Assembly (NCBI GenBank): GCA_016342585.1
Contig: JAEINK010000014.1
Location: 1-64,000, forward strand
Reading direction: 5' to 3'
DNA: 64,000 nt
DNA from: Spirochaetales bacterium
GTDB taxonomy: Bacteria > Spirochaetota > Spirochaetia > UBA9216
Every line of letters begins with the position of its first letter. The first letter of the stretch is position 1. Below, piece by piece: positions 1 to 64,000 of the stretch. A program made the translations under genes and the position numbers. A model generated the notes under the pieces. The model was given only the letters and a program-made list of their open reading frames with translations. It had not been told where the DNA came from and ran no database searches.

Positions 1-914
1 AGGCTTCTGCAGCATCTCAATTCAGCTTCAGGCCTGGGCGATATTAGCCGCTTCTTCAATCTGCGGGTGGAAACACTTGAAAACAGGTTGCCCGTGTCGG
101 TCTGGCGATTGAGGCGGCCCTTGAAAAACACCTCCCCTGTACAGAAAACATGACTGCCGATGGTTTTGAGACCTTTTCCTACTCCCAATACTATCCTTGT
201 CATGTAAACACCTTTGTCGGTTCTGATTCAGAGTATGTTTACACCATGGGTTTTTCAAACCTCAGGCGCAAAGGGCGTATGACATCGAAACAGAAAGCCC
301 GCAGGACTGAGCTTGAAAACCAGGGCAAGGCCAGCCCTTCCGCCATACAGAAATCCTTCCGAATCTGTACTGACAAGATCCTGCAACTTATTAAGAGTAA
401 AGAAATTAGTACATCCGCTGAAAAGAATATACTCTATACGGATGAACATAAAGCCTATCCTTTGGCCTTTAGAAAACTTGATGGATTTGAGGAAGCCTTC
501 GAACATGTTCAGATATCATCGAAAAAACCAAGGACAGTGTATAACAATCTCTTTCCTTCCAACTACTTTCACCGTTTTCTGCGTATGGATCTCTCGGATC
601 ATACCCGTGAAACCCTGCAATGGGCGAAATGTCCCAGTGCCTTGATGGCACGAATGGAAGCCTTTCGTTTTGCTTACAACTGTTTCAACCCCAGAAGGGT
701 GAAGGCCAGTCGGGCCGGGGATTGGACAACCCATGCAGAGGCTGCCGGTATTTCCCGGGCGATTCTATCTGAGACAATTAATGAGTTTTGGGGAAAGAGA
801 CCCTTTCTGGGTAAAACAAATTTAAGTGAAGATGAGGTAAAAACCTGGACGTGTCAGTGGACTAATCCTGGCAGGAGTATAGGCCGGAGGATTCCAAATT
901 ATATCTTTCTGTGA
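1..914 (+). pseudogene. DDE-type insertion-sequence transposase, frameshifted and cut by the window edge
   Basis: The first 90 bases, read in frame 1, encode a helix-turn-helix-like stretch (LGDISRFFNL...ENRL). The rest of the protein continues in frame 3 (ARVGLAIEAALEKHL) and stays open to the stop at 914. One missing G near position 90 restores a continuous product. The main part has a candidate first catalytic Asp in TADGFETF, a second in YTDEHKAYP and a Glu in a helix shortly before FNPRRV. An Arg/Lys-rich RRKGRMT segment follows the first Asp. I recognise the general pattern of an IS transposase but not the exact family. The 5' end lies outside the window and no terminal inverted repeats were found. 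A programmed frameshift, as in some IS elements, is possible, but no clear slippery heptamer is visible, so a broken copy is more likely. Confidence 0.6.
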
Positions 915-947
915 GTAGTGCGATATCAACAGGCTTTGGGGCACTAT

Positions 948-1859
948 TTATTCACCACTCCGCTTTGAGCGGAAATAAGAGTGAAGCTCCCGGACTTCCC
1001 GGCTGAAGTTTTGAATATTTTTTCGGGCACCTTGCAGATTCTCATCATGCCCCCGTCTACGGGCCTTCTGGTTAAAGGCCTTATAGTGATCCTCTAGAGA
1101 CAGGAGTCTCTTTTCGAATTTATCCAGGAATTTCCGATCTTCATCCTTTACGGGTTTATCGAAGGCATCGAATTCATACTCAACAATCCCTTCATTACGG
1201 ATTTCCCCCTTGAATGCACGGTAAAGATTCAGACGAATTCCTTTTCCCATATAGGCGAATCGACCCTCTTTTTCGAACCTTCTGACACTCACAAGGATGT
1301 GTGTGCTGTTCAGATAGCGTAGAGACCGGTATTCAGCACCCCTCTTCACGAAATCATTATCTTCAGCGACTTTAATCGTTTCATCAAAACCACCTATCCG
1401 GTTGAAAAGCCTTCGTGTTACAAAAATACAGAACCCGAAGGCCTTTGGATCTATCCGGAGGTTTATCAGAATGGTTAAATTTATAAGCTTATGTATGATT
1501 CGATCAAGCTGATAGGAGGAGACAGGCTTAATCGCGCAAGTTGCCAAATCAATATACCTCTCTTCCATCTCCTCGTAGACATCCTTGATGAATCCAGGCG
1601 GCAGTAACACATCCGCATCGAGAAAAAAAAGGAAATCCCCCCGGGCAGCCCGGGCTCCGGCATTGCGGCCCGCTGCGGGCATACCCCCATCAACAACCCG
1701 GCACCCGGCCTCCCTGGCAATATCTCTCGTCCGGTCGGTCGAGTGAGCATCGGCCACTATAATTTCATAATCATCAAAATCCTGACTGAGAATAGAGTTC
1801 AAAAGGCCAGGTAATTCGTTCTCTTCGTTCAGAGCGGGAATAATAATACTTACTTTCAT
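948..1859 (-). CDS. Family 2 glycosyltransferase
   Basis: A 303-residue protein starting with KVSIIIPALNEE, the typical opening strand of the GT-A fold. It has an EIIVADAHSTD nucleotide-binding segment and a DxD motif at residues 81-83 (FLDADV) that would hold the metal and nucleotide-sugar. The GT2 domain covers about residues 1-200. The last 100 residues are charged and helical and have no clear family. No membrane segment is obvious, so the enzyme is probably cytoplasmic or peripheral, transferring a sugar to an unknown acceptor. I chose the Met at 1859 because the family normally begins there; an upstream in-frame Met at 1898 would add 13 atypical residues. No strong ribosome site is seen for either. 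It is a lone gene, divergent from the lipoprotein gene at 1970. Confidence 0.85.
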   Translation of the reverse strand: MKVSIIIPALNEENELPGLLNSILSQDFDDYEIIVADAHSTDRTRDIAREAGCRVVDGGMPAAGRNAGARAARGDFLFFLDADVLLPPGFIKDVYEEMEERYIDLATCAIKPVSSYQLDRIIHKLINLTILINLRIDPKAFGFCIFVTRRLFNRIGGFDETIKVAEDNDFVKRGAEYRSLRYLNSTHILVSVRRFEKEGRFAYMGKGIRLNLYRAFKGEIRNEGIVEYEFDAFDKPVKDEDRKFLDKFEKRLLSLEDHYKAFNQKARRRGHDENLQGARKNIQNFSREVRELHSYFRSKRSGE

Positions 1860-1922
1860 AAGATAAATATAACCAATACCTGAAAATTTCAAAAGCATTT
1901 AAATTGATCAAATAAAGATTTA

Positions 1923-1951
1923 TTGGCCCCGATGTAATGATACTGTATAAT
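1923..1951 (+). promoter_or_regulatory. Sigma-70-type promoter of the lipoprotein gene
   Basis: TTGGCC and a perfect TATAAT are separated by 17 bases. Transcription would start near 1958, just before the GGAG ribosome site at 1961 of the gene starting at 1970. This supports 1970 rather than 1937 as the start codon. Confidence 0.55.
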
Positions 1952-1969
1952 GATAATACAGGAGCTGTT

Positions 1970-3574
1970 ATGTTAAAAAAAATAGCCTGTTTATTGGCAA
2001 TAGTATTTATAACCGGATGTACCTCAGCACCAACCGGCAGTAACAACAACTCTGAACCATTGTACCCATCGGACTTCTTCTCACAAATTGCTATATTTAT
2101 TACAGGAAATGTCCAGGAGGACTCCAGAATTGCTGTTTATCCTTTCTATGGGACCGGGGAGATTCATCCCTTAAGCGACTATCTGATTGAAGGACTTACA
2201 GCCGAATTATCTATCACCGGGGAGGTGGAGATCATAAACAGGACCGCAATCGACCTGATCATAGAAGAACAGAAAATACAGCTGAGCGGCCTGGTCGCTG
2301 AATCATCGACAGTGGAGATAGGGGCACAACTCGGGGCGACAATCATCGTTACCGGTTTTATTGAGCAGAATAACCTTATCATTCAAATCATTGACGTCGA
2401 GACGGCCGCCAATCTGGGGGGGCGTCAGCTTACAATCCCGAAAAACCTCATGAGCCATCTCAATGAAAAATCTATCATTAAACAGGAATTTCAAATCCAG
2501 GAAAAAGGTGTATTCGATATTACAATAGTAGAAGAGTTTTCTGACAGCCGGATATTCGCCGCTATTACAACGGAAACTTACAGTTGGGGCGATAAATACT
2601 TTGATGGATTTTCGGCCATTCAGCCCATAGATGGGGGAATCAAATTCTCCGGAACCGCCGAATTGAATGACCCCGAACTCGAAGGGGAGATGATCTTTGA
2701 ACTGAAACTCCCGATTGATCAGTTTCCAGGCGGGAGCGATGGTATCTATCTGAAAATGAAAACCTATCAATCGGGGATATTCGGATTTGGTATTGGTGAA
2801 GAGTATATTCACCATTATATTTCCGCCTCGGGGCCTGACGAGTTTTTAATTCCATGGGGTTACTTCGGGGATACTTCTCCATCCTTTTTTTCTATATCCT
2901 TTCCCTCCGAAGAGAACTCACTCCTTTTTCGGGAAGCAACCACAAATATAAACTTTGAAATCCATGAGTTTGGGGTGTACGAAAGAAAAAATGGATCTTC
3001 CCCGGGTATAATCTCTTTTGAAGATGATGAGTTAAGGGCGGTCTCCACGGTAAAACTTTACGGATTCGGTGAATACATGGATTACTCGGAAAACGATCAG
3101 GGAATACCCAGGGTAAACAACGGCCTTAAAGATTTTGAATATTCAATAAACCATAAAGAAGAGGGAGCTGTAGGCAAGGCATTAACCTATGACTTCACAC
3201 TTTCGGGACTGTCAAAAGAGATAGAAGATCTTTATGACTCGGAACAGGATCTGACGGTCTATATTGATCTGATTTTCAGTCTCACGGAAAGTTCATCAAA
3301 CAGAATTCAATTCTGGCTCCAGTCGGATATTATTCGAGGAGGCTACGCCGACCTCTATTATCAGGATGGAGAAGGAGAGTATGCGGGTTATCAGGATCTG
3401 ACGATAAGCCCACTCTGGAGTCTTCAGACCATGGAACTTGAAAGGAGTGTTTCCGGAGGTAAGTACAGATTAGTCCTGGCCCTCGATATACCCGAAAGAA
3501 GAGTAAGAGCAGCCGTCGAAAAAGGAGAACTGACATTAACCTTCGGTTTGGATGAAATCACAATTGCCGAATAG
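1970..3574 (+). CDS. Lipoprotein with CsgG/LpoB-like N-terminal domain
   Basis: A 534-residue lipoprotein with a lipobox (FITGC, lipidated Cys17) after a short hydrophobic helix. Residues about 45-150 resemble the alpha/beta domain found in CsgG, FlgT and LpoB-type envelope proteins (RIAVYPFYG..., LTAELS, INRTAIDLIIEEQ, GAQLGATIIVTG). The remaining 380 residues are beta-rich (many Ser, Gly and aromatic residues) and are not recognised; they could be a carbohydrate-binding-like or barrel-like module. GGAG at 1961-1964 sits five bases before the ATG, and a good promoter lies just upstream. It is a single gene converging with the response regulator, with 14 bases between the stops. The envelope location is well supported; the role is unknown. 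Confidence 0.75.
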   Translation: MLKKIACLLAIVFITGCTSAPTGSNNNSEPLYPSDFFSQIAIFITGNVQEDSRIAVYPFYGTGEIHPLSDYLIEGLTAELSITGEVEIINRTAIDLIIEEQKIQLSGLVAESSTVEIGAQLGATIIVTGFIEQNNLIIQIIDVETAANLGGRQLTIPKNLMSHLNEKSIIKQEFQIQEKGVFDITIVEEFSDSRIFAAITTETYSWGDKYFDGFSAIQPIDGGIKFSGTAELNDPELEGEMIFELKLPIDQFPGGSDGIYLKMKTYQSGIFGFGIGEEYIHHYISASGPDEFLIPWGYFGDTSPSFFSISFPSEENSLLFREATTNINFEIHEFGVYERKNGSSPGIISFEDDELRAVSTVKLYGFGEYMDYSENDQGIPRVNNGLKDFEYSINHKEEGAVGKALTYDFTLSGLSKEIEDLYDSEQDLTVYIDLIFSLTESSSNRIQFWLQSDIIRGGYADLYYQDGEGEYAGYQDLTISPLWSLQTMELERSVSGGKYRLVLALDIPERRVRAAVEKGELTLTFGLDEITIAE

Positions 3575-3588
3575 GGGACACACCGGAC

Positions 3589-4344
3589 CTAAAGGCTCTC
3601 TTTGTACTCACTGGGACTCACACCGGTTATCTTCTTGAATATCCGGCTGAAATACCCCTGATCGATATACCCCACCTTGTATGAAATTTCCTTCATTTCA
3701 AGTTCCGGCTGCTCCCTCATGATCTTTTTTGCCTGGCTTATCCTCAGCTCCACTATGTATTTCGTAGGTGTCTTATTAAAAAAACCCTTGAAGACCCGGG
3801 TCATATAGGTCGGGTTTACATGAAACTTATCAGCCAGCCCCATTATGGAGATCTCTCCCCTGTACCCCGCCTTGATAGCGTCTGCAACCCCCGCGGCAAG
3901 CTCCTCCTGAGCAAAACCTGAAGGGTAGGTTTCGGATTCAAGGACCTCTTTCCGGTCTTCAAGTCTTGCGGTAATTTTTCCAAGTGTCCCTTTCAGGTTA
4001 TCATTTTCAACAGGTTTAAGAAGATACCCCAAAACCTCAAACTGTATGGCCTTCTGAGCATAGGAGAAGTCATCATACCCTGAAATGATAACGGTCAGGA
4101 CATCCGGATAATTATAATACACCTCTTCAATAAGCTTCAGCCCGTCGGTGACAGGCATTCGTATATCTGTAAAAAGGATATCCGGCTGTTCCTTCTCGAT
4201 GAAATCCAGTGCTTCACTCCCATTTTTTGCCTCTTTTAAAAGGTAGAATCTTGGATCAAAGGTGGTAATCTTCTGGATCAGATTCTTTCTGATCCGCGGT
4301 TCATCCTCAGCTATCAGGAAAGAAAAAGTTCCTTGCCGGTTCAT
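3589..4344 (-). CDS. Response regulator with AraC-type DNA-binding domain (YesN-like)
   Basis: A 251-residue cytoplasmic regulator. The N-terminal receiver has the acidic pair E13-D14, the phospho-acceptor D60 (DILFTDIRMP) and the conserved Lys in YLLKPVE. The C-terminal 100 residues form two AraC-family helix-turn-helix motifs (IMGLADKFHVNPTYMTRVFK and ISYKVGYIDQGYFSRIFKK) ending in the usual GVSPSEYK. The order is that of YesN/LytT-like regulators paired with YesM histidine kinases. It overlaps the end of the kinase gene by 38 bases and is co-transcribed with it. The pair is divergent from the sugar-binding protein gene at 6342, its most likely target. Confidence 0.92.
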   Translation of the reverse strand: MNRQGTFSFLIAEDEPRIRKNLIQKITTFDPRFYLLKEAKNGSEALDFIEKEQPDILFTDIRMPVTDGLKLIEEVYYNYPDVLTVIISGYDDFSYAQKAIQFEVLGYLLKPVENDNLKGTLGKITARLEDRKEVLESETYPSGFAQEELAAGVADAIKAGYRGEISIMGLADKFHVNPTYMTRVFKGFFNKTPTKYIVELRISQAKKIMREQPELEMKEISYKVGYIDQGYFSRIFKKITGVSPSEYKESL

Positions 4345-6157
4345 TTTTACCTCCTATTGTTATTTTCACCCCGCGCCCCCCCTCCCTGTTGGCTACAAGG
4401 AAGGTAAAATCATCATCATAAAAAATTCTGAATCTGGAATAGAGGTTGATCAAACCCATACCATTTATATGGAAATCGAGCTGCCTGGACTTGTCTGTCC
4501 GACACTCCTCCATCTGCATAGCCAACTTTTCAATTGCCTGACTGGTAAATCCCGGCCCGGTATCCTCAAGAATAACCTCCCACCCGGTCTCATCATTTCG
4601 GCCTTTGAGTGAAATCCTCCATGGAGGCTCCGTATCAAGACCATATTTCACGGTGTTTTCCACCAGGGGGAGAACAGAATGCCGGGGAATTTTTAATTCC
4701 ATCATCTCTTCCGGAATCGAAAGGTCAAACTTAAGGTCCTCACCATATCGGATCTGCATACAGGAGATATAACTTTTGACGATCTCTATCTCCTCACGTA
4801 AATTCACATAAAAACTTGAACCATCGGATACATACCGCAGGATCCGCGAAAGACTTCCGATGGTATCGACGATTTCACCGGTCTCACCCTCTTCAGCCAT
4901 GATACCGATATTGGATATCATATTGTAGATAAAATGGGGATCCATCTGGGATTGGAGAGCCAGGATCCTGGATTGGGTCTGGAGGGTTTTCTCCGCCACC
5001 AGAGAGGAGAGGGATGAATCAAGCTTCTGATTCATCTCCTGAAAGGAGAGATGAAGTTCTGCCACCTCACCAAGTTTTGTAACAGGGGTATCTGAATCAT
5101 TCAGGCCATCAAGGAGATTCCAGTCCAGCCGGCTTATCTTTTTATTCAAGTCCCGCAGCGGTTCGGTTATCCTTCTGGATAATAGTACGGATATAAAGAA
5201 TCCTGCACCTAATAGAAAAAGACTGATCACCGAACTCATCACAAGAAAATCGATTATCGGCTTCAGATAAAGCTCTCCGTCGGTAATAGTAAGGACAATC
5301 CATCCGGACTCCATACATTCGGTGACGGCAATCATCTCCCGGGAAGCCTCCCCCGAAGCCCTGAAATCGAGGATAGTACCTCGATTTGTTCGGTCAGCAA
5401 TCTGAGAATATTTAGACCCTAAAGGAGCTGTTAATGGAAAAATCTGAACACCCCTGCTTGTGAAAATCAGAAACCTCTCATTCTCCCGTTCAAATCCATC
5501 AAAAAGAGTATCCGAATACTGTTTGACCTCAATAATCCCCAGAGGATTGTGATAATCATCCTTCATAGCCTTAAAGATAGAGATAAATCGGGGGGTCCTC
5601 CCCTCCCCGAGGATCTCTTCGGCCAGCTCATCCCGGTGCATTCCAGTGTAGTGGATAGCTCCCGACTGCCAGTTATACTGGGAAAGTATCTTTTCAGCTG
5701 AATCAGGAACAGAATTCAGAAGATCATAAATACCGGATCCCAGGAGACGATCATCCTGAAGAAGGAGGTTAATCTGAGGAACAGCCTTGAATGGACCGGT
5801 GATCTGATCAATAGTCCGAACCATGGAGGTAATTATGCGGTACTCCATAAGGCGCTTTTCTGCCGAATCTTCAATCCTTTTCAGTTCATTGTATAATTTT
5901 ATATCATGCTTAAGAACAGAAGAGTAGGAGACATTCATGGCCAGATTCTTCATCTTTGTCAATTCAAGTTCTAATTTTCCAGTCAACTGATCCGCCAGGA
6001 CCATCAGAGACTCCTGCTCCCGGGCCATTAGCAGTCTGCTCGAATAGACATAATATGATATGGTAAAAACCAGAACTATGAAGAGAAGAGGAATAAAATT
6101 GTTTACTAACAGGGCTGTTCGAATTCGTCTTTTTCCGGCTATCTTCTTATTCTGCAT
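4307..6157 (-). CDS. YesM-type sensor histidine kinase
   Basis: A 616-residue membrane kinase. A transmembrane helix lies at about residues 16-38, followed by a 260-residue extracytoplasmic sensing region and a second helix at about 300-327. Then comes a HAMP-like linker, a His_kinase domain with phospho-acceptor H408 in QMDPHFIYNMISN, and a GHKL ATPase domain with the N-box Asn in LPLVENTVKYG and a glycine-rich DTGPGF. The DPHFxYN phospho-site is diagnostic of the YesM/LytS family. It probably senses an extracellular sugar, or the sugar-loaded binding protein encoded divergently at 6342, and phosphorylates the overlapping AraC-type regulator. The sensing ligand is inferred from neighbourhood only. 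Confidence 0.92.
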   Translation of the reverse strand: MQNKKIAGKRRIRTALLVNNFIPLLFIVLVFTISYYVYSSRLLMAREQESLMVLADQLTGKLELELTKMKNLAMNVSYSSVLKHDIKLYNELKRIEDSAEKRLMEYRIITSMVRTIDQITGPFKAVPQINLLLQDDRLLGSGIYDLLNSVPDSAEKILSQYNWQSGAIHYTGMHRDELAEEILGEGRTPRFISIFKAMKDDYHNPLGIIEVKQYSDTLFDGFERENERFLIFTSRGVQIFPLTAPLGSKYSQIADRTNRGTILDFRASGEASREMIAVTECMESGWIVLTITDGELYLKPIIDFLVMSSVISLFLLGAGFFISVLLSRRITEPLRDLNKKISRLDWNLLDGLNDSDTPVTKLGEVAELHLSFQEMNQKLDSSLSSLVAEKTLQTQSRILALQSQMDPHFIYNMISNIGIMAEEGETGEIVDTIGSLSRILRYVSDGSSFYVNLREEIEIVKSYISCMQIRYGEDLKFDLSIPEEMMELKIPRHSVLPLVENTVKYGLDTEPPWRISLKGRNDETGWEVILEDTGPGFTSQAIEKLAMQMEECRTDKSRQLDFHINGMGLINLYSRFRIFYDDDFTFLVANREGGRGVKITIGGKNEPARNFFFPDS

Positions 6158-6341
6158 GGATATGCCATGATACCGCTATATTATTCAGAAGGCAATTTAA
6201 AAGATCACCTTAGATAGATTTGTCCAAAGGCTTGATCAGTTCTGTCCATATACAGGTGAAAAAAGCTGCCGTACACTATTTTCATGCTGTTAAAACAATA
6301 GCATACGAAAACAAACAGTTGTAAACGATAAGGAGAAAAGA

Positions 6342-7349
6342 ATGAAAAGGATAACAGCAATTATTCTGACAGTATTATTTATCTGTACACTTCCTCTGGC
6401 AGCAGGCGGACAGCAGGACAGCGAAAGTGACGGTGACGGAACATTCACAATAGGATGGAGTAATGCCGGAATGGGTGACTCATGGAGACAGTTCCTCCAG
6501 TCCAATTTTCTCGCGGAAGTAGCAGCCACACCCGAGATTACAAAGCATTACATTACAAACGCAGATGAGAGACCGGAAAAGCAGATTGCCGATATCGACG
6601 ATCTGATTGCCAAGGGTATCGATGGACTCATCGTATACCCCACAGTTGGTGAAGCTATTGCCCCCGCCATTGAGCGAGCCTTCGATGCAGGAATACCCGT
6701 TGTCGTATTCGGCGGAAACATCGCTACCGATAAATATACCTCCCTGGTAACTCAGGATCTCTTCGGATATGGTCGTAGTCAGGCTGAATGGCTTGTAAAA
6801 CAGCTGGACGGAAAGGGCAAGATTATAATGCTCAGCGGTATCGCCGGAAACACAACAGCCGAAGAGAGACTCACTGGTGCCAAAGAAGTTTTTGAATCAA
6901 CACCCGGAATTGAAATTCTGGATCACCAGTACTGTGACTGGTCCATCACAAAAACAAAATCCATCATGGAAGCTGTTATCAATGCATTCCCTGAGATCGA
7001 TGGAATATGGGCCGATTCAGGACTTATGTCATGGCCCGCCCTTGAATCCCTCTCCGAAGCAGGTAGACCCCTGGTTCCCAATACGGGAGATCAGCTGAAT
7101 GGTTATGCCAAATATCTTGTAGCCAACAATGTTCCCGGTTACGTTTTCCCCATGACCACACGACTCTCCGCCGAATCCGTAAAAGTTCTGGTTCAGGCCA
7201 TGAAGGGAGAATCGGTAGATAAGGTACATTACATCGAAGTATCCGGGATGGGTCCCGACCTGATAAAAAACTTTGTCAGACCCGAGCTTTCTGACTGGTG
7301 GTGGATCGGTGATGACCAGATTCCCGCCGAGTTCCTGCCGGAGCTTTAA
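6342..7349 (+). CDS. Sugar ABC transporter periplasmic-binding protein (RbsB-like)
   Basis: A 335-residue exported protein of the Peripla_BP_4 / ribose-binding type. The signal peptide is followed by AAGGQQDSE, with no lipobox Cys. The mature part has the family pattern: an N-terminal strand (FTIGWSNAGMGDSWRQ), the repeated IADIDDLIAKGIDGLIVYP, and IDGIWADSG in the second lobe. AAGGAG at 6330 precedes the ATG. It binds a sugar or polyol for an ABC importer, but no permease or ATPase gene lies nearby, so it either serves a transporter encoded elsewhere or acts as a sensory binding protein for the divergent YesM/YesN pair. A strong terminator follows at 7397. Confidence 0.88.
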   Translation: MKRITAIILTVLFICTLPLAAGGQQDSESDGDGTFTIGWSNAGMGDSWRQFLQSNFLAEVAATPEITKHYITNADERPEKQIADIDDLIAKGIDGLIVYPTVGEAIAPAIERAFDAGIPVVVFGGNIATDKYTSLVTQDLFGYGRSQAEWLVKQLDGKGKIIMLSGIAGNTTAEERLTGAKEVFESTPGIEILDHQYCDWSITKTKSIMEAVINAFPEIDGIWADSGLMSWPALESLSEAGRPLVPNTGDQLNGYAKYLVANNVPGYVFPMTTRLSAESVKVLVQAMKGESVDKVHYIEVSGMGPDLIKNFVRPELSDWWWIGDDQIPAEFLPEL

Positions 7350-7396
7350 GCAACCATTGTTATTGAAAGTCTCTTATGACTTTATAGATAAAACTT

Positions 7397-7436
7397 CTAT
7401 CCGGCCGAGTTTCCCCCCGGCCGGATAGTTTTGTTT
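7397..7436 (+). terminator. Intrinsic terminator after the sugar-binding protein gene
   Basis: A perfect 11-bp GC-rich stem (7397-7407 with 7418-7428) and a 10-base loop are followed by TTTTGTTTA. It separates the binding-protein gene from the flavin oxidoreductase gene, so the latter is expressed by read-through or from its own promoter. Confidence 0.85.
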
Positions 7437-7449
7437 ACAGGAGTTAAGC

Positions 7450-8649
7450 ATGAAAGCTGAAAATATTGGTAAAAGCTTAAAAATAAGGAGCAAGACTGCC
7501 CCCTCAAGGATAGTCTACCAGCCCACCGAATCTAATAACTGTGAAAAAAACGGAATGCCCACCGAGATAACCTTTAAAAAATATGAAGAGATTGCAGCCG
7601 GGGCTCCCGGTATTCTACATATTGAATCCATAGATGTGACACCGGAAACCCAGGCACGATCGAACAGGATGGTCCTGATTGATGAAACACTTTCCGGTTA
7701 TAAAGAGTTAGTTGAGAGAATACGAAAAATTAATAAAGAAGCCCTTATTATCTTCCAGTTGAGTCATGCCGGACGACTCAGCGATCCAGCCTTTAAGGCC
7801 CCGGTTGCGATTTACCAGAGGGGAACCGCTCCAATAAAAGTACTGACGACTGAAGAGATCCAGGAGGCAAGGGATCAATTCGTTTCCTGTGCGGTTTTAG
7901 CCTGGAAAGCTGGAGCTGACGGTGTTGATTTCAAACAGGCCCACGGTTTCCTGGGAGATGATTTTCTCCATCCGGCAAACAACAGGAAGGATCAATACGG
8001 CGGTAATTTTGAAAACCGGACCCGATTCTTCCTTGAAGCATACAGAGCCATGAGAAAAGAGATCAGGGATCCCGATTTTCTCATAGGTTCCCGGATTTCT
8101 CCCTTTGAAGGAATCCCCGGAGGTTGTGGAACAGCAGACAAAGACGGCCTTGTAGAAGATCTGACCGAAATGAGGAAATTTGTAAAAATAATGGAAGCAG
8201 AAGGAATAGACTTCATCAATGTCTCGGCCGGATATGCCGCAGCCAACCTCGAGCTCCTCCTTCCATCGGATCAGTATCCCGAAGGAGTCCCAAGGCTTTT
8301 CGGCTGGACAAGGATGATTAAAGACGAGGTTACCATTCCTGTAATAGGTTCGGGCTACTCATACCTAAAGGAGGGTACAAATAACCTCTACGGTGAGGAT
8401 AAAGAGAAAAAGAGTTTGCTTTATCATGCGGAAAATAATATTGAAAAGGGCTGGGTAGACTTCATTGGAATCGGGAGACAGGCAATTGCGGATCCCCACT
8501 TTGCCAAAAAGCTGCTCGAAAACAGACAGGATGAAATCAAATGGTGTACCACCTGTGGAGGCTGCGGCGCCCTTCTCGGTAATAATAAACCAATTGGCTG
8601 TACGGTTTATGAGAGAGAGTTTACCCGGATCCTTGAATCGGTATCATGA
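7450..8649 (+). CDS. Old-yellow-enzyme family NADH:flavin oxidoreductase, single-domain
   Basis: A 399-residue TIM-barrel flavoprotein related to 2,4-dienoyl-CoA reductase and trimethylamine dehydrogenase. Visible features are the start-of-barrel SKTAPSRIVYQP, FQLSHAGR, the FMN-site motif DFKQAHGFLGDDFLHPANN with NRTRF, and a late IGIGRQAIADP. The C-terminus holds C366, C369, C372 and C384 (CX2CX2CX11C), matching the 4Fe-4S site of the larger members. Those enzymes continue for about 300 residues with FAD and NAD(P)H domains that are absent here, so electrons must come from a separate partner. It would reduce an activated double bond; the substrate is unknown. The position after a sugar-binding protein is odd for the family. 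Confidence 0.85.
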   Translation: MKAENIGKSLKIRSKTAPSRIVYQPTESNNCEKNGMPTEITFKKYEEIAAGAPGILHIESIDVTPETQARSNRMVLIDETLSGYKELVERIRKINKEALIIFQLSHAGRLSDPAFKAPVAIYQRGTAPIKVLTTEEIQEARDQFVSCAVLAWKAGADGVDFKQAHGFLGDDFLHPANNRKDQYGGNFENRTRFFLEAYRAMRKEIRDPDFLIGSRISPFEGIPGGCGTADKDGLVEDLTEMRKFVKIMEAEGIDFINVSAGYAAANLELLLPSDQYPEGVPRLFGWTRMIKDEVTIPVIGSGYSYLKEGTNNLYGEDKEKKSLLYHAENNIEKGWVDFIGIGRQAIADPHFAKKLLENRQDEIKWCTTCGGCGALLGNNKPIGCTVYEREFTRILESVS

Positions 8650-8757
8650 TTTAATTACGCCCCTGTTTTGCCTCGCTCTCCCTCATCTCGTGTAAGGAGA
8701 GAGAGGCTATATAAAAGGAAAATAAATCAGGACAAAACAATCCGATTAAAACATTGA

Positions 8758-9414
8758 TTAAACAAGATAGAATGCAAACCCCAGATAAAAACTGATTCCA
8801 CCAGCCAGAACAAAGAGATGCCAGATAACATGGCTGAAGGGCATCTTCCGCAAGAGGTAAAAAATAATGCCAACAGTATAAGAACCACCCCCGATCATAG
8901 CCCAGATGACAAATCCCATAGGTGTAGCACTTATCAGGGGTTTAAAGGCAAAAATAATGATCCAACCCATGGGTAGATAGAAGAGATCGGAAATAACATT
9001 CTTTTTCCTGAATATGAGAACCTTGGATAGGATCCCCAAAACGGCCACTCCCCATACAACTCCAAAAACAGTCCAGCCAATACGGCCTTTAAGGGCTAAA
9101 AGCGCGACAGGAGTGTAAGTCCCGGCTATAAGAAGATAGACCGCAGCCTGATCGACAATCCGCAGGATCTTATGGGCCCGGGGCATATCCGAAAACTGAT
9201 GGGTCAATGCCGAAGACATATAGAGAAGAATCTGAAAGGCCCCATAAATACTGAAGGAGACATACTTAATCGTCCCTCCCCCATTTAATCCGGTGAGAAC
9301 AAAGAGAAAAATCATACCGGCTATACTCATACCGGCGCCTATACTGTGCGTTACCGAATTCAGCTTTTCCTCTACCGTGTGGTTAGTGTGAACACTCTCT
9401 TTATCAGCTGTCAT
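8758..9414 (-). CDS. Hemolysin III family (PAQR-like) integral membrane protein
   Basis: A 218-residue polytopic membrane protein with seven predicted helices. It carries the family's metal-site signatures: the N-terminal NSVTHSIGAG, then SALTHQFSD with a following RIVDQAAVYLLIAGTYTP, and the C-terminal SHVIWHLFVLAGG. These His/Asp/Ser residues define the CREST superfamily of putative metal-dependent membrane hydrolases; the cytolysin activity in the family name is not established for most members. I chose the ATG at 9414 because AAGGA lies eight bases before it; an upstream in-frame start at 9459 has no such site. It is a single gene, divergent from the sugar operon at 9598. Confidence 0.88.
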   Translation of the reverse strand: MTADKESVHTNHTVEEKLNSVTHSIGAGMSIAGMIFLFVLTGLNGGGTIKYVSFSIYGAFQILLYMSSALTHQFSDMPRAHKILRIVDQAAVYLLIAGTYTPVALLALKGRIGWTVFGVVWGVAVLGILSKVLIFRKKNVISDLFYLPMGWIIIFAFKPLISATPMGFVIWAMIGGGSYTVGIIFYLLRKMPFSHVIWHLFVLAGGISFYLGFAFYLV

Positions 9415-9548
9415 ATAATTAGTCCTTGGTTTTACCTGAAAACAGATTTCTACACACATTTTACCAGTATTTTAAATCGATTAAAACATACCGATCAGGA
9501 AAAGCTAAAATAATTTTCTATTACTTCTTATTGTTTCCAATTTTTTTC

Positions 9549-9577
9549 TTGATCCAAACAACAACATATGCTAATAT
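9549..9577 (+). promoter_or_regulatory. Promoter of the aldolase-kinase catabolic operon
   Basis: TTGATC and TAATAT are spaced by 17 bases. The predicted start is near 9584, giving a short 14-26 base leader before the aldolase gene. The site lies in the 180-base divergent region shared with the hemolysin-III-like gene. The DeoR regulator encoded last in the operon is the obvious candidate to bind here. Confidence 0.55.
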
Positions 9578-9597
9578 TTAACAACAAAAGATAAAAC

Positions 9598-10239
9598 ATG
9601 GTGGTAAAGATGAACATTTTCAACAGACTATCGGACGAAAAAATAGTTCCGGTAATAAAACTCCAGAGTCCCGATTCCGCAACTCCTCTGGCAGATGCCC
9701 TTATAAAAGGCGGAATCAATGTGGCGGAGGTTACATTCAGAACCGATGCTGCGGCAGAATCCATAAAAAAGATCAGAACAAACTTCCCGGAGATGCTTGT
9801 GGGAGCAGGAACAGTCCTGAACCTGGAGAATGCTAAAAAGGCGGAAGATGCGGGAGCATCCTTCATGGTAGCTCCGGGATTCAACCCCAAAATCGTCCAA
9901 TTCTGCCTGGATAGAAAGATTCCCGTGGTTCCTGGAGTCACCTCTCCTTCGGAAGTTGAACAAGCCATGGAGATGGGACTTGAGGTACTCAAGTTCTTCC
10001 CCGCCGAGCTCTCGGGAGGAATCCCCATGCTGAAAACCCTTGCTTCCGTTTATACAGCTAAATTCATGCCGACCGGTGGATTGAATGCCGATAACTTCAT
10101 CGATTACCTGAAACTATCCAATGTTATCGCCTGCGGCGGAAGCTGGATGGTAGGCGGTCCACTGGTAGAATCCGGTAACTTCGAAGAGATAACCCGATTG
10201 TCCGCAGAAGTTCGCAGGATAATTAAGGCCAATTTCTAA
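9598..10239 (+). CDS. eda: KDPG/KHG-type 2-dehydro-3-deoxy aldolase
   Basis: A class I aldolase of 209-213 residues. The Schiff-base Lys is K132 in EVLKFFPAE, the catalytic Glu is E44 in NVAEVTFRT, and GAGTVLN and PTGGL form the phosphate-binding site. It would split a 2-keto-3-deoxy sugar-acid phosphate into pyruvate and an aldehyde phosphate. It is the first gene of a six-gene operon with dehydrogenases and a kinase, so the natural substrate may be a different keto-deoxy acid from classical KDPG. The start is uncertain: ATG 9598 has only a weak purine stretch, while ATG 9610, five codons in, follows GGTGG and matches the usual family N-terminus. Confidence 0.88.
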   Translation: MVVKMNIFNRLSDEKIVPVIKLQSPDSATPLADALIKGGINVAEVTFRTDAAAESIKKIRTNFPEMLVGAGTVLNLENAKKAEDAGASFMVAPGFNPKIVQFCLDRKIPVVPGVTSPSEVEQAMEMGLEVLKFFPAELSGGIPMLKTLASVYTAKFMPTGGLNADNFIDYLKLSNVIACGGSWMVGGPLVESGNFEEITRLSAEVRRIIKANF

Positions 10240-10268
10240 GAGCTTTCTTAGAATACAGGGAGAAAAAT

Positions 10269-11282
10269 ATGAAAGATTCAATCAATATATGTGTAATAGG
10301 CAGCGGCAGGGCAGGGATGATCCACGCCCGAAACTTTGCAAGGTCTGTTGCGGGTGCTACAATTTACGCCATGGTGGACCCGGTAGAAGAGGCCGCCAAA
10401 GCAGCCTGTAAAGAGTTGGGAATAGATAAATACTATCTTGATTACAAGGATGCCCTTAATGATGAAAACATTGACGGTGTTGTTGTTGTAACCCCCACGG
10501 CCTACCACAGGGATATTGTCATGGCAGCAGCCGCAGCGGGAAAGCATGTCCTATGCGAAAAACCCATGGCAATGGATGAAAACGAATGTGAGGATATGAT
10601 AAAGGCCTGTGACGAAGGGGGAGTAAAACTTCAGCTTGCCTTTATGAGAAGATTCGATGAGAGCTTCATGCACGCCAAGGAGAGGATCGACGCCGGTGAA
10701 ATCGGAGATGTCGTCCTTGTAAAATCCCTTACCCACGGACCATCCATCCCTAAACCCTGGATGTACGATATAACAAAGAGTAACGGTCCCCTGGCCGAGG
10801 TAAGCAGCCACGATATCGACGCACTCCACTGGTACAGCGGAAGCTATGTGGACGAAGTATACGCTGTTGCCGGTAATTACCGTTGCCCGGACGCAGTGGC
10901 CGCGTTCCCCGACTTCTACGACAATGTCATCATGAACTGTCGCTTGAAGTCAGGTTCCCAGGGAATGGTTGAAGGTGCTCAGGGAGTCCTCTACGGATAT
11001 GATTCCAGGGTTGAGATCCTTGGAACCAAGGGTATTATTCATGTTGGAAAGAATCAGAACTTCAGCGTCCTTACCTGCACCCCCAACGGAATACACACCC
11101 CCTTTGTTAAAAGCTGGCAGAACCTTTTCATCGATGCCTATCGAAAAGAAGATTCCCATTTCGCCGAATGCATAAGAGAAGACAAGCCCCCCCTGGTCAC
11201 GGGCAGGGACGGCCTTGAGGCGGTAAAGGTTGTGAATGCCGGAAATAAATCAATAATCGAAAAAGCACCTGTCAAACTTTAG
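10269..11282 (+). CDS. Gfo/Idh/MocA family dehydrogenase, inositol-dehydrogenase-like
   Basis: A 337-residue NAD(P)-dependent oxidoreductase. The Rossmann motif is CVIGSGRAGMIHARN, and an EKP motif (HVLCEKPMAM) supplies the conserved Lys at about residue 98. A C-terminal sheet domain contains EVSSHDIDALHWYSG, a pattern typical of inositol 2-dehydrogenases and sugar dehydrogenases; its Asp and His are the expected catalytic residues. It probably oxidises a hydroxyl of a cyclic polyol, sugar or sugar acid. It lies 29 bases after the aldolase gene, with GGGAG before the ATG, and nine bases before the zinc dehydrogenase, all in one operon. The exact substrate cannot be read from sequence. Confidence 0.88.
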   Translation: MKDSINICVIGSGRAGMIHARNFARSVAGATIYAMVDPVEEAAKAACKELGIDKYYLDYKDALNDENIDGVVVVTPTAYHRDIVMAAAAAGKHVLCEKPMAMDENECEDMIKACDEGGVKLQLAFMRRFDESFMHAKERIDAGEIGDVVLVKSLTHGPSIPKPWMYDITKSNGPLAEVSSHDIDALHWYSGSYVDEVYAVAGNYRCPDAVAAFPDFYDNVIMNCRLKSGSQGMVEGAQGVLYGYDSRVEILGTKGIIHVGKNQNFSVLTCTPNGIHTPFVKSWQNLFIDAYRKEDSHFAECIREDKPPLVTGRDGLEAVKVVNAGNKSIIEKAPVKL

Positions 11283-11290
11283 GAGATAAG

Positions 11291-12328
11291 ATGAAAACTG
11301 CAAAATTATACGGAAAAGAAGATATTAGAGTCGAAGAAGTAGCAGTTCCAGAGATCAGAGAAGATGAAGTTCTTGTTCAGGTGAAAGCCTCATTCATCTG
11401 CGGGACCGATGTAAGGATGTATAAAAACGGTAAACCCGGAATCGATGAGACAAACCCCAGGGTTCTCGGTCATGAGATCGCCGGAGTCGTCGAAAAGGTC
11501 GGTGCAAGAGTCTCCGGATATAAACCCGGGATGAGGGCGGCTATCGCTCCCAATTACGGATGCGGGATCTGTGACACCTGTATCTCAGGAAACACCCAGA
11601 TGTGCAAAGAAGCGAAGGCATTGGGAGTAACCGTAGACGGAGGATTTGCCGAATACATTAAGATTCCCGCCAGGGCTGTACGACAGGGAAACATCACCCC
11701 GATTGCCGATCATATCAGTTTTGAAGAGGCTGCCCTGGCAGAGCCCCTCTCCTGTGTTTACAACGCCTTTCAGAGAATAGGAATTTTTCCCGGGGATAAG
11801 GTATTAGTAATCGGAGCAGGTCCCATAGGAATCATGCACGCACGAATCGCCGTAATGGCCGGAGCATCCCGGGTTTTTATAAACGATCTGAGTGAAGAAC
11901 GACTCGAGCTTGCAAAAAAACTCGTTCCCTCTATCACCCCGATCAGTGGAGATGTAAAGGAAGAGCTTGAAAAACTGACCAACGGTAAACTTGCCGATGT
12001 GGTAATCACTGCCGCATCGGTCAAACCCATTCAGGAGGCAGCCTTCGCTCTGGCCGGATTAAATGGAAGGATCATGTTTTTCGGCGGGCTCCCCAAGGGG
12101 AATTCTATTGTATCCCTGGATACCAACGAGATCCACTACAAGCAGCTGACCATCTCCGGAACGACAATGCAGAGCCTTGAACAGTTCCGTGAATGTTTAA
12201 AACTGATAGAAGAGGGTTCGATCAAGGTTAGTGATCTGGTCACATCCTCCTCTTCTCTGGATAATATATCTGAAGTAATAAGCAATGTAGCCGCCGGAAA
12301 AGGGCTAAAAAGCGTGATAACTAACTAG
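11291..12328 (+). CDS. Zinc-dependent alcohol/polyol dehydrogenase (MDR family)
   Basis: A 345-residue medium-chain dehydrogenase. The catalytic zinc ligands are in SFICGTDV and VLGHEIAG. The structural zinc site is CGICDTCISGNTQMC (CX2CX2CX7C). The NAD-binding fold has VIGAGPIGIMHARIA. It is closest in layout to threonine, sorbitol and galactitol-phosphate dehydrogenases and would interconvert a secondary alcohol and a ketone on a polyol or sugar. It starts nine bases after the preceding dehydrogenase, with AGGAG at 11281, and precedes the FGGY kinase by 11 bases. Dehydrogenation by this enzyme followed by phosphorylation of the ketose by the kinase is a plausible order. Confidence 0.9.
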   Translation: MKTAKLYGKEDIRVEEVAVPEIREDEVLVQVKASFICGTDVRMYKNGKPGIDETNPRVLGHEIAGVVEKVGARVSGYKPGMRAAIAPNYGCGICDTCISGNTQMCKEAKALGVTVDGGFAEYIKIPARAVRQGNITPIADHISFEEAALAEPLSCVYNAFQRIGIFPGDKVLVIGAGPIGIMHARIAVMAGASRVFINDLSEERLELAKKLVPSITPISGDVKEELEKLTNGKLADVVITAASVKPIQEAAFALAGLNGRIMFFGGLPKGNSIVSLDTNEIHYKQLTISGTTMQSLEQFRECLKLIEEGSIKVSDLVTSSSSLDNISEVISNVAAGKGLKSVITN

Positions 12329-12339
12329 GGACGGTAAGA

Positions 12340-13851
12340 ATGAACTCATATTTGCTCGGTGTGGACATAGGAACGCAAGGTGTAAAAGCCGCACTTTTCG
12401 ATCTCGAGGGAAACATGATGAGCAGCGGATTCATCCCTTCCCGCCTTCATCAGCCCGAACCGGGAGTAACCGAAGAGGATGCCGAGTTCCAGGTGGATTC
12501 GGTATGCAGGGCCATAGAGACCTGCGTTAAAGAAAGCGGCATAGATTCCTCCGGAATAAAGGCTTTGGCTATCGATGGACAGATGGCAGGTGTCATCGGA
12601 GTGGGGGAAGACGGTATGGCCGTTACTCCCTACGACTCCTGGCTCGATACAAGGTGCGCCCCGTACATCCTTAAGATGGACGAGATCGCCGGTGAGAGGA
12701 TCCTTAATAAGACAGGTAATCCTCCAAGCTTCAACCACGGTCCCAAAAAACTCTGGTGGAAGAATGAACGACCGGACACCTACAAAAAGATCCGCAAGTT
12801 TGTCCAGCCCGGAGGATATGCGGCCATGAGGCTCTGCGGTCTTTCCGGGGACCAGGCATTCATTGATAACACATACCTCCACTTTTCAGGCTTCTCGGAT
12901 ACCGAAGCGGGAACCTGGGATGGGGAACTGATAAAAGCTTTTAACTTTGACGAAGAGAAACTCCCGCGAATCGTTTTGCCAACCGAGATAATCGGAAATA
13001 TGACCAAAGAGATGGCCGCAAAATGCGGATTATCCGGCCCGATTCCTGTGGCGGCAGGCTGCGGAGACACGGCAGCCTCCTTCCTCTCCTGCGGTGCGGT
13101 AAAGCCGGGTATATGTGTGGATGTAGCAGGAACAGCAAGTGTTTTCGCATCGACGGCCGAAAAATTCTGTGCCGACACAGAGACAAGAACCCTGGGATGC
13201 GGAGCATCCGCCACACCGGGTCTCTGGCACCCCTACGCCTACATTAACGGCGGCGGGATGAATCTGGAGTGGTTTATCAAGGAGATCCTGGGCAGGGATC
13301 AGAAGGATCCCGATAGATTTGAAGGACTCTTCGGAGACCTTCAATCCCTCTCGAAAACCGATCCCCTCTTTATCCCCCATATGACAGGCAGGGTATCCCC
13401 CAGCCGGCCAGCCATGCGGGGAACCTTTGCGGGCCTGGAGAGAACCCACGATAAGAAAACAATGTTTATGTCCATTCTGGAAAGCGTAGCCCTGGAATAC
13501 GGTATCTACCGCCAGTCCCTCCTTAAGATGGCACCATCCCTTAAACTTAAAGAAATTAGAATTACCGGCGGAGGCGATGCGAGTAAGGTCTGGAAAGAGA
13601 TGAAATCGGGAGTTCTTCAGATCCCCGTGACCTCCATTACCCGTAACCAGGGAGCCCCCCTTGGTTCGGCAATTATAGCCGGATGCGCCGCAGGACTGTT
13701 CAAAAACCCTGCTGAAGGTGCCGAAAAATGGATAAAAACCGGGGAGTCAATCTCCTGCCCTGTAGAGTATTACCCCCACTTTGAAAAGCGGACGATCAAA
13801 TACGAAAAACTCCTTAACATTATGGATGAGTTTTACAACCCGGGAGAGTAG
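12340..13851 (+). CDS. FGGY-family carbohydrate kinase (xylulokinase-like)
   Basis: A 503-residue sugar kinase of normal family length. The first phosphate loop is GVDIGTQGVKAALFD. AIDGQMAGVIGV followed by YDSWLDTR sits at the sugar site. AGCGDTAASFLSCG holds the catalytic Asp, and VDVAGTASVFAS and ITGGGDASKVWKEM complete the ATPase core of the hexokinase-actin fold. The DGQMAG segment is nearest to xylulokinase (SGQMHG) but with the His replaced, so the substrate may be another ketose, polyol or sugar acid. It is the fourth gene of the operon; the next gene starts eight bases after its stop. Confidence 0.9.
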   Translation: MNSYLLGVDIGTQGVKAALFDLEGNMMSSGFIPSRLHQPEPGVTEEDAEFQVDSVCRAIETCVKESGIDSSGIKALAIDGQMAGVIGVGEDGMAVTPYDSWLDTRCAPYILKMDEIAGERILNKTGNPPSFNHGPKKLWWKNERPDTYKKIRKFVQPGGYAAMRLCGLSGDQAFIDNTYLHFSGFSDTEAGTWDGELIKAFNFDEEKLPRIVLPTEIIGNMTKEMAAKCGLSGPIPVAAGCGDTAASFLSCGAVKPGICVDVAGTASVFASTAEKFCADTETRTLGCGASATPGLWHPYAYINGGGMNLEWFIKEILGRDQKDPDRFEGLFGDLQSLSKTDPLFIPHMTGRVSPSRPAMRGTFAGLERTHDKKTMFMSILESVALEYGIYRQSLLKMAPSLKLKEIRITGGGDASKVWKEMKSGVLQIPVTSITRNQGAPLGSAIIAGCAAGLFKNPAEGAEKWIKTGESISCPVEYYPHFEKRTIKYEKLLNIMDEFYNPGE

Positions 13852-13858
13852 GAACAGC

Positions 13859-14713
13859 ATGACAAGATTACACCGAAAAATAGAAAACGCCCTGGACTAC
13901 AAAAACTGGAATAATACGGGGGTCGCCCTCTGGTGGTTGGGACAGGCGGGGTTCCTTATAAAACATAATGGAATAACCATCCTTGTGGATCCCTATCTGT
14001 CGGATGCTCTCGCAGCGAAATACAAGGGAAAGAAATATCCCCATACAAGGATGATGGATCCCCCGATTGCCCCGGAAGAACTTACCAAAATCGATTACTA
14101 TCTCTCAAGCCATGCCCATTCGGATCATATGGATCCGGGCCTGATTCCTCTCGTCGCAAAAAATAATCCCGACTGTACCTTTATTATCCCGGCCGCAACT
14201 CTCGAGACAGGACTCACCAGGGGAATCCCTGCAGACAAAATGATCCTTATGGATGATGGAGAAAAATACAGGGCGGGAGGCTCCATAACAATTCACGCCC
14301 TGTCATCGGCCCATGAAAAACTTTCTAAAAACAATGATGATAAGAACCTCTTTCTCGGTTATGTAATAGATCTCCATGGATTAACCATCTACCATTCGGG
14401 CGACTGCATCCCCTACCCCGGCTTAAAACAGAAACTCGCAAGCGCTTCTATCGATCTGGCCCTCTTACCGGTAAACGGCAGATCTGATATCCTCCGCACC
14501 GATGGCATAGCAGGAAATTTCACCCTGGATGAAGCCCTGGACCTGATGAATGAAAATATCTCCTTTATGATTCCCCATCATTATGGTATGTTTGATTTTA
14601 ACACAGTCTCTCCCGATTGGATTAAACAGACAATAATGGAGAGAGGTATGGAGTCCCGGGTATTTCCCGCAGCGACTGGATTATATTTTCAACTGGATGG
14701 TTCGGATGAGTGA
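13859..14713 (+). CDS. UlaG-like metallo-beta-lactamase-fold hydrolase
   Basis: A 284-residue protein with the metallo-beta-lactamase metal site HAHSDH (SSHAHSDHMDP), an upstream LGQAGFLIKHNG and ILVDPYLSD, a downstream YHSGD, and a C-terminal IPHHYGMF. This arrangement is that of UlaG, the L-ascorbate-6-phosphate lactonase, and related lactonases. In this operon it probably opens a sugar-acid lactone (phosphate) formed by one of the dehydrogenases; that is an inference. The start at 13859 is preceded by GGGAG inside the kinase stop region, and an earlier in-frame start would run back into the kinase gene. The stop overlaps the start of the DeoR gene. Confidence 0.82.
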   Translation: MTRLHRKIENALDYKNWNNTGVALWWLGQAGFLIKHNGITILVDPYLSDALAAKYKGKKYPHTRMMDPPIAPEELTKIDYYLSSHAHSDHMDPGLIPLVAKNNPDCTFIIPAATLETGLTRGIPADKMILMDDGEKYRAGGSITIHALSSAHEKLSKNNDDKNLFLGYVIDLHGLTIYHSGDCIPYPGLKQKLASASIDLALLPVNGRSDILRTDGIAGNFTLDEALDLMNENISFMIPHHYGMFDFNTVSPDWIKQTIMERGMESRVFPAATGLYFQLDGSDE

Positions 14714-15494
14714 CATGACAAACAATGGTGACAAAATTCTTTTCGCGGAAGAACGAAAGCGTAAACTTGTAGATTATATCAATGAAAAAAGAAGCGTAAC
14801 CGTTCCCCAGCTCTGTTCCGATTTTTCGGTTTCCAGCGCGACGATTCGAAATGATCTCCGGGAACTGGATGAGGCGGGTTTCATAACCCGGACCCACGGC
14901 GGGGCCATAAGAAAATCCAAGACAAGGAATGAACCCGTCATAGACAAGAGAGTCTCCGGCAGTGAAGAAAAAAAGACAGTGGCACGATTGGCCCTGGAGT
15001 GCATCGATGACGGCGATACAATCATACTGGATGTAGGCACGACGATTGTTGAGCTTGCCAGGATCCTGAATAAAAAAAGGGATATTACGGTTGTTACAAA
15101 CGATCTTACCATAGCCTCTATCCTCGAACCGTTCGAAGGTGTTCAGGTTGTGATTATCGGCGGAATCTTAAGGTCCGGCTTTCACTGCACGATTAACCAC
15201 GGGACGGCTTCCCTCCTGAACGCTATCACGGTAGATAAGGCCTTCATGGGGGCAAATGCTTTCTCCCTGGAACGGGGGGCGAGTGCTCCGGACCTTTCCC
15301 AGGCGGAAATGAAGAAGCAGATGATTTCTGTTGCCTCCAAGGTTTTCATTCTCTGCGACCATACAAAACTGGAGACAAACTCCTTCATGAATTTCGCATC
15401 CTTAAAAGAGACAGACCTTCTAATCACCGACAAGATTCCGGAAAACTTCAAAGAGAGTTATGGTGATGCGGATGTAGAAATTCTTACTTCCTAG
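14706..15494 (+). CDS. DeoR-family transcriptional repressor
   Basis: A regulator of about 262 residues. The N-terminal winged helix-turn-helix (VPQLCSDFSVSSATIRNDLREL, then GFITRTHGGA) is followed by the DeoR sugar-phosphate sensor domain with DVGTTIVELARIL, TNDLTIA and GGILR. Such proteins normally repress sugar operons until a phosphorylated intermediate binds the sensor domain. It is the last gene of the operon and overlaps the upstream hydrolase gene, so it is autoregulated if it acts at the promoter at 9549. ATGs at 14697, 14706 and 14715 are all possible starts; 14706 follows GGATGG. Confidence 0.9.
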   Translation: MSDMTNNGDKILFAEERKRKLVDYINEKRSVTVPQLCSDFSVSSATIRNDLRELDEAGFITRTHGGAIRKSKTRNEPVIDKRVSGSEEKKTVARLALECIDDGDTIILDVGTTIVELARILNKKRDITVVTNDLTIASILEPFEGVQVVIIGGILRSGFHCTINHGTASLLNAITVDKAFMGANAFSLERGASAPDLSQAEMKKQMISVASKVFILCDHTKLETNSFMNFASLKETDLLITDKIPENFKESYGDADVEILTS

Positions 15495-15615
15495 GATTTC
15501 CAAAGAAGAGGAATCTATTGTCGCTCCACTCATCCTGGTCTCAATATTTACCTTAGTATAGATCTCCGGCAGAGAAGTGGTATTCATAATTAAGGAATCG
15601 ATTTGATCGACCTGA

Positions 15616-16308
15616 TTAGGATGTTATTGTGTAATTATCAATTCTAATTTTGACAGTTCCCGATCGAACCTCAAAAAGAGACCTCTGAAGGATAGAGGCA
15701 TCAAAAGATCTGACAGAAAAACTATCAACACCGATATTAACATCGGTATAACTGGGGTTTTCGTCTCTTCTCGTATCTGGTTCTATTTCAACAGATATCC
15801 ATTCACCCGTATTGATCTGGATCCTATCAGCATAACGTCCATCATGATATATATCATAAGTGAATGGATAATCATTTGTTCCTCCATGAAAAATATAATC
15901 ACTTCCATCGTTGGAGAAAAATAAATACTGGGGGTCATGAGTCGAATAGTCGGATGTTGAAACCAGGGCTGATATTATCCCGGTAGAATCAATCTCTTCA
16001 ATATATAGATCGAAACTTATCGTATAAAATCCAGACAGAACACTGTCACAATTATCATAACCGAATATTATCTGATTATCAGGATAGTCTGCATTGTTTA
16101 ATTCCAGGTATAGATAGCTGTTTTCACCTTCTGACCGTATTTCAGCCGAACTGTCCCCAAGAAGAAAAAGGAGGATTTTGTCATCCATAACTTCATCTTC
16201 GAAATCTTCCTCAATTTCCGTAGAATCGAAAATATCGCCAAGATTACACGAAGAGAAAAGAATAGATAATTGGAATATGATAGATATAACAAAGATCAAT
16301 TTATTCAT
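15616..16308 (-). CDS. Lipoprotein of unknown function
   Basis: A 230-residue exported protein. A hydrophobic N-terminus ends in a lipobox-like LFSSC, then comes an acidic linker (EIEEDFEDE) and a Ser/Thr/Asp-rich beta-type body (ISFDLYIEEIDSTG..., YTDVNIGVDSFSV...). The body resembles a jelly-roll or laminin-G-like carbohydrate-binding domain in general pattern, but no motif fixes this. The upstream start at 16315-16317 sits directly against GAGG, which cannot serve it, whereas the ATG at 16308 has GAGG nine bases before it; hence the start chosen. It is co-transcribed with the exported protein just upstream, whose stop codon overlaps this ribosome site. Confidence 0.6.
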   Translation of the reverse strand: MNKLIFVISIIFQLSILFSSCNLGDIFDSTEIEEDFEDEVMDDKILLFLLGDSSAEIRSEGENSYLYLELNNADYPDNQIIFGYDNCDSVLSGFYTISFDLYIEEIDSTGIISALVSTSDYSTHDPQYLFFSNDGSDYIFHGGTNDYPFTYDIYHDGRYADRIQINTGEWISVEIEPDTRRDENPSYTDVNIGVDSFSVRSFDASILQRSLFEVRSGTVKIRIDNYTITS

Positions 16309-16319
16309 TAACTTCATCC

Positions 16320-17558
16320 TCAGCGGTAATAGATCTGTACGTTCATGGACATAATCATCTTATCTGAAAGAAAAGAGGCCTCGGGAGCAACCATATTAAT
16401 AATTCCTGAAAACAGGAAACGTATGGTTGTACCGATAAGCATCTTATCATTTAACGCATATACTCCGCCGGAAAATCCGGCATTAAATCCTTCATCCGAC
16501 ATATACATATCCGTATCATAAGGGAAAATACCTTCATCCATAAACGAATAATCCAGATATGAAAGTTCCGGACCATAGCGAAAGGTCATACCCGGCTTAT
16601 CAGGGGAAGCTTCAAAGATTGTATCCATGGTATTCGAAGGATGCTCGCCCCTTGAGGCAAAAATAATTTTCATAATATCAAACCGTACTATTAGTTTATA
16701 AAGGTGTGATTTAAGGGGCACCAGGCCTGTTTCGATAAATAAACTTGAATTCCCCAGGGGTATCAAAAAAGAACCTTCAATCATGAACTCATCATTATCG
16801 GGAAGGTATAATGTGCTAATCAACGGCATGAATGGAATTCCTGTGAAAAAAACATTGTTCAGAAGCTTTGGAACCGAATAATCCCTTACGATTAATGTAT
16901 TGAGAACTCCGAAATTTTCTGTGAATTTCTGAACCGTCCGTTTAAGCCCTGCAAAGGTTTGATTCCTCTTAAAGAGCTTATCAATATTACTGATATTAAA
17001 GGTGTATTTCTGATATTCAAATGCCTGAATCCCCGCACTATAGGGAAGATTTTCGCTGGGGTCCTTATAAAACTCGGTGAGATTGCTTGATGAAACCCCC
17101 AATGTCAGAATATCAAAGAAAATCATACTTGCCTCAATATCATATCTAATAAAATTATTGTCATAAAACTGAGCATCGATCCATTCAACCGACTCATGAG
17201 GAGTAAGGAAATTCGAAATGTTTATAAAAGAACCCGAAGCGGAAAAATTGAACTTCAGATTTTTCCCCCCAAGTTTTGTCTGCATAAATCCCAGATTCAA
17301 GGATGGTATGGTGTCTTTGCTGGAGGGACCCAGCATAAAATTAGTATTAATACCGAAAAGTGGTTCGGGGAATTCGTCCACCTGCTTTTCAAAAAACCTT
17401 TGATAGTTATCATTGAAAAAACCGGACTCTTCCAGCATAAGCCATTGCGACACAGCATCTACGGTCCTATCTTCAATAGTGGGATTATCCTGAGATGATA
17501 AAAAGCTTATCTGAACTGTCAGAATGAAAACCCACAGTAGTTTTTTCATATTAATCAT
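16320..17558 (-). CDS. Exported, probably beta-barrel outer-membrane protein of unknown function
   Basis: A 412-residue protein with a signal peptide (KKLLWVFILTVQISFLSSQ) and a body of alternating hydrophobic and polar residues with many Phe, Tyr and Gly, ending in NVQIYYR. Segments such as LNLGFMQTKLGGKNLKFNFS and MLIGTTIRFLFSG read as amphipathic strands, and the length suits a 14-16 strand barrel. I recognise no family. It is the first gene of a two-gene unit with the lipoprotein at 15616; the pair could form an outer-membrane/lipoprotein complex. The Met three codons in (17549) is an equally good start; no clear ribosome site distinguishes them. Confidence 0.6.
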   Translation of the reverse strand: MINMKKLLWVFILTVQISFLSSQDNPTIEDRTVDAVSQWLMLEESGFFNDNYQRFFEKQVDEFPEPLFGINTNFMLGPSSKDTIPSLNLGFMQTKLGGKNLKFNFSASGSFINISNFLTPHESVEWIDAQFYDNNFIRYDIEASMIFFDILTLGVSSSNLTEFYKDPSENLPYSAGIQAFEYQKYTFNISNIDKLFKRNQTFAGLKRTVQKFTENFGVLNTLIVRDYSVPKLLNNVFFTGIPFMPLISTLYLPDNDEFMIEGSFLIPLGNSSLFIETGLVPLKSHLYKLIVRFDIMKIIFASRGEHPSNTMDTIFEASPDKPGMTFRYGPELSYLDYSFMDEGIFPYDTDMYMSDEGFNAGFSGGVYALNDKMLIGTTIRFLFSGIINMVAPEASFLSDKMIMSMNVQIYYR

Positions 17559-17775
17559 TGACTCAGTATAGGTTTGTAGATTTCTGCTGTCAATATTTAA
17601 TGACCAGGGATTTCATTATGATTTATTGAGACTGTAACTCAACTTTATTGACGGATAAATTACAATACAATCATTCTCCTCTTCTGTTTCAATTTAGCAG
17701 TTTCTTGCTTCGAAAATATAATTGTTAGGATTGAAATTTCAATATATAGCACTAATTTTTCTGCAAATAAAATAT

Positions 17776-17820
17776 TTGCCACCCCAGAAATTCCATACTT
17801 TAATTACTTACAGTAAGAAA
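17776..17820 (+). promoter_or_regulatory. Promoter and candidate operator of the tct operon
   Basis: TTGCCA and TTTAAT are spaced by 17 bases (17776-17781, 17799-17804). Overlapping the predicted start is TTAC-N5-GTAA (17804-17816) within TACTTACAGTAAGAAA (17805-17820). This 16-mer also contains the palindrome CTTAC-A-GTAAG. It differs at one base from the element at the 40.4 kb sugar-transporter promoter. Placement over the start suggests a repressor site. Confidence 0.55.
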
Positions 17821-17843
17821 TATAAAGAGGAGAAAAAAAAAGC

Positions 17844-18848
17844 ATGAAAAAACTATTGTTGTTGGTGGTGTTAGCAATGCTGGTCCCGGTTATGATTTTT
17901 GCAGGAGGCCAGGCAGATTCTGGACAAACAATTGATGATAATTTCTTTGACAAAACCGTTAAAATTATCATTCCCTATGGCGCAGGTGGAACACATGATG
18001 TAGTTGCCAGGAAAATCGCTGAAGTTGGATCCAGATCCAGATACACGAATGCTCCAATCGTTTGCGTACAGGAAACCGGAGGCGATGGCCTTGTAGCAGC
18101 AATTCACTTTACAACGAAAGATCCCAATGTAAGGGAGCTCCTTACAACATCTTATGGACTCTGGTACCAGAAAATTGTTAAAGGTGATGCCATAAACCTT
18201 GATCTATCCAAGATTCATCCTATAGGAACCTTTGATGACAGATCCTATCTTCTTTATGTAAGATCCGACTCACCCTACCAGACCCTGGAAGACCTTATTG
18301 CAGAATCAAAGAAAAGAGAAGTTGTTCTTTCAGCTGGTGCCGTCGGTGCTGATGCCCATCTCTGTTTTGGAGGCCTTATTAATCAGGCTGGGGGTAAAAG
18401 CCGAATAGCTTCTTATGAAGGTGGAGCACAGCAGATTGCGGCTCTTCTCAATGGTGAAGTAGACTGCTTTGTTGGTACTTCTCAGGTTGGCAAGCAGTAT
18501 CTTGAACTTGGCCAGGTACGAGCAATCACAACATTCAAAGATTTTGATTTTACCGGTTTTAAGGATGAATTAGGGATTGTTGTTCCTAATGTTGCCGATG
18601 CCGGTTATCCTCAGAGTGCAATCACCGGCGGTGGTATGCTCAGTGTAAGAACTGGTACTGATGAATCCTATATCGCCGATGTAGAAGAACTGATCAAGAA
18701 AGTATGGGCAGACCCCGACTTCTCGAACTTTACTACAGATATCGGTCTTAATATTTTTGATATCTACGGTGATGATCTCACCAAGCATATTGAAAAGGCT
18801 GCGGCTAACGCTACCCTTTCCGCAAAATCTCTCGGTTTGATTGACTGA
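17844..18848 (+). CDS. tctC: Tripartite tricarboxylate transporter substrate-binding protein (TctC/Bug family)
   Basis: A 334-residue exported protein. The signal peptide ends in IFAGGQADSG, without a lipobox Cys. The mature start TVKIIIPYGAGGTHDVVAR is the family hallmark; the PYGAGG-T-D loop holds the ligand carboxylate. It binds a carboxylic acid (citrate, tricarballylate or another organic acid) in the periplasm and delivers it to the TctAB membrane complex encoded next. AGAGGAG at 17826 precedes the ATG. A strong hairpin follows the gene, so it is probably made in excess over TctB and TctA, as is usual for binding proteins. Confidence 0.9.
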   Translation: MKKLLLLVVLAMLVPVMIFAGGQADSGQTIDDNFFDKTVKIIIPYGAGGTHDVVARKIAEVGSRSRYTNAPIVCVQETGGDGLVAAIHFTTKDPNVRELLTTSYGLWYQKIVKGDAINLDLSKIHPIGTFDDRSYLLYVRSDSPYQTLEDLIAESKKREVVLSAGAVGADAHLCFGGLINQAGGKSRIASYEGGAQQIAALLNGEVDCFVGTSQVGKQYLELGQVRAITTFKDFDFTGFKDELGIVVPNVADAGYPQSAITGGGMLSVRTGTDESYIADVEELIKKVWADPDFSNFTTDIGLNIFDIYGDDLTKHIEKAAANATLSAKSLGLID

Positions 18849-18870
18849 TAACTATCAAGAATTCAAATGT

Positions 18871-18898
18871 AGGGGTTCCATGTGGAACCCCTTTTTTA
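18871..18898 (+). terminator. Hairpin between tctC and tctB (terminator or attenuator)
   Basis: A 10-bp stem (18871-18880 with 18883-18892) closes on a very short loop and runs into TTTTTT. It lies between two genes of one operon, so partial termination would set a high binding-protein to membrane-subunit ratio. Confidence 0.85.
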
Positions 18899-18916
18899 AA
18901 TTAATTAAAAGGGGTT

Positions 18917-19378
18917 ATGATGAAAGTCAGAACGAATCTGGCAGGAGGAATCATATTCATCGTTTTTGGAACGATACTGCTGCTCCTGTTGAATACACAA
19001 GTAATAACCTATGGTAACATCGCTTTTTTGCAAAGTGCAAAGGTTGCACCATTTTTCGCCGAAATTATCATGATCACCGGGGGCATCCTTTTGGTAATCC
19101 AAAGCCTTGTGTTTAAAAAAGAAAAAATTGTTGACATCAACTTGGGCGAACAGAAATTTGCAATAGCCACACTGATAGTCTTCTGTCTTTTTGCCGCCGC
19201 GATCTATTATGCCGGGTTCATTATTGGAAGCCTTTTATTTGTTGTTTTGATGTTTGTTCTTAACCGAAACAAAAGTATCCCTCAGTTTATCGGGCTATCC
19301 ATCCTGGCAATTGGAATATACTTTCTTTTCACCAGTGTTTTCTATGTGCAACTACCGGGTGTAGGAGGGGTAAACTGA
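18917..19378 (+). CDS. tctB: Tripartite tricarboxylate transporter small membrane subunit (TctB)
   Basis: A 153-residue hydrophobic protein with four predicted membrane helices (FIVFGTILLLLLN, IIMITGGILLVIQSL, a long helix pair in the middle, and a last helix FIGLSILAIGIYFLF). Size, topology and position between tctC and tctA identify it; primary sequence is poorly conserved in the family. AAAGGGG precedes ATGATG, so the start is either 18917 or 18920. The stop codon overlaps the start of tctA by one base, indicating translational coupling. Confidence 0.85.
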   Translation: MMKVRTNLAGGIIFIVFGTILLLLLNTQVITYGNIAFLQSAKVAPFFAEIIMITGGILLVIQSLVFKKEKIVDINLGEQKFAIATLIVFCLFAAAIYYAGFIIGSLLFVVLMFVLNRNKSIPQFIGLSILAIGIYFLFTSVFYVQLPGVGGVN

Positions 19379-20940
19379 TGTTCGAAGTATATTCAGAAGT
19401 ATTCACACAATTGTTCACACTTACAAATTTGGTTTATTCAGTCGGCGGAGTAATGCTTGGTATGATTATCGGATGTATACCAGGCCTCACGGTTACCCTT
19501 GGTATTATTCTACTACTTCCCATGACATATGGAATGAATTCAGTTACAGCCATTGTTTCATTACTCGCAATCTATGTAGGAGGTTGCTATGGTGGCTCCA
19601 TCAGTGCAATCCTGATCAACACACCTGGAACAAACTCTGCTCTGGCGACGACATTAGACGGATACCCACTTGCCAAATCTGGGAAAGCGAATAAAGCACT
19701 GAGTACAAGTTTATTTTCTTCCTCTCTGGGCGGTTTTCTGGGTGCTATCATCCTTCTCGTGGCAGCCCCCCCCATAGCTTCGGTTGCCATGAAATTCAGA
19801 TCTCCAGAATACTTCTCCCTCGCTATCTTCGGCCTTACTGTTATCGCAGGGGTCTCAGGTGATAACATTGTGAAGGGGATAATTTCAGCTTTCTTTGGTA
19901 TTTTCATTTCCTGCATAGGACTGGAATCACTTTCGGGTACACTTCGATATACCTTCAATTCAGTGGGGTTATTTGGCGGTATCAGCCTCCTGCCAGCCTT
20001 GATTGGACTTATTGCTTTGGCTCAAGTGATCGTTAAAACGGTGGAAGAAAAGGCAAAGAAAGCCAACAAAGAATCTGAAAACTTTTCAGAACATATTGAG
20101 GATCCTGGAATCAATGGACGAGAAAGACGCTCAATACTTAAAACAATCTTGAAGTCGACAGCAATTGGAACGATTATTGGCGCAATGCCCGGAGCCGGTG
20201 GTGGTGTGGCCCAATTTGTCAGTTATAATGAAGCGAGACGCAGCAGCAAAACCCCGGAGAAATTCGGGCATGGATCACTTGAGGGTGTCGCAGCAGCGGA
20301 ATCCTCAAATAACACTGTCGTCGGTTCTGCAATGATCCCTCTGCTCACCCTCGGTATCCCTGGTGATGGTGTAACAGCAATCCTTCTTGGTGCTTTTATA
20401 CTCCATGGTATGGAACCGGGTCCAAAATTATTTACAGATCAGGCTGTTGAAACCTATTCGATCATAATTGGACTTATTATTTGTAATGTCTTCCTCTATA
20501 TTCTTGGGTCGATTTTTACCAAGCAAATATCAAAAGTCATCAAGATATCGTATAAGATCCTTGGTGTTGCTATCTCCCTGTTCTGCTTTGCCGGTGCTTT
20601 TGCCAACAGCGGAAGTATATGGGAGATGCTGCTTATCGTACCCCTTGCCGCCGCCGGATACTTCCTCGGACTTCTGGGATTCTCAGTCATACCGATGATG
20701 CTTGGGCTAATCCTTGGGCCTATTGTAGAGAATAACTTTTCAAGAAGTATGATCGTCTATGATAATGATCTGTTTATTTTCTTCAAAGAACCGATCAGCT
20801 GTGGGATCCTTATCTTCGCTGTAGTTTTCACCATTCTTATCGTGCGAATGAACAATCAAATTCATGAGCGAGCGGTGGAACAGACTGATGAAATTATGCA
20901 GACCGACAAAAAGGAACCAGCAACAAAGCCAGAGGATTAA
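19378..20940 (+). CDS. tctA: Tripartite tricarboxylate transporter large permease (TctA)
   Basis: A 520-residue polytopic permease with about 11-12 helices. It has family motifs: an early GCIPGLTVTLG, then NTPGTNSALATTLDGYPLAKSG, a central GAMPGAGGGVAQFVSYNEAR, and LGIPGDGVTAILLGAF. The paired PG loops form the substrate path of this sodium- or proton-coupled secondary transporter. With TctC and TctB it imports an organic acid. No TctDE two-component system is adjacent; control may be through the element at 17805. The C-terminal 30 residues are charged and cytoplasmic. Confidence 0.93.
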   Translation: MFEVYSEVFTQLFTLTNLVYSVGGVMLGMIIGCIPGLTVTLGIILLLPMTYGMNSVTAIVSLLAIYVGGCYGGSISAILINTPGTNSALATTLDGYPLAKSGKANKALSTSLFSSSLGGFLGAIILLVAAPPIASVAMKFRSPEYFSLAIFGLTVIAGVSGDNIVKGIISAFFGIFISCIGLESLSGTLRYTFNSVGLFGGISLLPALIGLIALAQVIVKTVEEKAKKANKESENFSEHIEDPGINGRERRSILKTILKSTAIGTIIGAMPGAGGGVAQFVSYNEARRSSKTPEKFGHGSLEGVAAAESSNNTVVGSAMIPLLTLGIPGDGVTAILLGAFILHGMEPGPKLFTDQAVETYSIIIGLIICNVFLYILGSIFTKQISKVIKISYKILGVAISLFCFAGAFANSGSIWEMLLIVPLAAAGYFLGLLGFSVIPMMLGLILGPIVENNFSRSMIVYDNDLFIFFKEPISCGILIFAVVFTILIVRMNNQIHERAVEQTDEIMQTDKKEPATKPED

Positions 20941-20985
20941 TATCCACAAACAGAGGTGTTATTACATTCTGTTTCTTCCAGTAAT

Positions 20986-21057
20986 GCTTCGGTAATAATT
21001 ATGGTATAAACAGCCTGAATATGAGGCTTCTTTAATATTACCGAAGCAGCTCTTTTT
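20986..21057 (+). terminator. Long two-tier hairpin after tctA
   Basis: A 12-bp outer stem (20986-20997 with 21036-21047) encloses a 5-bp inner hairpin (AGCCT 21012-21016, AGGCT 21024-21028). CAGCTCTTTTTAAA follows, with a five-T run. It most likely terminates tct transcription. A riboswitch for the cobalamin gene is less likely because a promoter lies between them. Confidence 0.55.
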
Positions 21058-21155
21058 AAACCCACGGAAAATACTCTTCTAATCCACTATTTTCCAAAGA
21101 CCCATGACTTAAAACGAACAACCAAGATATTCTAAAAATATCCTGCAATTCTCCT

Positions 21156-21182
21156 TTGAATCATCGGAAATTCTATTATAAT
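21156..21182 (+). promoter_or_regulatory. Promoter of the cobalamin-binding sensor genes
   Basis: A perfect TATAAT at 21177-21182 is preceded by TTGAAT at 21156-21161, a 15-base spacer (a 16-base spacer uses TTTGAA). An inverted repeat, GATATT-N5-AATATC (21126-21142), lies just upstream and may bind a regulator. Confidence 0.4.
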
Positions 21183-21264
21183 TAATAGTAGGTTCCTGGT
21201 ACATCCAGCAGCCCCCATGAATGCCCGGGGAGCTCCCGGAGTCGTTCATAAAGGAGTAGAAAAG

Positions 21265-22374
21265 ATGAACTTGAATCTTGATGAAGTTATAAAAGAAGCA
21301 AGAAGTCTTCCCTTGATCTCTTTACAGGGAATGACAAACTACCAGAAAAATATACCAAAGCTGCAAAAATATGTTGACGACACCATGTCCTCACACCCAT
21401 CCATAAATAAGATAATTGGTAATAAGCCCCTGGAAGTCATGTATGCCAATCACAAACATCATGCCGCTTTTATGTTGACAGTGTTCAGTATAGGGAACTA
21501 TGAACTGCTTGCCAGGACTATCCCCTGGGTATATAGAGCTTACTCTGCCCATAATTTTTCATATGATTACTTCCCTCTGGAGTTAGAGGCATGGCTTGAA
21601 GCGGTGGGAAAATACACAGCCCTGGAATTAACAAAAGAAATAAAATTAGTATATGAATGGATGATAAAAAAGCATGAAAATATGATTTCTTTATCCCAAT
21701 CAAAAATGGGGTCACAACCTCCGATCAGTGAAAACTGGCTTGAGACAAAGAACTCCTTTTTTACCGCGATTTTAGAGGGGGATCACAAAGCCTGCCTTAA
21801 AATCGCCATGGATGCTATTCCCACAGGAAAAGAGATAGAGTCGTTTTATCTGCATGTAATTCAGCCGGTCATGTATGAAGTGGGTATACTCTGGGAGAGG
21901 GGGACGATTTCCGTCGCCCAGGAACATCTTGCCTCGGCGATTGTCGGCCGGGTGATGGCATCCACAAGTATGCTGAATGCTGCCCCTGCCAAATATATTG
22001 GCAAAGCCGTTATAACAGCAGCTCCCAATGAATTTCATGAAATCGGAGCCTGGATGATTTCGGATATACTCGAAAATGAAGGATGGAATGTAAAATACCT
22101 TGGGGCCGATACCCCGGCAGAAGATCTCCTTGAAATGCTCCACTCCTTTCAACCGCAGGTTCTGGCCCTATCCATTACAATGCCCTTTAACATCCTGAAA
22201 GCCAAAGAAATGATAGGTAAAATCAGAGAGAATGAAGAACTTAAAAAGATTCAGATCATCATAGGCGGACGTGTATTCAATGAAAACACGGACTTATGGC
22301 GATCCACCGGTGCTGATCATTTTGCGGCCAATGCCCATGATATAAAGGCTTTCCTGGGAGAAAAGAGTGCCTGA
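21265..22374 (+). CDS. Standalone cobalamin-binding sensor, candidate B12 photoreceptor
   Basis: A 369-residue cytoplasmic protein. Residues about 155-240 form the helical cap of B12-binding proteins and contain W210-x9-E220-H221, the Wx9EH signature of AdoCbl photoreceptors such as CarH. Residues 247-365 form the Rossmann B12 domain with ExHxxG (E256, H258, G261) and the late IIIGGRVFNE loop. The first 150 residues are helical and unrecognised; there is no MerR DNA-binding domain as in CarH, and no methyltransferase domain. The start at 21265 has AAGGAG eight bases before it. Its stop shares one base with the start of the PAS gene, so the two products probably work together. Light or oxygen sensing through bound cobalamin is inferred, not shown. 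Confidence 0.8.
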   Translation: MNLNLDEVIKEARSLPLISLQGMTNYQKNIPKLQKYVDDTMSSHPSINKIIGNKPLEVMYANHKHHAAFMLTVFSIGNYELLARTIPWVYRAYSAHNFSYDYFPLELEAWLEAVGKYTALELTKEIKLVYEWMIKKHENMISLSQSKMGSQPPISENWLETKNSFFTAILEGDHKACLKIAMDAIPTGKEIESFYLHVIQPVMYEVGILWERGTISVAQEHLASAIVGRVMASTSMLNAAPAKYIGKAVITAAPNEFHEIGAWMISDILENEGWNVKYLGADTPAEDLLEMLHSFQPQVLALSITMPFNILKAKEMIGKIRENEELKKIQIIIGGRVFNENTDLWRSTGADHFAANAHDIKAFLGEKSA

Positions 22375-23001
22375 TGGATAATCTAAGGGGTCTGATTTTA
22401 CAGCACGCAGATAAAATTGAGGATTATTTCATAAACACAGAGACACTTGTCTTTATTGTACTTGATCAAGACTTGATAATATCAGCACATAACTCTTGTT
22501 TTTCCAGAATTGTTGCTTCAGGAAAAGATGCTGCCGGGAAATCCATACTCACATTTCTACTCCCGGAAAGTCAGAATCTCTTACCCCTTTCTGGGGGCCA
22601 CTACCAAACAGTCTCTCTGGCTGAATTTTAAATCGGATTTCTCCCCCATTCCTCTACAGTGTTACATTTCGAAGATGGAAAATGGAAACCATTTAATATT
22701 TGGCGGGAATCTTATGCTCACCAACGAGCAGATCCTCCAGAAAATGACTACCATGTCCAATGAAATATCCAATATCACCCGCGACCTCCACAAAAAGAAT
22801 AAGGAACTGCAGGAGGCTCAGTCAAAGATAAATGTACTCAGCGGAATCGTTCCCATCTGCATGCACTGCAAAGAAATCCGGGATGATGAGGGGTACTGGA
22901 ACCAGCTTGAAAAGTATATCACGGAACATTCTGATGCCCAATTCAACCATGGCATCTGTGATAAATGTCTGGAGAAGTATTATCCGGATTCAACGTCCTG
23001 A
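22374..23001 (+). pseudogene. PAS-domain sensor gene with a C-terminal Cys-rich motif, one-base frameshift
   Basis: Frame 3 encodes a PAS-like start (LVFIVLDQDLIISAHNSCFSR, then AAGKSILTFLLPES) and stops at 22631. Frame 1 continues the same protein (KSDFSPIPLQCYISKMENG, a coiled-coil stretch, then the Cys-rich end) to 23001. Removing one T from the TTTT run at 22626-22629 gives ...LAEFKSDFSP... and a single product of about 208 residues. The end has PICMHCKEIRDDEGYW and HGICDKCLEKYYP, a CxxC...CxxC module seen at the tail of many bacterial sensor proteins, possibly metal- or redox-binding. It overlaps the B12 sensor gene by one base. The frameshift may be real or a sequencing error. Confidence 0.7.
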
Positions 23002-23033
23002 CGAAAGGTTTTCAGAACTCTTGTTTTGATTAA

Positions 23034-23336
23034 ATGAAAATGTGGGAAAATTTCACCTGTTTCGACAGTGCCGATAAAGAATCAACCGATGGTGCTGAAG
23101 CATTCTTTGACGCCTCATTCCAGTTTACAAACTCCAAAGGATGGAGCGGTTGCGGGTTTGAGAAGCTGAACTCAATGGCACGAGGTTCGGATGGGTATTC
23201 AACCCCGAAAGAAATCCGGGATGCAGGCCATGCAAACAATCCCAATTCGTTCACTTTCCGATATCAAGATAAGGTTTATAAGGCTCTTAATCCCAATGAT
23301 ATGGGTGATACTTATTATGAGACCTTAGAAGATTAG
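23034..23336 (+). CDS. Small hypothetical protein
   Basis: A 100-residue polar protein with two cysteines (C9, C40) and many Asn, Asp and Gly residues; it has no signal peptide, membrane segment or recognised motif. Codon usage and amino-acid mix look like a real protein, and a strong terminator follows at 23364. However, no ribosome site is visible before the ATG (the upstream sequence is T-rich), and a second Met two codons later is equally possible. It lies 32 bases after the PAS gene and may be transcribed with it. Confidence 0.4.
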   Translation: MKMWENFTCFDSADKESTDGAEAFFDASFQFTNSKGWSGCGFEKLNSMARGSDGYSTPKEIRDAGHANNPNSFTFRYQDKVYKALNPNDMGDTYYETLED

Positions 23337-23363
23337 ATTCGGCTTCTATACTCCATTATTATA

Positions 23364-23404
23364 CGGGGGAAGGATTCGCCTTTGAGCGGAGAATCCTTTC
23401 CCCG
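23364..23404 (+). terminator. Hairpin terminator between the convergent units at 23.3 and 23.4 kb
   Basis: A 14-bp stem with one G-U pair (23364-23377 with 23391-23404) and a 13-base loop, followed by GTCTTTGTTATAT. It ends the B12/PAS transcript and could also act on the opposite-strand MACPF gene, where the following sequence is less T-rich. Confidence 0.7.
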
Positions 23405-23440
23405 GTCTTTGTTATATATGAATAGATTGTGATGCAAGGA

Positions 23441-24895
23441 TCAATCTATATAGTTTCTTGAAAATTGGAGGTATATGGTATCACCTCCTGCACCTTCACT
23501 CAGATCCTGAATTTGGCCATTTGTATTATAGGCTTCTTCAAAGGTCAGTCCCATAATTTCGGATGATTCTCGTGAATAGGTGACCGATTCTCCTCTGTTG
23601 TCAATCCGAAGCGCCCTAATGGGCAGCCCATTGTCAGTATCTCTGGAATAATAGATATAAATATAGTCACCACCGGCACCGGAATTTGTATCACTGCCTC
23701 CGTTTACATAACCCGCAGGTGGGGCTGGATCTTCCATGTTGTATACTACGATATCGGTAATGGGAGGATGAGAGGCATCATTATCCAGACCTAATGCCGC
23801 ATAAATAAAAACATCATCCCCCCCGGCATCCTCATTAAGGTCCTGACCCATTTTATAATAAACCAGACCACCATCGGTATACGATGTATTTCGATCTTCA
23901 TCAATCACATTGATATCGAGGATGGCTTTCCGGGGTTCAGAATTGAACTGAAGTTGCCCCTCTTCTGCCCAAGCCTGAAACGCCTCTTGTACTTCTATAC
24001 GACGGATATCGTTATTACAGAATTCCCAAATAGGGATCAAGCTGTTTTCGTAATAGTCGCAGAAGACAGGATTATTATCAATTGTCTCCAGCCAGGCATC
24101 ATAATCGTCTTTTGTGGCAATACTTATTGCATATTGACTGTCGCCTCCATAGGCTCTGAGAGATTTTAATTCACTTGATGAGTAATTGCTGTATTCTGCA
24201 GCTGATAATACAGAGGTGGATACATCAGCACTCATCAGGAGCCCCCTGTAACTGGCTTCTGCATAAACACCAATGGAATGACTCCCGGACAGATCTGAAG
24301 TCCTTGCTGAGATATTATAATCCAGCCGGGCTCCTACTACTACCCCTGTCATTAAATGGGTGCCATATGTGGAAAACAGGGTATCTGTATCAAAATCGGG
24401 ATCATTTAACCGATCCGAAAAGGTCTCGGTCAAATAAGGTTTAAGAGATGCTGTAATAGAACGGTCCGCCAATAGTAGTCCGTATTTATGCACATAAATC
24501 TTGATTGTAGCATAGGAGTATTCGCTGCTGCTGTACCGCTCTTCACTATATGCTGTTTTGATGGAACCGGAAAAACCTCTATAATCTCCACTGATGCCTG
24601 CTGAGGTCATAAGAGAAGAGCTGTATGTATCTATGGAGGTCCCTTCAATACTTTCGTAATTACTGACTTCCATGTTTGTAGTCTTTACCATATCATCATT
24701 TAAAAGGGCATCCAGATCCAGAATCCTCTCCTTAACCTCAGAACTAACTGCATATTTCCCAAATACATCATAACCACATCCTAAAATATCCATTCCGCTA
24801 ACATTGTTCTCTTCAGTGGGAGCAAATAAAGAACATCCAGTTTGGAGGATTAATAACAATATAAACAAAAAAAAGATTTGCTTTTTCATTAACAT
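23441..24895 (-). CDS. MACPF (perforin-fold) lipoprotein with C-terminal beta-prism-like domain
   Basis: A 484-residue lipoprotein with lipobox LQTGC (Cys21). Residues about 35-300 form a MACPF/CDC domain: the signature Y177-G-T-H180 is followed by x7 and G188-A189, close to the family Y/W-G-T-H-F/Y-x6-G-G, and it is preceded by Ser/Tyr-rich stretches that could be the membrane-inserting segments. Residues about 325-484 carry three AGGD repeats (357, 407, 469) each followed by an aromatic strand (DVFIYAA, YIYIYYSRD, TIYLQFSRN), plus ITDIVVY...PAGY. That is the layout of the three-fold MABP beta-prism found in some MACPF and endosomal proteins. AAAGGAG lies nine bases before the start. It could act in pore formation, defence or adhesion. 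It is a lone gene. Confidence 0.8.
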   Translation of the reverse strand: MLMKKQIFFLFILLLILQTGCSLFAPTEENNVSGMDILGCGYDVFGKYAVSSEVKERILDLDALLNDDMVKTTNMEVSNYESIEGTSIDTYSSSLMTSAGISGDYRGFSGSIKTAYSEERYSSSEYSYATIKIYVHKYGLLLADRSITASLKPYLTETFSDRLNDPDFDTDTLFSTYGTHLMTGVVVGARLDYNISARTSDLSGSHSIGVYAEASYRGLLMSADVSTSVLSAAEYSNYSSSELKSLRAYGGDSQYAISIATKDDYDAWLETIDNNPVFCDYYENSLIPIWEFCNNDIRRIEVQEAFQAWAEEGQLQFNSEPRKAILDINVIDEDRNTSYTDGGLVYYKMGQDLNEDAGGDDVFIYAALGLDNDASHPPITDIVVYNMEDPAPPAGYVNGGSDTNSGAGGDYIYIYYSRDTDNGLPIRALRIDNRGESVTYSRESSEIMGLTFEEAYNTNGQIQDLSEGAGGDTIYLQFSRNYID

Positions 24896-25064
24896 AATTT
24901 GAAACTCCTTTTATCTATAACAACTATATTTTATATATTAATATACCATAAAACATATTTTTTGAAAAATATTCATGGTGTCCAAAGACTATTTACTAAA
25001 TTTTTTAACAGCTCACCCAGATGCCATGATATACTTTTGAAGAAATCGACATCGGAGCGTTTCA

Positions 25065-26915
25065 ATGTTTAAAAAGAATTTATTTTTAATTTTTGCTGTT
25101 TTAACTCTATTCATTTTCCGGCTGCCAGCCTGTACCAGTCTGATCGTCACTTCAGGTGCCTCCAAAGACGGCTCGGTCATGCTCTCCTACTCCATGGATG
25201 CCTCCTTCCTATACGGTGAACTTTATTTCTGGCCGGCGGCAGACCATGCCCCAGGAACCATGATCGAACTCTACGACTGGTGGGATGACGGGAAATACAT
25301 GGGTGAGATTCCTCAGGTTGATCACACCTTTCAGGTTACTGGAAATATAAACGACCACCAGGTCGCCATTGCCGAATCCACATTCATCCCCATAGACAGA
25401 GAACTTTTATCGCAATCCAGGGCGATCATGGATGTGGGAAACCTGATGTACATAACCCTCCAGAGGGCCTCAACTGCTCGGGAGGCTATTGCCATTATGG
25501 CCGAGTTGACTGAGCAATACGGTTATGCAGGATTCGGTGAATCCTTTTCGATTATAGATAAAAATGAAGCCTGGATTATGGAAATCGTCGGAAAAGGACG
25601 GCTGGAACTGGGTGCTGTCTGGGTCGCCCGGAGAATCCCCGACGGGTATGTCGCCGGCCATGCCAACCAGGCACGTATAACGACCTTCCCTCTGGATGAT
25701 CCGGAAAACTGCCTTTACGCCCCGGATCTGATTTCTTTTGCCCGGGAGAAACGATACTGGACAGGAAATGATAAAAACTTCAGTTTTGCCGACACCTACT
25801 CTCAGGTCAACGGAGAAGTCATCCGGTGGGGAGACCGACGCATCTGGAATGCGTTTCGCCGAATGGGAGTCGATATGGAAACCTGGGCCGAATATAGTCT
25901 GGGCAGTATCGAAAAGAGGCATCCCCCCACTGGTGCCCCTGGCGGTATAATCTCCAATCGCATGCCACTATGGGTCAAACCCGCTAAAAAACTAAGTCCT
26001 TCGGATCTGATGAGCTTGATGCGGGATCACTATGAAAACACTTCAGAGGATATGTCACGGGGTCTATGGGCCGGTCCCTATTCCCTCCCTTACCGTACAC
26101 GGCCGCTTAAAGTCCTGCATAGCCCAGAGAATGGATTCAGCCACGAACGCCCCATTTCCATCCAGCAAACCGGATTCTCCTTGATCGCACAGGCACGCAG
26201 CAGCTTCCCCGATCCGATTGGCGGTATCAACTGGTTCGGCGTCGATGATACGGGGCATACGGTTTATGTACCCGTCTACTGTGGCGTTACGGATATTCCA
26301 CCCTGCTTCACCCACAGGGAGGATGGTCTCATTAATATTTCCTTCGATTCAGCTTACTGGCTTTTCAACCTGGTTTCCAATTGGAGCTATACCCGGTATA
26401 CAGATATCTTTCCTCATATCAAAAGGGCCCAACGCTCCCTTGAGGAGGATTTTATCAGGCGAGCGGCAGACACCGATGAGAAAGCCCAGGCCTTGTACAT
26501 TTCTGATCCGGACACAGCAAGGCAGCTTCTGACAGAGACAACACTTTCAGCCGCTGCCGATATGATGAGCCGATGGAGAGAGCTCTGGGAGTTCCTAGTC
26601 GTCAAATATCTGGATGGGAATATCCGCCCTTCGGTCAGAGAGGAGTTTTTAAGGAACAGTCACGGGTTCCTTCAGTATCCCGAAGCCAAGGGGTTTCCAA
26701 CTTTCTGGATTCAGACCATGCTGCAGAGGAAATACAATGTAGATCTGAAAAGCATATATTCACAAGAAGAAATACTGGAAATTTACGGAAAAAACAACCG
26801 GAACTTCATCCTGCAGCTCATCCTACTTGCCCTGACTATCGGATTCGCCGCTTTATCGCTTTATCTTTTCAGAAAATATAGAGTCGAAAAGAACAGAACA
26901 AAGAGAAAACAATGA
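25065..26915 (+). CDS. Family C69 dipeptidase-type peptidase with C-terminal membrane anchor
   Basis: A 616-residue Ntn-hydrolase. Signal-peptide cleavage after LPA would expose Cys23 (CTSLIVTSGASKDGSVM), the N-terminal nucleophile of C69 peptidases. Family segments include FGESFSIIDKNEAWIMEIVG, HANQARI and a long C-terminal part. Unlike classical cytoplasmic PepD it is exported and ends in a transmembrane helix (about 587-606) with a basic tail, so the catalytic domain should sit in the periplasm. It would cut dipeptides or small amides there. The last four bases overlap the downstream permease gene, linking peptide cleavage to uptake of the products. Confidence 0.88.
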   Translation: MFKKNLFLIFAVLTLFIFRLPACTSLIVTSGASKDGSVMLSYSMDASFLYGELYFWPAADHAPGTMIELYDWWDDGKYMGEIPQVDHTFQVTGNINDHQVAIAESTFIPIDRELLSQSRAIMDVGNLMYITLQRASTAREAIAIMAELTEQYGYAGFGESFSIIDKNEAWIMEIVGKGRLELGAVWVARRIPDGYVAGHANQARITTFPLDDPENCLYAPDLISFAREKRYWTGNDKNFSFADTYSQVNGEVIRWGDRRIWNAFRRMGVDMETWAEYSLGSIEKRHPPTGAPGGIISNRMPLWVKPAKKLSPSDLMSLMRDHYENTSEDMSRGLWAGPYSLPYRTRPLKVLHSPENGFSHERPISIQQTGFSLIAQARSSFPDPIGGINWFGVDDTGHTVYVPVYCGVTDIPPCFTHREDGLINISFDSAYWLFNLVSNWSYTRYTDIFPHIKRAQRSLEEDFIRRAADTDEKAQALYISDPDTARQLLTETTLSAAADMMSRWRELWEFLVVKYLDGNIRPSVREEFLRNSHGFLQYPEAKGFPTFWIQTMLQRKYNVDLKSIYSQEEILEIYGKNNRNFILQLILLALTIGFAALSLYLFRKYRVEKNRTKRKQ

Positions 26916-27826
26916 AATCCGTCCTTCGTGTATTTATCTCCATTTCAGGATTTCTGCTTATTCTTCTACTCTTTACAGTACTTCCTTTTTTGCTCTCTCC
27001 CACGGAAACGGGCATCCGATTCTCCCCGGACATTGCTTTAATTCAACTCATTGATTTTTTCCATCAGGTTCAGTCAAACGGGTTCAATGAGTTCGTTTAT
27101 GGATCCATGCCGAGCAGACTGTCGGAGATCATACCGGACTGCTTCCTGAACTCCTTCATCCTCTCCTTTACAGGTAGCCTGACAGGACTCTTCTTCGGTC
27201 TCGGTTCGGGACTATTCATCTCCCGGTTTAATATACGCTGGGGTGAACCGGTAGCAGCCTTTTTCAGTTTCATTCCTGATTTCATCTTTGCTCTGCTCAT
27301 ACAACTCATCGTAGTCCGCATCATCATGCTTTTCCCCGGCTTTCCCATCAGGGCCGTCAGTCAGGGAGATACGGTACTTTTCCTCCCGATGGTCACAATA
27401 GTCCTGTCCACCGGCTCCTACCTAACCGCATCGGTTATTAACAAGATAAAGTTTGAACTGACACAGGAGTATATCCTCTATGCCAAGGCTCAGGGGTATT
27501 CGGTAAACAAACTCTATTACCGGCATCTGTTCCCGGTTATCCTGACACACATCAAAACGGATCTGAAGAAGTACATCTCCCTGATCCTGGCCAACCTCTT
27601 TATCCTGGAAAGACTGTTCAATATCCGTGGACTGTCAAAGATTTTATTCACCTTCGCCTACAAGGTAGAAGCCACCTATCTCTCATCGGCCATGATAACA
27701 ACGACCGATATAACCCCGCACCTGAATGTGGCGATAACCGGGCTTACTTCAATTATCATTCTCTTTTACCTGCTCTATTTCCTATTCCTGGGACTCCTGA
27801 ACATGGTAATAAGGAGGTTTGTCTGA
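26912..27826 (+). CDS. Peptide-type ABC transporter permease (DppB-like)
   Basis: A 304-residue inner-membrane permease with six predicted helices and the cytoplasmic EAA loop (EYILYAKAQGYSVNKLYYRHLFP) that contacts the ATPase. Topology, a large loop after the first helix, and the EAA motif place it with DppB/OppB. It overlaps the peptidase gene before it and shares one base with the DppC-like gene after it. No binding protein or ATPase gene is present in the cluster, so these must be supplied from elsewhere. The sequence is rather divergent from standard DppB. Confidence 0.82.
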   Translation: MKSVLRVFISISGFLLILLLFTVLPFLLSPTETGIRFSPDIALIQLIDFFHQVQSNGFNEFVYGSMPSRLSEIIPDCFLNSFILSFTGSLTGLFFGLGSGLFISRFNIRWGEPVAAFFSFIPDFIFALLIQLIVVRIIMLFPGFPIRAVSQGDTVLFLPMVTIVLSTGSYLTASVINKIKFELTQEYILYAKAQGYSVNKLYYRHLFPVILTHIKTDLKKYISLILANLFILERLFNIRGLSKILFTFAYKVEATYLSSAMITTTDITPHLNVAITGLTSIIILFYLLYFLFLGLLNMVIRRFV

Positions 27827-28716
27827 TGAACCGCACCCTTACCGCCGGCCTTCTTATTCTAACTCTTATTTTTGCCCTTTCTCTCCTGGGGCCCGTCCTC
27901 GCCCCTTTCCAAATAGATCAGGCCGAATCTACCCGCAAGGTAGACGAACATATTACGGGAAGTCCCTTCCATCCGGACTCATACCATCTGATGGGATCTG
28001 ACGTAAACGGTTTAGATATCCTTTCTCTCCTCCTCTTCGGAGCCCGCTATACCCTCTTCTTCTGCCTGGGAACCGCAGCGATCCGACTAATCTTCGGAAC
28101 CCTTATGGCCGGGGTCGCAGGAAGCCGTACGCTTCCTAAATTTAAACTCTTCCAGGGTTTCTCCGCCATTCCCACGATGATCCTTATCTACTACATCCTG
28201 GTGAATATCAACTTCAATCCCCGTTTAACACCGCCGATCCTCGCGCTTATCCATGTGGTTCTTTTCGTACTCATAGGGCTTCCCGGCAGCTTCACCGTCA
28301 TGCAGGATAAAATAGAAGCCTTAAAAAAATCTTCCCACGTAGAAGCAGCGCGCTCCTGCGGGGCCGGAGAGTCCTACATCCTGAGGAAGCACATCCTGCC
28401 CTTCCTTACCGAACCACTTCTGATGCTTCTTCTGCGCGAATCTATTTCCATCCTGGTCCTTATCGGGCAGCTTGGAATATTTACGATTTTTATCGGAGGA
28501 ACGATCGTCATACCTCATCCGCAGACTTTTATATCCCGGACCTACGAATGGTCAGGACTACTTGGTTTTTACAGGGCCAATATCCTCTCCGGTTGGGCTT
28601 ATATGCTACTCTATCCTCTGGGAGCCTATCTGTTCTTTTTGATTGGGCTCTACCTTTGTACCAAGGGACTGGAAATTTATTTTGCCCGGATGTATAAGAG
28701 GATTAAACATATCTAA
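27826..28716 (+). CDS. Peptide-type ABC transporter permease (DppC-like)
   Basis: A 296-residue permease. An N-terminal helix is followed by a periplasmic segment with HPDSYHLMGSDVNGLDILS, the usual LGTDxxGRD-like motif of DppC proteins here read as MGSDVNGLD. The EAA loop is VEAARSCGAGESYILRKHILP. Helices follow to the end. It partners the DppB-like protein to form the channel of an oligopeptide-type importer next to the C69 peptidase. Translation is coupled through the TGATG overlap with the upstream gene. The transcript ends in a T/A-rich stretch at 28717 without a clear hairpin. Confidence 0.85.
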   Translation: MNRTLTAGLLILTLIFALSLLGPVLAPFQIDQAESTRKVDEHITGSPFHPDSYHLMGSDVNGLDILSLLLFGARYTLFFCLGTAAIRLIFGTLMAGVAGSRTLPKFKLFQGFSAIPTMILIYYILVNINFNPRLTPPILALIHVVLFVLIGLPGSFTVMQDKIEALKKSSHVEAARSCGAGESYILRKHILPFLTEPLLMLLLRESISILVLIGQLGIFTIFIGGTIVIPHPQTFISRTYEWSGLLGFYRANILSGWAYMLLYPLGAYLFFLIGLYLCTKGLEIYFARMYKRIKHI

Positions 28717-28837
28717 CTGTTTTTTAAAAAAAAAGATTATTTGAAATCTCCGGAACATCTCACCGCCGTTCAATTCTTTCACCTATAATTCCATCAAGTA
28801 TATTATTCCCAATCCAGATTCTATCAATTCGCTATAT

Positions 28838-29704
28838 TTATTTTAAAGTTACCGGAATATAGATTTCACTTAGTGAATCTTCATTATACGGCCCCTTATG
28901 GTCGGGTGGATAATATTCAAAGTTGAACAAATGCGGGAGTTTGTACTCAGTTTCCGGAAGATATGTATTATAGATATATTCATAGGTTAAGCCGACCTTA
29001 TTGGAAAAACCACGGTGGTAAAATCTCAGATATTTCTGAGCAGGTAAAGTTTTGGCGGTAAACTGAATTGGGATATTTTTAAAAGCTTCCACCTCTATAG
29101 CAAGAAAGAAGAATATCGAACCATAATCCTGATTAGGAAACCAGTACTGAACCTGATAATATTTTTCAGGTTTTACACGATCAATTATCGATTCAGTGTT
29201 ATTTGCAAAAGCCTTCCATGGCACCGACAGGTCTTCCGGCATATCCTGATTAAAATAAAGAGGCATCCCAATTAAATGCAGTGGACCAAAGTCAATCAGT
29301 TCAGGGTCTTTCTCTGGTAGACTTCGAACATATTCGAGTTTCTCTGCGGTCAAAGGTCTCAGAAAATTCTCACTGGTAATCATTTCTCCTGTTTTCAACT
29401 GCCCTGGATTAAATCCAAACTGTTTTTGAAATGCTCTTGAGAATGTTTCAGGACTTCCGAATCCAAAATCAAAGGCAGTATCAATAATCTTCTTATTCCC
29501 ATTCATTAATTCGATCGCGGCCTCTGTTATCTTACGCTTGAGAAGATAGGCCTTTGGAGAAAATCCGGTTACTCCCTTGAACAAACGGATAAAATAATAA
29601 ACGGAAAAACCAAGCTTATCAGAAATCTCCTGAACACTTATTTCAGATTTAAGGTTATCTTCTATTATTTTAAGTGATTCATAGATAATCTGCCTATTAT
29701 TCAT
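28838..29704 (-). CDS. AraC-family regulator with GyrI-like effector-binding domain
   Basis: A 288-residue transcription factor. The N-terminal 105 residues hold two AraC helix-turn-helix motifs (VQEISDKLGFSVYYFIRLFK and IIDTAFDFGFGSPETFSRAF) ending in GFNPGQLK. The C-terminal 160 residues (from about LIDFGPLHLIGMPL to PHLFNFEYYPPD) match the GyrI-like small-molecule-binding fold used by Rob-type regulators. It probably responds to a hydrophobic or cationic compound. It lies just downstream of trmO on the same strand, with a hairpin between them, so it is transcribed separately. Confidence 0.88.
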   Translation of the reverse strand: MNNRQIIYESLKIIEDNLKSEISVQEISDKLGFSVYYFIRLFKGVTGFSPKAYLLKRKITEAAIELMNGNKKIIDTAFDFGFGSPETFSRAFQKQFGFNPGQLKTGEMITSENFLRPLTAEKLEYVRSLPEKDPELIDFGPLHLIGMPLYFNQDMPEDLSVPWKAFANNTESIIDRVKPEKYYQVQYWFPNQDYGSIFFFLAIEVEAFKNIPIQFTAKTLPAQKYLRFYHRGFSNKVGLTYEYIYNTYLPETEYKLPHLFNFEYYPPDHKGPYNEDSLSEIYIPVTLK

Positions 29705-29723
29705 TGTCCGTCCTTAATTATGA

Positions 29724-29762
29724 TGAGGCTATTTCTAAAATAACGATTTTGAAATAGCCTCA
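29724..29762 (-). terminator. Hairpin between trmO and the AraC-type regulator gene
   Basis: A stem of 12 plus 5 base pairs with a single bulged T (29724-29735 with 29751-29762, then 29737-29741 with 29746-29750) and an AACG loop. It sits directly after trmO. No strong T-run follows on the minus strand, so termination efficiency is uncertain. Confidence 0.6.
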
Positions 29763-29768
29763 CGATAC

Positions 29769-30245
29769 TTAAAAATTAAATTCATTTCCCCAGTTAAACG
29801 ATGCCGAATCCTCTACTGTTTCAGGCCAGTGCCTGCACCATGAAGGGACCTGCCAGCTGTCGACCCTGTCACTGCTGCCGTGGTATGGTTTTATATCAAG
29901 AACAGGGGTGCCTTCTTCTGCATCAATATATGGAGTGTACAGTATGCCTGCCTCAATATCAATTCTGCTGATATATACAGGAGTGACCGCTATAGGGTTT
30001 GGTCGTACGGGCGAACGGGTTGCAAAGATCCCAATCTTATCAGGCCCCTTTTTATACGGCTTTGGAGTTGTTAAAACCTTTCTAAACTCGCTGTCATCAA
30101 ATTGATTTGCCCACCAGAGAATATTCAGCCAGCTGAACCCCTCAATTCCAGTTAAACCTTCATGATACTCTTTATCAAGTTTTATCATAAAACCGTCCTC
30201 ACCCCGCTCAACCACACCGATTTGTTTCAATTTAAATTCGTTCAA
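29769..30245 (-). CDS. trmO: tRNA (t6A37) methyltransferase TrmO / TsaA-like protein
   Basis: A 158-residue protein of the TsaA (UPF0066) family with IGVVERGEDGF at the start, FSWLNILWWANQFD, and the signature FATRSPVRPNPIAVT that forms the S-adenosylmethionine site. DIKPYHGSSDRVDSW near the end also fits. TrmO methylates N6 of threonylcarbamoyl-adenosine at position 37 of certain tRNAs. The family also has members of unknown role, some next to methyltransferases or metal genes, so the symbol rests on domain similarity. It is a lone gene followed by a hairpin. Confidence 0.8.
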   Translation of the reverse strand: MNEFKLKQIGVVERGEDGFMIKLDKEYHEGLTGIEGFSWLNILWWANQFDDSEFRKVLTTPKPYKKGPDKIGIFATRSPVRPNPIAVTPVYISRIDIEAGILYTPYIDAEEGTPVLDIKPYHGSSDRVDSWQVPSWCRHWPETVEDSASFNWGNEFNF

Positions 30246-30584
30246 TTTATTCCCCCTATTATGTTAATAATAGAATTATAATTATAATAATCAGCGAGGA
30301 CTTGAGATTAATTGCGGCACAAGAGCAAAATAGTCGACGTTTTTTGCGATCCGAGACTCTTTCTGGAAAGCATAGCAAAATGTTTCATCACAGCGTACCC
30401 CAGCCACGCCATTATTCAGTCGGTGCAATCAGAGACAGATCAATGCGATTATGACAATTTTAATGAGCTTAATAAAAAGTTGAACATGCTTCGATTCTCG
30501 GATTTTTGAATCCAATGGATTAATAGTACAGCACAGGGAAAGAATTCATCTGTGGATAAGTTCTTTCCCGCCGTTCATTTATTG
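30246..30584. other. 339-base intergenic region, no convincing gene
   Basis: This stretch lies between trmO and the stop of the giant Ig-repeat gene. The only open frame (30312-30509, plus strand) would start at TTG without a well-placed ribosome site, encode 65 residues and match nothing I know. I see no RNA gene or clear terminator. Confidence 0.5.
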
Positions 30585-33500
30585 TTAAAACACATTGATC
30601 CTAACCCCGAAGGCAATCCGGTTTTCAAGCCCCCCCTCCACATCCGACGAGATGAACCAGAGTTGATCTTCAAAGTATATTGAGTATGTGTTCAGAAAAG
30701 GCAGGCTTGGGAATTTTGCCTTCACCAATTCTACCTGACCAACCAGGGCACCAAGGACCAGTCCGGATTGTTCGGAATCCGCGGAAGACATTGAGAAATA
30801 TTCAAAAGCCGAACCAATCGCTATACTTGATGATAGAAAATCAAAATCCGGACCGAAGAAGTACCCATAGGGGATGGTGGCAATGTTGGCAAGAAGTTTA
30901 AACCCGAAAACGGTTCCATCAAATCTCCCCTGGGGAGCCATTCCAAAGAGGGCCTGAAGTTTTACATTATCATCGAAAAAGGTTAATCCTGCCCCGACTT
31001 CCCAGAAAGTGGCTCCCAGAAAATGACCATCAATATACAACCCCTGTATGAAGGAGGGGATCTCGTAGGAATTCTTACTCCCCTCCCGGAGCATTACCGA
31101 AACATCCGAAAGACCGCTTGCATCCGAGGCTATTCCGTTCAAGGAGAGGGTCTCGTTGAAAGCCAGGCCCTCTTCAGGAGTAACAATGGCTACCGTCGGG
31201 GGAGTATCATCCACAATGACATGGATCTGCGAGACTGCAGTTTCACCATTTTTAAAGACCGCCCTGACAAGGATCCCAAGTGCTCCATCCTGAAGAGACT
31301 GTGTCTCTAATCTGAATTTCCAGCTGTCTCTAACTTTGAAGGAGGTAAAACTTCTTCCATTATCGAGGCTGTACTCCAACCGTTCCACTTCCCTGCCTCG
31401 CCTCTCCTCACGGGAGGGATCTTCGGTTCCCTCAGGAAGAGGGGCAAGGTAACCAACATCCCCTTTTATCCAGGGACGGTTACTCACATAATCACCAGTC
31501 CTTACTGAATCGATTTTGATCCAGGGACCCTGTGTATAGTATTCGATTTTCAGGAGGCTGCTGTGGCTTTCATTCTTATCAGAGTCTTCAAGAATCACCT
31601 GAAATTCGAGTTCCCCCTCCTCAAGTTCATCAGCAAGCATATACCTGTAGAAATAACCGGAAGGATCCGGCTGTATGACATCGAAAGGATTTCCATTCTT
31701 GTAAAGCGTAACAGTCTCGGGGATATAATCTCCTTCGATCCGACCTTCAAGGACAAACTCGCCCTGTATAGCCGTTCCCTGAAAAGGAAAAAGGATACCG
31801 GGAACAGATTTACGGGAAAGATCTTTCCTTAATATATTCCTGGCGACTACAGTTTCATTACCGGCATCATCGTAGGCAAAAATCGATAGATTGTATCTTC
31901 CGGGAAGAAGAGTTTTAAGATCTATATTCTCGATCACAACTTCACTGACTGGCAGGGTACCATCAAGCACGGGAACACCGCTGGTTGCTCCGGCTTCTTC
32001 ATTTATGGATTCAACGGCGGTCTCAACTTCGGCTGAAGTAATCTCATCAAGGGGGCGGATCGTGTATTTCAGCTCCTCGACGCCAATCTCATCGGAAACC
32101 CTCATCTGGAAGGTAAGAAAATCACTTACACCCATTCCATCAAGGGGATTACTCAGCTGAACGGCAGGCGGCGTATTATCGATAGTAATAAGGCTTGAAT
32201 AAACGGCGGAGACGCCATAATTATCTTCCACTTTTATCTGGATCATATAATTTCCATCGACGAGCATTCTGCTGTCAAACTGATAGGTCCAATCGTTAAG
32301 CCCTTCCGCCTTGTGAAAGGAGTTTCCATTATCCAGTGAAAGGGAAACAGATCCGATACCGTTAGCATCTGCCGCAGTTCCAGCCAGGGTAAGAACACCC
32401 CGGTTGCTCCGCCCAATAAGGGGTGCAGTCATTACAGCCTGGGGGACATCCAGGCTGACCCGGAAATTCAGGATCACAGGCTCACTTTCAACACCCCATA
32501 AATCGAAGGCTTTTATCTCAATCTGATGTTCATTGTCGGTCAAACCAGAGAGGTCAATAGGAATGGCAAAACTATTGCCACCGGGAATTTCCTGAACTTC
32601 TCCATTATCTATCTTATATTCTATTTTAGCCACACCATCATCATCAAAGATTGTACCGGAGACGGTTAAGTCAGATTGAACAAGGAAGTTCTCCTCGGGG
32701 ATCTGAATCTGTATCTCCGGGATATCTCCCTGGGGTTGGAAAAATAACCGGGGGAAGAGGCGCCCGACATTACCTGAAGTATCAACAAGGCTTAGGGCCA
32801 TCTCCGGGGGAACTTCACTGAAACTGGAGAGATCCATGGAAACAAAGAAACTGTCTGCACCATCATACTCGTCGAGAGGGTCATCGCCTATGGAGTAGAG
32901 ACCGGAAAAGTTCTCCGCCCATTCATCCTCTCCCCTGAACATAAAGGAGAAACGGCCATTCACACTTTCATTGCCTTCCGGCAGGATCTGGATCATCTCG
33001 GGAGCAACCGTGTCCTTAATAAAGAAGAGCTCTGAGATATTTGCATTTCCGGCCTCATCGATCCCCTTCAACCTTAAATGAACAGGACCATCCGGTATGT
33101 CGGATAGATCAATTTTTCCGCTAAAGTCAACTTTCCCAGGATTCTCATCAGTGAAAACTGTTTCAGAGATCGATTCCTCTAAGGGTATATCTGCCTCTTG
33201 TTCGGATGATGATTCAGCCAGGGGTTGGACTTCCGGAACCGGATCCAGGTCAAACTTTCGAAAGCTCTGATCCTGCAAGCTGTATTCAATTCCAGCGGTG
33301 GCAAGATCATCAGTCAAGCTCCCGGAAAGGGTGATCTCATCCCTGTAATATCCCCCGAAAAGTGGGCTCGAAAGTATCAGTTCCGGTGGCCTTGTATCCG
33401 AAGAAATTTTGAAAGGACCAAAGGTAAATAAATCTCCATCTATGGTTTGAATTTCAAGGATTTGCCCCTCCGCAATTTCAGGGGTATCCGCCTTTATCCA

Positions 33501-36500
33501 GACCTTCTCCCCTTCAAAAGAGACGGCAAAAGCATCGGAAAGGGGTGATAATCCGGCGGACACGATCTCTCTGCCACTGAAGAAAAAAGAAAGTTCCGAT
33601 GAAGGTGCCAAATAAAAGGTCCCATCTTCTGCCGGCGTTGAAAGGGGATACAAACCTTCACCGCTATTCACCACTCGTCCTTCTCGATCGGAAAGAACAA
33701 AGAAGAAGTAATCCTCCACTGTTTTTCTTCCAAAGTCATCCTCTAATTCTATATGCAGATCATGACGCCCGTAAGAGAAATCTTTTAGAGGAATATTAAA
33801 CTCATAATCAGTATCTCCTGCAGATAGTTTCAGATTGACAGGTTCTCCCTCATCCACAGTGAGGGTCTTAATATTATATTTTCCTTTTCCTGTTATAGAT
33901 CCGGTTAGGGCGGTTTCCGAGCGAACGGTCAAATCCCCTCCCTGGACAAAAGGAACGGAGTCCTCCCCTGTGACAACGGCATCAATACTTAATACTCCGG
34001 CTGAGGGGGCAACGGTAAATCGCCGGGAAGCGGTCATGGATTTTCCGTCACCGTATTCAGCTCTGAAAGATAGGGTATGGCTCCCAGGCTCGGGGACATC
34101 AATCAAAGCAGTCCCCACAGGGAACCCATTTACAGGGGAGGGTTCTCCGCCATCTATAGCCCAGGTAAATCTGGTAACCGATTCAAGACCGGTTACTCCG
34201 GCGGATATATGTAACTTATTCCCACTCTGCTTCCCTTTAAAAATAATGCCATCCGCTTCGGGAGAGACAGGATAGAGTTTAACTGAAGGAGGTTCCTCAC
34301 CGGGAATTGGAATCTGATAGGATTTTCGGACGACAGCCTCCCGGCCGACCCCATCCCTTGCCAGGAGTGTAACGACACCGCCGCCACCTGCAAGCAGGCT
34401 TCCATCCGGGGTAATACTGAAATCCCAGCCGTCTTCTCCCTCACTCAGCCGTACAACCTCATATTCACCTGAACCGATCCTGTAGTAAACCTCCGGTTTT
34501 CCGGAATCATCGGTTACATTACCGGTCAGACTTACCTTCCCCCGATACTCACCTGAATCCGGAGTGATCCCGGAAAAAAGAGGAGGAAGAAAATCGCTTA
34601 TGACTGTAAGGTTTCCCGAGATAAATTCGGTCCCCCTGTCGCTGACAGCTCTTAATTTAAAATTTTCGAGAGCCCCGGCCTCCCCCCCTTTAATGGTAAT
34701 AAAATCGCCATTCCGGCTAATATCCAGAAAGGCAGCCTCTTCGGGAACCATCAATTCGGAGAGAGGATATCCGATATACCGGAGGCTGACCCCCGTATTA
34801 CCATCAACCGGATAATCTCCCGGAGGATGATAAAACCCATGCTCCAAAAGGTTAACCGAATGGTCGGCCATCCAGAAATATTCAGTGAAACTCTTTTCTG
34901 AACCAAGGGTATCTTTCGCAGTTACAGCTATTTCGATATTGCCATAGGCAAGAGGTTCCGGGAAATCGGCAGAGAATGTGAAAACGCCGGCTTCATCACT
35001 CTTTTTCAGGGCAAGGGGGAAGCCCTCGCCCCCGGCGATTGCCATCTCGGCGGAGCCTTTTCCACCTTCAAAAACAAGGGTCCCGCGAATGCCTGAAATC
35101 TCATCGGGGCGTACAGAGGCGCCTGGTTCGAAATCCAGCTCGCCTCCATCCCGATAGGTAAAAAAGTCCAGACTAAACTGAGGGGGACCAGGCAGAAGAT
35201 GAAAAGAAATGGTCGAATCAACACCCTCCACACCATTAACATCCCTACCGCGGTAGGTCAGCCGGTGTTCTCCGGCCGTAAGATTTTCAAGGGGAATATC
35301 AAAAAATCTTCCAGATTCAAAAAAACTCTCTTCACCCCGATCAAGGCTGTAGGTAATCCCGGAGGGGCCATCATCATCCAGAATGACACCCTGAAGCCGC
35401 CTCTTCTCCGAAAACTCCTCGGAAAGGGGATTAAAAAGCTCCACAACAGGAAGATCGCCCTCCCAGTCAAGATCCAATTTCAATGGATACTTCTTAACAT
35501 TCCCGGCAATATCCTTAAGAATGAAGTTCAGGGCAGCCTTCTTTTCTCCCGTAAAATCAACATCTACTTTCCAGTAGGGATTTCCCGGTTCCAGGGGAAT
35601 GGCTATGGTCATATCGCCGCCGTCGGAATACTCAAGGGAGTCAATGCCAACCTGATCAAAGGCTCGTCCCATAACCGAGAATTTACCATTAACAGGCTCA
35701 TCTGCGACAGGATAGAGAAAATCGAGAACCGGAGCGCCGTTATCAATATAAAGAAGAAGGGCCGCCCTTCCGGACGAACCGAGAGTGTCCACACCCTTAA
35801 ACCAGATTATCCCGGGACCATCCGTGAGCTCCCGGGTATTTATCACGAAGGAAAAATCACCACTCCCATCCTTATATTCACCGGACAGTTTGGCGGGTTT
35901 AAAAAGGTTCCCTCCATCAACAGAGAAAAGCAAGCTGTCCACACCATTTGAATCCTCTATGGTTCCTTCTATTGTAATATTCTTGCTGACAAGGTCTCCA
36001 TTTATATGAGATGTAATTTCAATCTCGGGTATATTTCTATCAATAAAAAACTCGGTTACCTCTTCATTACCGGTCACCCCATTTATATCCGTACTTCGAA
36101 CGGTTAATTTGTATTTACCATCTGTAAGATCATCGGTGGGTATATCATAAGACCAGTATTCTTTCCCGGGGATCCTTGTAAACACCCCATCCTCAAGCTG
36201 AACTTCAATAAAATCCACACCGTCATCATCTCCGGCACTTCCCAGAAGATTGAGATCACCGGAAATCCTCATATTTTCCGAAGGATAGGTAAGCGATGCG
36301 GTCGGAAGATCCGAAGCTGGATCAATAAAGATATCAACCGCCGTGGATTCAACCTCATTTCCGGCAATATCAATTCCCCGGACAATCAGATTATACCGGC
36401 CCTCTTCAAGATCAGAAATATCATACTCATATTCCCACTGGCTCAAACCTTCCACGGGGAAATACTGTTCCAGGACATTTGTTTTCTGAACAGGTTCCAC

Positions 36501-36611
36501 ATCAGAAATACCGGATTGGTTTTCTATACCGGAATCTTCACTCTCCTGAGCAATAGCAGCAGTAAAAAACAGGAATAGAGATAATATTATAAATAGTACT
36601 TTGTTTCTCAA
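30585..36611 (-). CDS. Giant Ig-repeat surface protein with C-terminal beta-barrel-like domain
   Basis: A 2008-residue exported protein. The signal peptide (VLFIILSLFLFFTAAIAQ) is followed by many repeats of about 90-100 residues with the bacterial Ig/cadherin-like pattern: IDxxxPxI near the start, G(T/S)xxDxxGV in the middle, LxDGxYxLxVRxxDxxG near the end. About 16-18 units can be made out, some degenerate. The last 130 residues switch to a Gly/Phe-rich amphipathic-strand region ending in RIAFGVRINVF, with the C-terminal Phe typical of outer-membrane barrels. This suggests a long stalk anchored by its own barrel. The start is TTG, supported by GGTGGAG just before it. It is a single gene; adhesion or a structural envelope role is inferred. 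Confidence 0.82.
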   Translation of the reverse strand: MRNKVLFIILSLFLFFTAAIAQESEDSGIENQSGISDVEPVQKTNVLEQYFPVEGLSQWEYEYDISDLEEGRYNLIVRGIDIAGNEVESTAVDIFIDPASDLPTASLTYPSENMRISGDLNLLGSAGDDDGVDFIEVQLEDGVFTRIPGKEYWSYDIPTDDLTDGKYKLTVRSTDINGVTGNEEVTEFFIDRNIPEIEITSHINGDLVSKNITIEGTIEDSNGVDSLLFSVDGGNLFKPAKLSGEYKDGSGDFSFVINTRELTDGPGIIWFKGVDTLGSSGRAALLLYIDNGAPVLDFLYPVADEPVNGKFSVMGRAFDQVGIDSLEYSDGGDMTIAIPLEPGNPYWKVDVDFTGEKKAALNFILKDIAGNVKKYPLKLDLDWEGDLPVVELFNPLSEEFSEKRRLQGVILDDDGPSGITYSLDRGEESFFESGRFFDIPLENLTAGEHRLTYRGRDVNGVEGVDSTISFHLLPGPPQFSLDFFTYRDGGELDFEPGASVRPDEISGIRGTLVFEGGKGSAEMAIAGGEGFPLALKKSDEAGVFTFSADFPEPLAYGNIEIAVTAKDTLGSEKSFTEYFWMADHSVNLLEHGFYHPPGDYPVDGNTGVSLRYIGYPLSELMVPEEAAFLDISRNGDFITIKGGEAGALENFKLRAVSDRGTEFISGNLTVISDFLPPLFSGITPDSGEYRGKVSLTGNVTDDSGKPEVYYRIGSGEYEVVRLSEGEDGWDFSITPDGSLLAGGGGVVTLLARDGVGREAVVRKSYQIPIPGEEPPSVKLYPVSPEADGIIFKGKQSGNKLHISAGVTGLESVTRFTWAIDGGEPSPVNGFPVGTALIDVPEPGSHTLSFRAEYGDGKSMTASRRFTVAPSAGVLSIDAVVTGEDSVPFVQGGDLTVRSETALTGSITGKGKYNIKTLTVDEGEPVNLKLSAGDTDYEFNIPLKDFSYGRHDLHIELEDDFGRKTVEDYFFFVLSDREGRVVNSGEGLYPLSTPAEDGTFYLAPSSELSFFFSGREIVSAGLSPLSDAFAVSFEGEKVWIKADTPEIAEGQILEIQTIDGDLFTFGPFKISSDTRPPELILSSPLFGGYYRDEITLSGSLTDDLATAGIEYSLQDQSFRKFDLDPVPEVQPLAESSSEQEADIPLEESISETVFTDENPGKVDFSGKIDLSDIPDGPVHLRLKGIDEAGNANISELFFIKDTVAPEMIQILPEGNESVNGRFSFMFRGEDEWAENFSGLYSIGDDPLDEYDGADSFFVSMDLSSFSEVPPEMALSLVDTSGNVGRLFPRLFFQPQGDIPEIQIQIPEENFLVQSDLTVSGTIFDDDGVAKIEYKIDNGEVQEIPGGNSFAIPIDLSGLTDNEHQIEIKAFDLWGVESEPVILNFRVSLDVPQAVMTAPLIGRSNRGVLTLAGTAADANGIGSVSLSLDNGNSFHKAEGLNDWTYQFDSRMLVDGNYMIQIKVEDNYGVSAVYSSLITIDNTPPAVQLSNPLDGMGVSDFLTFQMRVSDEIGVEELKYTIRPLDEITSAEVETAVESINEEAGATSGVPVLDGTLPVSEVVIENIDLKTLLPGRYNLSIFAYDDAGNETVVARNILRKDLSRKSVPGILFPFQGTAIQGEFVLEGRIEGDYIPETVTLYKNGNPFDVIQPDPSGYFYRYMLADELEEGELEFQVILEDSDKNESHSSLLKIEYYTQGPWIKIDSVRTGDYVSNRPWIKGDVGYLAPLPEGTEDPSREERRGREVERLEYSLDNGRSFTSFKVRDSWKFRLETQSLQDGALGILVRAVFKNGETAVSQIHVIVDDTPPTVAIVTPEEGLAFNETLSLNGIASDASGLSDVSVMLREGSKNSYEIPSFIQGLYIDGHFLGATFWEVGAGLTFFDDNVKLQALFGMAPQGRFDGTVFGFKLLANIATIPYGYFFGPDFDFLSSSIAIGSAFEYFSMSSADSEQSGLVLGALVGQVELVKAKFPSLPFLNTYSIYFEDQLWFISSDVEGGLENRIAFGVRINVF

Positions 36612-36770
36612 AATGCTCCACCAAATAATAAAAGGAATTCACACGCTACTATAATGTTCGGCGGTGATCATGAAAAGATACAGCAAGAGGTGTAATTAAT
36701 CAAAATTTTATATATAAAAATATTTATTTTAAGAAAAGCAGAGAGTCCACAACCCCATGAAAAGCCCAGA

Positions 36771-37961
36771 TTATTTTACCATCAATGACGAAACGGCTTT
36801 TTCAAGCCCCTGAAGGGAAATCGTGAACATTGGAAAAATATCTGCGATGACATTAATTGTTGAGGTGTACTCCCACAGGTTATCTGAAACAGGATTGAGC
36901 CAAACCGAGTAGGGAAACACCTTACGAAGCTCCTTCAAATGATAAAGCCCCGGAGCATTCGCCTTCTCTTCCACATTTATTGTCCCGTTTCGGTAGAGAA
37001 GCTCATACGGGGACATACTCGCATCCCCAACGATAATCAACCGAGTCTCCTTATCAGATTTCAAAAGAGCCTCTACCTCTACAGGTTTCCTGAATCTCTG
37101 GGGGTCCTCCCAGACAGTCTCATATATAGCATTATGAAAATAGACGATTTTCAGATCTTTAAAGAAGCTGTTGGCATGATCAAAAAGGGTTTTAACAATC
37201 CCGACATGGGGATCCATGGAGATACCACCGTTATCTATGGCAAGGATCACCTTCAGCCGGTCTTTATGCCTCTGTTTGAAAGCCATCTGAATCTCACCAC
37301 CACTCCTCATGGTGTCATAAATGGTTTGATCGATATCCAGATGATCCCGGGGTCCGTGAGGAACAAGATTTTTCAATCTTTTCAGGGCTTCCATCATGGC
37401 GGCTTCGGAGAGAGGTCCTCTATCGGTATAATCTTTGAACCTCCTCTCCCCGGCAACCTTAAGAGCGGAACGCCTGGTCGAAGCTCCTCCAACCCTCATC
37501 CCCGTGGGATGATATCCTGAATGTCCGGTTGGTGAAGTTCCTCCGGTGCCAATCCACCTGGTTCCACCATCGTGACGCTCCTTCTGGTCAAGAAGCCGAT
37601 CCTGAAAATATTCTATAAGTTCTTCAGGAGTTTTATTCATAAGCTGGAGTTCATCGATATTCAAATCGGCTGCTGATTGCTTTGAATCTTTCAGCCAGAC
37701 CTCTAATAAGGCTGCCATATCATCATCAGGAATGATTCCCTTCAGAAAGGGGTCCTCTGCATCCTTAAAATAGCTGGAGAAAATCGTATCATAGAGATCA
37801 AAGTACCGTTCACTTTTCACCATGATGGACCGGGCACAGACATATAGCTGGTAAATACTGGTGATTAAACCGGCCGACAGGGCCTTCTGCAGGCTTAAAT
37901 AGGCACTAATACTGACAGGTATCCCGGACCTTTTAAGCTGCAGAAAAAAATCTGTAAACAT
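36771..37961 (-). CDS. VWA-domain protein paired with MoxR ATPase (CoxE-like)
   Basis: A 396-residue protein. The N-terminal helical half contains a basic, Gly/Ser-rich linker (GGTSPTGHSGYHP...). The C-terminal half is a von Willebrand A-type domain starting VILAIDNGGISMDPHVG. The metal site there is D243-N-G-G-I-S rather than the usual DxSxS, so metal binding may be altered or lost. The start at 37961 was chosen because it directly follows the MoxR stop codon; a longer reading would lie inside the MoxR gene. MoxR-VWA pairs act as chaperone-like systems for assembling metal cofactors or envelope complexes; no client gene is evident here. Confidence 0.8.
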   Translation of the reverse strand: MFTDFFLQLKRSGIPVSISAYLSLQKALSAGLITSIYQLYVCARSIMVKSERYFDLYDTIFSSYFKDAEDPFLKGIIPDDDMAALLEVWLKDSKQSAADLNIDELQLMNKTPEELIEYFQDRLLDQKERHDGGTRWIGTGGTSPTGHSGYHPTGMRVGGASTRRSALKVAGERRFKDYTDRGPLSEAAMMEALKRLKNLVPHGPRDHLDIDQTIYDTMRSGGEIQMAFKQRHKDRLKVILAIDNGGISMDPHVGIVKTLFDHANSFFKDLKIVYFHNAIYETVWEDPQRFRKPVEVEALLKSDKETRLIIVGDASMSPYELLYRNGTINVEEKANAPGLYHLKELRKVFPYSVWLNPVSDNLWEYTSTINVIADIFPMFTISLQGLEKAVSSLMVK

Positions 37962-37962
37962 A

Positions 37963-38799
37963 TCAGCGGTCCATGGCCTCCCGGCCTTTCTTAAGATCCT
38001 CACTGCGCTTAAACAGTATCCCCAGGTAGGGGATCTTCTCCTCGATAAGCCCACCTGATTTGAACTCCGGATCGGAGGTCAGGGCTCGGATCCAGTTGAT
38101 CAACTCTCTGGTGGCCGGACGCTTCTCGATACCGGGTAGTTCCCGCATCTTATAAAAGGCGGTAACAACCTGATTGGCAAGAGTGTCATCAAGGTCAGGA
38201 AAATGCACACCGACGATCTCCTGCATGAGTTCTTCATCGGGAAAGGCAATGTGATGAAAATTGCATCGACCCAGGAAGGGGTCGGAAAGGTCCTTCTTAC
38301 TGTTGGAGGTTATTATGATCACAGGCCTGTGTCGGGCGGTGATGGTCTTATCAATTTCGGAAATATCGAACTGCATCTGGTCGAGAACATCAAGCATATC
38401 ATCCTGAAAGTCCGTGTCTGCCTTATCGACTTCATCGATTAACAGAACTACCCTCTTCTCCGAGGTAAACGCCTGTCCGATTTTACCCATTTTTATATAA
38501 TCTTCTATATTATTTACATTTCGCTCTGAATCCCCAAACCGGGAATCATTCAATCTTGTAAGTGTATCGTAATGATAGAGGGCATCAACGAGCTTCATGC
38601 TGGATTTAACATTAAGGACGATGAGTTCCATACCCAGGGCTTCGGATACAGCATGAGCAAGCCGGGTTTTTCCTGTCCCCGGCTCTCCTTTCAGGAGGAG
38701 AGGCATCTCCAGGGTCATGGTCATATTTAAAATAAGGGAGAGTTCATCATCCAATACATATTTTTCAGTACCCTTGAATTGGGGAACTTTATCTGTCAT
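37963..38799 (-). CDS. MoxR-family AAA+ ATPase
   Basis: A 278-residue ATPase with Walker A GEPGTGKT (38-45), Walker B VVLLIDEVDKAD, sensor-1 IITSNSKKDL and an arginine-containing DPFLGRCNFHHIAFPD region. The family forms hexameric rings that remodel or mature partner proteins together with a VWA protein, here encoded two bases downstream. The pair forms one transcriptional unit on the minus strand. The intergenic 101 bases upstream, before the aminopeptidase stop, contain no strong terminator, so read-through from the aminopeptidase gene is possible. Confidence 0.9.
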   Translation of the reverse strand: MTDKVPQFKGTEKYVLDDELSLILNMTMTLEMPLLLKGEPGTGKTRLAHAVSEALGMELIVLNVKSSMKLVDALYHYDTLTRLNDSRFGDSERNVNNIEDYIKMGKIGQAFTSEKRVVLLIDEVDKADTDFQDDMLDVLDQMQFDISEIDKTITARHRPVIIITSNSKKDLSDPFLGRCNFHHIAFPDEELMQEIVGVHFPDLDDTLANQVVTAFYKMRELPGIEKRPATRELINWIRALTSDPEFKSGGLIEEKIPYLGILFKRSEDLKKGREAMDR

Positions 38800-38900
38800 T
38801 TAAAAATCCTTACCTATTGTTTCTGGAGTTAATCAGGCTGGAGCCTTCCACTCCAACTGGCCGGTCCACTGGTTTTCCAATATATACACTTATAAATATT

Positions 38901-40202
38901 TCAGCCAGCCTTAAAAAACCCGGAAAGGGCTCGAATCATATACCCTTGATCATCCCGGCCGCAGGTTTCCCTGATGGAGTGCATGGCCAACATGGGTATC
39001 CCGACATCCAGGGTTTTAATGCCGCCCTGGGCACTGGTTACAGGACCAATGGTCGATCCGCAGGGAAGATCCGATCTCATCATAAACCTCTGAACAGGAA
39101 CACCGGCCTTCCGGCAAAGCTCCTTAAAAAAAACAGCACCTTCGGATGTGGTGGCATACCTGTAATTGGCGTTCATCTTTATGACGGGACCACCATTTAA
39201 GGTCGGGGCATAATCACGATCATGCATCTCCGGGAAATTGGGATGAAATGCCTGGGCCCCATCCACGGAAATAAAATAAGAGGCAGCCCTCGCCCTGTAC
39301 CTGTCTTCAGCAGATCCTCCCCGGACCAGAACAAGGCGATCAAGAAGGTCGCTTAAAAAACCCGAATCTGCCCCCTGGAGAGTCGCACTTCCAACCTCCT
39401 CATTATCAAAGAAGAATCCGCCGACGGTTCGCCGGGGATCTTTGACCGATAAAAGGGCGGCTAGAATGGCATGACACCCCGCCAGATTATCTATGCGCCC
39501 GGTGACGATTAGATCCCTATCAAGCCCGGAATGGTTCCCCGGCTGACAATCATAGAGGAAGAGATCCCACCCCCCTATCTCTTCGGGAGGGCATCCAAGC
39601 ACCCCGGCAATCAGCGATTTCAAACCCTCGGGAGATCCAGTGCCCGCAGAGACAAGTGCCTGAAGGTGGACCTGCCGGTTATATTCAAAACCAGTATTTA
39701 CTTCCCTGTTAAAATGGATAGCCACATTGGGAATAACCGCAACAGGCCTTTCAAAATCGAAGAGGACAGATTTATAACCGCTTTTTTCCCCCTCGTCACG
39801 AAGCTGAACCACCCCGGCGATGGAAAGATCCCGATCAAGCCAGGTGGAAATGATAGGTCCTCCATATACTTCAACCGGAAGCCGAAGGTATCCTGTCTGC
39901 GGCTTACCAGCCTCTCCGTCATCCTTCAGTTTCAATCCGGGGCTGTCTGTATGAGCTCCGGCCAGTAAAAACCCATCTGCAGGAGGTTCGGTCCCCATAA
40001 TGAAGGCGGCAACCGCCGAATTATTCCTTTCTATATAATAACCCTTTCCACTCTCAAGCTTCCAGGAATCCTTCTCATTCAGGGATTGAAAACCATTACT
40101 ATCAAGAATACCCTTTATATGCACGGCGGAATGGTAGGCCGTAGGGCAGCTGTCAATGAAATCTATAAGTTCGGTGGCTATGCTTCTCTCTTCACTTTTC
40201 AT
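38901..40202 (-). CDS. apeB: M18-family aminopeptidase
   Basis: A 433-residue cytoplasmic metallopeptidase of the usual M18 length. Metal and catalytic motifs are visible in order: LLAGAHTDSPGLKLK (His and Asp ligands), VTGRIDNLAGCHA, FFFDNEEVGSATLQGADS (catalytic Glu and ligand), DGAQAFHPNFPEMHD, and a C-terminal RSDLPCGSTIGP followed by GIPMLAMHS with the last His ligand. These are the features of aspartyl aminopeptidase-type enzymes, which form large tetrahedral dodecamers and release acidic or neutral N-terminal residues. The gene symbol follows common usage for bacterial M18 proteins. It is divergent from the sugar-transporter operon at 40414. Confidence 0.9.
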   Translation of the reverse strand: MKSEERSIATELIDFIDSCPTAYHSAVHIKGILDSNGFQSLNEKDSWKLESGKGYYIERNNSAVAAFIMGTEPPADGFLLAGAHTDSPGLKLKDDGEAGKPQTGYLRLPVEVYGGPIISTWLDRDLSIAGVVQLRDEGEKSGYKSVLFDFERPVAVIPNVAIHFNREVNTGFEYNRQVHLQALVSAGTGSPEGLKSLIAGVLGCPPEEIGGWDLFLYDCQPGNHSGLDRDLIVTGRIDNLAGCHAILAALLSVKDPRRTVGGFFFDNEEVGSATLQGADSGFLSDLLDRLVLVRGGSAEDRYRARAASYFISVDGAQAFHPNFPEMHDRDYAPTLNGGPVIKMNANYRYATTSEGAVFFKELCRKAGVPVQRFMMRSDLPCGSTIGPVTSAQGGIKTLDVGIPMLAMHSIRETCGRDDQGYMIRALSGFFKAG

Positions 40203-40350
40203 AAAAACATCTTAAACATTTTACAATGAATAATCGACAGGCGAAGTTGGAAATTTAAATATCCATTTACTATGATCAAATTATGACCCTCGGAATTTGC
40301 AGGATCATCGCCTGAAAACAGGCAGGAACCCGCCTGGTAAGATAATTTTA

Positions 40351-40395
40351 TTGACAACCGGGTCAAGCTATGCTTTACTTACTTAGAGTAAGAAA
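40351..40395 (+). promoter_or_regulatory. Promoter and candidate operator of the 40-kb sugar operon
   Basis: A perfect TTGACA (40351-40356) and TTTACT (40374-40379) are spaced by 17 bases. CTTAC-TTAGA-GTAAG (40378-40392) overlaps the predicted start, inside TACTTAGAGTAAGAAA (40380-40395). This 16-mer matches the tct promoter element at 15 of 16 positions. The ROK repressor encoded at the far end of the cluster is the likely binder. Confidence 0.6.
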
Positions 40396-40413
40396 AGAAA
40401 GGAGATTATTTTT

Positions 40414-41676
40414 ATGAAAAGCAAAATTGTTTTAATTCTGACCATCGCCCTTCTCCTCACCACAGGCCTCTTCGCCGGTGGACAGCAGGATGCAATGGAC
40501 AAAGAAGTTGTTCTAAAATGGCCAACCATCTGGGTTGGAGAAGATTCAAAAGCAGCAACAGTAGCGGCCCTCGTTGATGAGTTTAACGAAATGTACGCAG
40601 GCAAGTACAAGGTAGAGATCGAAGCAAATCCCGACTACGACGCATACAGGAATAAACTGAATTCCCAGATCGCCGCAGGTGTTGTTCCCGATCTTTTTGT
40701 TTTTAACCCGGATCCCACATCCTTCGCATTCTATGAAGGCGACCTTTTAATGGACTTCTCCGATGAATTGGCTGGAAGCTGGGGTGATGATTTTGTATCC
40801 GGTGCTGTTGCCAATGCAACCAGAAGCGGTGCTGTAAAATCCATTCCTTACGAAGTTGGATACACCCCCGTTTGGTATAATATGGACATTTTCAAGGCTG
40901 CCGGCCTTTCCGATATCCCCAAAACATACGACGAATTCTTTAATGCCTGTGAAAAGATTAAAGCCGCCGGTTTTATCCCCACAAGTCAGATGACCGGTGG
41001 AACAAATGCATGGACCTCACAGCTCTGGTTCTCCCACATTGCGGCCTCCCTTGGCGGACCTTCCGTATGGGAAAAACCCATTACCGATCCTGTTTTCGTA
41101 AAGGCTGCTGAAATCCTCCAGATGATGTATGCCGACGGGAACACTTCAAAAGATGCCGTTGGTGGAGATGCCGGTGTAGCCGGTGGACACTTCCTGGCTG
41201 GTAGAAGTGCCATGTTTATCAATGGCCCCTGGTATATCGGACGTGTCAGAAATGATGCTCCTGAAGTATTCAAGAATGTTAAAATTGGCCCCGCTCCCGC
41301 CGCGGATTTCTCAGGTGCTCAGATCGGTTTCCCCCAGTCAAACCTGGCTGCCGGATACACCGACGACCCCGCAAAGAAAGCAGCTGTTGTTGCCTTCATG
41401 CAGTGGATGACCAAACCCGAAAACGTTAAGAAAATTTCCATGGACTCTGGTGCTATGTTAGCTATCAAGTTTGGTGTTGGTGCCGGTGAAGATGTAGATT
41501 TTGTACAAGGTCAGTTCATGAATGCCGTTAACGACTCATCCTTTGTTAACACCCACTTCCAGGCTAATTATGCCACCGATGTTGTTGCCGAATTCGGTCA
41601 GGCTCTTGCCAAGATGGCTCTCGGAGAGGCAACTCCCGAAGAGTTCCTTCAGCAGATTGCCAATAAGGTAGATTAG
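40414..41676 (+). CDS. Sugar ABC transporter substrate-binding protein (family 1, MalE/UgpB-like)
   Basis: A 420-residue exported protein. The signal peptide ends LFAGGQQDAM, without a lipobox Cys. The mature protein has the two-lobe family-1 pattern: FNEMYAGKYKVEIEANPDYDAYRNKL, VPDLFVFNPDP, a hinge near IPYEVGYTPVWYNMDIF, and FINGPWYIGRV. It delivers an oligosaccharide or amino sugar to the two permeases encoded next. GAAAGGAG at 40396 precedes the ATG. A hairpin after the gene probably lets it accumulate relative to the permeases. The downstream NagB-like and dehydrogenase genes suggest an amino-sugar or modified sugar ligand. Confidence 0.92.
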   Translation: MKSKIVLILTIALLLTTGLFAGGQQDAMDKEVVLKWPTIWVGEDSKAATVAALVDEFNEMYAGKYKVEIEANPDYDAYRNKLNSQIAAGVVPDLFVFNPDPTSFAFYEGDLLMDFSDELAGSWGDDFVSGAVANATRSGAVKSIPYEVGYTPVWYNMDIFKAAGLSDIPKTYDEFFNACEKIKAAGFIPTSQMTGGTNAWTSQLWFSHIAASLGGPSVWEKPITDPVFVKAAEILQMMYADGNTSKDAVGGDAGVAGGHFLAGRSAMFINGPWYIGRVRNDAPEVFKNVKIGPAPAADFSGAQIGFPQSNLAAGYTDDPAKKAAVVAFMQWMTKPENVKKISMDSGAMLAIKFGVGAGEDVDFVQGQFMNAVNDSSFVNTHFQANYATDVVAEFGQALAKMALGEATPEEFLQQIANKVD

Positions 41677-41743
41677 GACTTCAGAATTCCCTGCTGCTGT
41701 TACAGGTATGGTGGGGAATTTTAAGAACTTATAACCGATTACA

Positions 41744-41776
41744 AAAGGCCTGGCGTACTGCCGGGCCTTTCTTTTA
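41744..41776 (+). terminator. Hairpin between binding-protein and permease genes
   Basis: An 11-bp stem with one G-U pair (41744-41754 with 41760-41770) and a five-base loop, followed by CTTTTA. Inside an operon, it probably allows partial read-through and raises the amount of binding protein. Confidence 0.75.
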
Positions 41777-41786
41777 CGAGGTAAAT

Positions 41787-42671
41787 ATGAGCACAAACAA
41801 AAACTGGAAACAAATCATACTCTTTTTACTGCCGGTCATTATTCTTTTCGGGGCCTATTTTGTGTATCCCCTGGGGTTTGTATTTGTAACAAGTTTTACA
41901 AAGTGGAACGGTATATCGAAACCGCTCTTCATAGGACTCAAGAACTTTACGAATCTCTTCCAGGATGAAACCTTCCGGCTCTCCTTAAAAAATAATATTG
42001 TCTGGGCTCTGGTCCTGGGATTCATCCAGATCCCCCTGGCCGCCGGTATGGCCATGATTTTAGCCAGAAAACCCCGGGGCTGGAAGACTTTTAGAACAGT
42101 ATATTTCCTCCCCAATGTCATATCCCAGGTAGCCCTCGCCATGATGTGGCTTGCTATCTACAATGCAGAGTTTGGAATTCTTAACAGTCTTCTTGAGATA
42201 GTCGGACTGGAAAGCCTAAGCCATAACTGGCTGGGAGAGATGAAGACCGCCTTTCCGGCCGTTATCATCCAGCAGATATTCTACATCGGTTATTTCATGA
42301 TTGTCATTCTGGCATCCCGGATGGGGATCCCCGAATCCTATTATGAAGCAGCCGAAATTGATGGTGCCAATGTGTTTCATCAGGAAGTTCACATAACCAT
42401 CCCCATGCTGAAACCCATCCTTATAACCACCATAACCCTGGCCCTTGCCTACGGAATGCGTCATTTTGAGTCCACCTACCTGATGACCAATGGCGGTCCG
42501 GCCCACTCGACTTCGGTTATGGGGATACTCCTCTATCGAAACCTGGGGGCCTTGAACTATGGTGAAGCCAACGCCATTGGGGCCATCCTGATCGTCTTCG
42601 GGGGAGCCACAATCGCAATAATCAGATGGCTGTTCAGCAGAAACTCAAGCGCCGGCGATACGGTACAGTAG
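41787..42671 (+). CDS. Sugar ABC transporter permease (UgpA/MalF-like)
   Basis: A 294-residue inner-membrane permease with six helices. The EAA loop is YYEAAEIDGANVFHQEVHITIPML, with the usual EAAxIDGA core of sugar permeases, and GGPAHSTSVMGILLYR in the last third is typical. It pairs with the next gene product. The ATPase is not encoded here, as is common for systems using a shared MsmX/UgpC-type ATPase. ACGAGG precedes the start, and the next permease gene begins nine bases after the stop. Confidence 0.92.
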   Translation: MSTNKNWKQIILFLLPVIILFGAYFVYPLGFVFVTSFTKWNGISKPLFIGLKNFTNLFQDETFRLSLKNNIVWALVLGFIQIPLAAGMAMILARKPRGWKTFRTVYFLPNVISQVALAMMWLAIYNAEFGILNSLLEIVGLESLSHNWLGEMKTAFPAVIIQQIFYIGYFMIVILASRMGIPESYYEAAEIDGANVFHQEVHITIPMLKPILITTITLALAYGMRHFESTYLMTNGGPAHSTSVMGILLYRNLGALNYGEANAIGAILIVFGGATIAIIRWLFSRNSSAGDTVQ

Positions 42672-42680
42672 GAGAAAATA

Positions 42681-43538
42681 ATGAGCAAAACATCAAGCTT
42701 AAATAAAATAACCCCTATAGATGTCCTGGCCAAAACAGGGAAATGGCTCTACATACTATTATTTCTGATTATGACCCTGATCCCACTTATCTGGCTGGTT
42801 ATATCATCTTTTAAAACAAACTTCGAGTTCGAAACCCAGCCATTCGCGTTCCCGGCGGTATGGCAATGGCAAAATTACAGAAACGCCATTCAGATGGCCG
42901 GTCTTCCAAGGCTGTTTTTAAATTCAACTCTTGTGGCCATCTTTACAACCGGTCTTAATGTCATCGTAGCCTCCATGGGTGCCTTCGCCATTGCCAGAGA
43001 AGATTTCAGATTCAAAAATGGAATCCTCTCCATTATCCTTTCGGGAGTACTCATCCCCATCATCGCTCTGATGGTCCCCTACTTCAAGATCGTAAGTCTG
43101 TTGAATATCTATGACTCACTACCCGGCCTGATCCTGACCTATTCGGCTATCAATATACCCATATCGGTATTCCTTATACATGGATTTATGAGTTCCCTGC
43201 CCAAAGAGCTTGAAGAGGCGGCTGTGATAGACGGCTGTTCCTTCGCCGAACGATTTACAAAGATCGTCTTCCCCCTGACAAAACCCGGCCTTGTTACCGC
43301 GGGAACCTTTGTATTCATCTACTGCTGGAATGAGTTCACCTATGCCATGTTACTCACCTCTTCAGAAGCAAGCAGAACCCTCCAGCTCGGTATAAGATTC
43401 TTCCGCAGCCAGTTTGTCACAAACTATACGAGTATGCTTGCAGCTATCGTAATTACCATGCTTCCGACAATCCTTGTCTATATCTTTCTTCACGACAGGA
43501 TAATAAGCGGACTCACCTCCGGAGCGGTAAAGGGATAA
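42681..43538 (+). CDS. Sugar ABC transporter permease (UgpE/MalG-like)
   Basis: A 285-residue permease with six helices. Family features are SFKTNFEFETQPFAFP after the first helix, an EAA loop ELEEAAVIDGCSFAERFTKIVFPL, and FIYCWNEFTYAMLLTS near the end. It forms the membrane channel with the preceding permease. AGGAG lies before the ATG. The NagB-like gene starts 11 bases after its stop, so transport and catabolism are in one operon. Confidence 0.92.
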   Translation: MSKTSSLNKITPIDVLAKTGKWLYILLFLIMTLIPLIWLVISSFKTNFEFETQPFAFPAVWQWQNYRNAIQMAGLPRLFLNSTLVAIFTTGLNVIVASMGAFAIAREDFRFKNGILSIILSGVLIPIIALMVPYFKIVSLLNIYDSLPGLILTYSAINIPISVFLIHGFMSSLPKELEEAAVIDGCSFAERFTKIVFPLTKPGLVTAGTFVFIYCWNEFTYAMLLTSSEASRTLQLGIRFFRSQFVTNYTSMLAAIVITMLPTILVYIFLHDRIISGLTSGAVKG

Positions 43539-43549
43539 ACGGGAAAAAG

Positions 43550-44389
43550 ATGAATCCGATATACAGCATGAATGTGAGGGAGCTTCAGGAAGAGTCCGGC
43601 GTACCAATTACAGAGGTTGAAACGGAAACAGACCTCTACTACGCCATGGCTCTTGCCATGTATTCGACTATAGAGAAAAACAATGAAGCCGGCAGATCGA
43701 CTACCATGATACTTCCGGTAGGGCCGGTTTTTCAGTACCGGAGGTTCAGGACATTACTGGACTTCCGGCCTCTTAACCTTTCCGCACTCCACCTCTTTTT
43801 TATGGATGAGTATATCTCTCCCGGTACGATTGAAAGGATTCCGGTGGAGAGTCCCCTGTCATTCCGCGGGTTCATAAAAAGAGAACTAACCAACCCCATG
43901 CCCGAGGGTATGGGATTCAATCCGAAGCAGGTTTATTTTCCCGATCCGGCAGATCCCGCTGATTATGACAAAAAGATTGAAGCCCTCGGCGGAATCGATC
44001 TCTGCCAGGCCGGGGTGGGTATTGTGGGCCACCTGGCCTTTAACGAACCCATATCCTCTTCAAGGATAAGCCTTGATGAGTTCAGGAGACTCCCCACCAG
44101 AGTTGTGGAACTCACAAGAGAGACCATCACCATCAACTCGAATACAGCCCTGAAAGGAGCCTTTGAAGAGGTTCCGGAAAAGGCGATCACAGTCGGCATG
44201 AAACAGATCCTTGAATCCCGCAAGCTGGAAATCTATATGAATAGACCCTGGCAGGCATCGGTACTGCGAAAAGCCCTGATGCTCTCTCCCTCCCCTGAAT
44301 TCCCGGTCACATGCGCCAAGACCCATCCGGATCTTTCCTACACGATAACACCACTGGCTGCCGAGGTTCCGGATCTTGCCTTAAGATGA
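43550..44389 (+). CDS. Glucosamine-6-phosphate deaminase-like (NagB-family) sugar isomerase
   Basis: A 279-residue protein of the NagB/6-phosphogluconolactonase fold. The phosphate loop region is TTMILPVGPV. D86 in FFMDEYIS matches the catalytic D72 of E. coli NagB. The later loop GVGIVGHLAFNEP keeps H161 and E166 (H143 and E148 of NagB), but V159 replaces the D141 that helps open the sugar ring. The enzyme may therefore act on a different or already open substrate, or be impaired. Position after a sugar importer and before an amidohydrolase suggests an amino-sugar-like substrate. Its stop overlaps the start of the next gene (ATGA). Confidence 0.82.
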   Translation: MNPIYSMNVRELQEESGVPITEVETETDLYYAMALAMYSTIEKNNEAGRSTTMILPVGPVFQYRRFRTLLDFRPLNLSALHLFFMDEYISPGTIERIPVESPLSFRGFIKRELTNPMPEGMGFNPKQVYFPDPADPADYDKKIEALGGIDLCQAGVGIVGHLAFNEPISSSRISLDEFRRLPTRVVELTRETITINSNTALKGAFEEVPEKAITVGMKQILESRKLEIYMNRPWQASVLRKALMLSPSPEFPVTCAKTHPDLSYTITPLAAEVPDLALR

Positions 44390-45360
44390 TCCATACCGAT
44401 ATACACCTGCATTTTTGTGCAGCTCCCAGATTGGATGAACTTCTCACATACTGCGGGACAGGCGGTATAGGCAGGGCAGGCCTTGTCTCACTCCCGGACA
44501 GGAAGGCGGGGAATTTCAACAAAGCTGTCATCAACGCAGTAAAACACAACCCCGCCAGGTTCATAGGATTTGGCTGTCTGGATCACAGGCAGCAGAGGAG
44601 TGAAACCGGGGGAGCGGCCCAGGTGAAGGAGCTTTTCAGTGAAGGCTTTACCGGCCTTAAATTGTGGTTGGGAAAACCCCGGACCCAGGTCGATTTTCAG
44701 GTCCGGATGGAGGATTCATACATCACCGGTGCATTGAAAAAATGTGAAGAACTGGGCCTTCCGGTCCTCCTCCACCTGGCAGACCCTCCCCCTTTCTGGG
44801 AACCTGGCGGCCCCTATGGCTCGAAGTCTACCGCAGACAGGACGGATGGAATAAATCATTTCGGTACATTCAATGACTGGATCGACAGGGGACGTGAACT
44901 ATTCACGAAATTTCCGGATGTGGCCTTCCTGGGGGCCCACCTGCTCTTCCTGGCAGGGGGGATGGAAAAGATAAACGAGGTCATGGCGTGCCACCCGAAT
45001 CTACTCCTGGACACGGCCCCGGGCCGCTGGTTCTACCGTATCCTGATCAATCATAAATCTCAGGCAGAAACCTTCTTCGAAAAATACGGGACACGCATCC
45101 TTCTGGGAAGCGACGCCATGTTCTTCCCCGAAGAGTTTACCCTCTTCCCGAAGATGGGGGTAGATGAAAACCTTGAAAGCTTTAACAGAATAAAATCCTT
45201 CCTTTCCGGCAGTACCCGCAAGGGAGAGGGTGAGGTTAACGATCCTTTCCCCTGGCCGGATTATTCTGTTGAAATGAAAATACCATGTCTGAATCTTACG
45301 GAAAAAACCAGAGAACTCATCATGATAAAAAATGCTGATATATTTTTTAAAGGAGTTTAA
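44386..45360 (+). CDS. Amidohydrolase-2 family metal-dependent hydrolase
   Basis: A 324-residue TIM-barrel hydrolase with an N-terminal HxH pair (TDIHLHF), GLKLWLG, a metal-ligand His in LPVLLHLADPP, another in VAFLGAHLLFLAGG, and the catalytic Asp in RILLGSDAMFF. This is the layout of amidohydrolase family 2, whose members hydrolyse lactones or amides or decarboxylate aromatic acids. In this operon a lactone or amide of a sugar is the likely target. The start at 44386 overlaps the NagB-like stop; longer readings would lie inside that gene. The 3' end contains the AAAGGAG ribosome site of the next gene. Confidence 0.8.
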   Translation: MIHTDIHLHFCAAPRLDELLTYCGTGGIGRAGLVSLPDRKAGNFNKAVINAVKHNPARFIGFGCLDHRQQRSETGGAAQVKELFSEGFTGLKLWLGKPRTQVDFQVRMEDSYITGALKKCEELGLPVLLHLADPPPFWEPGGPYGSKSTADRTDGINHFGTFNDWIDRGRELFTKFPDVAFLGAHLLFLAGGMEKINEVMACHPNLLLDTAPGRWFYRILINHKSQAETFFEKYGTRILLGSDAMFFPEEFTLFPKMGVDENLESFNRIKSFLSGSTRKGEGEVNDPFPWPDYSVEMKIPCLNLTEKTRELIMIKNADIFFKGV

Positions 45361-45362
45361 CT

Positions 45363-46472
45363 TTGAGAAAAGCAGTTGTTATTGGATTGGGGATAGGAAT
45401 GGCCCATGCGGCCGGCTATATGGAGAGCCCGGATGCAGACCTCCACGGGGTCTGTGATCTGATCCCTGAGCGCACCTCCCGTATGGGCGGAACCTTTGAG
45501 TCCGGCAGTATGCTCTGCCTGAAACCCCTCTTTACAAAAAATCAGCTCGCTGGAAAATGGGAAAAGGCGGGAGTTAAAGTATATCCGGACATGGCATCCG
45601 TCCTCTCAGATCCGGAGGTGGATATCGTATCGATTTGTACCCCGGACTATCTTCACCTTAATCACCTTAAACTGGCCATGAAGGCCGGTAAAGATATTCT
45701 CCTGGAGAAACCGGTTGGAATAGATATTATGGCAGCCGAAGCCCTTTCCGCTGAAGTATCCGCCTACCCCGGTGCCCTCGGGATCGGGTATGAGTTTCGA
45801 CTGAATCCTGCCATCCTCAAGATGCGGGAGCTGGTTCTCTCCGGAGAGGTCGGTCCAATTGAGGGGTTTTCCCTCTACCACTTCAGAACCCCCTTCCGCC
45901 GGGATAAATGGAACTCCTGGATTCAGAAAAGGGAGTACTCGGGTGGTCTTATAATTGAGGAAACCTGCCACTGGTTCGATCTCGCCCGATACATCACAGG
46001 GAAAGAGGTTGAAAGCCTCCATTGCCTGACGACGGGAGGTGTCCATCAGGATTTTGACTTCGAAGATATTGCCTATATAAACGGAACCTTTAAGGAGAGG
46101 GGGATCCTTCAGATATCTCACAGTCTGACTGGCTTCGACTTCTCCCTGCAACTATGTCTTCACGGCCAAAAAGGAACGGTGTGGTGCGGACTGAAAGAGG
46201 AGAACTACTCCTCCCTGGATGGCGGGGCTTCGGATCATATCGGGATAGTAAGCTTCGGAAAACCAGGGATGAGCCCGGCCGATGCCAGGATTTGGAAATG
46301 GGGGAAGGAAGCGACCGAACCGCAAAATATCAGGGATCTGGTGAAAGAGTTTGCCGCACGCTCGGCCCAAAATGTTCCTCAGAGGGCCAGCTGGGAGGAT
46401 GGTTGCCAATCTTTGAGGTTATCGGTCAAAGCCCTGGAATCGGCCAGACTCGGAAAGATTGTAAAAACCTGA
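45363..46472 (+). CDS. Gfo/Idh/MocA family dehydrogenase
   Basis: A 369-residue NAD(P)-dependent oxidoreductase with a Rossmann start (AVVIGLGIGMAHAAGYM), VDIVSICTPDYLHLNH, the EKP motif (ILLEKPVGID), and a C-terminal domain with GGLIIEETCHWFDLARYITG holding the catalytic His and Asp. It probably oxidises or reduces a sugar taken up by the transporter encoded upstream. The start codon is TTG at 45363, supported by AAAGGAG at 45349-45355 with seven bases of spacing; no ATG lies near. It is the last gene of the operon, ending 32 bases from the convergent ROK gene. Confidence 0.87.
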   Translation: MRKAVVIGLGIGMAHAAGYMESPDADLHGVCDLIPERTSRMGGTFESGSMLCLKPLFTKNQLAGKWEKAGVKVYPDMASVLSDPEVDIVSICTPDYLHLNHLKLAMKAGKDILLEKPVGIDIMAAEALSAEVSAYPGALGIGYEFRLNPAILKMRELVLSGEVGPIEGFSLYHFRTPFRRDKWNSWIQKREYSGGLIIEETCHWFDLARYITGKEVESLHCLTTGGVHQDFDFEDIAYINGTFKERGILQISHSLTGFDFSLQLCLHGQKGTVWCGLKEENYSSLDGGASDHIGIVSFGKPGMSPADARIWKWGKEATEPQNIRDLVKEFAARSAQNVPQRASWEDGCQSLRLSVKALESARLGKIVKT

Positions 46473-46504
46473 AATGAACATTACGGCGATTAAGATCCGT
46501 CGTT

Positions 46505-47707
46505 TTAGAGGTGGCCATCCTGACGAAAATATTCACTGAACACAAGATCACAGGCTCCCATACCCGCATGAAGAGGATTGTACTCCACTGGGATGAAGTT
46601 GGGGTGCCTTCCTCCGGGAGCAAAGGTGAACCGGCTGTCAGCCTCTTTCACCCTGGTAACAAGATCTTCACTGAAGGTTCGGCTCCTGCTGATTATCAAA
46701 TAACTTTCGGGACTGAATAGATTGTTCAGATTCTGAATCGTATGAGAGAGGATATCCCCCTTCTCCCGGATAAAGGCATCAACCTTCCCTTGTATTTCCG
46801 GATCATCCGAATCATGGAGAGATTTTTCCAACTCCTCCAAAGAATCAAGGACCACGATTGAAGAGAGGTCTTCAAGGATTGCCCCTTCGGAGAGGTATGT
46901 TTCAAGACATCCACGCCTGCCGCAGCTGCACTCCCTCCCCTTGGGATCCACCGAGATGTGTCCCAGCTCAACGGTAGTTATACTGCCGGCGGTAAGAACT
47001 TTTCCATCATTAATATAAGCCCCGCCGACTCCTCCCCGGATAAGGATGGCCATTATAGGACCCTTTTTTATTTCGGTATTCATGTTGTACTCATTCATGG
47101 CGATTACCGAACAGTTGTTATTGACATAGACGGGAAGATTAAGATTTTCCTCCAGGTACGTTTTTAGATCGAAATTAACAAGGCCGTTGATCCGCGAATA
47201 ATAAATTACCTTTCCGGTTTTTGTATCCACCCTTCCCGGAGCGCCAAGGCCGACCCCTATCACCATATCAGGATCTATACCCGCCGACTTTATGGCGTTT
47301 TCGATCAGCTCCTTAAGAATCAGCAGGACCTGCTGCCCATCTATCCCCTTATTAATCTCTATGGTTTGGGACAGTATGGTTTCACGGGTCAGGTTTGAGA
47401 TTACGACAGTTGCCGCATCAGACCAGAACTCCACACCCACGATATAGCCTGCTTCTGGATTCAGAGTATAGAAAACGGGTTTTCGCCCCTTCTTTTCCAC
47501 ACTCTCCCGGGGCCTTGTGGTGACTTGAATAAGCTTCTGCTCCTCCAAATTATTGAAGATGCGGAGGATAGTCGGTGCTTTCAAGCCAGTAATCTCCACA
47601 ACCTCACTTTGAGAAAGGTTGTCCTTTTGTTGAATCAGTCTGAGGACAAGCTTTTCATTGCCTTTTCGTATGTCTTTTCCCCGCAGGGCTGTTTTTCCAC
47701 TCTTCAT
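46505..47707 (-). CDS. ROK-family transcriptional repressor (NagC/XylR-like)
   Basis: A 400-residue regulator. An N-terminal winged helix-turn-helix (LSQSEVVEITGLKAPTILRIFNNL) is followed by a ROK sugar-kinase-like domain with the zinc motif CSCGRRGCLETYLS, GVGLGAPGRVD and ILIRGGVGGAYI. Such proteins repress sugar operons and release DNA when they bind the sugar or sugar phosphate. It converges on the 40-46.5 kb operon and is its probable repressor. The octamer GTAAGAAA, part of the element at the 40.4 kb promoter, also occurs on the minus strand at 47778-47785, about 70 bases before this gene's start, which fits autoregulation. Confidence 0.9.
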   Translation of the reverse strand: MKSGKTALRGKDIRKGNEKLVLRLIQQKDNLSQSEVVEITGLKAPTILRIFNNLEEQKLIQVTTRPRESVEKKGRKPVFYTLNPEAGYIVGVEFWSDAATVVISNLTRETILSQTIEINKGIDGQQVLLILKELIENAIKSAGIDPDMVIGVGLGAPGRVDTKTGKVIYYSRINGLVNFDLKTYLEENLNLPVYVNNNCSVIAMNEYNMNTEIKKGPIMAILIRGGVGGAYINDGKVLTAGSITTVELGHISVDPKGRECSCGRRGCLETYLSEGAILEDLSSIVVLDSLEELEKSLHDSDDPEIQGKVDAFIREKGDILSHTIQNLNNLFSPESYLIISRSRTFSEDLVTRVKEADSRFTFAPGGRHPNFIPVEYNPLHAGMGACDLVFSEYFRQDGHL

Positions 47708-47858
47708 CTTTACTTCTATTTGCGTTAGTATATATTTAACAAAGTAAAAAGTGATTTAAGACAAGCCACCCTATTACTTTCTTACCCTAAAAAACATAGT
47801 AACCCATTCACGCTCATACCGCAAGTCTTAGTTAATGTTCCGACCTCCTGTGTTTTAT

Positions 47859-49526
47859 TCAATGACTATCACGTTTCAGATAATATTTATAAGCGAGAGA
47901 AAGAAGAATCCCCAGAGCAGCATAACGCCACACCCAGAAGGGTAAACCGAGGAAGAGGTTCACCGGAATTTTATCCCAATTCCAGATATCCGAACCGGCC
48001 GCAACAGGAATAAGAAAAAAGAGGAGCCGGTAATCAAATTTAAAAGTGATTACAGATTCAGCAACAGGAGTCCCCCGATGGTGTCGGGAGAGGAGGAGCG
48101 GCGCAGCCAGAGAGAGGAGAATAAACAGACTTATAACAACAATGAGTATGGGTATAACCGGCAGCATACCGGAGACCTCAAAAACTCCGAGAAAAAAAAG
48201 AAGAACCAGAATCTCTCCTGCAATAATAGAGACGACGGCCCCGAACCAATGGGCCCGCTTCCAATAGAGTCCGCCGATGAAAGCGGGGGTTAGAACACTC
48301 AAACCATTGAAGGTTGTTTTATTGATAAAGGCAAGGATCTCTGCCGGGGGATTGACGGCAATCAGAAAGCCGGTACACCCCAGAATAAGAACTATCATCC
48401 TTCCCACGGCAGGACTGCCTTTCCATTTTCCGGGCAGAAAATCACGCTGGAGAAGGGAGGAGATGGAAAGGAGCTGAGAATCCATAGTGGACATGAGGGC
48501 GGCCAGGCTTCCGGTAAGGAGGATTGTACCAAGCAGCTCACCCGCATGAAGCCTTAAAAGCAGGGGAAAGATCGAATCGCTCTGCCCGGCAGGAAGATCC
48601 GGAAAAACATTTTGCCCCATCACACCAATGGATATCGTAAGAAAAAAGAGCCAGGTTGTGATCAGCGGATAGAGGATGATCGTTACATTGAGTGATTTTT
48701 CATCCCGGGCGGCCAGGAACCTCTGAAAAAGCTGGGGAAACATGGGATCCGCAAAAAACCAGAGGAGCAGGTAGGAGAACCAGATGCCGGGCCCCAAACC
48801 TCCGGTACCGCTTCGCGTAAAGAGTTCCGGTGATTGAACAAGCAGCTCCTCGTGTATAGTGATGAAGCCCCCGCTCTTAATCGAGATTATGATAAAGGAA
48901 GTAAAAGTGAACCCTATCATCATCACAGCCTGAATCAGATCGGTCCAGATGATAGATCGCAGGCCACCGGAAAAGACATAGAAGATAACAAACAGGCTGA
49001 TGATGAAGGCTCCGACAAGGTAGGGTATCCCGGTCAGAGAGAAGAGTGAGCGGCCTGCGGCTACCGCCTGAATAGCGATATAGGGCAGGGTAAAAAAGAC
49101 GAGAACACCGGAAATAAGCAGTTTCAAAAGTTTCGATCCATACCTGTAGGAGATATAATCTGATGGGGTTAAAAAACCGGCCCCGCCGGTTTCGCCATTA
49201 CCCGGAGGGCCAGCGCTTCTATCAGCCTCGGACAATCTTCGGATTCGCTTTCCGATCAGAATGAAAGAGAGAACCATAAACCCCGTGCCGAAACCCATCA
49301 CCGGATAGAATGAATACCCCATCCTGTACCCCGCCCCGGAGAGGCCGAAGATTGTAAAAGCCGAAAAATTGGTGGCAGACATTGTGAAAAAGAGAAGAAG
49401 CCCCCCGATACTGCTGCCGGCGAGGTAATACTCCCGGATGGAAGTCCCCGCACGCCTGCGAAAAGAGAGTCCTAAAATCAATGTCAGTAGAAGATAAACA
49501 GAGACAACGATTACACCTTTATTCAT
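47859..49526 (-). CDS. Sodium:solute symporter family (SSS) transporter
   Basis: A 555-residue polytopic transporter with about 13 helices. SSS features include TSIREYYLAGSSIGG and MSATNFSAFTIFGLSGAGY in the first helices, VFSGGLRSIIWTDLIQAVMM in the middle, and ALMSTMDSQLLSISSLLQRD, which contributes sodium-site Ser/Asp residues. It would import a small solute such as a sugar, amino acid or organic acid with sodium, common in marine bacteria. The substrate cannot be told from sequence. It lies upstream of the ROK gene on the same strand with a 151-base gap; no catabolic partner is adjacent. Confidence 0.9.
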   Translation of the reverse strand: MNKGVIVVSVYLLLTLILGLSFRRRAGTSIREYYLAGSSIGGLLLFFTMSATNFSAFTIFGLSGAGYRMGYSFYPVMGFGTGFMVLSFILIGKRIRRLSEADRSAGPPGNGETGGAGFLTPSDYISYRYGSKLLKLLISGVLVFFTLPYIAIQAVAAGRSLFSLTGIPYLVGAFIISLFVIFYVFSGGLRSIIWTDLIQAVMMIGFTFTSFIIISIKSGGFITIHEELLVQSPELFTRSGTGGLGPGIWFSYLLLWFFADPMFPQLFQRFLAARDEKSLNVTIILYPLITTWLFFLTISIGVMGQNVFPDLPAGQSDSIFPLLLRLHAGELLGTILLTGSLAALMSTMDSQLLSISSLLQRDFLPGKWKGSPAVGRMIVLILGCTGFLIAVNPPAEILAFINKTTFNGLSVLTPAFIGGLYWKRAHWFGAVVSIIAGEILVLLFFLGVFEVSGMLPVIPILIVVISLFILLSLAAPLLLSRHHRGTPVAESVITFKFDYRLLFFLIPVAAGSDIWNWDKIPVNLFLGLPFWVWRYAALGILLSLAYKYYLKRDSH

Positions 49527-49641
49527 ACCATCCCCTTTAAAGAGCCGGGATGGCCCGAAAAGCGGCCTGGCATAACCCTTATACTATCTTTTTATATAAA
49601 CCAATAAAAAAAATCAAGAGAAGAGGGAGCAATAAGTTCAG

Positions 49642-50601
49642 TTACTCCAGCGAAAAGGGGGAAGAGCTTTTATACTCACCTTGAGTATCATTTTCAAAGA
49701 GAAAGAGGGGGGCAATATTTTTTATAAAACCGGAAAGGCTCCTGCACATCTCCTCCTCAAGTTCCTCTGAGCTCTCAATGTACAATACATTCTTCACCAT
49801 GGACGCCGTACGGAAGTAAAAATATTCCCGGGCATCACTCTTCCGATCCTCCTGATAAATCAGGCATTTTCGGATATCGGCAGCCACTTCCTCTGGAATT
49901 TCAGAAAAATCGATATACCGGCTCCCATCTCCCTTTATCCAGCCGGAGACATAAAGTACGGGTTCATCATCTTCCGTGGATTCACGGCTCTGAATAAGTC
50001 CTGTCTCCCCGGTCAATTTGAACTGATTTCTTATGACGTTCAAAACCCGGACAGCCAGTTCCCCGAGGGAGTCTGATCGAATCAAATCCGGATAAACATC
50101 AAAGAAACCTTGAGTATAATGATTAAGGCTCTCCATCTTTTTCAGATCATTATAAGCCCGGATACAGGAAGATGTTATTGTGTAGAGAACATCTACCGAA
50201 AGCTGTGTCTTTTCCCGGTAATCGTTTATATCATATTTATGAACAATTTCCCGGATAGAAAGCGCTCCGGGCTGACCCGTGCGTAAAACAATACGGGTAA
50301 ATTTATTCTCCAGTTTCTTGCGTATATATTCCACCAGACGAAACCCGCTGTCATCACGCTCCATGATTACATCCATAAAAACCAGGGCCAGGTCCTCCTC
50401 CCGGGATAAAACCTCCCGGGCCTCCTTCTCCGAATAGGCATTGAGGAGGGTCACAGATCTTCCCAGGAATTTCCAGTTTTCCATAATAATCTTGGTCATT
50501 TGATGTACGGAGATCTCATCATCAACAATAAGAACCTTCCAACTCTTCTCTTTATTCACGGAGATATTATCCTCTTTAAGCGAAAAATTCAGTCGCGGCA
50601 T
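49642..50601 (-). CDS. Response regulator with DUF3369-type domain, no output domain
   Basis: A 319-residue protein. The receiver domain has VLIVDDE, the phospho-acceptor Asp in ALVFMDVIMERDDSGF, and a DYREKTQLSVD segment in place of the usual KP. Residues about 160-310 form a DUF3369-like, GAF-related sensory domain (VLNVIRNQFKLTGETG, VSGWIKGDGSRYID). In related proteins this order is followed by an HD-GYP or kinase output, which is missing here. The start at 50601 has AGAGGAA upstream and follows the HPt stop by seven bases. It forms a phosphorelay pair with the HPt protein; no kinase is nearby, so the input kinase is encoded elsewhere. Confidence 0.83.
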   Translation of the reverse strand: MPRLNFSLKEDNISVNKEKSWKVLIVDDEISVHQMTKIIMENWKFLGRSVTLLNAYSEKEAREVLSREEDLALVFMDVIMERDDSGFRLVEYIRKKLENKFTRIVLRTGQPGALSIREIVHKYDINDYREKTQLSVDVLYTITSSCIRAYNDLKKMESLNHYTQGFFDVYPDLIRSDSLGELAVRVLNVIRNQFKLTGETGLIQSRESTEDDEPVLYVSGWIKGDGSRYIDFSEIPEEVAADIRKCLIYQEDRKSDAREYFYFRTASMVKNVLYIESSEELEEEMCRSLSGFIKNIAPLFLFENDTQGEYKSSSPFSLE

Positions 50602-50608
50602 AATTCCT

Positions 50609-51010
50609 CTATTCCATGCATCCCCGGGCCAGGAGAAACGCATTGAGTTCACTCAGGACAAGGGAGAGTTCATCGGAAAAGTTATCTACCTCTACCTCTG
50701 AAGGCATAACCATACCCCGTTTCATATCCGCTTCAAGACTCAAGGCACTCCGATAGAGTTCATCGGCACCAAGATTCCCGGCAAGCGATTTAATACTATG
50801 GACAAAACGATGCGCTTCAAACAAGTCTTTCCTGGCAAGGAGTTCGGAAAGTTTTGCTCCTCTCTCATAATATTCATCATAAAATTTGGTGAGGAATTTT
50901 ATATACATAGCAGGGCTTCCACCCAATCGATTAAGTGCACTTCTGGTATCTAAACCAGGCAGACCATCAGCGATCTCGCCAATTTCAGATTTCAACTGTT
51001 CATCAGTCAT
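50609..51010 (-). CDS. Histidine phosphotransfer (HPt) domain protein
   Basis: A 133-residue all-helical HPt protein with the phospho-accepting His in HRFVHSIKSLAGNLGADEL, matching the HPt consensus H-S-x-K-x-x-A-x-x-x-G. The helix before it contains the expected FLTKFYDEYYERG. The start at 51010 has GAGG eight bases upstream; a GTG start at 51061 would add 17 residues without a ribosome site. It is co-transcribed with the response regulator, to which it probably passes phosphate, and is divergent from the RND efflux operon. Confidence 0.85.
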   Translation of the reverse strand: MTDEQLKSEIGEIADGLPGLDTRSALNRLGGSPAMYIKFLTKFYDEYYERGAKLSELLARKDLFEAHRFVHSIKSLAGNLGADELYRSALSLEADMKRGMVMPSEVEVDNFSDELSLVLSELNAFLLARGCME

Positions 51011-51108
51011 TGTTTCGAACCTCATAGGTAAATCATAATTTATTATGTACTCACAGTCCACTTTTTGAGCTTTTTTTTTAAAAAAGAGGTAAATAATAGA
51101 AACATTTT

Positions 51109-51139
51109 GTCTAATCTATAGACATATATTTGCTATAAT
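51109..51139 (+). promoter_or_regulatory. Promoter region of the RND efflux operon with an inverted repeat
   Basis: A perfect TATAAT (51134-51139) lies 23 bases before the fusion-protein ATG. No good -35 element sits 17 bases upstream; instead GTCTA-N5-TAGAC (51109-51123) covers that region, which suggests an operator or an activator-dependent promoter. AAGGAAG at 51150 is the ribosome site. Confidence 0.4.
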
Positions 51140-51161
51140 TGAAGAGATAAGGAAGATATAA

Positions 51162-52130
51162 ATGACAAAGAAAAAAAAATCCAAGGCATGGATCCCTTTT
51201 GCAATAATAATACTCGTGATCTCCGGATTTATCGGATTCAGAATCCTGGGAATCGTAAATCCAGAGGCAATATCAGGAATGAAACAGGATTCCGGGAATG
51301 AATCGGAAAATGAAGTGGAAGAATCGGTATTTGCCATAAATACAGCCATATCCAAAATTATGGAAGTAAATGAATATCTGGACCTTAATGGAGATGTGGT
51401 TGCGGCCACCACAGTAGAGGTATACCCTGAAACCACTGGAAAACTGATAAGGATTCCAGTAAAAGTAGGCAGTTATGTGCGCAAGGATGATGTGGTCGCC
51501 TGGATTGATCCTTCACGCCCCGGAATGAATTATGCGGAGAGTCCTGTTAAATCGCCAATCACAGGGACAGTAACCGGCGTATACGGTTCGGTAGGCGGGA
51601 TGGCCGCCCCCCAGGGGCCCCTCCTCTCGGTGGGGGATCTTTCATCACTCCAGGTCAATGTCTATGTACCGGAAATATTTACCTCTAGAATATATAAGGG
51701 GATGAATGGAACATTGAGTTTCGAAACTTTTCCCGGAGAAACCTTCCCTGCCAGAGTTCAGGAGATAAGCCCGGTAGTGGATCCGATCAGCCGGACAATG
51801 GAAGTAACACTCTCCATCACAGGCGGCAGGAATAAGCTGAAAGCGGGCATGTTTGCTGAAGTCAGCCTGGTCATTGAGAAGAAGAGTACGGCCATCACCG
51901 TTCCCTCCGATTGTATAGTCCGGAGATTCGACAATACATATATTTTTACCATTCAGGGAGATTTTGTGAAAATGGTCCCGGTTGTCCCGGGCATCTCCGA
52001 GAATGGATTCACCGAGATTCTGGAAGGAATCGAAGCGGAACAGGAGATTGTATACCAGGGGATGAACCTCCTTGAAGATGGTGCAAAAGTTAGAATCGTA
52101 AACAGAGTAGACGCATATGAGTCTCTCTAA
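51162..52130 (+). CDS. RND efflux membrane-fusion (periplasmic adaptor) protein
   Basis: A 322-residue adaptor. An N-terminal membrane anchor (WIPFAIIILVISGFIGFRIL) is followed by a barrel/lipoyl region (GDVVAATTVEVYPETTGKL..., SPVKSPITGTVTGVYGSVGG) and a C-terminal beta-barrel (VYVPEIFTSRIYKGM, RVQEISPVVDPISRTMEV). The coiled-coil hairpin between the lipoyl halves is short or absent, which differs from AcrA and resembles compact adaptors. It links the inner-membrane RND pump to the outer membrane; no TolC-type gene is in the cluster. Its end overlaps the RND gene by 14 bases. Confidence 0.9.
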   Translation: MTKKKKSKAWIPFAIIILVISGFIGFRILGIVNPEAISGMKQDSGNESENEVEESVFAINTAISKIMEVNEYLDLNGDVVAATTVEVYPETTGKLIRIPVKVGSYVRKDDVVAWIDPSRPGMNYAESPVKSPITGTVTGVYGSVGGMAAPQGPLLSVGDLSSLQVNVYVPEIFTSRIYKGMNGTLSFETFPGETFPARVQEISPVVDPISRTMEVTLSITGGRNKLKAGMFAEVSLVIEKKSTAITVPSDCIVRRFDNTYIFTIQGDFVKMVPVVPGISENGFTEILEGIEAEQEIVYQGMNLLEDGAKVRIVNRVDAYESL

Positions 52131-55100
52131 AACGGTTGTCAATAAACCGACAACAATCCTCATAATATTCGCCCTCCTGGTAGGTTTGGCCCTGTATATC
52201 GTCCCGCAGATCCCTATCGATCTCTACCCGGAAATGAATCCCCCCATCCTGGTGGTTCAATCAAGCTACAATGGGGCAGGCCCCGAAGAGGTTGAACAAA
52301 CCCTTACCCGAACCCTGGAAAGCATGCTGATAAATGTGAGTAACGTTAAAAAAATGACCTCTACCAGCTCCGAAGGGAGCAGCATGATTATCCTTCAGTT
52401 CGACTGGGCTCATGACCTGACGGAAGCCGCCAACGAGGTGCGTGATAAACTGGAATTCATAAAGGATTTTCTACCGGAAGATTCTACCACCCCCCAGGTA
52501 TTCAAATTCGACCCCTCCATGCTTCCCATTATGGATCTTGTAGTAACGGGTAACAGATCCCCCGAAGATCTCCTTGCAACCGCAGAAAACCAGATCCAGC
52601 CCTACCTCGAACAGGTGGAGGGTGTGGCGACAAGTTATATCAGCGGGGGAAGAAAGAAGCTTATCAGGATAGAGATATCCCAAAACAGACTTGAAGCATA
52701 CGAACTGACCCTTACCCAGGTTTCCCAGATGCTTGCCAGTCAGAATATGCAAATCGGCGCCGGTAATGTGGCCGAAGACAACACAAACTACCTTGTGAGA
52801 ACATCCGGAGAGTATTCGGATCTGGATGATATCCGAAATACGGTGATTGCTTATAAAGGAGGCGGAATGGGAGCCGCAGGCTTTTCCATGCCCAAGACCA
52901 TCCGACTCAGGGATATTGCCCAGGTAAAGGAAGGTTACGAAGATGCAAGCCAGATGGTTTACATCAATGGAGAGCCGGGTATTTATGTGAGTATACAGAA
53001 ACAGAGTGGAACCAATTCTGTTGAAGTGGCTGACAAGGTGAAAGCAAAACTTGAGTCGATAAACACAAGTCTGCCTGCCGGTGTCCAGGTTTCGATCCTG
53101 ACTGACTCAACCAATATGATCCGGGCCTCCCTGGGTCAGGTTGTAAGCGCAGCGAGAAATGGTGCCATCCTGGCTATGCTCGTCCTTTTCATATTCTTGA
53201 GAAACTTTAAAAGCACCTTCATTGTCGGCCTCTCTATACCGGTATCCCTCCTTATCACCCTGATGATCATGTATTTCATGGGACTCACCCTGAATATCTC
53301 CACCCTGGGGGGGCTTACCCTGGGGATCGGGATGATCGTTGATTCATCCATCGTTATCCTGGAGAATATCTTCCGGTACAGGGAGAAGGGGGCCAAGGCC
53401 AAACCTTCGGCCCTCCTGGGCAGCCAGGAGATGATAACAGCAATCATGGCCAGTACCCTCACAACCATCTGCGTATTCCTTCCGGTTCTCATGTTCAAAA
53501 AGGAGCTCGATGTCATTGGTGTGTTTTTCAAGGATATTGCCCTCACCATCGTTATTGCCCTCCTCTCTTCCCTCATTGTTTCGGTAACCCTGGTTCCCGT
53601 ATTAAGTTCCAAATATCTAAAGCTGTTTACCCGAAAACAGAAACCAATTAAGTTCAAACCTTTAAGGCTTATCGACACAGGGATGGAACGCCTCTTCACA
53701 GGCCTGGATAATTCCTATAAGAGAGGTCTTGCAGTAATCCTGCACTACCCGAAGATGACAGTATTGATCTCTTTTCTACTCCTGATCCTCTCCCTAACCT
53801 ATTTTGGAACAGTTGGTATGAATCTCTTCCCGTCATCCGAAGAGGAATCGATTACCCTGAATGTGGCCTTACCAAATGGAACCAGGCTCGATCTGACCAG
53901 GGAGGTTATGGATAGATTTGAAGAGATAACCAAAACTGAAGTTGATGGGTATAAGGATATAATTGTCACCTCGGGAACAACCCAATTCTTCGGCTTAGGA
54001 TCTGCACAAACCAATTCAGGAAGTATCAAGGTCACCCTGGACTCTTTCGAAAAGCGAACTCATACATCCAAGGAGATCAAGGAGATATTCCGCTCTCACT
54101 ATGATGAGTACCCTTCGGCTGAATATTCGTTCTCTGCCGGCACCATGGATATGGGAGGAGGCTCCCCCATCGATATTGTCCTGAAGTCCGAGGATCTTGA
54201 TAAATCCAAGGCCATGGGAGAGGAGATTATCCAGCTGATCAAGGACAACCTGCCGGATCTCACCGAGCCAACCTTAAGCATGGATACAGGTCTGCCGGAG
54301 GTAGAAGTTATTATCGACAGGGAAAAAGCCTACACCCTGGGCCTGAATGTCTACACAATTGGTTCTGAAATCAGTGCCGCCGTGGATGGAAGGACCGCAA
54401 CCCGCTTCCGTTCGGAAGGTGAAGAGTACGATGTTCTTGTCATACTGGCCGAAGAGGACCGAAATGAAATTCCCGATCTGAATAAGATATTCATAATGAG
54501 TGCCCTGGGAAGCAGAATTCCCGTCTCGAGTTTTGCCAGATTAGAGAAATCTACAGGACCGGTGAGTATAGCCAGGGAGGATCAGACCAGGGTTATTCAT
54601 GTCACCGCCGGTCTGCGCCCCGGTGTGGCCGCAAGTGAAGGAGAAACAGCTGTCAGGGAACTGCTTGAAAAGAATCTTGTCCCGGATGAACAGATTGTCA
54701 TTGAATATGCCGGTGATTATCAACAGGTTCAGGATATGATGAAGAAGTTCATCGCCATCATGCTCATCGCGGTAGCCCTTGTTTTCGGGGTAATGGCAAG
54801 CCAGTTTGAATCCCTCCTGGACCCATTCATTATTTTTCTCAGTATTCCCCTCATGGCAATCGGTATCATCCTGATCTATCTTATAATGGGTTCATCCTTC
54901 AGTATGCTCACAGCGGTTGGTCTGGTTATGCTCGCGGGAATTGTCGTGAACAACGGAATTGTCCTTGTCGATTACACCAACCTTCTTGTTCGCCGGGGAT
55001 TCCCCGTACGGGAGGCTTGTATAGAAGCGGGAGGAAACAGACTGCGTCCAATCCTTATGACAAGCCTTACAACCATCCTGGGAATGGCCCCCATGGCCTT

Positions 55101-55320
55101 CATGGCAGGAGAGGGCGCCGATATGGTACAACCCATGGGGCTTACCGTTGTGGGTGGACTCACGGTGAGTACAATCATGACCCTTTTCTTTGTCCCGGCC
55201 ATTTATCTCCTGTTTAACAAGGGTAAAAAGAAGAAAGTAAAAGATAATACCGTCCTTCCGGAAGAAGAAGATGCCCCCCCGTTAGTAAAGAACACAGTTG
55301 AGACAGGAGAAAAAGAGTGA
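52117..55320 (+). CDS. RND-family efflux transporter (AcrB/MdtB-like)
   Basis: A 1067-residue inner-membrane pump of normal RND length. Its layout is an N-terminal helix (TTILIIFALLVGLALYIVP), a first periplasmic loop, helices 2-6 with the proton-relay helix GIGMIVDSSIVILENIF, then the second half repeating this plan (IAIMLIAVALVFGVMASQF, VGLVMLAGIVVNNGIVLVDY). It exports a hydrophobic or amphiphilic compound using the proton or sodium gradient. The canonical adjacent double Asp of AcrB helix 4 is a single Asp here, as in many HAE-2 type pumps. It is coupled to the adaptor gene before it and the PII-like gene after it by overlaps. Confidence 0.93.
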   Translation: MSLSKTVVNKPTTILIIFALLVGLALYIVPQIPIDLYPEMNPPILVVQSSYNGAGPEEVEQTLTRTLESMLINVSNVKKMTSTSSEGSSMIILQFDWAHDLTEAANEVRDKLEFIKDFLPEDSTTPQVFKFDPSMLPIMDLVVTGNRSPEDLLATAENQIQPYLEQVEGVATSYISGGRKKLIRIEISQNRLEAYELTLTQVSQMLASQNMQIGAGNVAEDNTNYLVRTSGEYSDLDDIRNTVIAYKGGGMGAAGFSMPKTIRLRDIAQVKEGYEDASQMVYINGEPGIYVSIQKQSGTNSVEVADKVKAKLESINTSLPAGVQVSILTDSTNMIRASLGQVVSAARNGAILAMLVLFIFLRNFKSTFIVGLSIPVSLLITLMIMYFMGLTLNISTLGGLTLGIGMIVDSSIVILENIFRYREKGAKAKPSALLGSQEMITAIMASTLTTICVFLPVLMFKKELDVIGVFFKDIALTIVIALLSSLIVSVTLVPVLSSKYLKLFTRKQKPIKFKPLRLIDTGMERLFTGLDNSYKRGLAVILHYPKMTVLISFLLLILSLTYFGTVGMNLFPSSEEESITLNVALPNGTRLDLTREVMDRFEEITKTEVDGYKDIIVTSGTTQFFGLGSAQTNSGSIKVTLDSFEKRTHTSKEIKEIFRSHYDEYPSAEYSFSAGTMDMGGGSPIDIVLKSEDLDKSKAMGEEIIQLIKDNLPDLTEPTLSMDTGLPEVEVIIDREKAYTLGLNVYTIGSEISAAVDGRTATRFRSEGEEYDVLVILAEEDRNEIPDLNKIFIMSALGSRIPVSSFARLEKSTGPVSIAREDQTRVIHVTAGLRPGVAASEGETAVRELLEKNLVPDEQIVIEYAGDYQQVQDMMKKFIAIMLIAVALVFGVMASQFESLLDPFIIFLSIPLMAIGIILIYLIMGSSFSMLTAVGLVMLAGIVVNNGIVLVDYTNLLVRRGFPVREACIEAGGNRLRPILMTSLTTILGMAPMAFMAGEGADMVQPMGLTVVGGLTVSTIMTLFFVPAIYLLFNKGKKKKVKDNTVLPEEEDAPPLVKNTVETGEKE

Positions 55321-55601
55321 TCAGAATAGAAATAATTGCAGACAACGCTGTCGAAGATGATATAATGGAAGCCCTTAAGGAAAATGGAGTTGGTTCCTGT
55401 TTTACTAAAATCCCTGTGGCCCATGGAGAGGGAGATTCCACTCCCAAACACGGAAACCACATATGGCCCGAGGAAAACTTCATCCTGGTGATATACTGCG
55501 AGAGGGATGAAGCAGAGTCAATCAGGGGCCTTATCAGGGAAGTAAAACTGCAATTCCCCAATGAGGGCATAAAATTATTTGAAATTGAATCGGCGGTCTG
55601 A
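55317..55601 (+). CDS. Small PII-like, RND-associated protein (PG0541 type)
   Basis: A 94-residue ferredoxin-fold protein (MIRIEIIADNAVEDDIMEAL, then VGSCFTKIPVAHGEG, ENFILVIYCERDEAESI). Pattern, size and position directly after an RND pump match the transporter-associated PII-like family known from Bacteroidetes and spirochaetes. PII-like proteins bind nucleotides and regulate membrane transporters, so it may gate the pump; this is inferred. The start is GTG at 55317, overlapping the RND stop by four bases, with GGAG shortly before it. Confidence 0.75.
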   Translation: MIRIEIIADNAVEDDIMEALKENGVGSCFTKIPVAHGEGDSTPKHGNHIWPEENFILVIYCERDEAESIRGLIREVKLQFPNEGIKLFEIESAV

Positions 55602-55608
55602 AGAAGTA

Positions 55609-56190
55609 ATGACGGAAAAGACAGAATCAATACTCTCCCATGATGAAATACTGAAAACGCTGACAGAGGCAAAGCCTCTCCTTTTTGACAAGGGCTGCCA
55701 TGAAAATTCTCTGGCGGCTCTGGTAGAGAAGGCAATAGAGATCACCCATTCAGATCTCGCAGCCTACTATCAGATTAATCGAATCTCTGTCAGAAAAACA
55801 AACCTTTGCCTGATATATAAAAAATTCCGCCGCCCTCTTCCTGAAATACTTCCCGGTGAGGGAGAGCTTGTTTCATTTATTCTTGATTGCCGGGAAACGG
55901 TATTAAAACTCTCTTCAAATGAAGATAGTGACGAAAAACTTTTTAGCGAAATCCTGCTGCACCCTTCGATGAAAAGCGGGGTTGCCATTCCAATCATTTC
56001 TGAGACAGCAGAGGGTGTTTCATATGTGACCGGGATCCTCTATGTGAACTCAAAAACCAATAACTTTTATAATCGAAGCAGGTTCCTTCTTCTTGAAAAC
56101 CTTTCTAAGCTTGCTATGGGATTTATTAAACGATGTGATAACGAGGACAGTCCGAAAAATGTTCCTCTTAAGGAAGGAGTAGTCGTATGA
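55609..56190 (+). CDS. GAF-domain protein
   Basis: A 193-residue cytoplasmic protein. Residues about 25-175 show the GAF pattern: LAALVEKAIEITHSDLAAYYQIN, LVSFILDCRETVLKLSS, KSGVAIPIIS and YVTGILYVNSKTNNFYNRSR. GAF domains bind small ligands or mediate dimerisation; no output domain follows, so it may act on a partner protein. The start at 55609 is eight bases after the PII-like stop; a TTG at 55579 would lie inside that gene. The stop overlaps the HEAT-repeat gene (ATGA), so it is part of the efflux operon. Confidence 0.75.
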   Translation: MTEKTESILSHDEILKTLTEAKPLLFDKGCHENSLAALVEKAIEITHSDLAAYYQINRISVRKTNLCLIYKKFRRPLPEILPGEGELVSFILDCRETVLKLSSNEDSDEKLFSEILLHPSMKSGVAIPIISETAEGVSYVTGILYVNSKTNNFYNRSRFLLLENLSKLAMGFIKRCDNEDSPKNVPLKEGVVV

Positions 56191-58757
56191 CCCCCCAAAT
56201 TATTTTTATCTCGATATCCGCCGTTGCGGGCCTCATTATAATTGCATTGATAACCGGGATTATCCTGGAAACCCAGTTCAGGAAAAAACTGAAAAAAGCA
56301 CTTGATAGACCTGAAGCCATGGACGCATTCAGAGAGTCCTGGCCCCCTTCGAAATTAGTCAAACATTCATTAAGAATGGAAAGGCTTGCTAAAATATGGG
56401 GAAAGAGTGTCATAAGTGATACAGGTATTGCCCCCCTCTGGGCCGACAAAATGGAGACAAGGCCTACAAAGAGAGCCTTAAAAAGGGTTCTCTATCACTC
56501 TCCCAAGGTGTTTGTCTGCCGGGCTTTCCTCACAGGCTTGAAAAATAAAAGGCTCACACCAGTATTAACCACCTGGATAAACGAGACCGGTCCTGAACAG
56601 GCTTTACGACAGATATCCCAGTCCTGCAGGGGAGAGGCGTTCGATGGAACCGAAGCACATAAACTAATAAGCCCCCTCCTGGCTGACAACCTTGATCCGA
56701 TAATTGAATTCACCGGAGCATCCGAGTGGTATACCCGGTATTTTGCCTATAAGGTCCTCCTCCATGACCAGGACAAACGCAGTAAAAGGGCTGCCTGGGA
56801 TGGGTTTTTCGATACCCATCCTTTAATCAGAAATACCCTGGCCATAGAATTCAGCTCTGACGAAAGGAATAAACTCTATACCCAGTTATGGGAACTTTTA
56901 TTGGAGGATCCATCTTTCGAAGTAAGAAAGAGTTCAAAGATGAGAATTCTTCAAGATTTTGCGGATCTCCATACACCATCAGAAAAAAAGTTGACAGGAA
57001 CGCCGGCCTTAAGGTTTCTCCAACTCCTTGAAGACGGTTCTCCCGATGAGATAAACATCGCCATGGAATTCTTATCCAGTACCGATCTTGAACTTCGATT
57101 CCCCGCCGCCTCCTTTCTGGAGAGAAACGGGATACTGGAAAAACTCCTGTTGACCTCTACCATGGAGGACAGGGTTGTTTTGGAGAGAAACCTTTCCATG
57201 CTGAAAATGGCATTGGAAGTGAATGTATCTTCTTTCCTGAAAAAAATAGGATCAAACTCAACCCCGGGAGCCCTCTTAACAGCAGCCAAACTCCTGAACC
57301 AGGGGGGAGACAGGAAGATGCTCGCCCCCCTGGCTGAGGCCATATTCAGCTTCTTTGAAAAAGAGAAGCCGGGGCCTGAGTATATCGAAATATACACAAC
57401 CCTTTTGTCAGGGATTAAGAAAAGGGGCAACGATGCCGCCCTCCAGCAGATGTTTAATGAGATTAAAAGCCGCAGGAATCAGGAGCCGTTTCTCGAGCTC
57501 CTCCTCCCGGCCATCCCGACCAGGGGTGACTCACTCTTCATTCCCCTACTCATCGATTTCCTTAAAACTGATGAGTTCCCATCGAGGGAAACGTTAATAA
57601 CCACCCTGGTAAAAATGCCTGCAGAATTGATTCTTCCTAACATTTTCGAAATCCTCGACGGAAATCGGGCAGACTACTCCCATACCATAAGGATATCCTG
57701 CCTCCGTCTTCTGGGAAGATTGAAACTCCCCTACTGTCTCCAATGTATCCTGGAGTACCTTCCCATCCTGCCGAGGGAAGAGGCTCTGGAATTCGCAGAA
57801 ATCTTAAACGAATACCCCAGGGAGGAGTTTGAGAAAAAAGCCGCCGCCCTCTTTAAAACTACGGACGGTCAAATACGGGCAGCCCTTATCAGGGTCCTGC
57901 CTCCCATTGAAAACAGAACCTTCATCAAGGAGATAAGAAACGCCCTGAAGGATGCCGATCCTGATGTCAGGATCGCCGCCATTGAAGCCCTGCTGAGCTT
58001 TGGTGAAATAAGGCTCCTGAACCAGGAAACATCCATGCTAAGAGACCCTGTAGAGCGTGTCAGGCTGGCCACAGCCCGTGTTATTGGTGAATATGGAGTA
58101 CCCGCAGCCCTTACCGTCCTGGAGGATATCCTCAAGGATGAAAATGAGACAAGACCGGTAATTAAAGCGGCCATCGCAGGCCTGGGAGCCTCAGCGACCC
58201 CCGAAAGCCTTAATCTTCTAATCGGTATGCTCGATCAGGATCTCCCCTACACACAGGAAATAATAGCAGCCCTTTCCGAAAGGCAAAGCAAAAAGGATTT
58301 AATGCAGCTGATCGAAAATTTCAGAGGAGGCTCCCCCGCCCTTAAGGACCACCTTATTGAAGTCTTCAAAACACAGGAGAAAAATGCCGAACCTGCTCTC
58401 CTTAAACTACTTGAGGAACAGGATGACTCTTTAAAAGCCTATATCGCCGAAATTCTTCATGGTACAGGATATATAGGGAAGACCATCAGAAAACTCTCCC
58501 ACAGAGAGATAAAGATTCGAAAACAGGCGGCTATCTGGCTCTCTAGCCTTGAATCCACCGCCAGCTACCGGGGACTTGTCCTTGCCGCAAGAGATCCCGA
58601 TCAGGAAATTAGAGTCCTGGTTGTTAAGGCTCTTGAAAGGTTGAACAATCCGGAAGGAAGTGAAATTCTTGAAGCACTTAAAAATGACCCGGACAGACGG
58701 ATACGAAAGTACACCCTCTGGGCCATGGAGCGGCTGAAGGCCCTGGCACTGGAGTAA
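56187..58757 (+). CDS. Membrane-anchored HEAT-repeat protein
   Basis: An 856-residue protein with one N-terminal transmembrane helix (IIFISISAVAGLIIIALITGIIL), a helical middle region, and at least six clear HEAT repeats in the C-terminal half. Examples are DADPDVRIAAIEALLSFGEIR, DPVERVRLATARVIGEYG, DPDQEIRVLVVKALERLN and DPDRRIRKYTLWAMERL. HEAT arrays are protein-binding scaffolds. As the last gene of the RND operon, it probably tethers or regulates another component on the cytoplasmic face of the membrane. The gene ends in a perfect 12-bp hairpin that includes its stop codon. Confidence 0.83.
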   Translation: MTPQIIFISISAVAGLIIIALITGIILETQFRKKLKKALDRPEAMDAFRESWPPSKLVKHSLRMERLAKIWGKSVISDTGIAPLWADKMETRPTKRALKRVLYHSPKVFVCRAFLTGLKNKRLTPVLTTWINETGPEQALRQISQSCRGEAFDGTEAHKLISPLLADNLDPIIEFTGASEWYTRYFAYKVLLHDQDKRSKRAAWDGFFDTHPLIRNTLAIEFSSDERNKLYTQLWELLLEDPSFEVRKSSKMRILQDFADLHTPSEKKLTGTPALRFLQLLEDGSPDEINIAMEFLSSTDLELRFPAASFLERNGILEKLLLTSTMEDRVVLERNLSMLKMALEVNVSSFLKKIGSNSTPGALLTAAKLLNQGGDRKMLAPLAEAIFSFFEKEKPGPEYIEIYTTLLSGIKKRGNDAALQQMFNEIKSRRNQEPFLELLLPAIPTRGDSLFIPLLIDFLKTDEFPSRETLITTLVKMPAELILPNIFEILDGNRADYSHTIRISCLRLLGRLKLPYCLQCILEYLPILPREEALEFAEILNEYPREEFEKKAAALFKTTDGQIRAALIRVLPPIENRTFIKEIRNALKDADPDVRIAAIEALLSFGEIRLLNQETSMLRDPVERVRLATARVIGEYGVPAALTVLEDILKDENETRPVIKAAIAGLGASATPESLNLLIGMLDQDLPYTQEIIAALSERQSKKDLMQLIENFRGGSPALKDHLIEVFKTQEKNAEPALLKLLEEQDDSLKAYIAEILHGTGYIGKTIRKLSHREIKIRKQAAIWLSSLESTASYRGLVLAARDPDQEIRVLVVKALERLNNPEGSEILEALKNDPDRRIRKYTLWAMERLKALALE

Positions 58758-58773
58758 AATGACTCCAGTGCCA
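58744..58773 (+). terminator. Perfect hairpin across the stop codon of the HEAT-repeat gene
   Basis: A 12-bp perfect stem (58744-58755 with 58762-58773) with a six-base loop. The stop TAA lies at its 5' arm/loop border. No T-run follows, so it may stabilise the mRNA 3' end or work with a termination factor rather than as a classical terminator. Confidence 0.5.
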
Positions 58774-58983
58774 CTTGTGAAACACTAATATTCATCCGCT
58801 GGGGAAGAGCATCCGCTCTCCTACCTTATCACGCTATCCACACACTGCTATCACATCCTGATATGAGTATGAGGTTTGATATTTCCCTAATGATAGAGTA
58901 TAATTAAAAACAGGTTTCGGGAGAGATTATAAAAACATATTCCTGCAGCCTCTTGTTTTACCCTACTGATAGAAATGCTTACA

Positions 58984-59073
58984 TCAACTGATCCCAGCTT
59001 CATCATCAGTTGACACAAGCATCAAAGTCAACTGACATATATTCGAGTATCAACTGACGATCAAGTCAACTTG
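58984..59073 (+). repeat. 22-bp-phased array of TCAACTGA elements
   Basis: TCAACTGA occurs at 58984, 59028 and 59050, its reverse complement TCAGTTGA at 59006, and a degenerate copy TCAACTTG at 59066. The first four are spaced by exactly 22 bases, about two helical turns, so they lie on one face of the DNA. The spacers are only partly conserved (units 1 and 2 agree at 13 of 22 positions). The arrangement suits cooperative binding by one protein, either a regulator or a transposase at an element end. Confidence 0.65.
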
Positions 59074-59103
59074 TTCACGTCTTTTTTATAACTTCAAGTC
59101 ATC

Positions 59104-59574
59104 TTGTTTCTTTCAGAGAAACAAGTTCGATGTATCATTTCTGAATTTATCAAATATTACAACAATCAGGGAATTAACAAGATCCCTGATGCTGAAATTG
59201 CAGAAAGTTATGGCTTAATAAGAAGGTGTAGAATATTGTCCGGTCTCCACCTCATTATTATAGAAGTAGAGCCTGAGATCTATCCCGATGGAATAAAAAT
59301 ACGGGACGCCATTTTCATTAAAAAAGATGCAACTGATAACCGCTTCGACAGAATATAAATACGGGGCGCCTTTAAAAAGAGAACCAAATTCAAAAAAACA
59401 TCTGGGACTCAGAAAGAGGCAGGATTTGATTTATCTGGAATTATAAAAGGAATAAAAAAAGGGAATCAGGGAGATAAGTTCCAGAAATGTTTTGACGAAT
59501 TATCATCGAAACCACATTTTTCCAAACCCCGCAACGCGAAGATCCGGAAAAAACGTTTGATCTGGATTTCTTAA
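59104..59574 (+). pseudogene. Remnant of an integrase-core (rve) transposase C-terminus
   Basis: The open frame from TTG 59104 reads ...CIISEFIKYYNNQGINKIPDAEIAES..., which resembles the end of IS3/IS481-type integrase domains (FIxYYNxxRPHQGI...) with the RPH residues deleted. It ends at a TAA at 59356-59358. The same frame then stays open for 71 more codons (to 59571), so one stop interrupts a longer reading. There is no ATG start and no ribosome site. The catalytic Asp residues are absent, so it is not functional. The family call rests on a short match. Confidence 0.4.
59291..59370 (+). repeat. Imperfect 20-base direct repeat, 60 bases apart
   Basis: The 20-mers at 59291-59310 and 59351-59370 agree at 18 of 20 positions (both contain AAATACGGG and end in CGCC). 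The sequences after them are also partly similar. The distance is a multiple of three, so both copies lie in the same frame of the integrase remnant. This looks like a local duplication. Confidence 0.6.
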
Positions 59575-59896
59575 ATCTTTAGGAGATATTTGCAGGTCCT
59601 GCCAAAACACTGAAACTGTTGGCTGAAACAAAGAACAGCGAGGGTTCGTTCTATGACTCAGCATCTCCCTTCATCCCAAAAAAACATGTTGTTCAAGTTT
59701 ACGGCAACGAATTGCCATTCACTTAAATCAAGATAACGCACCAAATAGTAACTGTCAAGCAAATATTTATTACAGATCTGTTATTTTTTCGAATTCAAAT
59801 TATTAAAAAGGGTAATTCCTCTCGTTTTTTGGTCAGTTATGGGGGGATAGCCCAATATAGAGGCGAAACCCCGGCCGTTCATCCCCACATATAAAA

Positions 59897-59933
59897 AAAG
59901 CCTGTTCCAGACAATAAAATCAGAACAGGCTTT
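59897..59933 (-). terminator. Terminator of the gltBD operon
   Basis: An 11-bp stem (59897-59907 with 59923-59933) with a 15-base loop lies just after the gltD stop. On the minus strand the stem runs into a seven-T stretch (A-run at 59893-59899), a classical intrinsic terminator. Confidence 0.85.
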
Positions 59934-59954
59934 GAAAAAAGTATTTAATGGCAA

Positions 59955-61376
59955 TTAACGGGTAAAACTGCCAATAATCGAATTCGCAGCTTCCCGACCG
60001 CGAGCCATAGCCCGGATGACAAGCGAAGCTCCTGTATGACAGTCACCAGCAGCAAAGATCCCCTCCTGACTGGTCTGATAGTTTTTATCAATCTTAATAT
60101 TTCCTCGCGGATCACAATCAAGACCAAGAGATTCAAGAAAACCTTCCTGCTCAACATGGACGAATCCCAGAGCAAGGAAAACAAGATCCACGGGGATGGT
60201 AAACTCACTCCCGGGAATATCGACAGGTTTCATCCTGCCGTTCCGGCCCATCTCCCAGTTAACCCTGGCACAATGGGCCTGGGAAACCTTTATTCCGGTT
60301 CCAGTAAACTGGGTTGTAGAAATTCCCCAGTCTCTGGTACACCCCTCTTCCTGGCTGGTAGAGGTTCGGAGTATGGCCGGCCAATCCGGCCACTGGGGGT
60401 TCCAGGGGTCCTTCCAATCAAGAGGTTTGGGCATAATCTCTATCTGATGAACTGAAGAGGCTCCCTGGCGGATAGCAGTTCCCACACAGTCGGAACCGGT
60501 ATCACCACCACCTATAACCAAAACTTTTTTTCCCTGCGCATTAATTGAAGGATGGTCATGATCACCATGATTATAGAGAGCTGAGGAGGTAAGGTACTCC
60601 ATGGCAAAGAAAATACCATCCAGACCACGACCTCCGGCAGGAACATCTCTGGGTCTGCCGGCTCCCATGGAAAGCAGAACTACATCAAAAGATCTTTTCA
60701 AATACCTCACGGAAAGATCTTCACCAATATTTACATCCGTTTCAAATTCGATTCCAGATTGTTCCATAATCTCAATCCTGCGATCAAGAACCCATTTTTC
60801 CAATTTAAAATTGGGGATTCCATACCTTAAAAGTCCACCTATTCTGTTGGATTTTTCAAATACAGTTACCTTAAACCCAGCCTTTCGAAGTCGGACTGCT
60901 GCGGTAAGACCCGCCGGCCCTGAACCGATGATGGCCACCGACTTACCGTTTTCAGAAGAGGGTAATTCCGGTTTAACCCACCCTTCCTTGAAGGCCCGTT
61001 CAATTATGGCAAGCTCGATCTGCTTGATAGAGACAGGCTCGGAGTTGATCGAAAGGGTACACGAGGTCTCACAGGGAGCAGGGCATATTCGGCCCGTAAT
61101 TTCCGGAAAAGCACTGGTTGCGGAAAGCCGCTGGTAGGCTTGATACCAGTCATCCCGATAGACAAGATCGTTCCATTCGGGAATAAGATTGGCATTAGGA
61201 CACCCCAGAGAGTGACAGTATGGTATACCACAGTCCATACATCTCGCCCCCTGATCTCTGAGGATATCCTCGGCAGGAGCTGTATGAAATTCATTATAAT
61301 GTTTTACCCGTTCAGCAACCGGAGCATAAGATCCGGTGCTTCTCTCATATTTAAGAAATCCGTTGGAAAGTCCCAT
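59955..61376 (-). CDS. gltD: Glutamate synthase (NADPH) small subunit
   Basis: A 473-residue flavoprotein. The N-terminal 4Fe-4S region has CMDCGIPYCHSLGCPNANLIPEW and later GRICPAPCETSCTL. The FAD site is VAIIGSGPAGLTAAVRL and the NADPH site VLVIGGGDTGSDCVG. IFAAGDCHTGASLVIRAMARG closes the FAD domain. It takes electrons from NAD(P)H and passes them to the large subunit, which makes two glutamates from glutamine and 2-oxoglutarate. The start overlaps the gltB stop by one base (TAATG), so the subunits are translationally coupled. Length is normal for the family. Confidence 0.96.
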   Translation of the reverse strand: MGLSNGFLKYERSTGSYAPVAERVKHYNEFHTAPAEDILRDQGARCMDCGIPYCHSLGCPNANLIPEWNDLVYRDDWYQAYQRLSATSAFPEITGRICPAPCETSCTLSINSEPVSIKQIELAIIERAFKEGWVKPELPSSENGKSVAIIGSGPAGLTAAVRLRKAGFKVTVFEKSNRIGGLLRYGIPNFKLEKWVLDRRIEIMEQSGIEFETDVNIGEDLSVRYLKRSFDVVLLSMGAGRPRDVPAGGRGLDGIFFAMEYLTSSALYNHGDHDHPSINAQGKKVLVIGGGDTGSDCVGTAIRQGASSVHQIEIMPKPLDWKDPWNPQWPDWPAILRTSTSQEEGCTRDWGISTTQFTGTGIKVSQAHCARVNWEMGRNGRMKPVDIPGSEFTIPVDLVFLALGFVHVEQEGFLESLGLDCDPRGNIKIDKNYQTSQEGIFAAGDCHTGASLVIRAMARGREAANSIIGSFTR

Positions 61377-64000
61377 TAAACGTAAACCTCCTCTGTAATA
61401 TCCACCGTTTCAGTCTGGCGAGACTCTTTGGCCTTTAAGCGTTCCAGGGCAAGCTTATAATCAACAGGGATAACCTTTACAAAGGCCGGGGCCATTTCAA
61501 CCCAGTCCCTGAGGATACGCTTTGCATATTCACTGCCGGTGTATTTAACATGCTCTTTCACCAGCCCTTTCAACCTTTTCACATCGTCTTTTTCGATTAC
61601 CGGCTCGATGTCAACCATATCAAGATTACACATGGTATCAAAGAGCTGATCTTCATCCAGGACATAGGCAATACCGCCGGACATTCCTGCAGCGAAGTTG
61701 ATTCCTGTTTTACCAAGAACAACAACAACACCTCCGGTCATGTATTCACATCCATGGTCTCCAACACCTTCAACAACCGCGATGGCACCGGAGTTCCTAA
61801 CGGCAAATCGCTCACCTGCCCTTCCATTTATGAAGACACTTCCTGATGTTGCCCCGAAAAGGTTAACGTTTCCTGTAATAATATTATTCTGAGGTCTGAA
61901 GGTTGCCTTCTCAGGCGGCCTTAATATAATTTTTCCTCCGGAGAGTCCCTTTCCAAGATAGTCATTGGATGTTCCCCTCAGGTTCAATGTGATTCCAGGA
62001 GCAAGGAAGGCTCCAAAACTCTGACCGGCATCCCCGGTAATTCGGCAGCTTATTGTATCTTCCGGAAGTCCTTTTGAACCATACTTTCTGGCAACCCTGG
62101 AACTCAATGTGGTTCCAACGGTTCGGTTTCTGTTTCTTACCTTAAAATCGAGCTCAACCTTCTCCCCCTTCTCAAGGGCCTTTTCAGCCCTTTTGATAAG
62201 CTGATAATCCAGGGAGGATTCAAGACCGTGGTCCTGAGAGGTTGTACACCTCAACGAGTCGGAACTTTCAACACCCGGTTTGGTAAGTATTCTGGAAAAA
62301 TCGAGACCGCTTGCCTTATAGTGGTCCAGAGCATTATCAACTTCAAGAACATCGACCTGGCCAACCATCTCGTCCACCGTTCTAAACCCGAGTTCAGCCA
62401 TAATTTCCCGGACATCCCGGGCCACAAAGGTCATGAAGTTTACAAGGTTTTCAGGTTTCCCCTGGAATCTCTTCCTGAGTTCGGGATCCTGAGTGGCAAC
62501 ACCTACGGGACAGGTATTTTTATGACACTTTCGCATCATGATGCAGCCCATATTGACTAAAGAGATGGTACCGAATCCAAACTCTTCGGCTCCAAGCAAA
62601 GCAGCGATAACAACATCCCTTCCGGTCCTGAGCTGACCATCAGTCTGGATTCTGATTCGACTTCGAAGTGAGTTAAGAACCAGGGTCTGCTGGGTCTCGG
62701 CAAGGCCGATCTCCCAGGGAATTCCTGTATGTTTGATAGAAGAAATCGGTGAAGCACCGGTTCCCCCATCATGTCCGCTTATTAAAACCATATCGGCTTT
62801 ACCCTTGGCGACACCGGCGGCAATAGTTCCAACGCCAACCTCCGATACGAGTTTTACCGAAACCCGTGCATCCGGGTTTGCATTCTTAAGATCGAAAATC
62901 AGCTGGGAGAGATCTTCAATGGAGTAAATATCATGGTGGGGAGGTGGTGATATAAGCATGACCCCTGGGGTCGAATGCCTGACAGAAGCGACAAACTCAT
63001 CGACTTTATGTCCAGGCAGCTGTCCCCCCTCACCGGGCTTGGCTCCCTGAGCCATCTTAATCTGAAGTTCACCAGCATTCTGCATATAGTTTATGGTAAC
63101 CCCAAATCGTCCGGAAGCGACCTGCTTCACAAAGCTCTTGGCAGAATCGCCATTAGCGAAGGGGACAAAACGTTCCTCATTCTCACCGCCCTCTCCCGAG
63201 TTACTCATACCGCCAAGCCTGTTCATAGCAATAGCCAGGGTTTCATGGGCTTCACGACTGATGGAACCAAGAGACATGGCTGAAGAGACAAACCGTTTTA
63301 CAATATTCTCAACAGGTTCCACCTCGTCGATGGGGATAGCGGTTCTATCCTTGAACCTGAAAAGGCCACGGAGAGTACAGAGGGTTTCAGACCGCTCATT
63401 TATTATACTGGCATACTCTTTATATTTCTCATAATCCCCATCTCTGGAGGCACGCTGAACAGCCACAACTGCTTCGGGGGTCATGAGGTGTTTTTCTGAA
63501 TCCATTCTATAGTGGAGATTTCCACCCGAATCGAGGACTTCCTGCTGCTCGAGAATACCCCCGTAGGCAACCGCCTGTCTCCGTTCTATATCAGAGGTAA
63601 TTGAATCAAGGCCGATTCCTCCAATCCTTGAAGGAACTCCGTCGAAGTAATTTTTAATCAGCTCATCACTGAGTCCAATTGCCTCAAAAATTTGAGCACC
63701 GCGATAAGATCGGATGGTAGAAACACCCATTTTTGACATGACCTTTAAAAGGCCTTTCTTAACAGCTGTTATGTAGTTTTCGATGGCTCCATCCAGTTTC
63801 ATCCCTTCAGGAAGACGTCCTTCATCACTGAAATCCGCCAGGGTTTCAAAAACAAGGTAGGGGTTAACCGCACTTGCACCAAAACCGATAAGACAGGCGT
63901 AATGCATAACCTCTCTAACCTCACCGGACTCAACCAGGAGAGCGGTAAGCTGTCGGGTACCCTGTCGAACAAGATACTGATGCAGGGCAGAAACAGCCAG
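61376..64000 (-). CDS. gltB: Glutamate synthase large subunit, 3' part (runs off the window)
   Basis: The last 875 codons of gltB; the reading frame stays open to base 64000, so the N-terminal glutaminase domain and part of the central domain lie outside. Present are the end of the central domain, the FMN-binding synthase domain (GEGGENEERF, NYMQNAGELQIKMAQGAKPG, SPPPHHDIYSIEDL, ISGHDGGTGASPISSIKHTG), the 3Fe-4S cluster motif CIMMRKCHKNTCPVG, and the C-terminal beta-helix GXGXG domain (GLSGGKIILRPP, GGVVVVLGKTGINFAAGMSGG). It condenses ammonia from glutamine with 2-oxoglutarate, using electrons from GltD. An internal ATG at 63907 is not the true start. Confidence 0.96.
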   Translation of the reverse strand: MAVSALHQYLVRQGTRQLTALLVESGEVREVMHYACLIGFGASAVNPYLVFETLADFSDEGRLPEGMKLDGAIENYITAVKKGLLKVMSKMGVSTIRSYRGAQIFEAIGLSDELIKNYFDGVPSRIGGIGLDSITSDIERRQAVAYGGILEQQEVLDSGGNLHYRMDSEKHLMTPEAVVAVQRASRDGDYEKYKEYASIINERSETLCTLRGLFRFKDRTAIPIDEVEPVENIVKRFVSSAMSLGSISREAHETLAIAMNRLGGMSNSGEGGENEERFVPFANGDSAKSFVKQVASGRFGVTINYMQNAGELQIKMAQGAKPGEGGQLPGHKVDEFVASVRHSTPGVMLISPPPHHDIYSIEDLSQLIFDLKNANPDARVSVKLVSEVGVGTIAAGVAKGKADMVLISGHDGGTGASPISSIKHTGIPWEIGLAETQQTLVLNSLRSRIRIQTDGQLRTGRDVVIAALLGAEEFGFGTISLVNMGCIMMRKCHKNTCPVGVATQDPELRKRFQGKPENLVNFMTFVARDVREIMAELGFRTVDEMVGQVDVLEVDNALDHYKASGLDFSRILTKPGVESSDSLRCTTSQDHGLESSLDYQLIKRAEKALEKGEKVELDFKVRNRNRTVGTTLSSRVARKYGSKGLPEDTISCRITGDAGQSFGAFLAPGITLNLRGTSNDYLGKGLSGGKIILRPPEKATFRPQNNIITGNVNLFGATSGSVFINGRAGERFAVRNSGAIAVVEGVGDHGCEYMTGGVVVVLGKTGINFAAGMSGGIAYVLDEDQLFDTMCNLDMVDIEPVIEKDDVKRLKGLVKEHVKYTGSEYAKRILRDWVEMAPAFVKVIPVDYKLALERLKAKESRQTETVDITEEVYV

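Follow-up and report, generated by a model that had tools for sequence, protein, structure and literature searches.

Organisation of the locus

The window analysed here, a stretch of 64,000 nucleotides from a Spirochaetales genome, contains on its forward strand a gene whose product is predicted to carry a globin-fold domain ahead of two B12 domains (Table 1). The start codon was placed at 21265 rather than at the upstream ATG chosen by the ORF tool (21217) because of its spacing from an AAAGGAG motif; the alignments of relatives begin at the same position. An inverted repeat separates the gene and its downstream partner from a transporter operon; its loop is too long for the terminator scan. 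Promoter and terminator scans returned counts close to the shuffle mean. Rfam gave no match in the interval 14000-30000, which thus contains no known cobalamin riboswitch.

Table 1. Positions of genes, domains and motifs at the globin-B12 locus (numbering of the window).
Feature	Position	Strand	Basis or remark
TctC-TctB-TctA tripartite tricarboxylate transporter operon, complete	17844-20940	+	Pfam; just upstream
Terminator-like inverted repeat GCTTCGGTAATA...TATTACCGAAGC with a T run behind it	20986..21058	+	read from sequence
Ribosome-binding-site-like AAAGGAG	21250..21256	+	8 bases 5' of the start codon; read from sequence
Globin-B12 protein gene	21265..22374	+	369 aa plus stop
N-terminal globin-fold (photoglobin-related) domain, residues 1-145	21265..21699	+	predicted structure, profile
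Asn62	21448-21450	+	N-terminal domain
Trp88	21526-21528	+	N-terminal domain
B12 cap (four-helix) domain, residues 164-232	21754..21960	+	Pfam B12-binding_2, E 4.9e-16
G207-x2-W210	W210, 21892-21894	+	in B12 cap; sequence
E220-H221	21922-21927	+	in B12 cap; sequence
B12-binding Rossmann domain, residues 246-352	22000..22320	+	Pfam B12-binding, E 8.4e-20
His258, predicted lower cobalt ligand	22036-22038	+	Rossmann domain
G280-x3-P284		+	in Rossmann domain; sequence
Partner gene (divergent PAS, coiled coil, CxxC/CxxC tail)	22374..23001	+	ORFs 22374-22631 and 22510-23001
CxxC...CxxC tail of partner	22837..22998	+	no Pfam family
Lipoprotein-like protein with MAC/Perforin (MACPF) domain	23441-24895	-	E 1.7e-14

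Conservation of the cobalamin-binding motifs

An earlier note on this DNA had pointed to a Wx9EH photoreceptor signature, and translation of the 369-codon frame confirmed W210-x9-E220-H221 and E256-F-H258-E-I-G261 at the positions claimed. A protein search retrieved 471 relatives at E 0.001 or better; the analysis was carried out on the best 120 (hereafter window-type proteins), mostly full-length and with identities reaching down to 46%. The CarH-type AdoCbl signature was invariant in this set, W210, E220, H221, E256, H258 and G261 being identical in 120/120, and no homologue lacking W210, E220 or H221 was seen among the best 120 of the 471. As a control, 22 other B12 proteins from the same genome and class were inspected: W plus EH was present in 11 and missing from nine, and two were fragments without the relevant stretch. 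Seven of the nine negative proteins, for example methionine synthase and the corrinoid proteins of methyltransferases, have Y or F in place of W.

The published signature of light-responsive cobalamin domains (SignatureFinder) consists of GxxW, EH, GxxH and GxxxP (PMC11796333). The window protein contains GxxW, EH and GxxxP and has NxxH, that is Asn for Gly, at the position of GxxH. With a pattern of our own, only 6/120 window-type relatives (best 120 of 471) passed in the strict form and 120/120 when the Gly of GxxH was relaxed; the corresponding figures were 119/120 and 120/120 for SasPcob-type proteins and, among the matches listed, 62/120 and 120/120 for the N-terminal photoglobins of the Asp type considered below. 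Since the window family mostly fails the strict form, signature-based surveys may have overlooked most of its members, an expectation derived from our pattern on 120 relatives and not from the published list.

A predicted photoglobin-related domain at the N-terminus

The N-terminal segment had been taken for an unrecognised helical region of about 150 residues without a DNA-binding domain. Pfam indeed found no helix-turn-helix; structure prediction and profile comparison, on the other hand, identified the segment as a globin-fold domain related to photoglobins. Predicted alone, the domain yielded a globin-like model with a pLDDT of 95. Asn62, His63, His66 and Trp88 are invariant in 120/120 relatives (best 120 of 471). 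Conservation of the first three residues in the 55 loci of the genome scan described below is partly built in, because one search pattern contains NHx[HN]H; the 120 relatives and the L005 protein were found without this pattern.

A direct match between the profiles of the window-type domain and the SasPcob-type globins was at chance level (E 0.21, with 21/100 column shuffles as good), and kinship with photoglobins was therefore argued through a bridge formed by the Asp-type proteins. One of these, encoded at L006 in a genome of the same class and 96% identical to a Marispirochaeta aestuarii protein, carries CAQD in its N-terminal domain and matches Pfam Phycobilisome with 25.3 bits against a cut-off of 22.2; CxQD is the photoglobin motif (PMC10151467). 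Its family comprises 3312 relatives at E 0.001, many of the 120 listed having a precomputed PF00502 match. The Asp-type N-domain profile matched that of the SasPcob-type globins with E 1.3e-15 and that of the window-type N-domain with E 7.4e-5. When the latter comparison was rerun, the score was 30.7, a value reached in 0/300 column shuffles (mean 12.5, maximum 22.2). Five N-domains from split or B12-free proteins, compared with the bridge on their own, gave a weak match (score 19.0, E 0.015). The single hit of the N-domain profile among PDB sequences, a chain of a light-harvesting antenna (E 0.78), was taken as chance.

The alignments equate Asp51 of the Asp type with Asp270 of SasPcob and Asn62 of the window protein, and Trp77 with Trp296 and Trp88, respectively, the spacing between the two positions being 26 in each protein. 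In SasPcob, Asp270 anchors biliverdin and Trp296 packs on its ring D (PMC10979010). The anchor position is occupied by Asp in 114/119 SasPcob-type and in 120/120 listed Asp-type proteins, and by Asn in 120/120 window-type proteins (best 120 of 471), in 115/120 of which the phycobilin Cys position is Met. By sequence and predicted fold, the window protein is a globin-first, photocobilin-like B12 protein. The kinship with CarH/LitR put forward in the earlier note holds for the AdoCbl signature but not for the nearest known kind, which is the photocobilin, because the N-terminus is a globin fold of the photoglobin sort.

A PAS-coiled-coil gene behind the globin-B12 gene

A scan of 84,980 species genomes with two peptide patterns yielded 55 loci, 44 of which (L024-L067) have both a globin and a B12 domain. 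The proposal that the protein signals to a partner encoded next to it found support in 41 of these 44, where a signalling gene follows on the same strand; of the other three, L055 breaks off inside the gene and L026 and L028 have no such gene. A divergent PAS domain joined to a coiled coil is present in 40/41 partners. Their outputs, assigned by motif, are GGDEF (diguanylate cyclase) in 23, a CxxC...CxxC tail in 14 and a kinase-like (histidine kinase) module in four. Pfam confirmed GGDEF in L037, L038 and L061 and kinase domains in L031, L034 and L050, the class of L054 being by motif alone; it also recognised PAS_8 weakly in the partners of some relatives. The L037 partner (9125-10816) has an extra MEDS domain ahead of PAS and GGDEF.

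A PAS-coiled-coil profile made from 11 tail-type partner seeds found 43/45 partners, including 32/34 that were not seeds, and missed L054 and L076. It also matched, at E 1e-5, four of the 806 other ORFs (200 aa or longer) that the loci contain; these four (in L005, L006, L070 and L010) all adjoin B12-protein genes of the wider kind; the L007 and L008 partners matched weakly. Wherever partners were examined, none of the methyltransferase type was seen beside the locus, signalling proteins being found instead.

In some loci the modules are arranged differently. The globin and the B12 protein are encoded by separate genes beside a PAS kinase (Pfam) in L068, L070 and L071, a layout that resembles the B12-globin clusters mentioned in PMC10151467. 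In L076 the globin gene adjoins a PAS kinase and no B12 domain was found; in L077 (7932-10238) the same globin domain lacks a B12 domain and is fused to a histidine kinase and three stretches that match PAS. Since the globin accompanies a PAS protein also in loci with a separate B12 protein or with none found, these gene arrangements point to the globin as the transmitter.

At the window locus itself, the coupling to a downstream "PAS sensor gene" stood up, with a one-base overlap at TGATG (22372-22376), but the gene is not an intact frame and Pfam recognises PAS in neither half. The partners of relatives align to it in two frames, up to residue ~73-82 in the frame of 22374 and for the remainder in that of ORF 22510-23001, with the frame change between ~22592 and 22619, the site of a five-G run. 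Similarity to the L024 protein persists on both sides of the change (49% and 58%), which suggests that the break is either a recent change or an assembly error. By its cysteines the CxxC/CxxC tail may be zinc-ribbon-like. Such tails occur at seven places in the genome, the window and six others (L086-L091), on proteins that carry ABC_sub_bind, SBP_bac_3 and Cache sensor domains. They sit after the coiled coils of the sensor proteins, in the place expected for a kinase or cyclase. Because it recurs on several sensor proteins of the same genome, the tail looks like a general signalling output.

Distribution and origin of the family

The relatives with 66-72% identity come from a Desulfobulbaceae MAG and from metagenomes, and among 60 relatives the L005 protein is the only close one of the window type (33% identity). 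This distribution makes horizontal transfer of the gene likely; alternatively, the contig may reflect a binning error (the contamination of the genome is 5.35%). The pair of genes recurs in bacteria that are only distantly related to one another, and family members are also found in purple sulfur bacteria (L058, L060-L063, L065 and L066); no photosynthesis genes were evident by eye among the long ORFs listed around L058, L060, L061, L063 and L065.

In a tree of 58 B12 domains, the window protein and eight close relatives form a group (99/97) and the methyltransferase types a separate one (100/100), the deep forks being weak. The 16 other window-type entries require three changes on this tree, in which the three split loci have B12 domains that cluster with those of Asp-type proteins (98/91); the tree thus gives no support for the window type having arisen only once.

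Proposed mechanism and cofactor use

Our preferred reading, held with modest confidence, is that the protein is an AdoCbl light sensor, composed of globin and B12 domain, that signals in trans through its globin to the PAS-coiled-coil partner encoded behind it. Sequence, predicted structure and gene order provide the signature, the kinship of the globin and a linked partner of modular build; AdoCbl binding, photolysis, dimerisation, the globin-PAS contact and the sign of the output are inferred. In the dark, AdoCbl would lie between cap and Rossmann domain, with His258 below the cobalt. Trp210, Glu220 and His221 would surround the adenosyl moiety, close to where two subunits would meet head to tail, as they do in photocobilins. 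On exposure to green or blue light, the Co-C bond would be cleaved and the cap would move against the Rossmann domain. The globin, riding on the B12 domains, would then shift or expose a face, a change that the PAS partner would read by direct contact and that its coiled coil would convert into the output: c-di-GMP synthesis, kinase activity or, in the window, the action of the CxxC tail.

The genome has a class II ribonucleotide reductase (NrdJ, above the curated cut-off), an enzyme that requires AdoCbl, and gave no match to the adenosyltransferases PF01923 and PF02572 or to methylmalonyl-CoA mutase. Since NrdJ is present and the known adenosyltransferases are missing, import would be the simplest source of AdoCbl. 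This combination, AdoCbl use in a genome lacking the known adenosyltransferases, also fits a sensor of AdoCbl supply or redox state rather than of light, in which the pocket would report which cobalamin is bound. An AdoCbl-gated switch and a light response are inseparable by sequence, and the lineages of nine of the first ten named or inferred relatives are not phototrophs by name. We nevertheless regard such a sensor as unlikely: the W/E/H set is that of proteins proven photoactive (PMC11796333, PMC10979010), AdoCbl is photolabile in such a pocket, and some family members belong to phototrophic purple sulfur bacteria, at the loci named above.

The globin could also bind biliverdin or another bilin and extend sensitivity to the red, as in SasPcob, which would make the protein a dual-chromophore photocobilin. 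Its relationship to photoglobins by profile and the Trp retained at the biliverdin-contact position (W88, 120/120, best 120 of 471) are compatible with this. Heme oxygenase PF01126, the one heme-degrading family searched, is found in 6/50 hosts of related loci, of which five are purple sulfur bacteria (the six being L036, L060, L061, L062, L065 and L076). It gave no match, however, in the genome of the window or in 44/50 hosts, many of them incomplete MAGs, which makes bilin use by the window protein unlikely. The family was also absent from 4/4 genomes of the class that carry Asp-type, Asp-like or window-type proteins; being missing for both types, it does not discriminate between them. With Asn replacing the anchoring Asp and Met the phycobilin Cys, and with no PF01126 in most hosts, the globin probably holds no biliverdin, and a dual-chromophore protein seems to us quite improbable. 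AbPcob, which has His at position 270 and binds biliverdin poorly, is nonetheless called a photocobilin by its authors (PMC10979010); Asn62 at the anchor position was our reason for not filing the window protein with the dual-chromophore photocobilins.

A heme-binding globin, with the pair as an oxygen or redox sensor and B12 as a second input, is highly improbable: the helix matched by analogy to that of the proximal His in heme globins (residues 79-94) has Trp88 and no His among its invariant residues, and the profile kinship is with photoglobins. That the protein is a methyltransferase corrinoid protein, as the automatic database name MtbC1 and sub-threshold NCBIfam matches to pyl_corrinoid and MtbC would have it, can practically be dismissed, since these matches are far below the curated cut-offs (65 versus 215.3 and 51 versus 350 bits), the methyltransferase types lack W and EH and branch apart, and the partners are signalling proteins.

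A globin that holds no biliverdin would serve as a transmitter. As a tentative extension of our preferred reading, we propose that the globin has lost its pigment and turned into a bilin-free transmitter for a dedicated PAS-coiled-coil partner, on which it docks. Evolution would exchange the output of this partner and leave the sensor unchanged, and anaerobes from lineages as distant as spirochaetes, purple sulfur bacteria, Bacillota and Desulfobacterota could so gain a green-light sense without bilins. If the globin does work without bilin, the family would show a route from a pigment-binding globin to a transmitter. The authors of the photocobilin work state that it is less clear what standalone photocobilins do, and their own test made use of a borrowed cyclase domain (PMC10979010). 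The present family offers natural, co-encoded partners with three types of output, which makes the function of standalone photocobilins directly testable.

Comparison with known light-sensing B12 proteins

The photocobilins SasPcob and AbDPcob (PMC10979010) share with the window protein and its relatives (120/120, best 120 of 471) a B12 domain with W-x9-EH and E/DxH, and a photoglobin-type globin on the same chain, as judged by fold and, via the Asp-type photoglobins, by profile. In the window family, unlike in photocobilins, the globin comes first, the anchor Asp is Asn, the Cys/Thr position is Met, and the output is encoded apart, by a dedicated PAS-coiled-coil gene. Light raises cyclase turnover more than 10-fold in AdbPcob-type photocobilins; the cyclase domain on which AbPcob and SasPcob act is a separate one, and the sign is reversed for SasPcob without biliverdin (PMC10979010).

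The Asp (CxQD) type, exemplified by P0241 of Marispirochaeta aestuarii and by L006, has the same domain order and the same B12 signature (120/120 listed), and in L006-L008 the next gene likewise encodes a coiled-coil kinase or cyclase. It differs in having Asp in 120/120 listed where the window family has Asn and in matching PF00502 above the cut-off (L006, P0242), a match found in none of the window family. Whether globin-first or B12-first, the domain order is in principle already known. Photoglobins are reportedly the subject of Schneider et al. 2022, where a prior account of the globin-B12/PAS pair is possible; at the level of titles and abstracts, no description of it was found.

CarH and LitR have in common with the window protein the pocket residues W, E and H and the lower-ligand His. 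The window protein differs from them by the lack of a MerR DNA-binding domain and by Glu211 in place of the bis-His ligand His132, and it scores 67 bits against the NCBIfam CarH model (cut-off 400). The CarH bis-His ligand is also missing from CtMerR and the photocobilins (PMC11796333). Under anaerobic light CarH gets no further than a Co(II) state, its final state being dependent on oxygen (PMC10442372); for anaerobic hosts it matters how far the light state would develop without oxygen. In gene organisation, the pair resembles AerR-CrtJ and PpaA-PpsR of purple bacteria, in which a B12 light-sensing protein, such as AerR, is cotranscribed with the protein it controls, such as CrtJ (PMC9144470).

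Two further loci were noted in passing. At L011 (1174-3513) the gene behind that of an HTH-B12 protein bearing the W/EH signature looks by eye like one for a DNA photolyase. Near the spirochaete pair of L057, the product of a reverse-strand gene (5902-6849) reads like a DUF523/YbgA protein, a kind often linked to photolyase.
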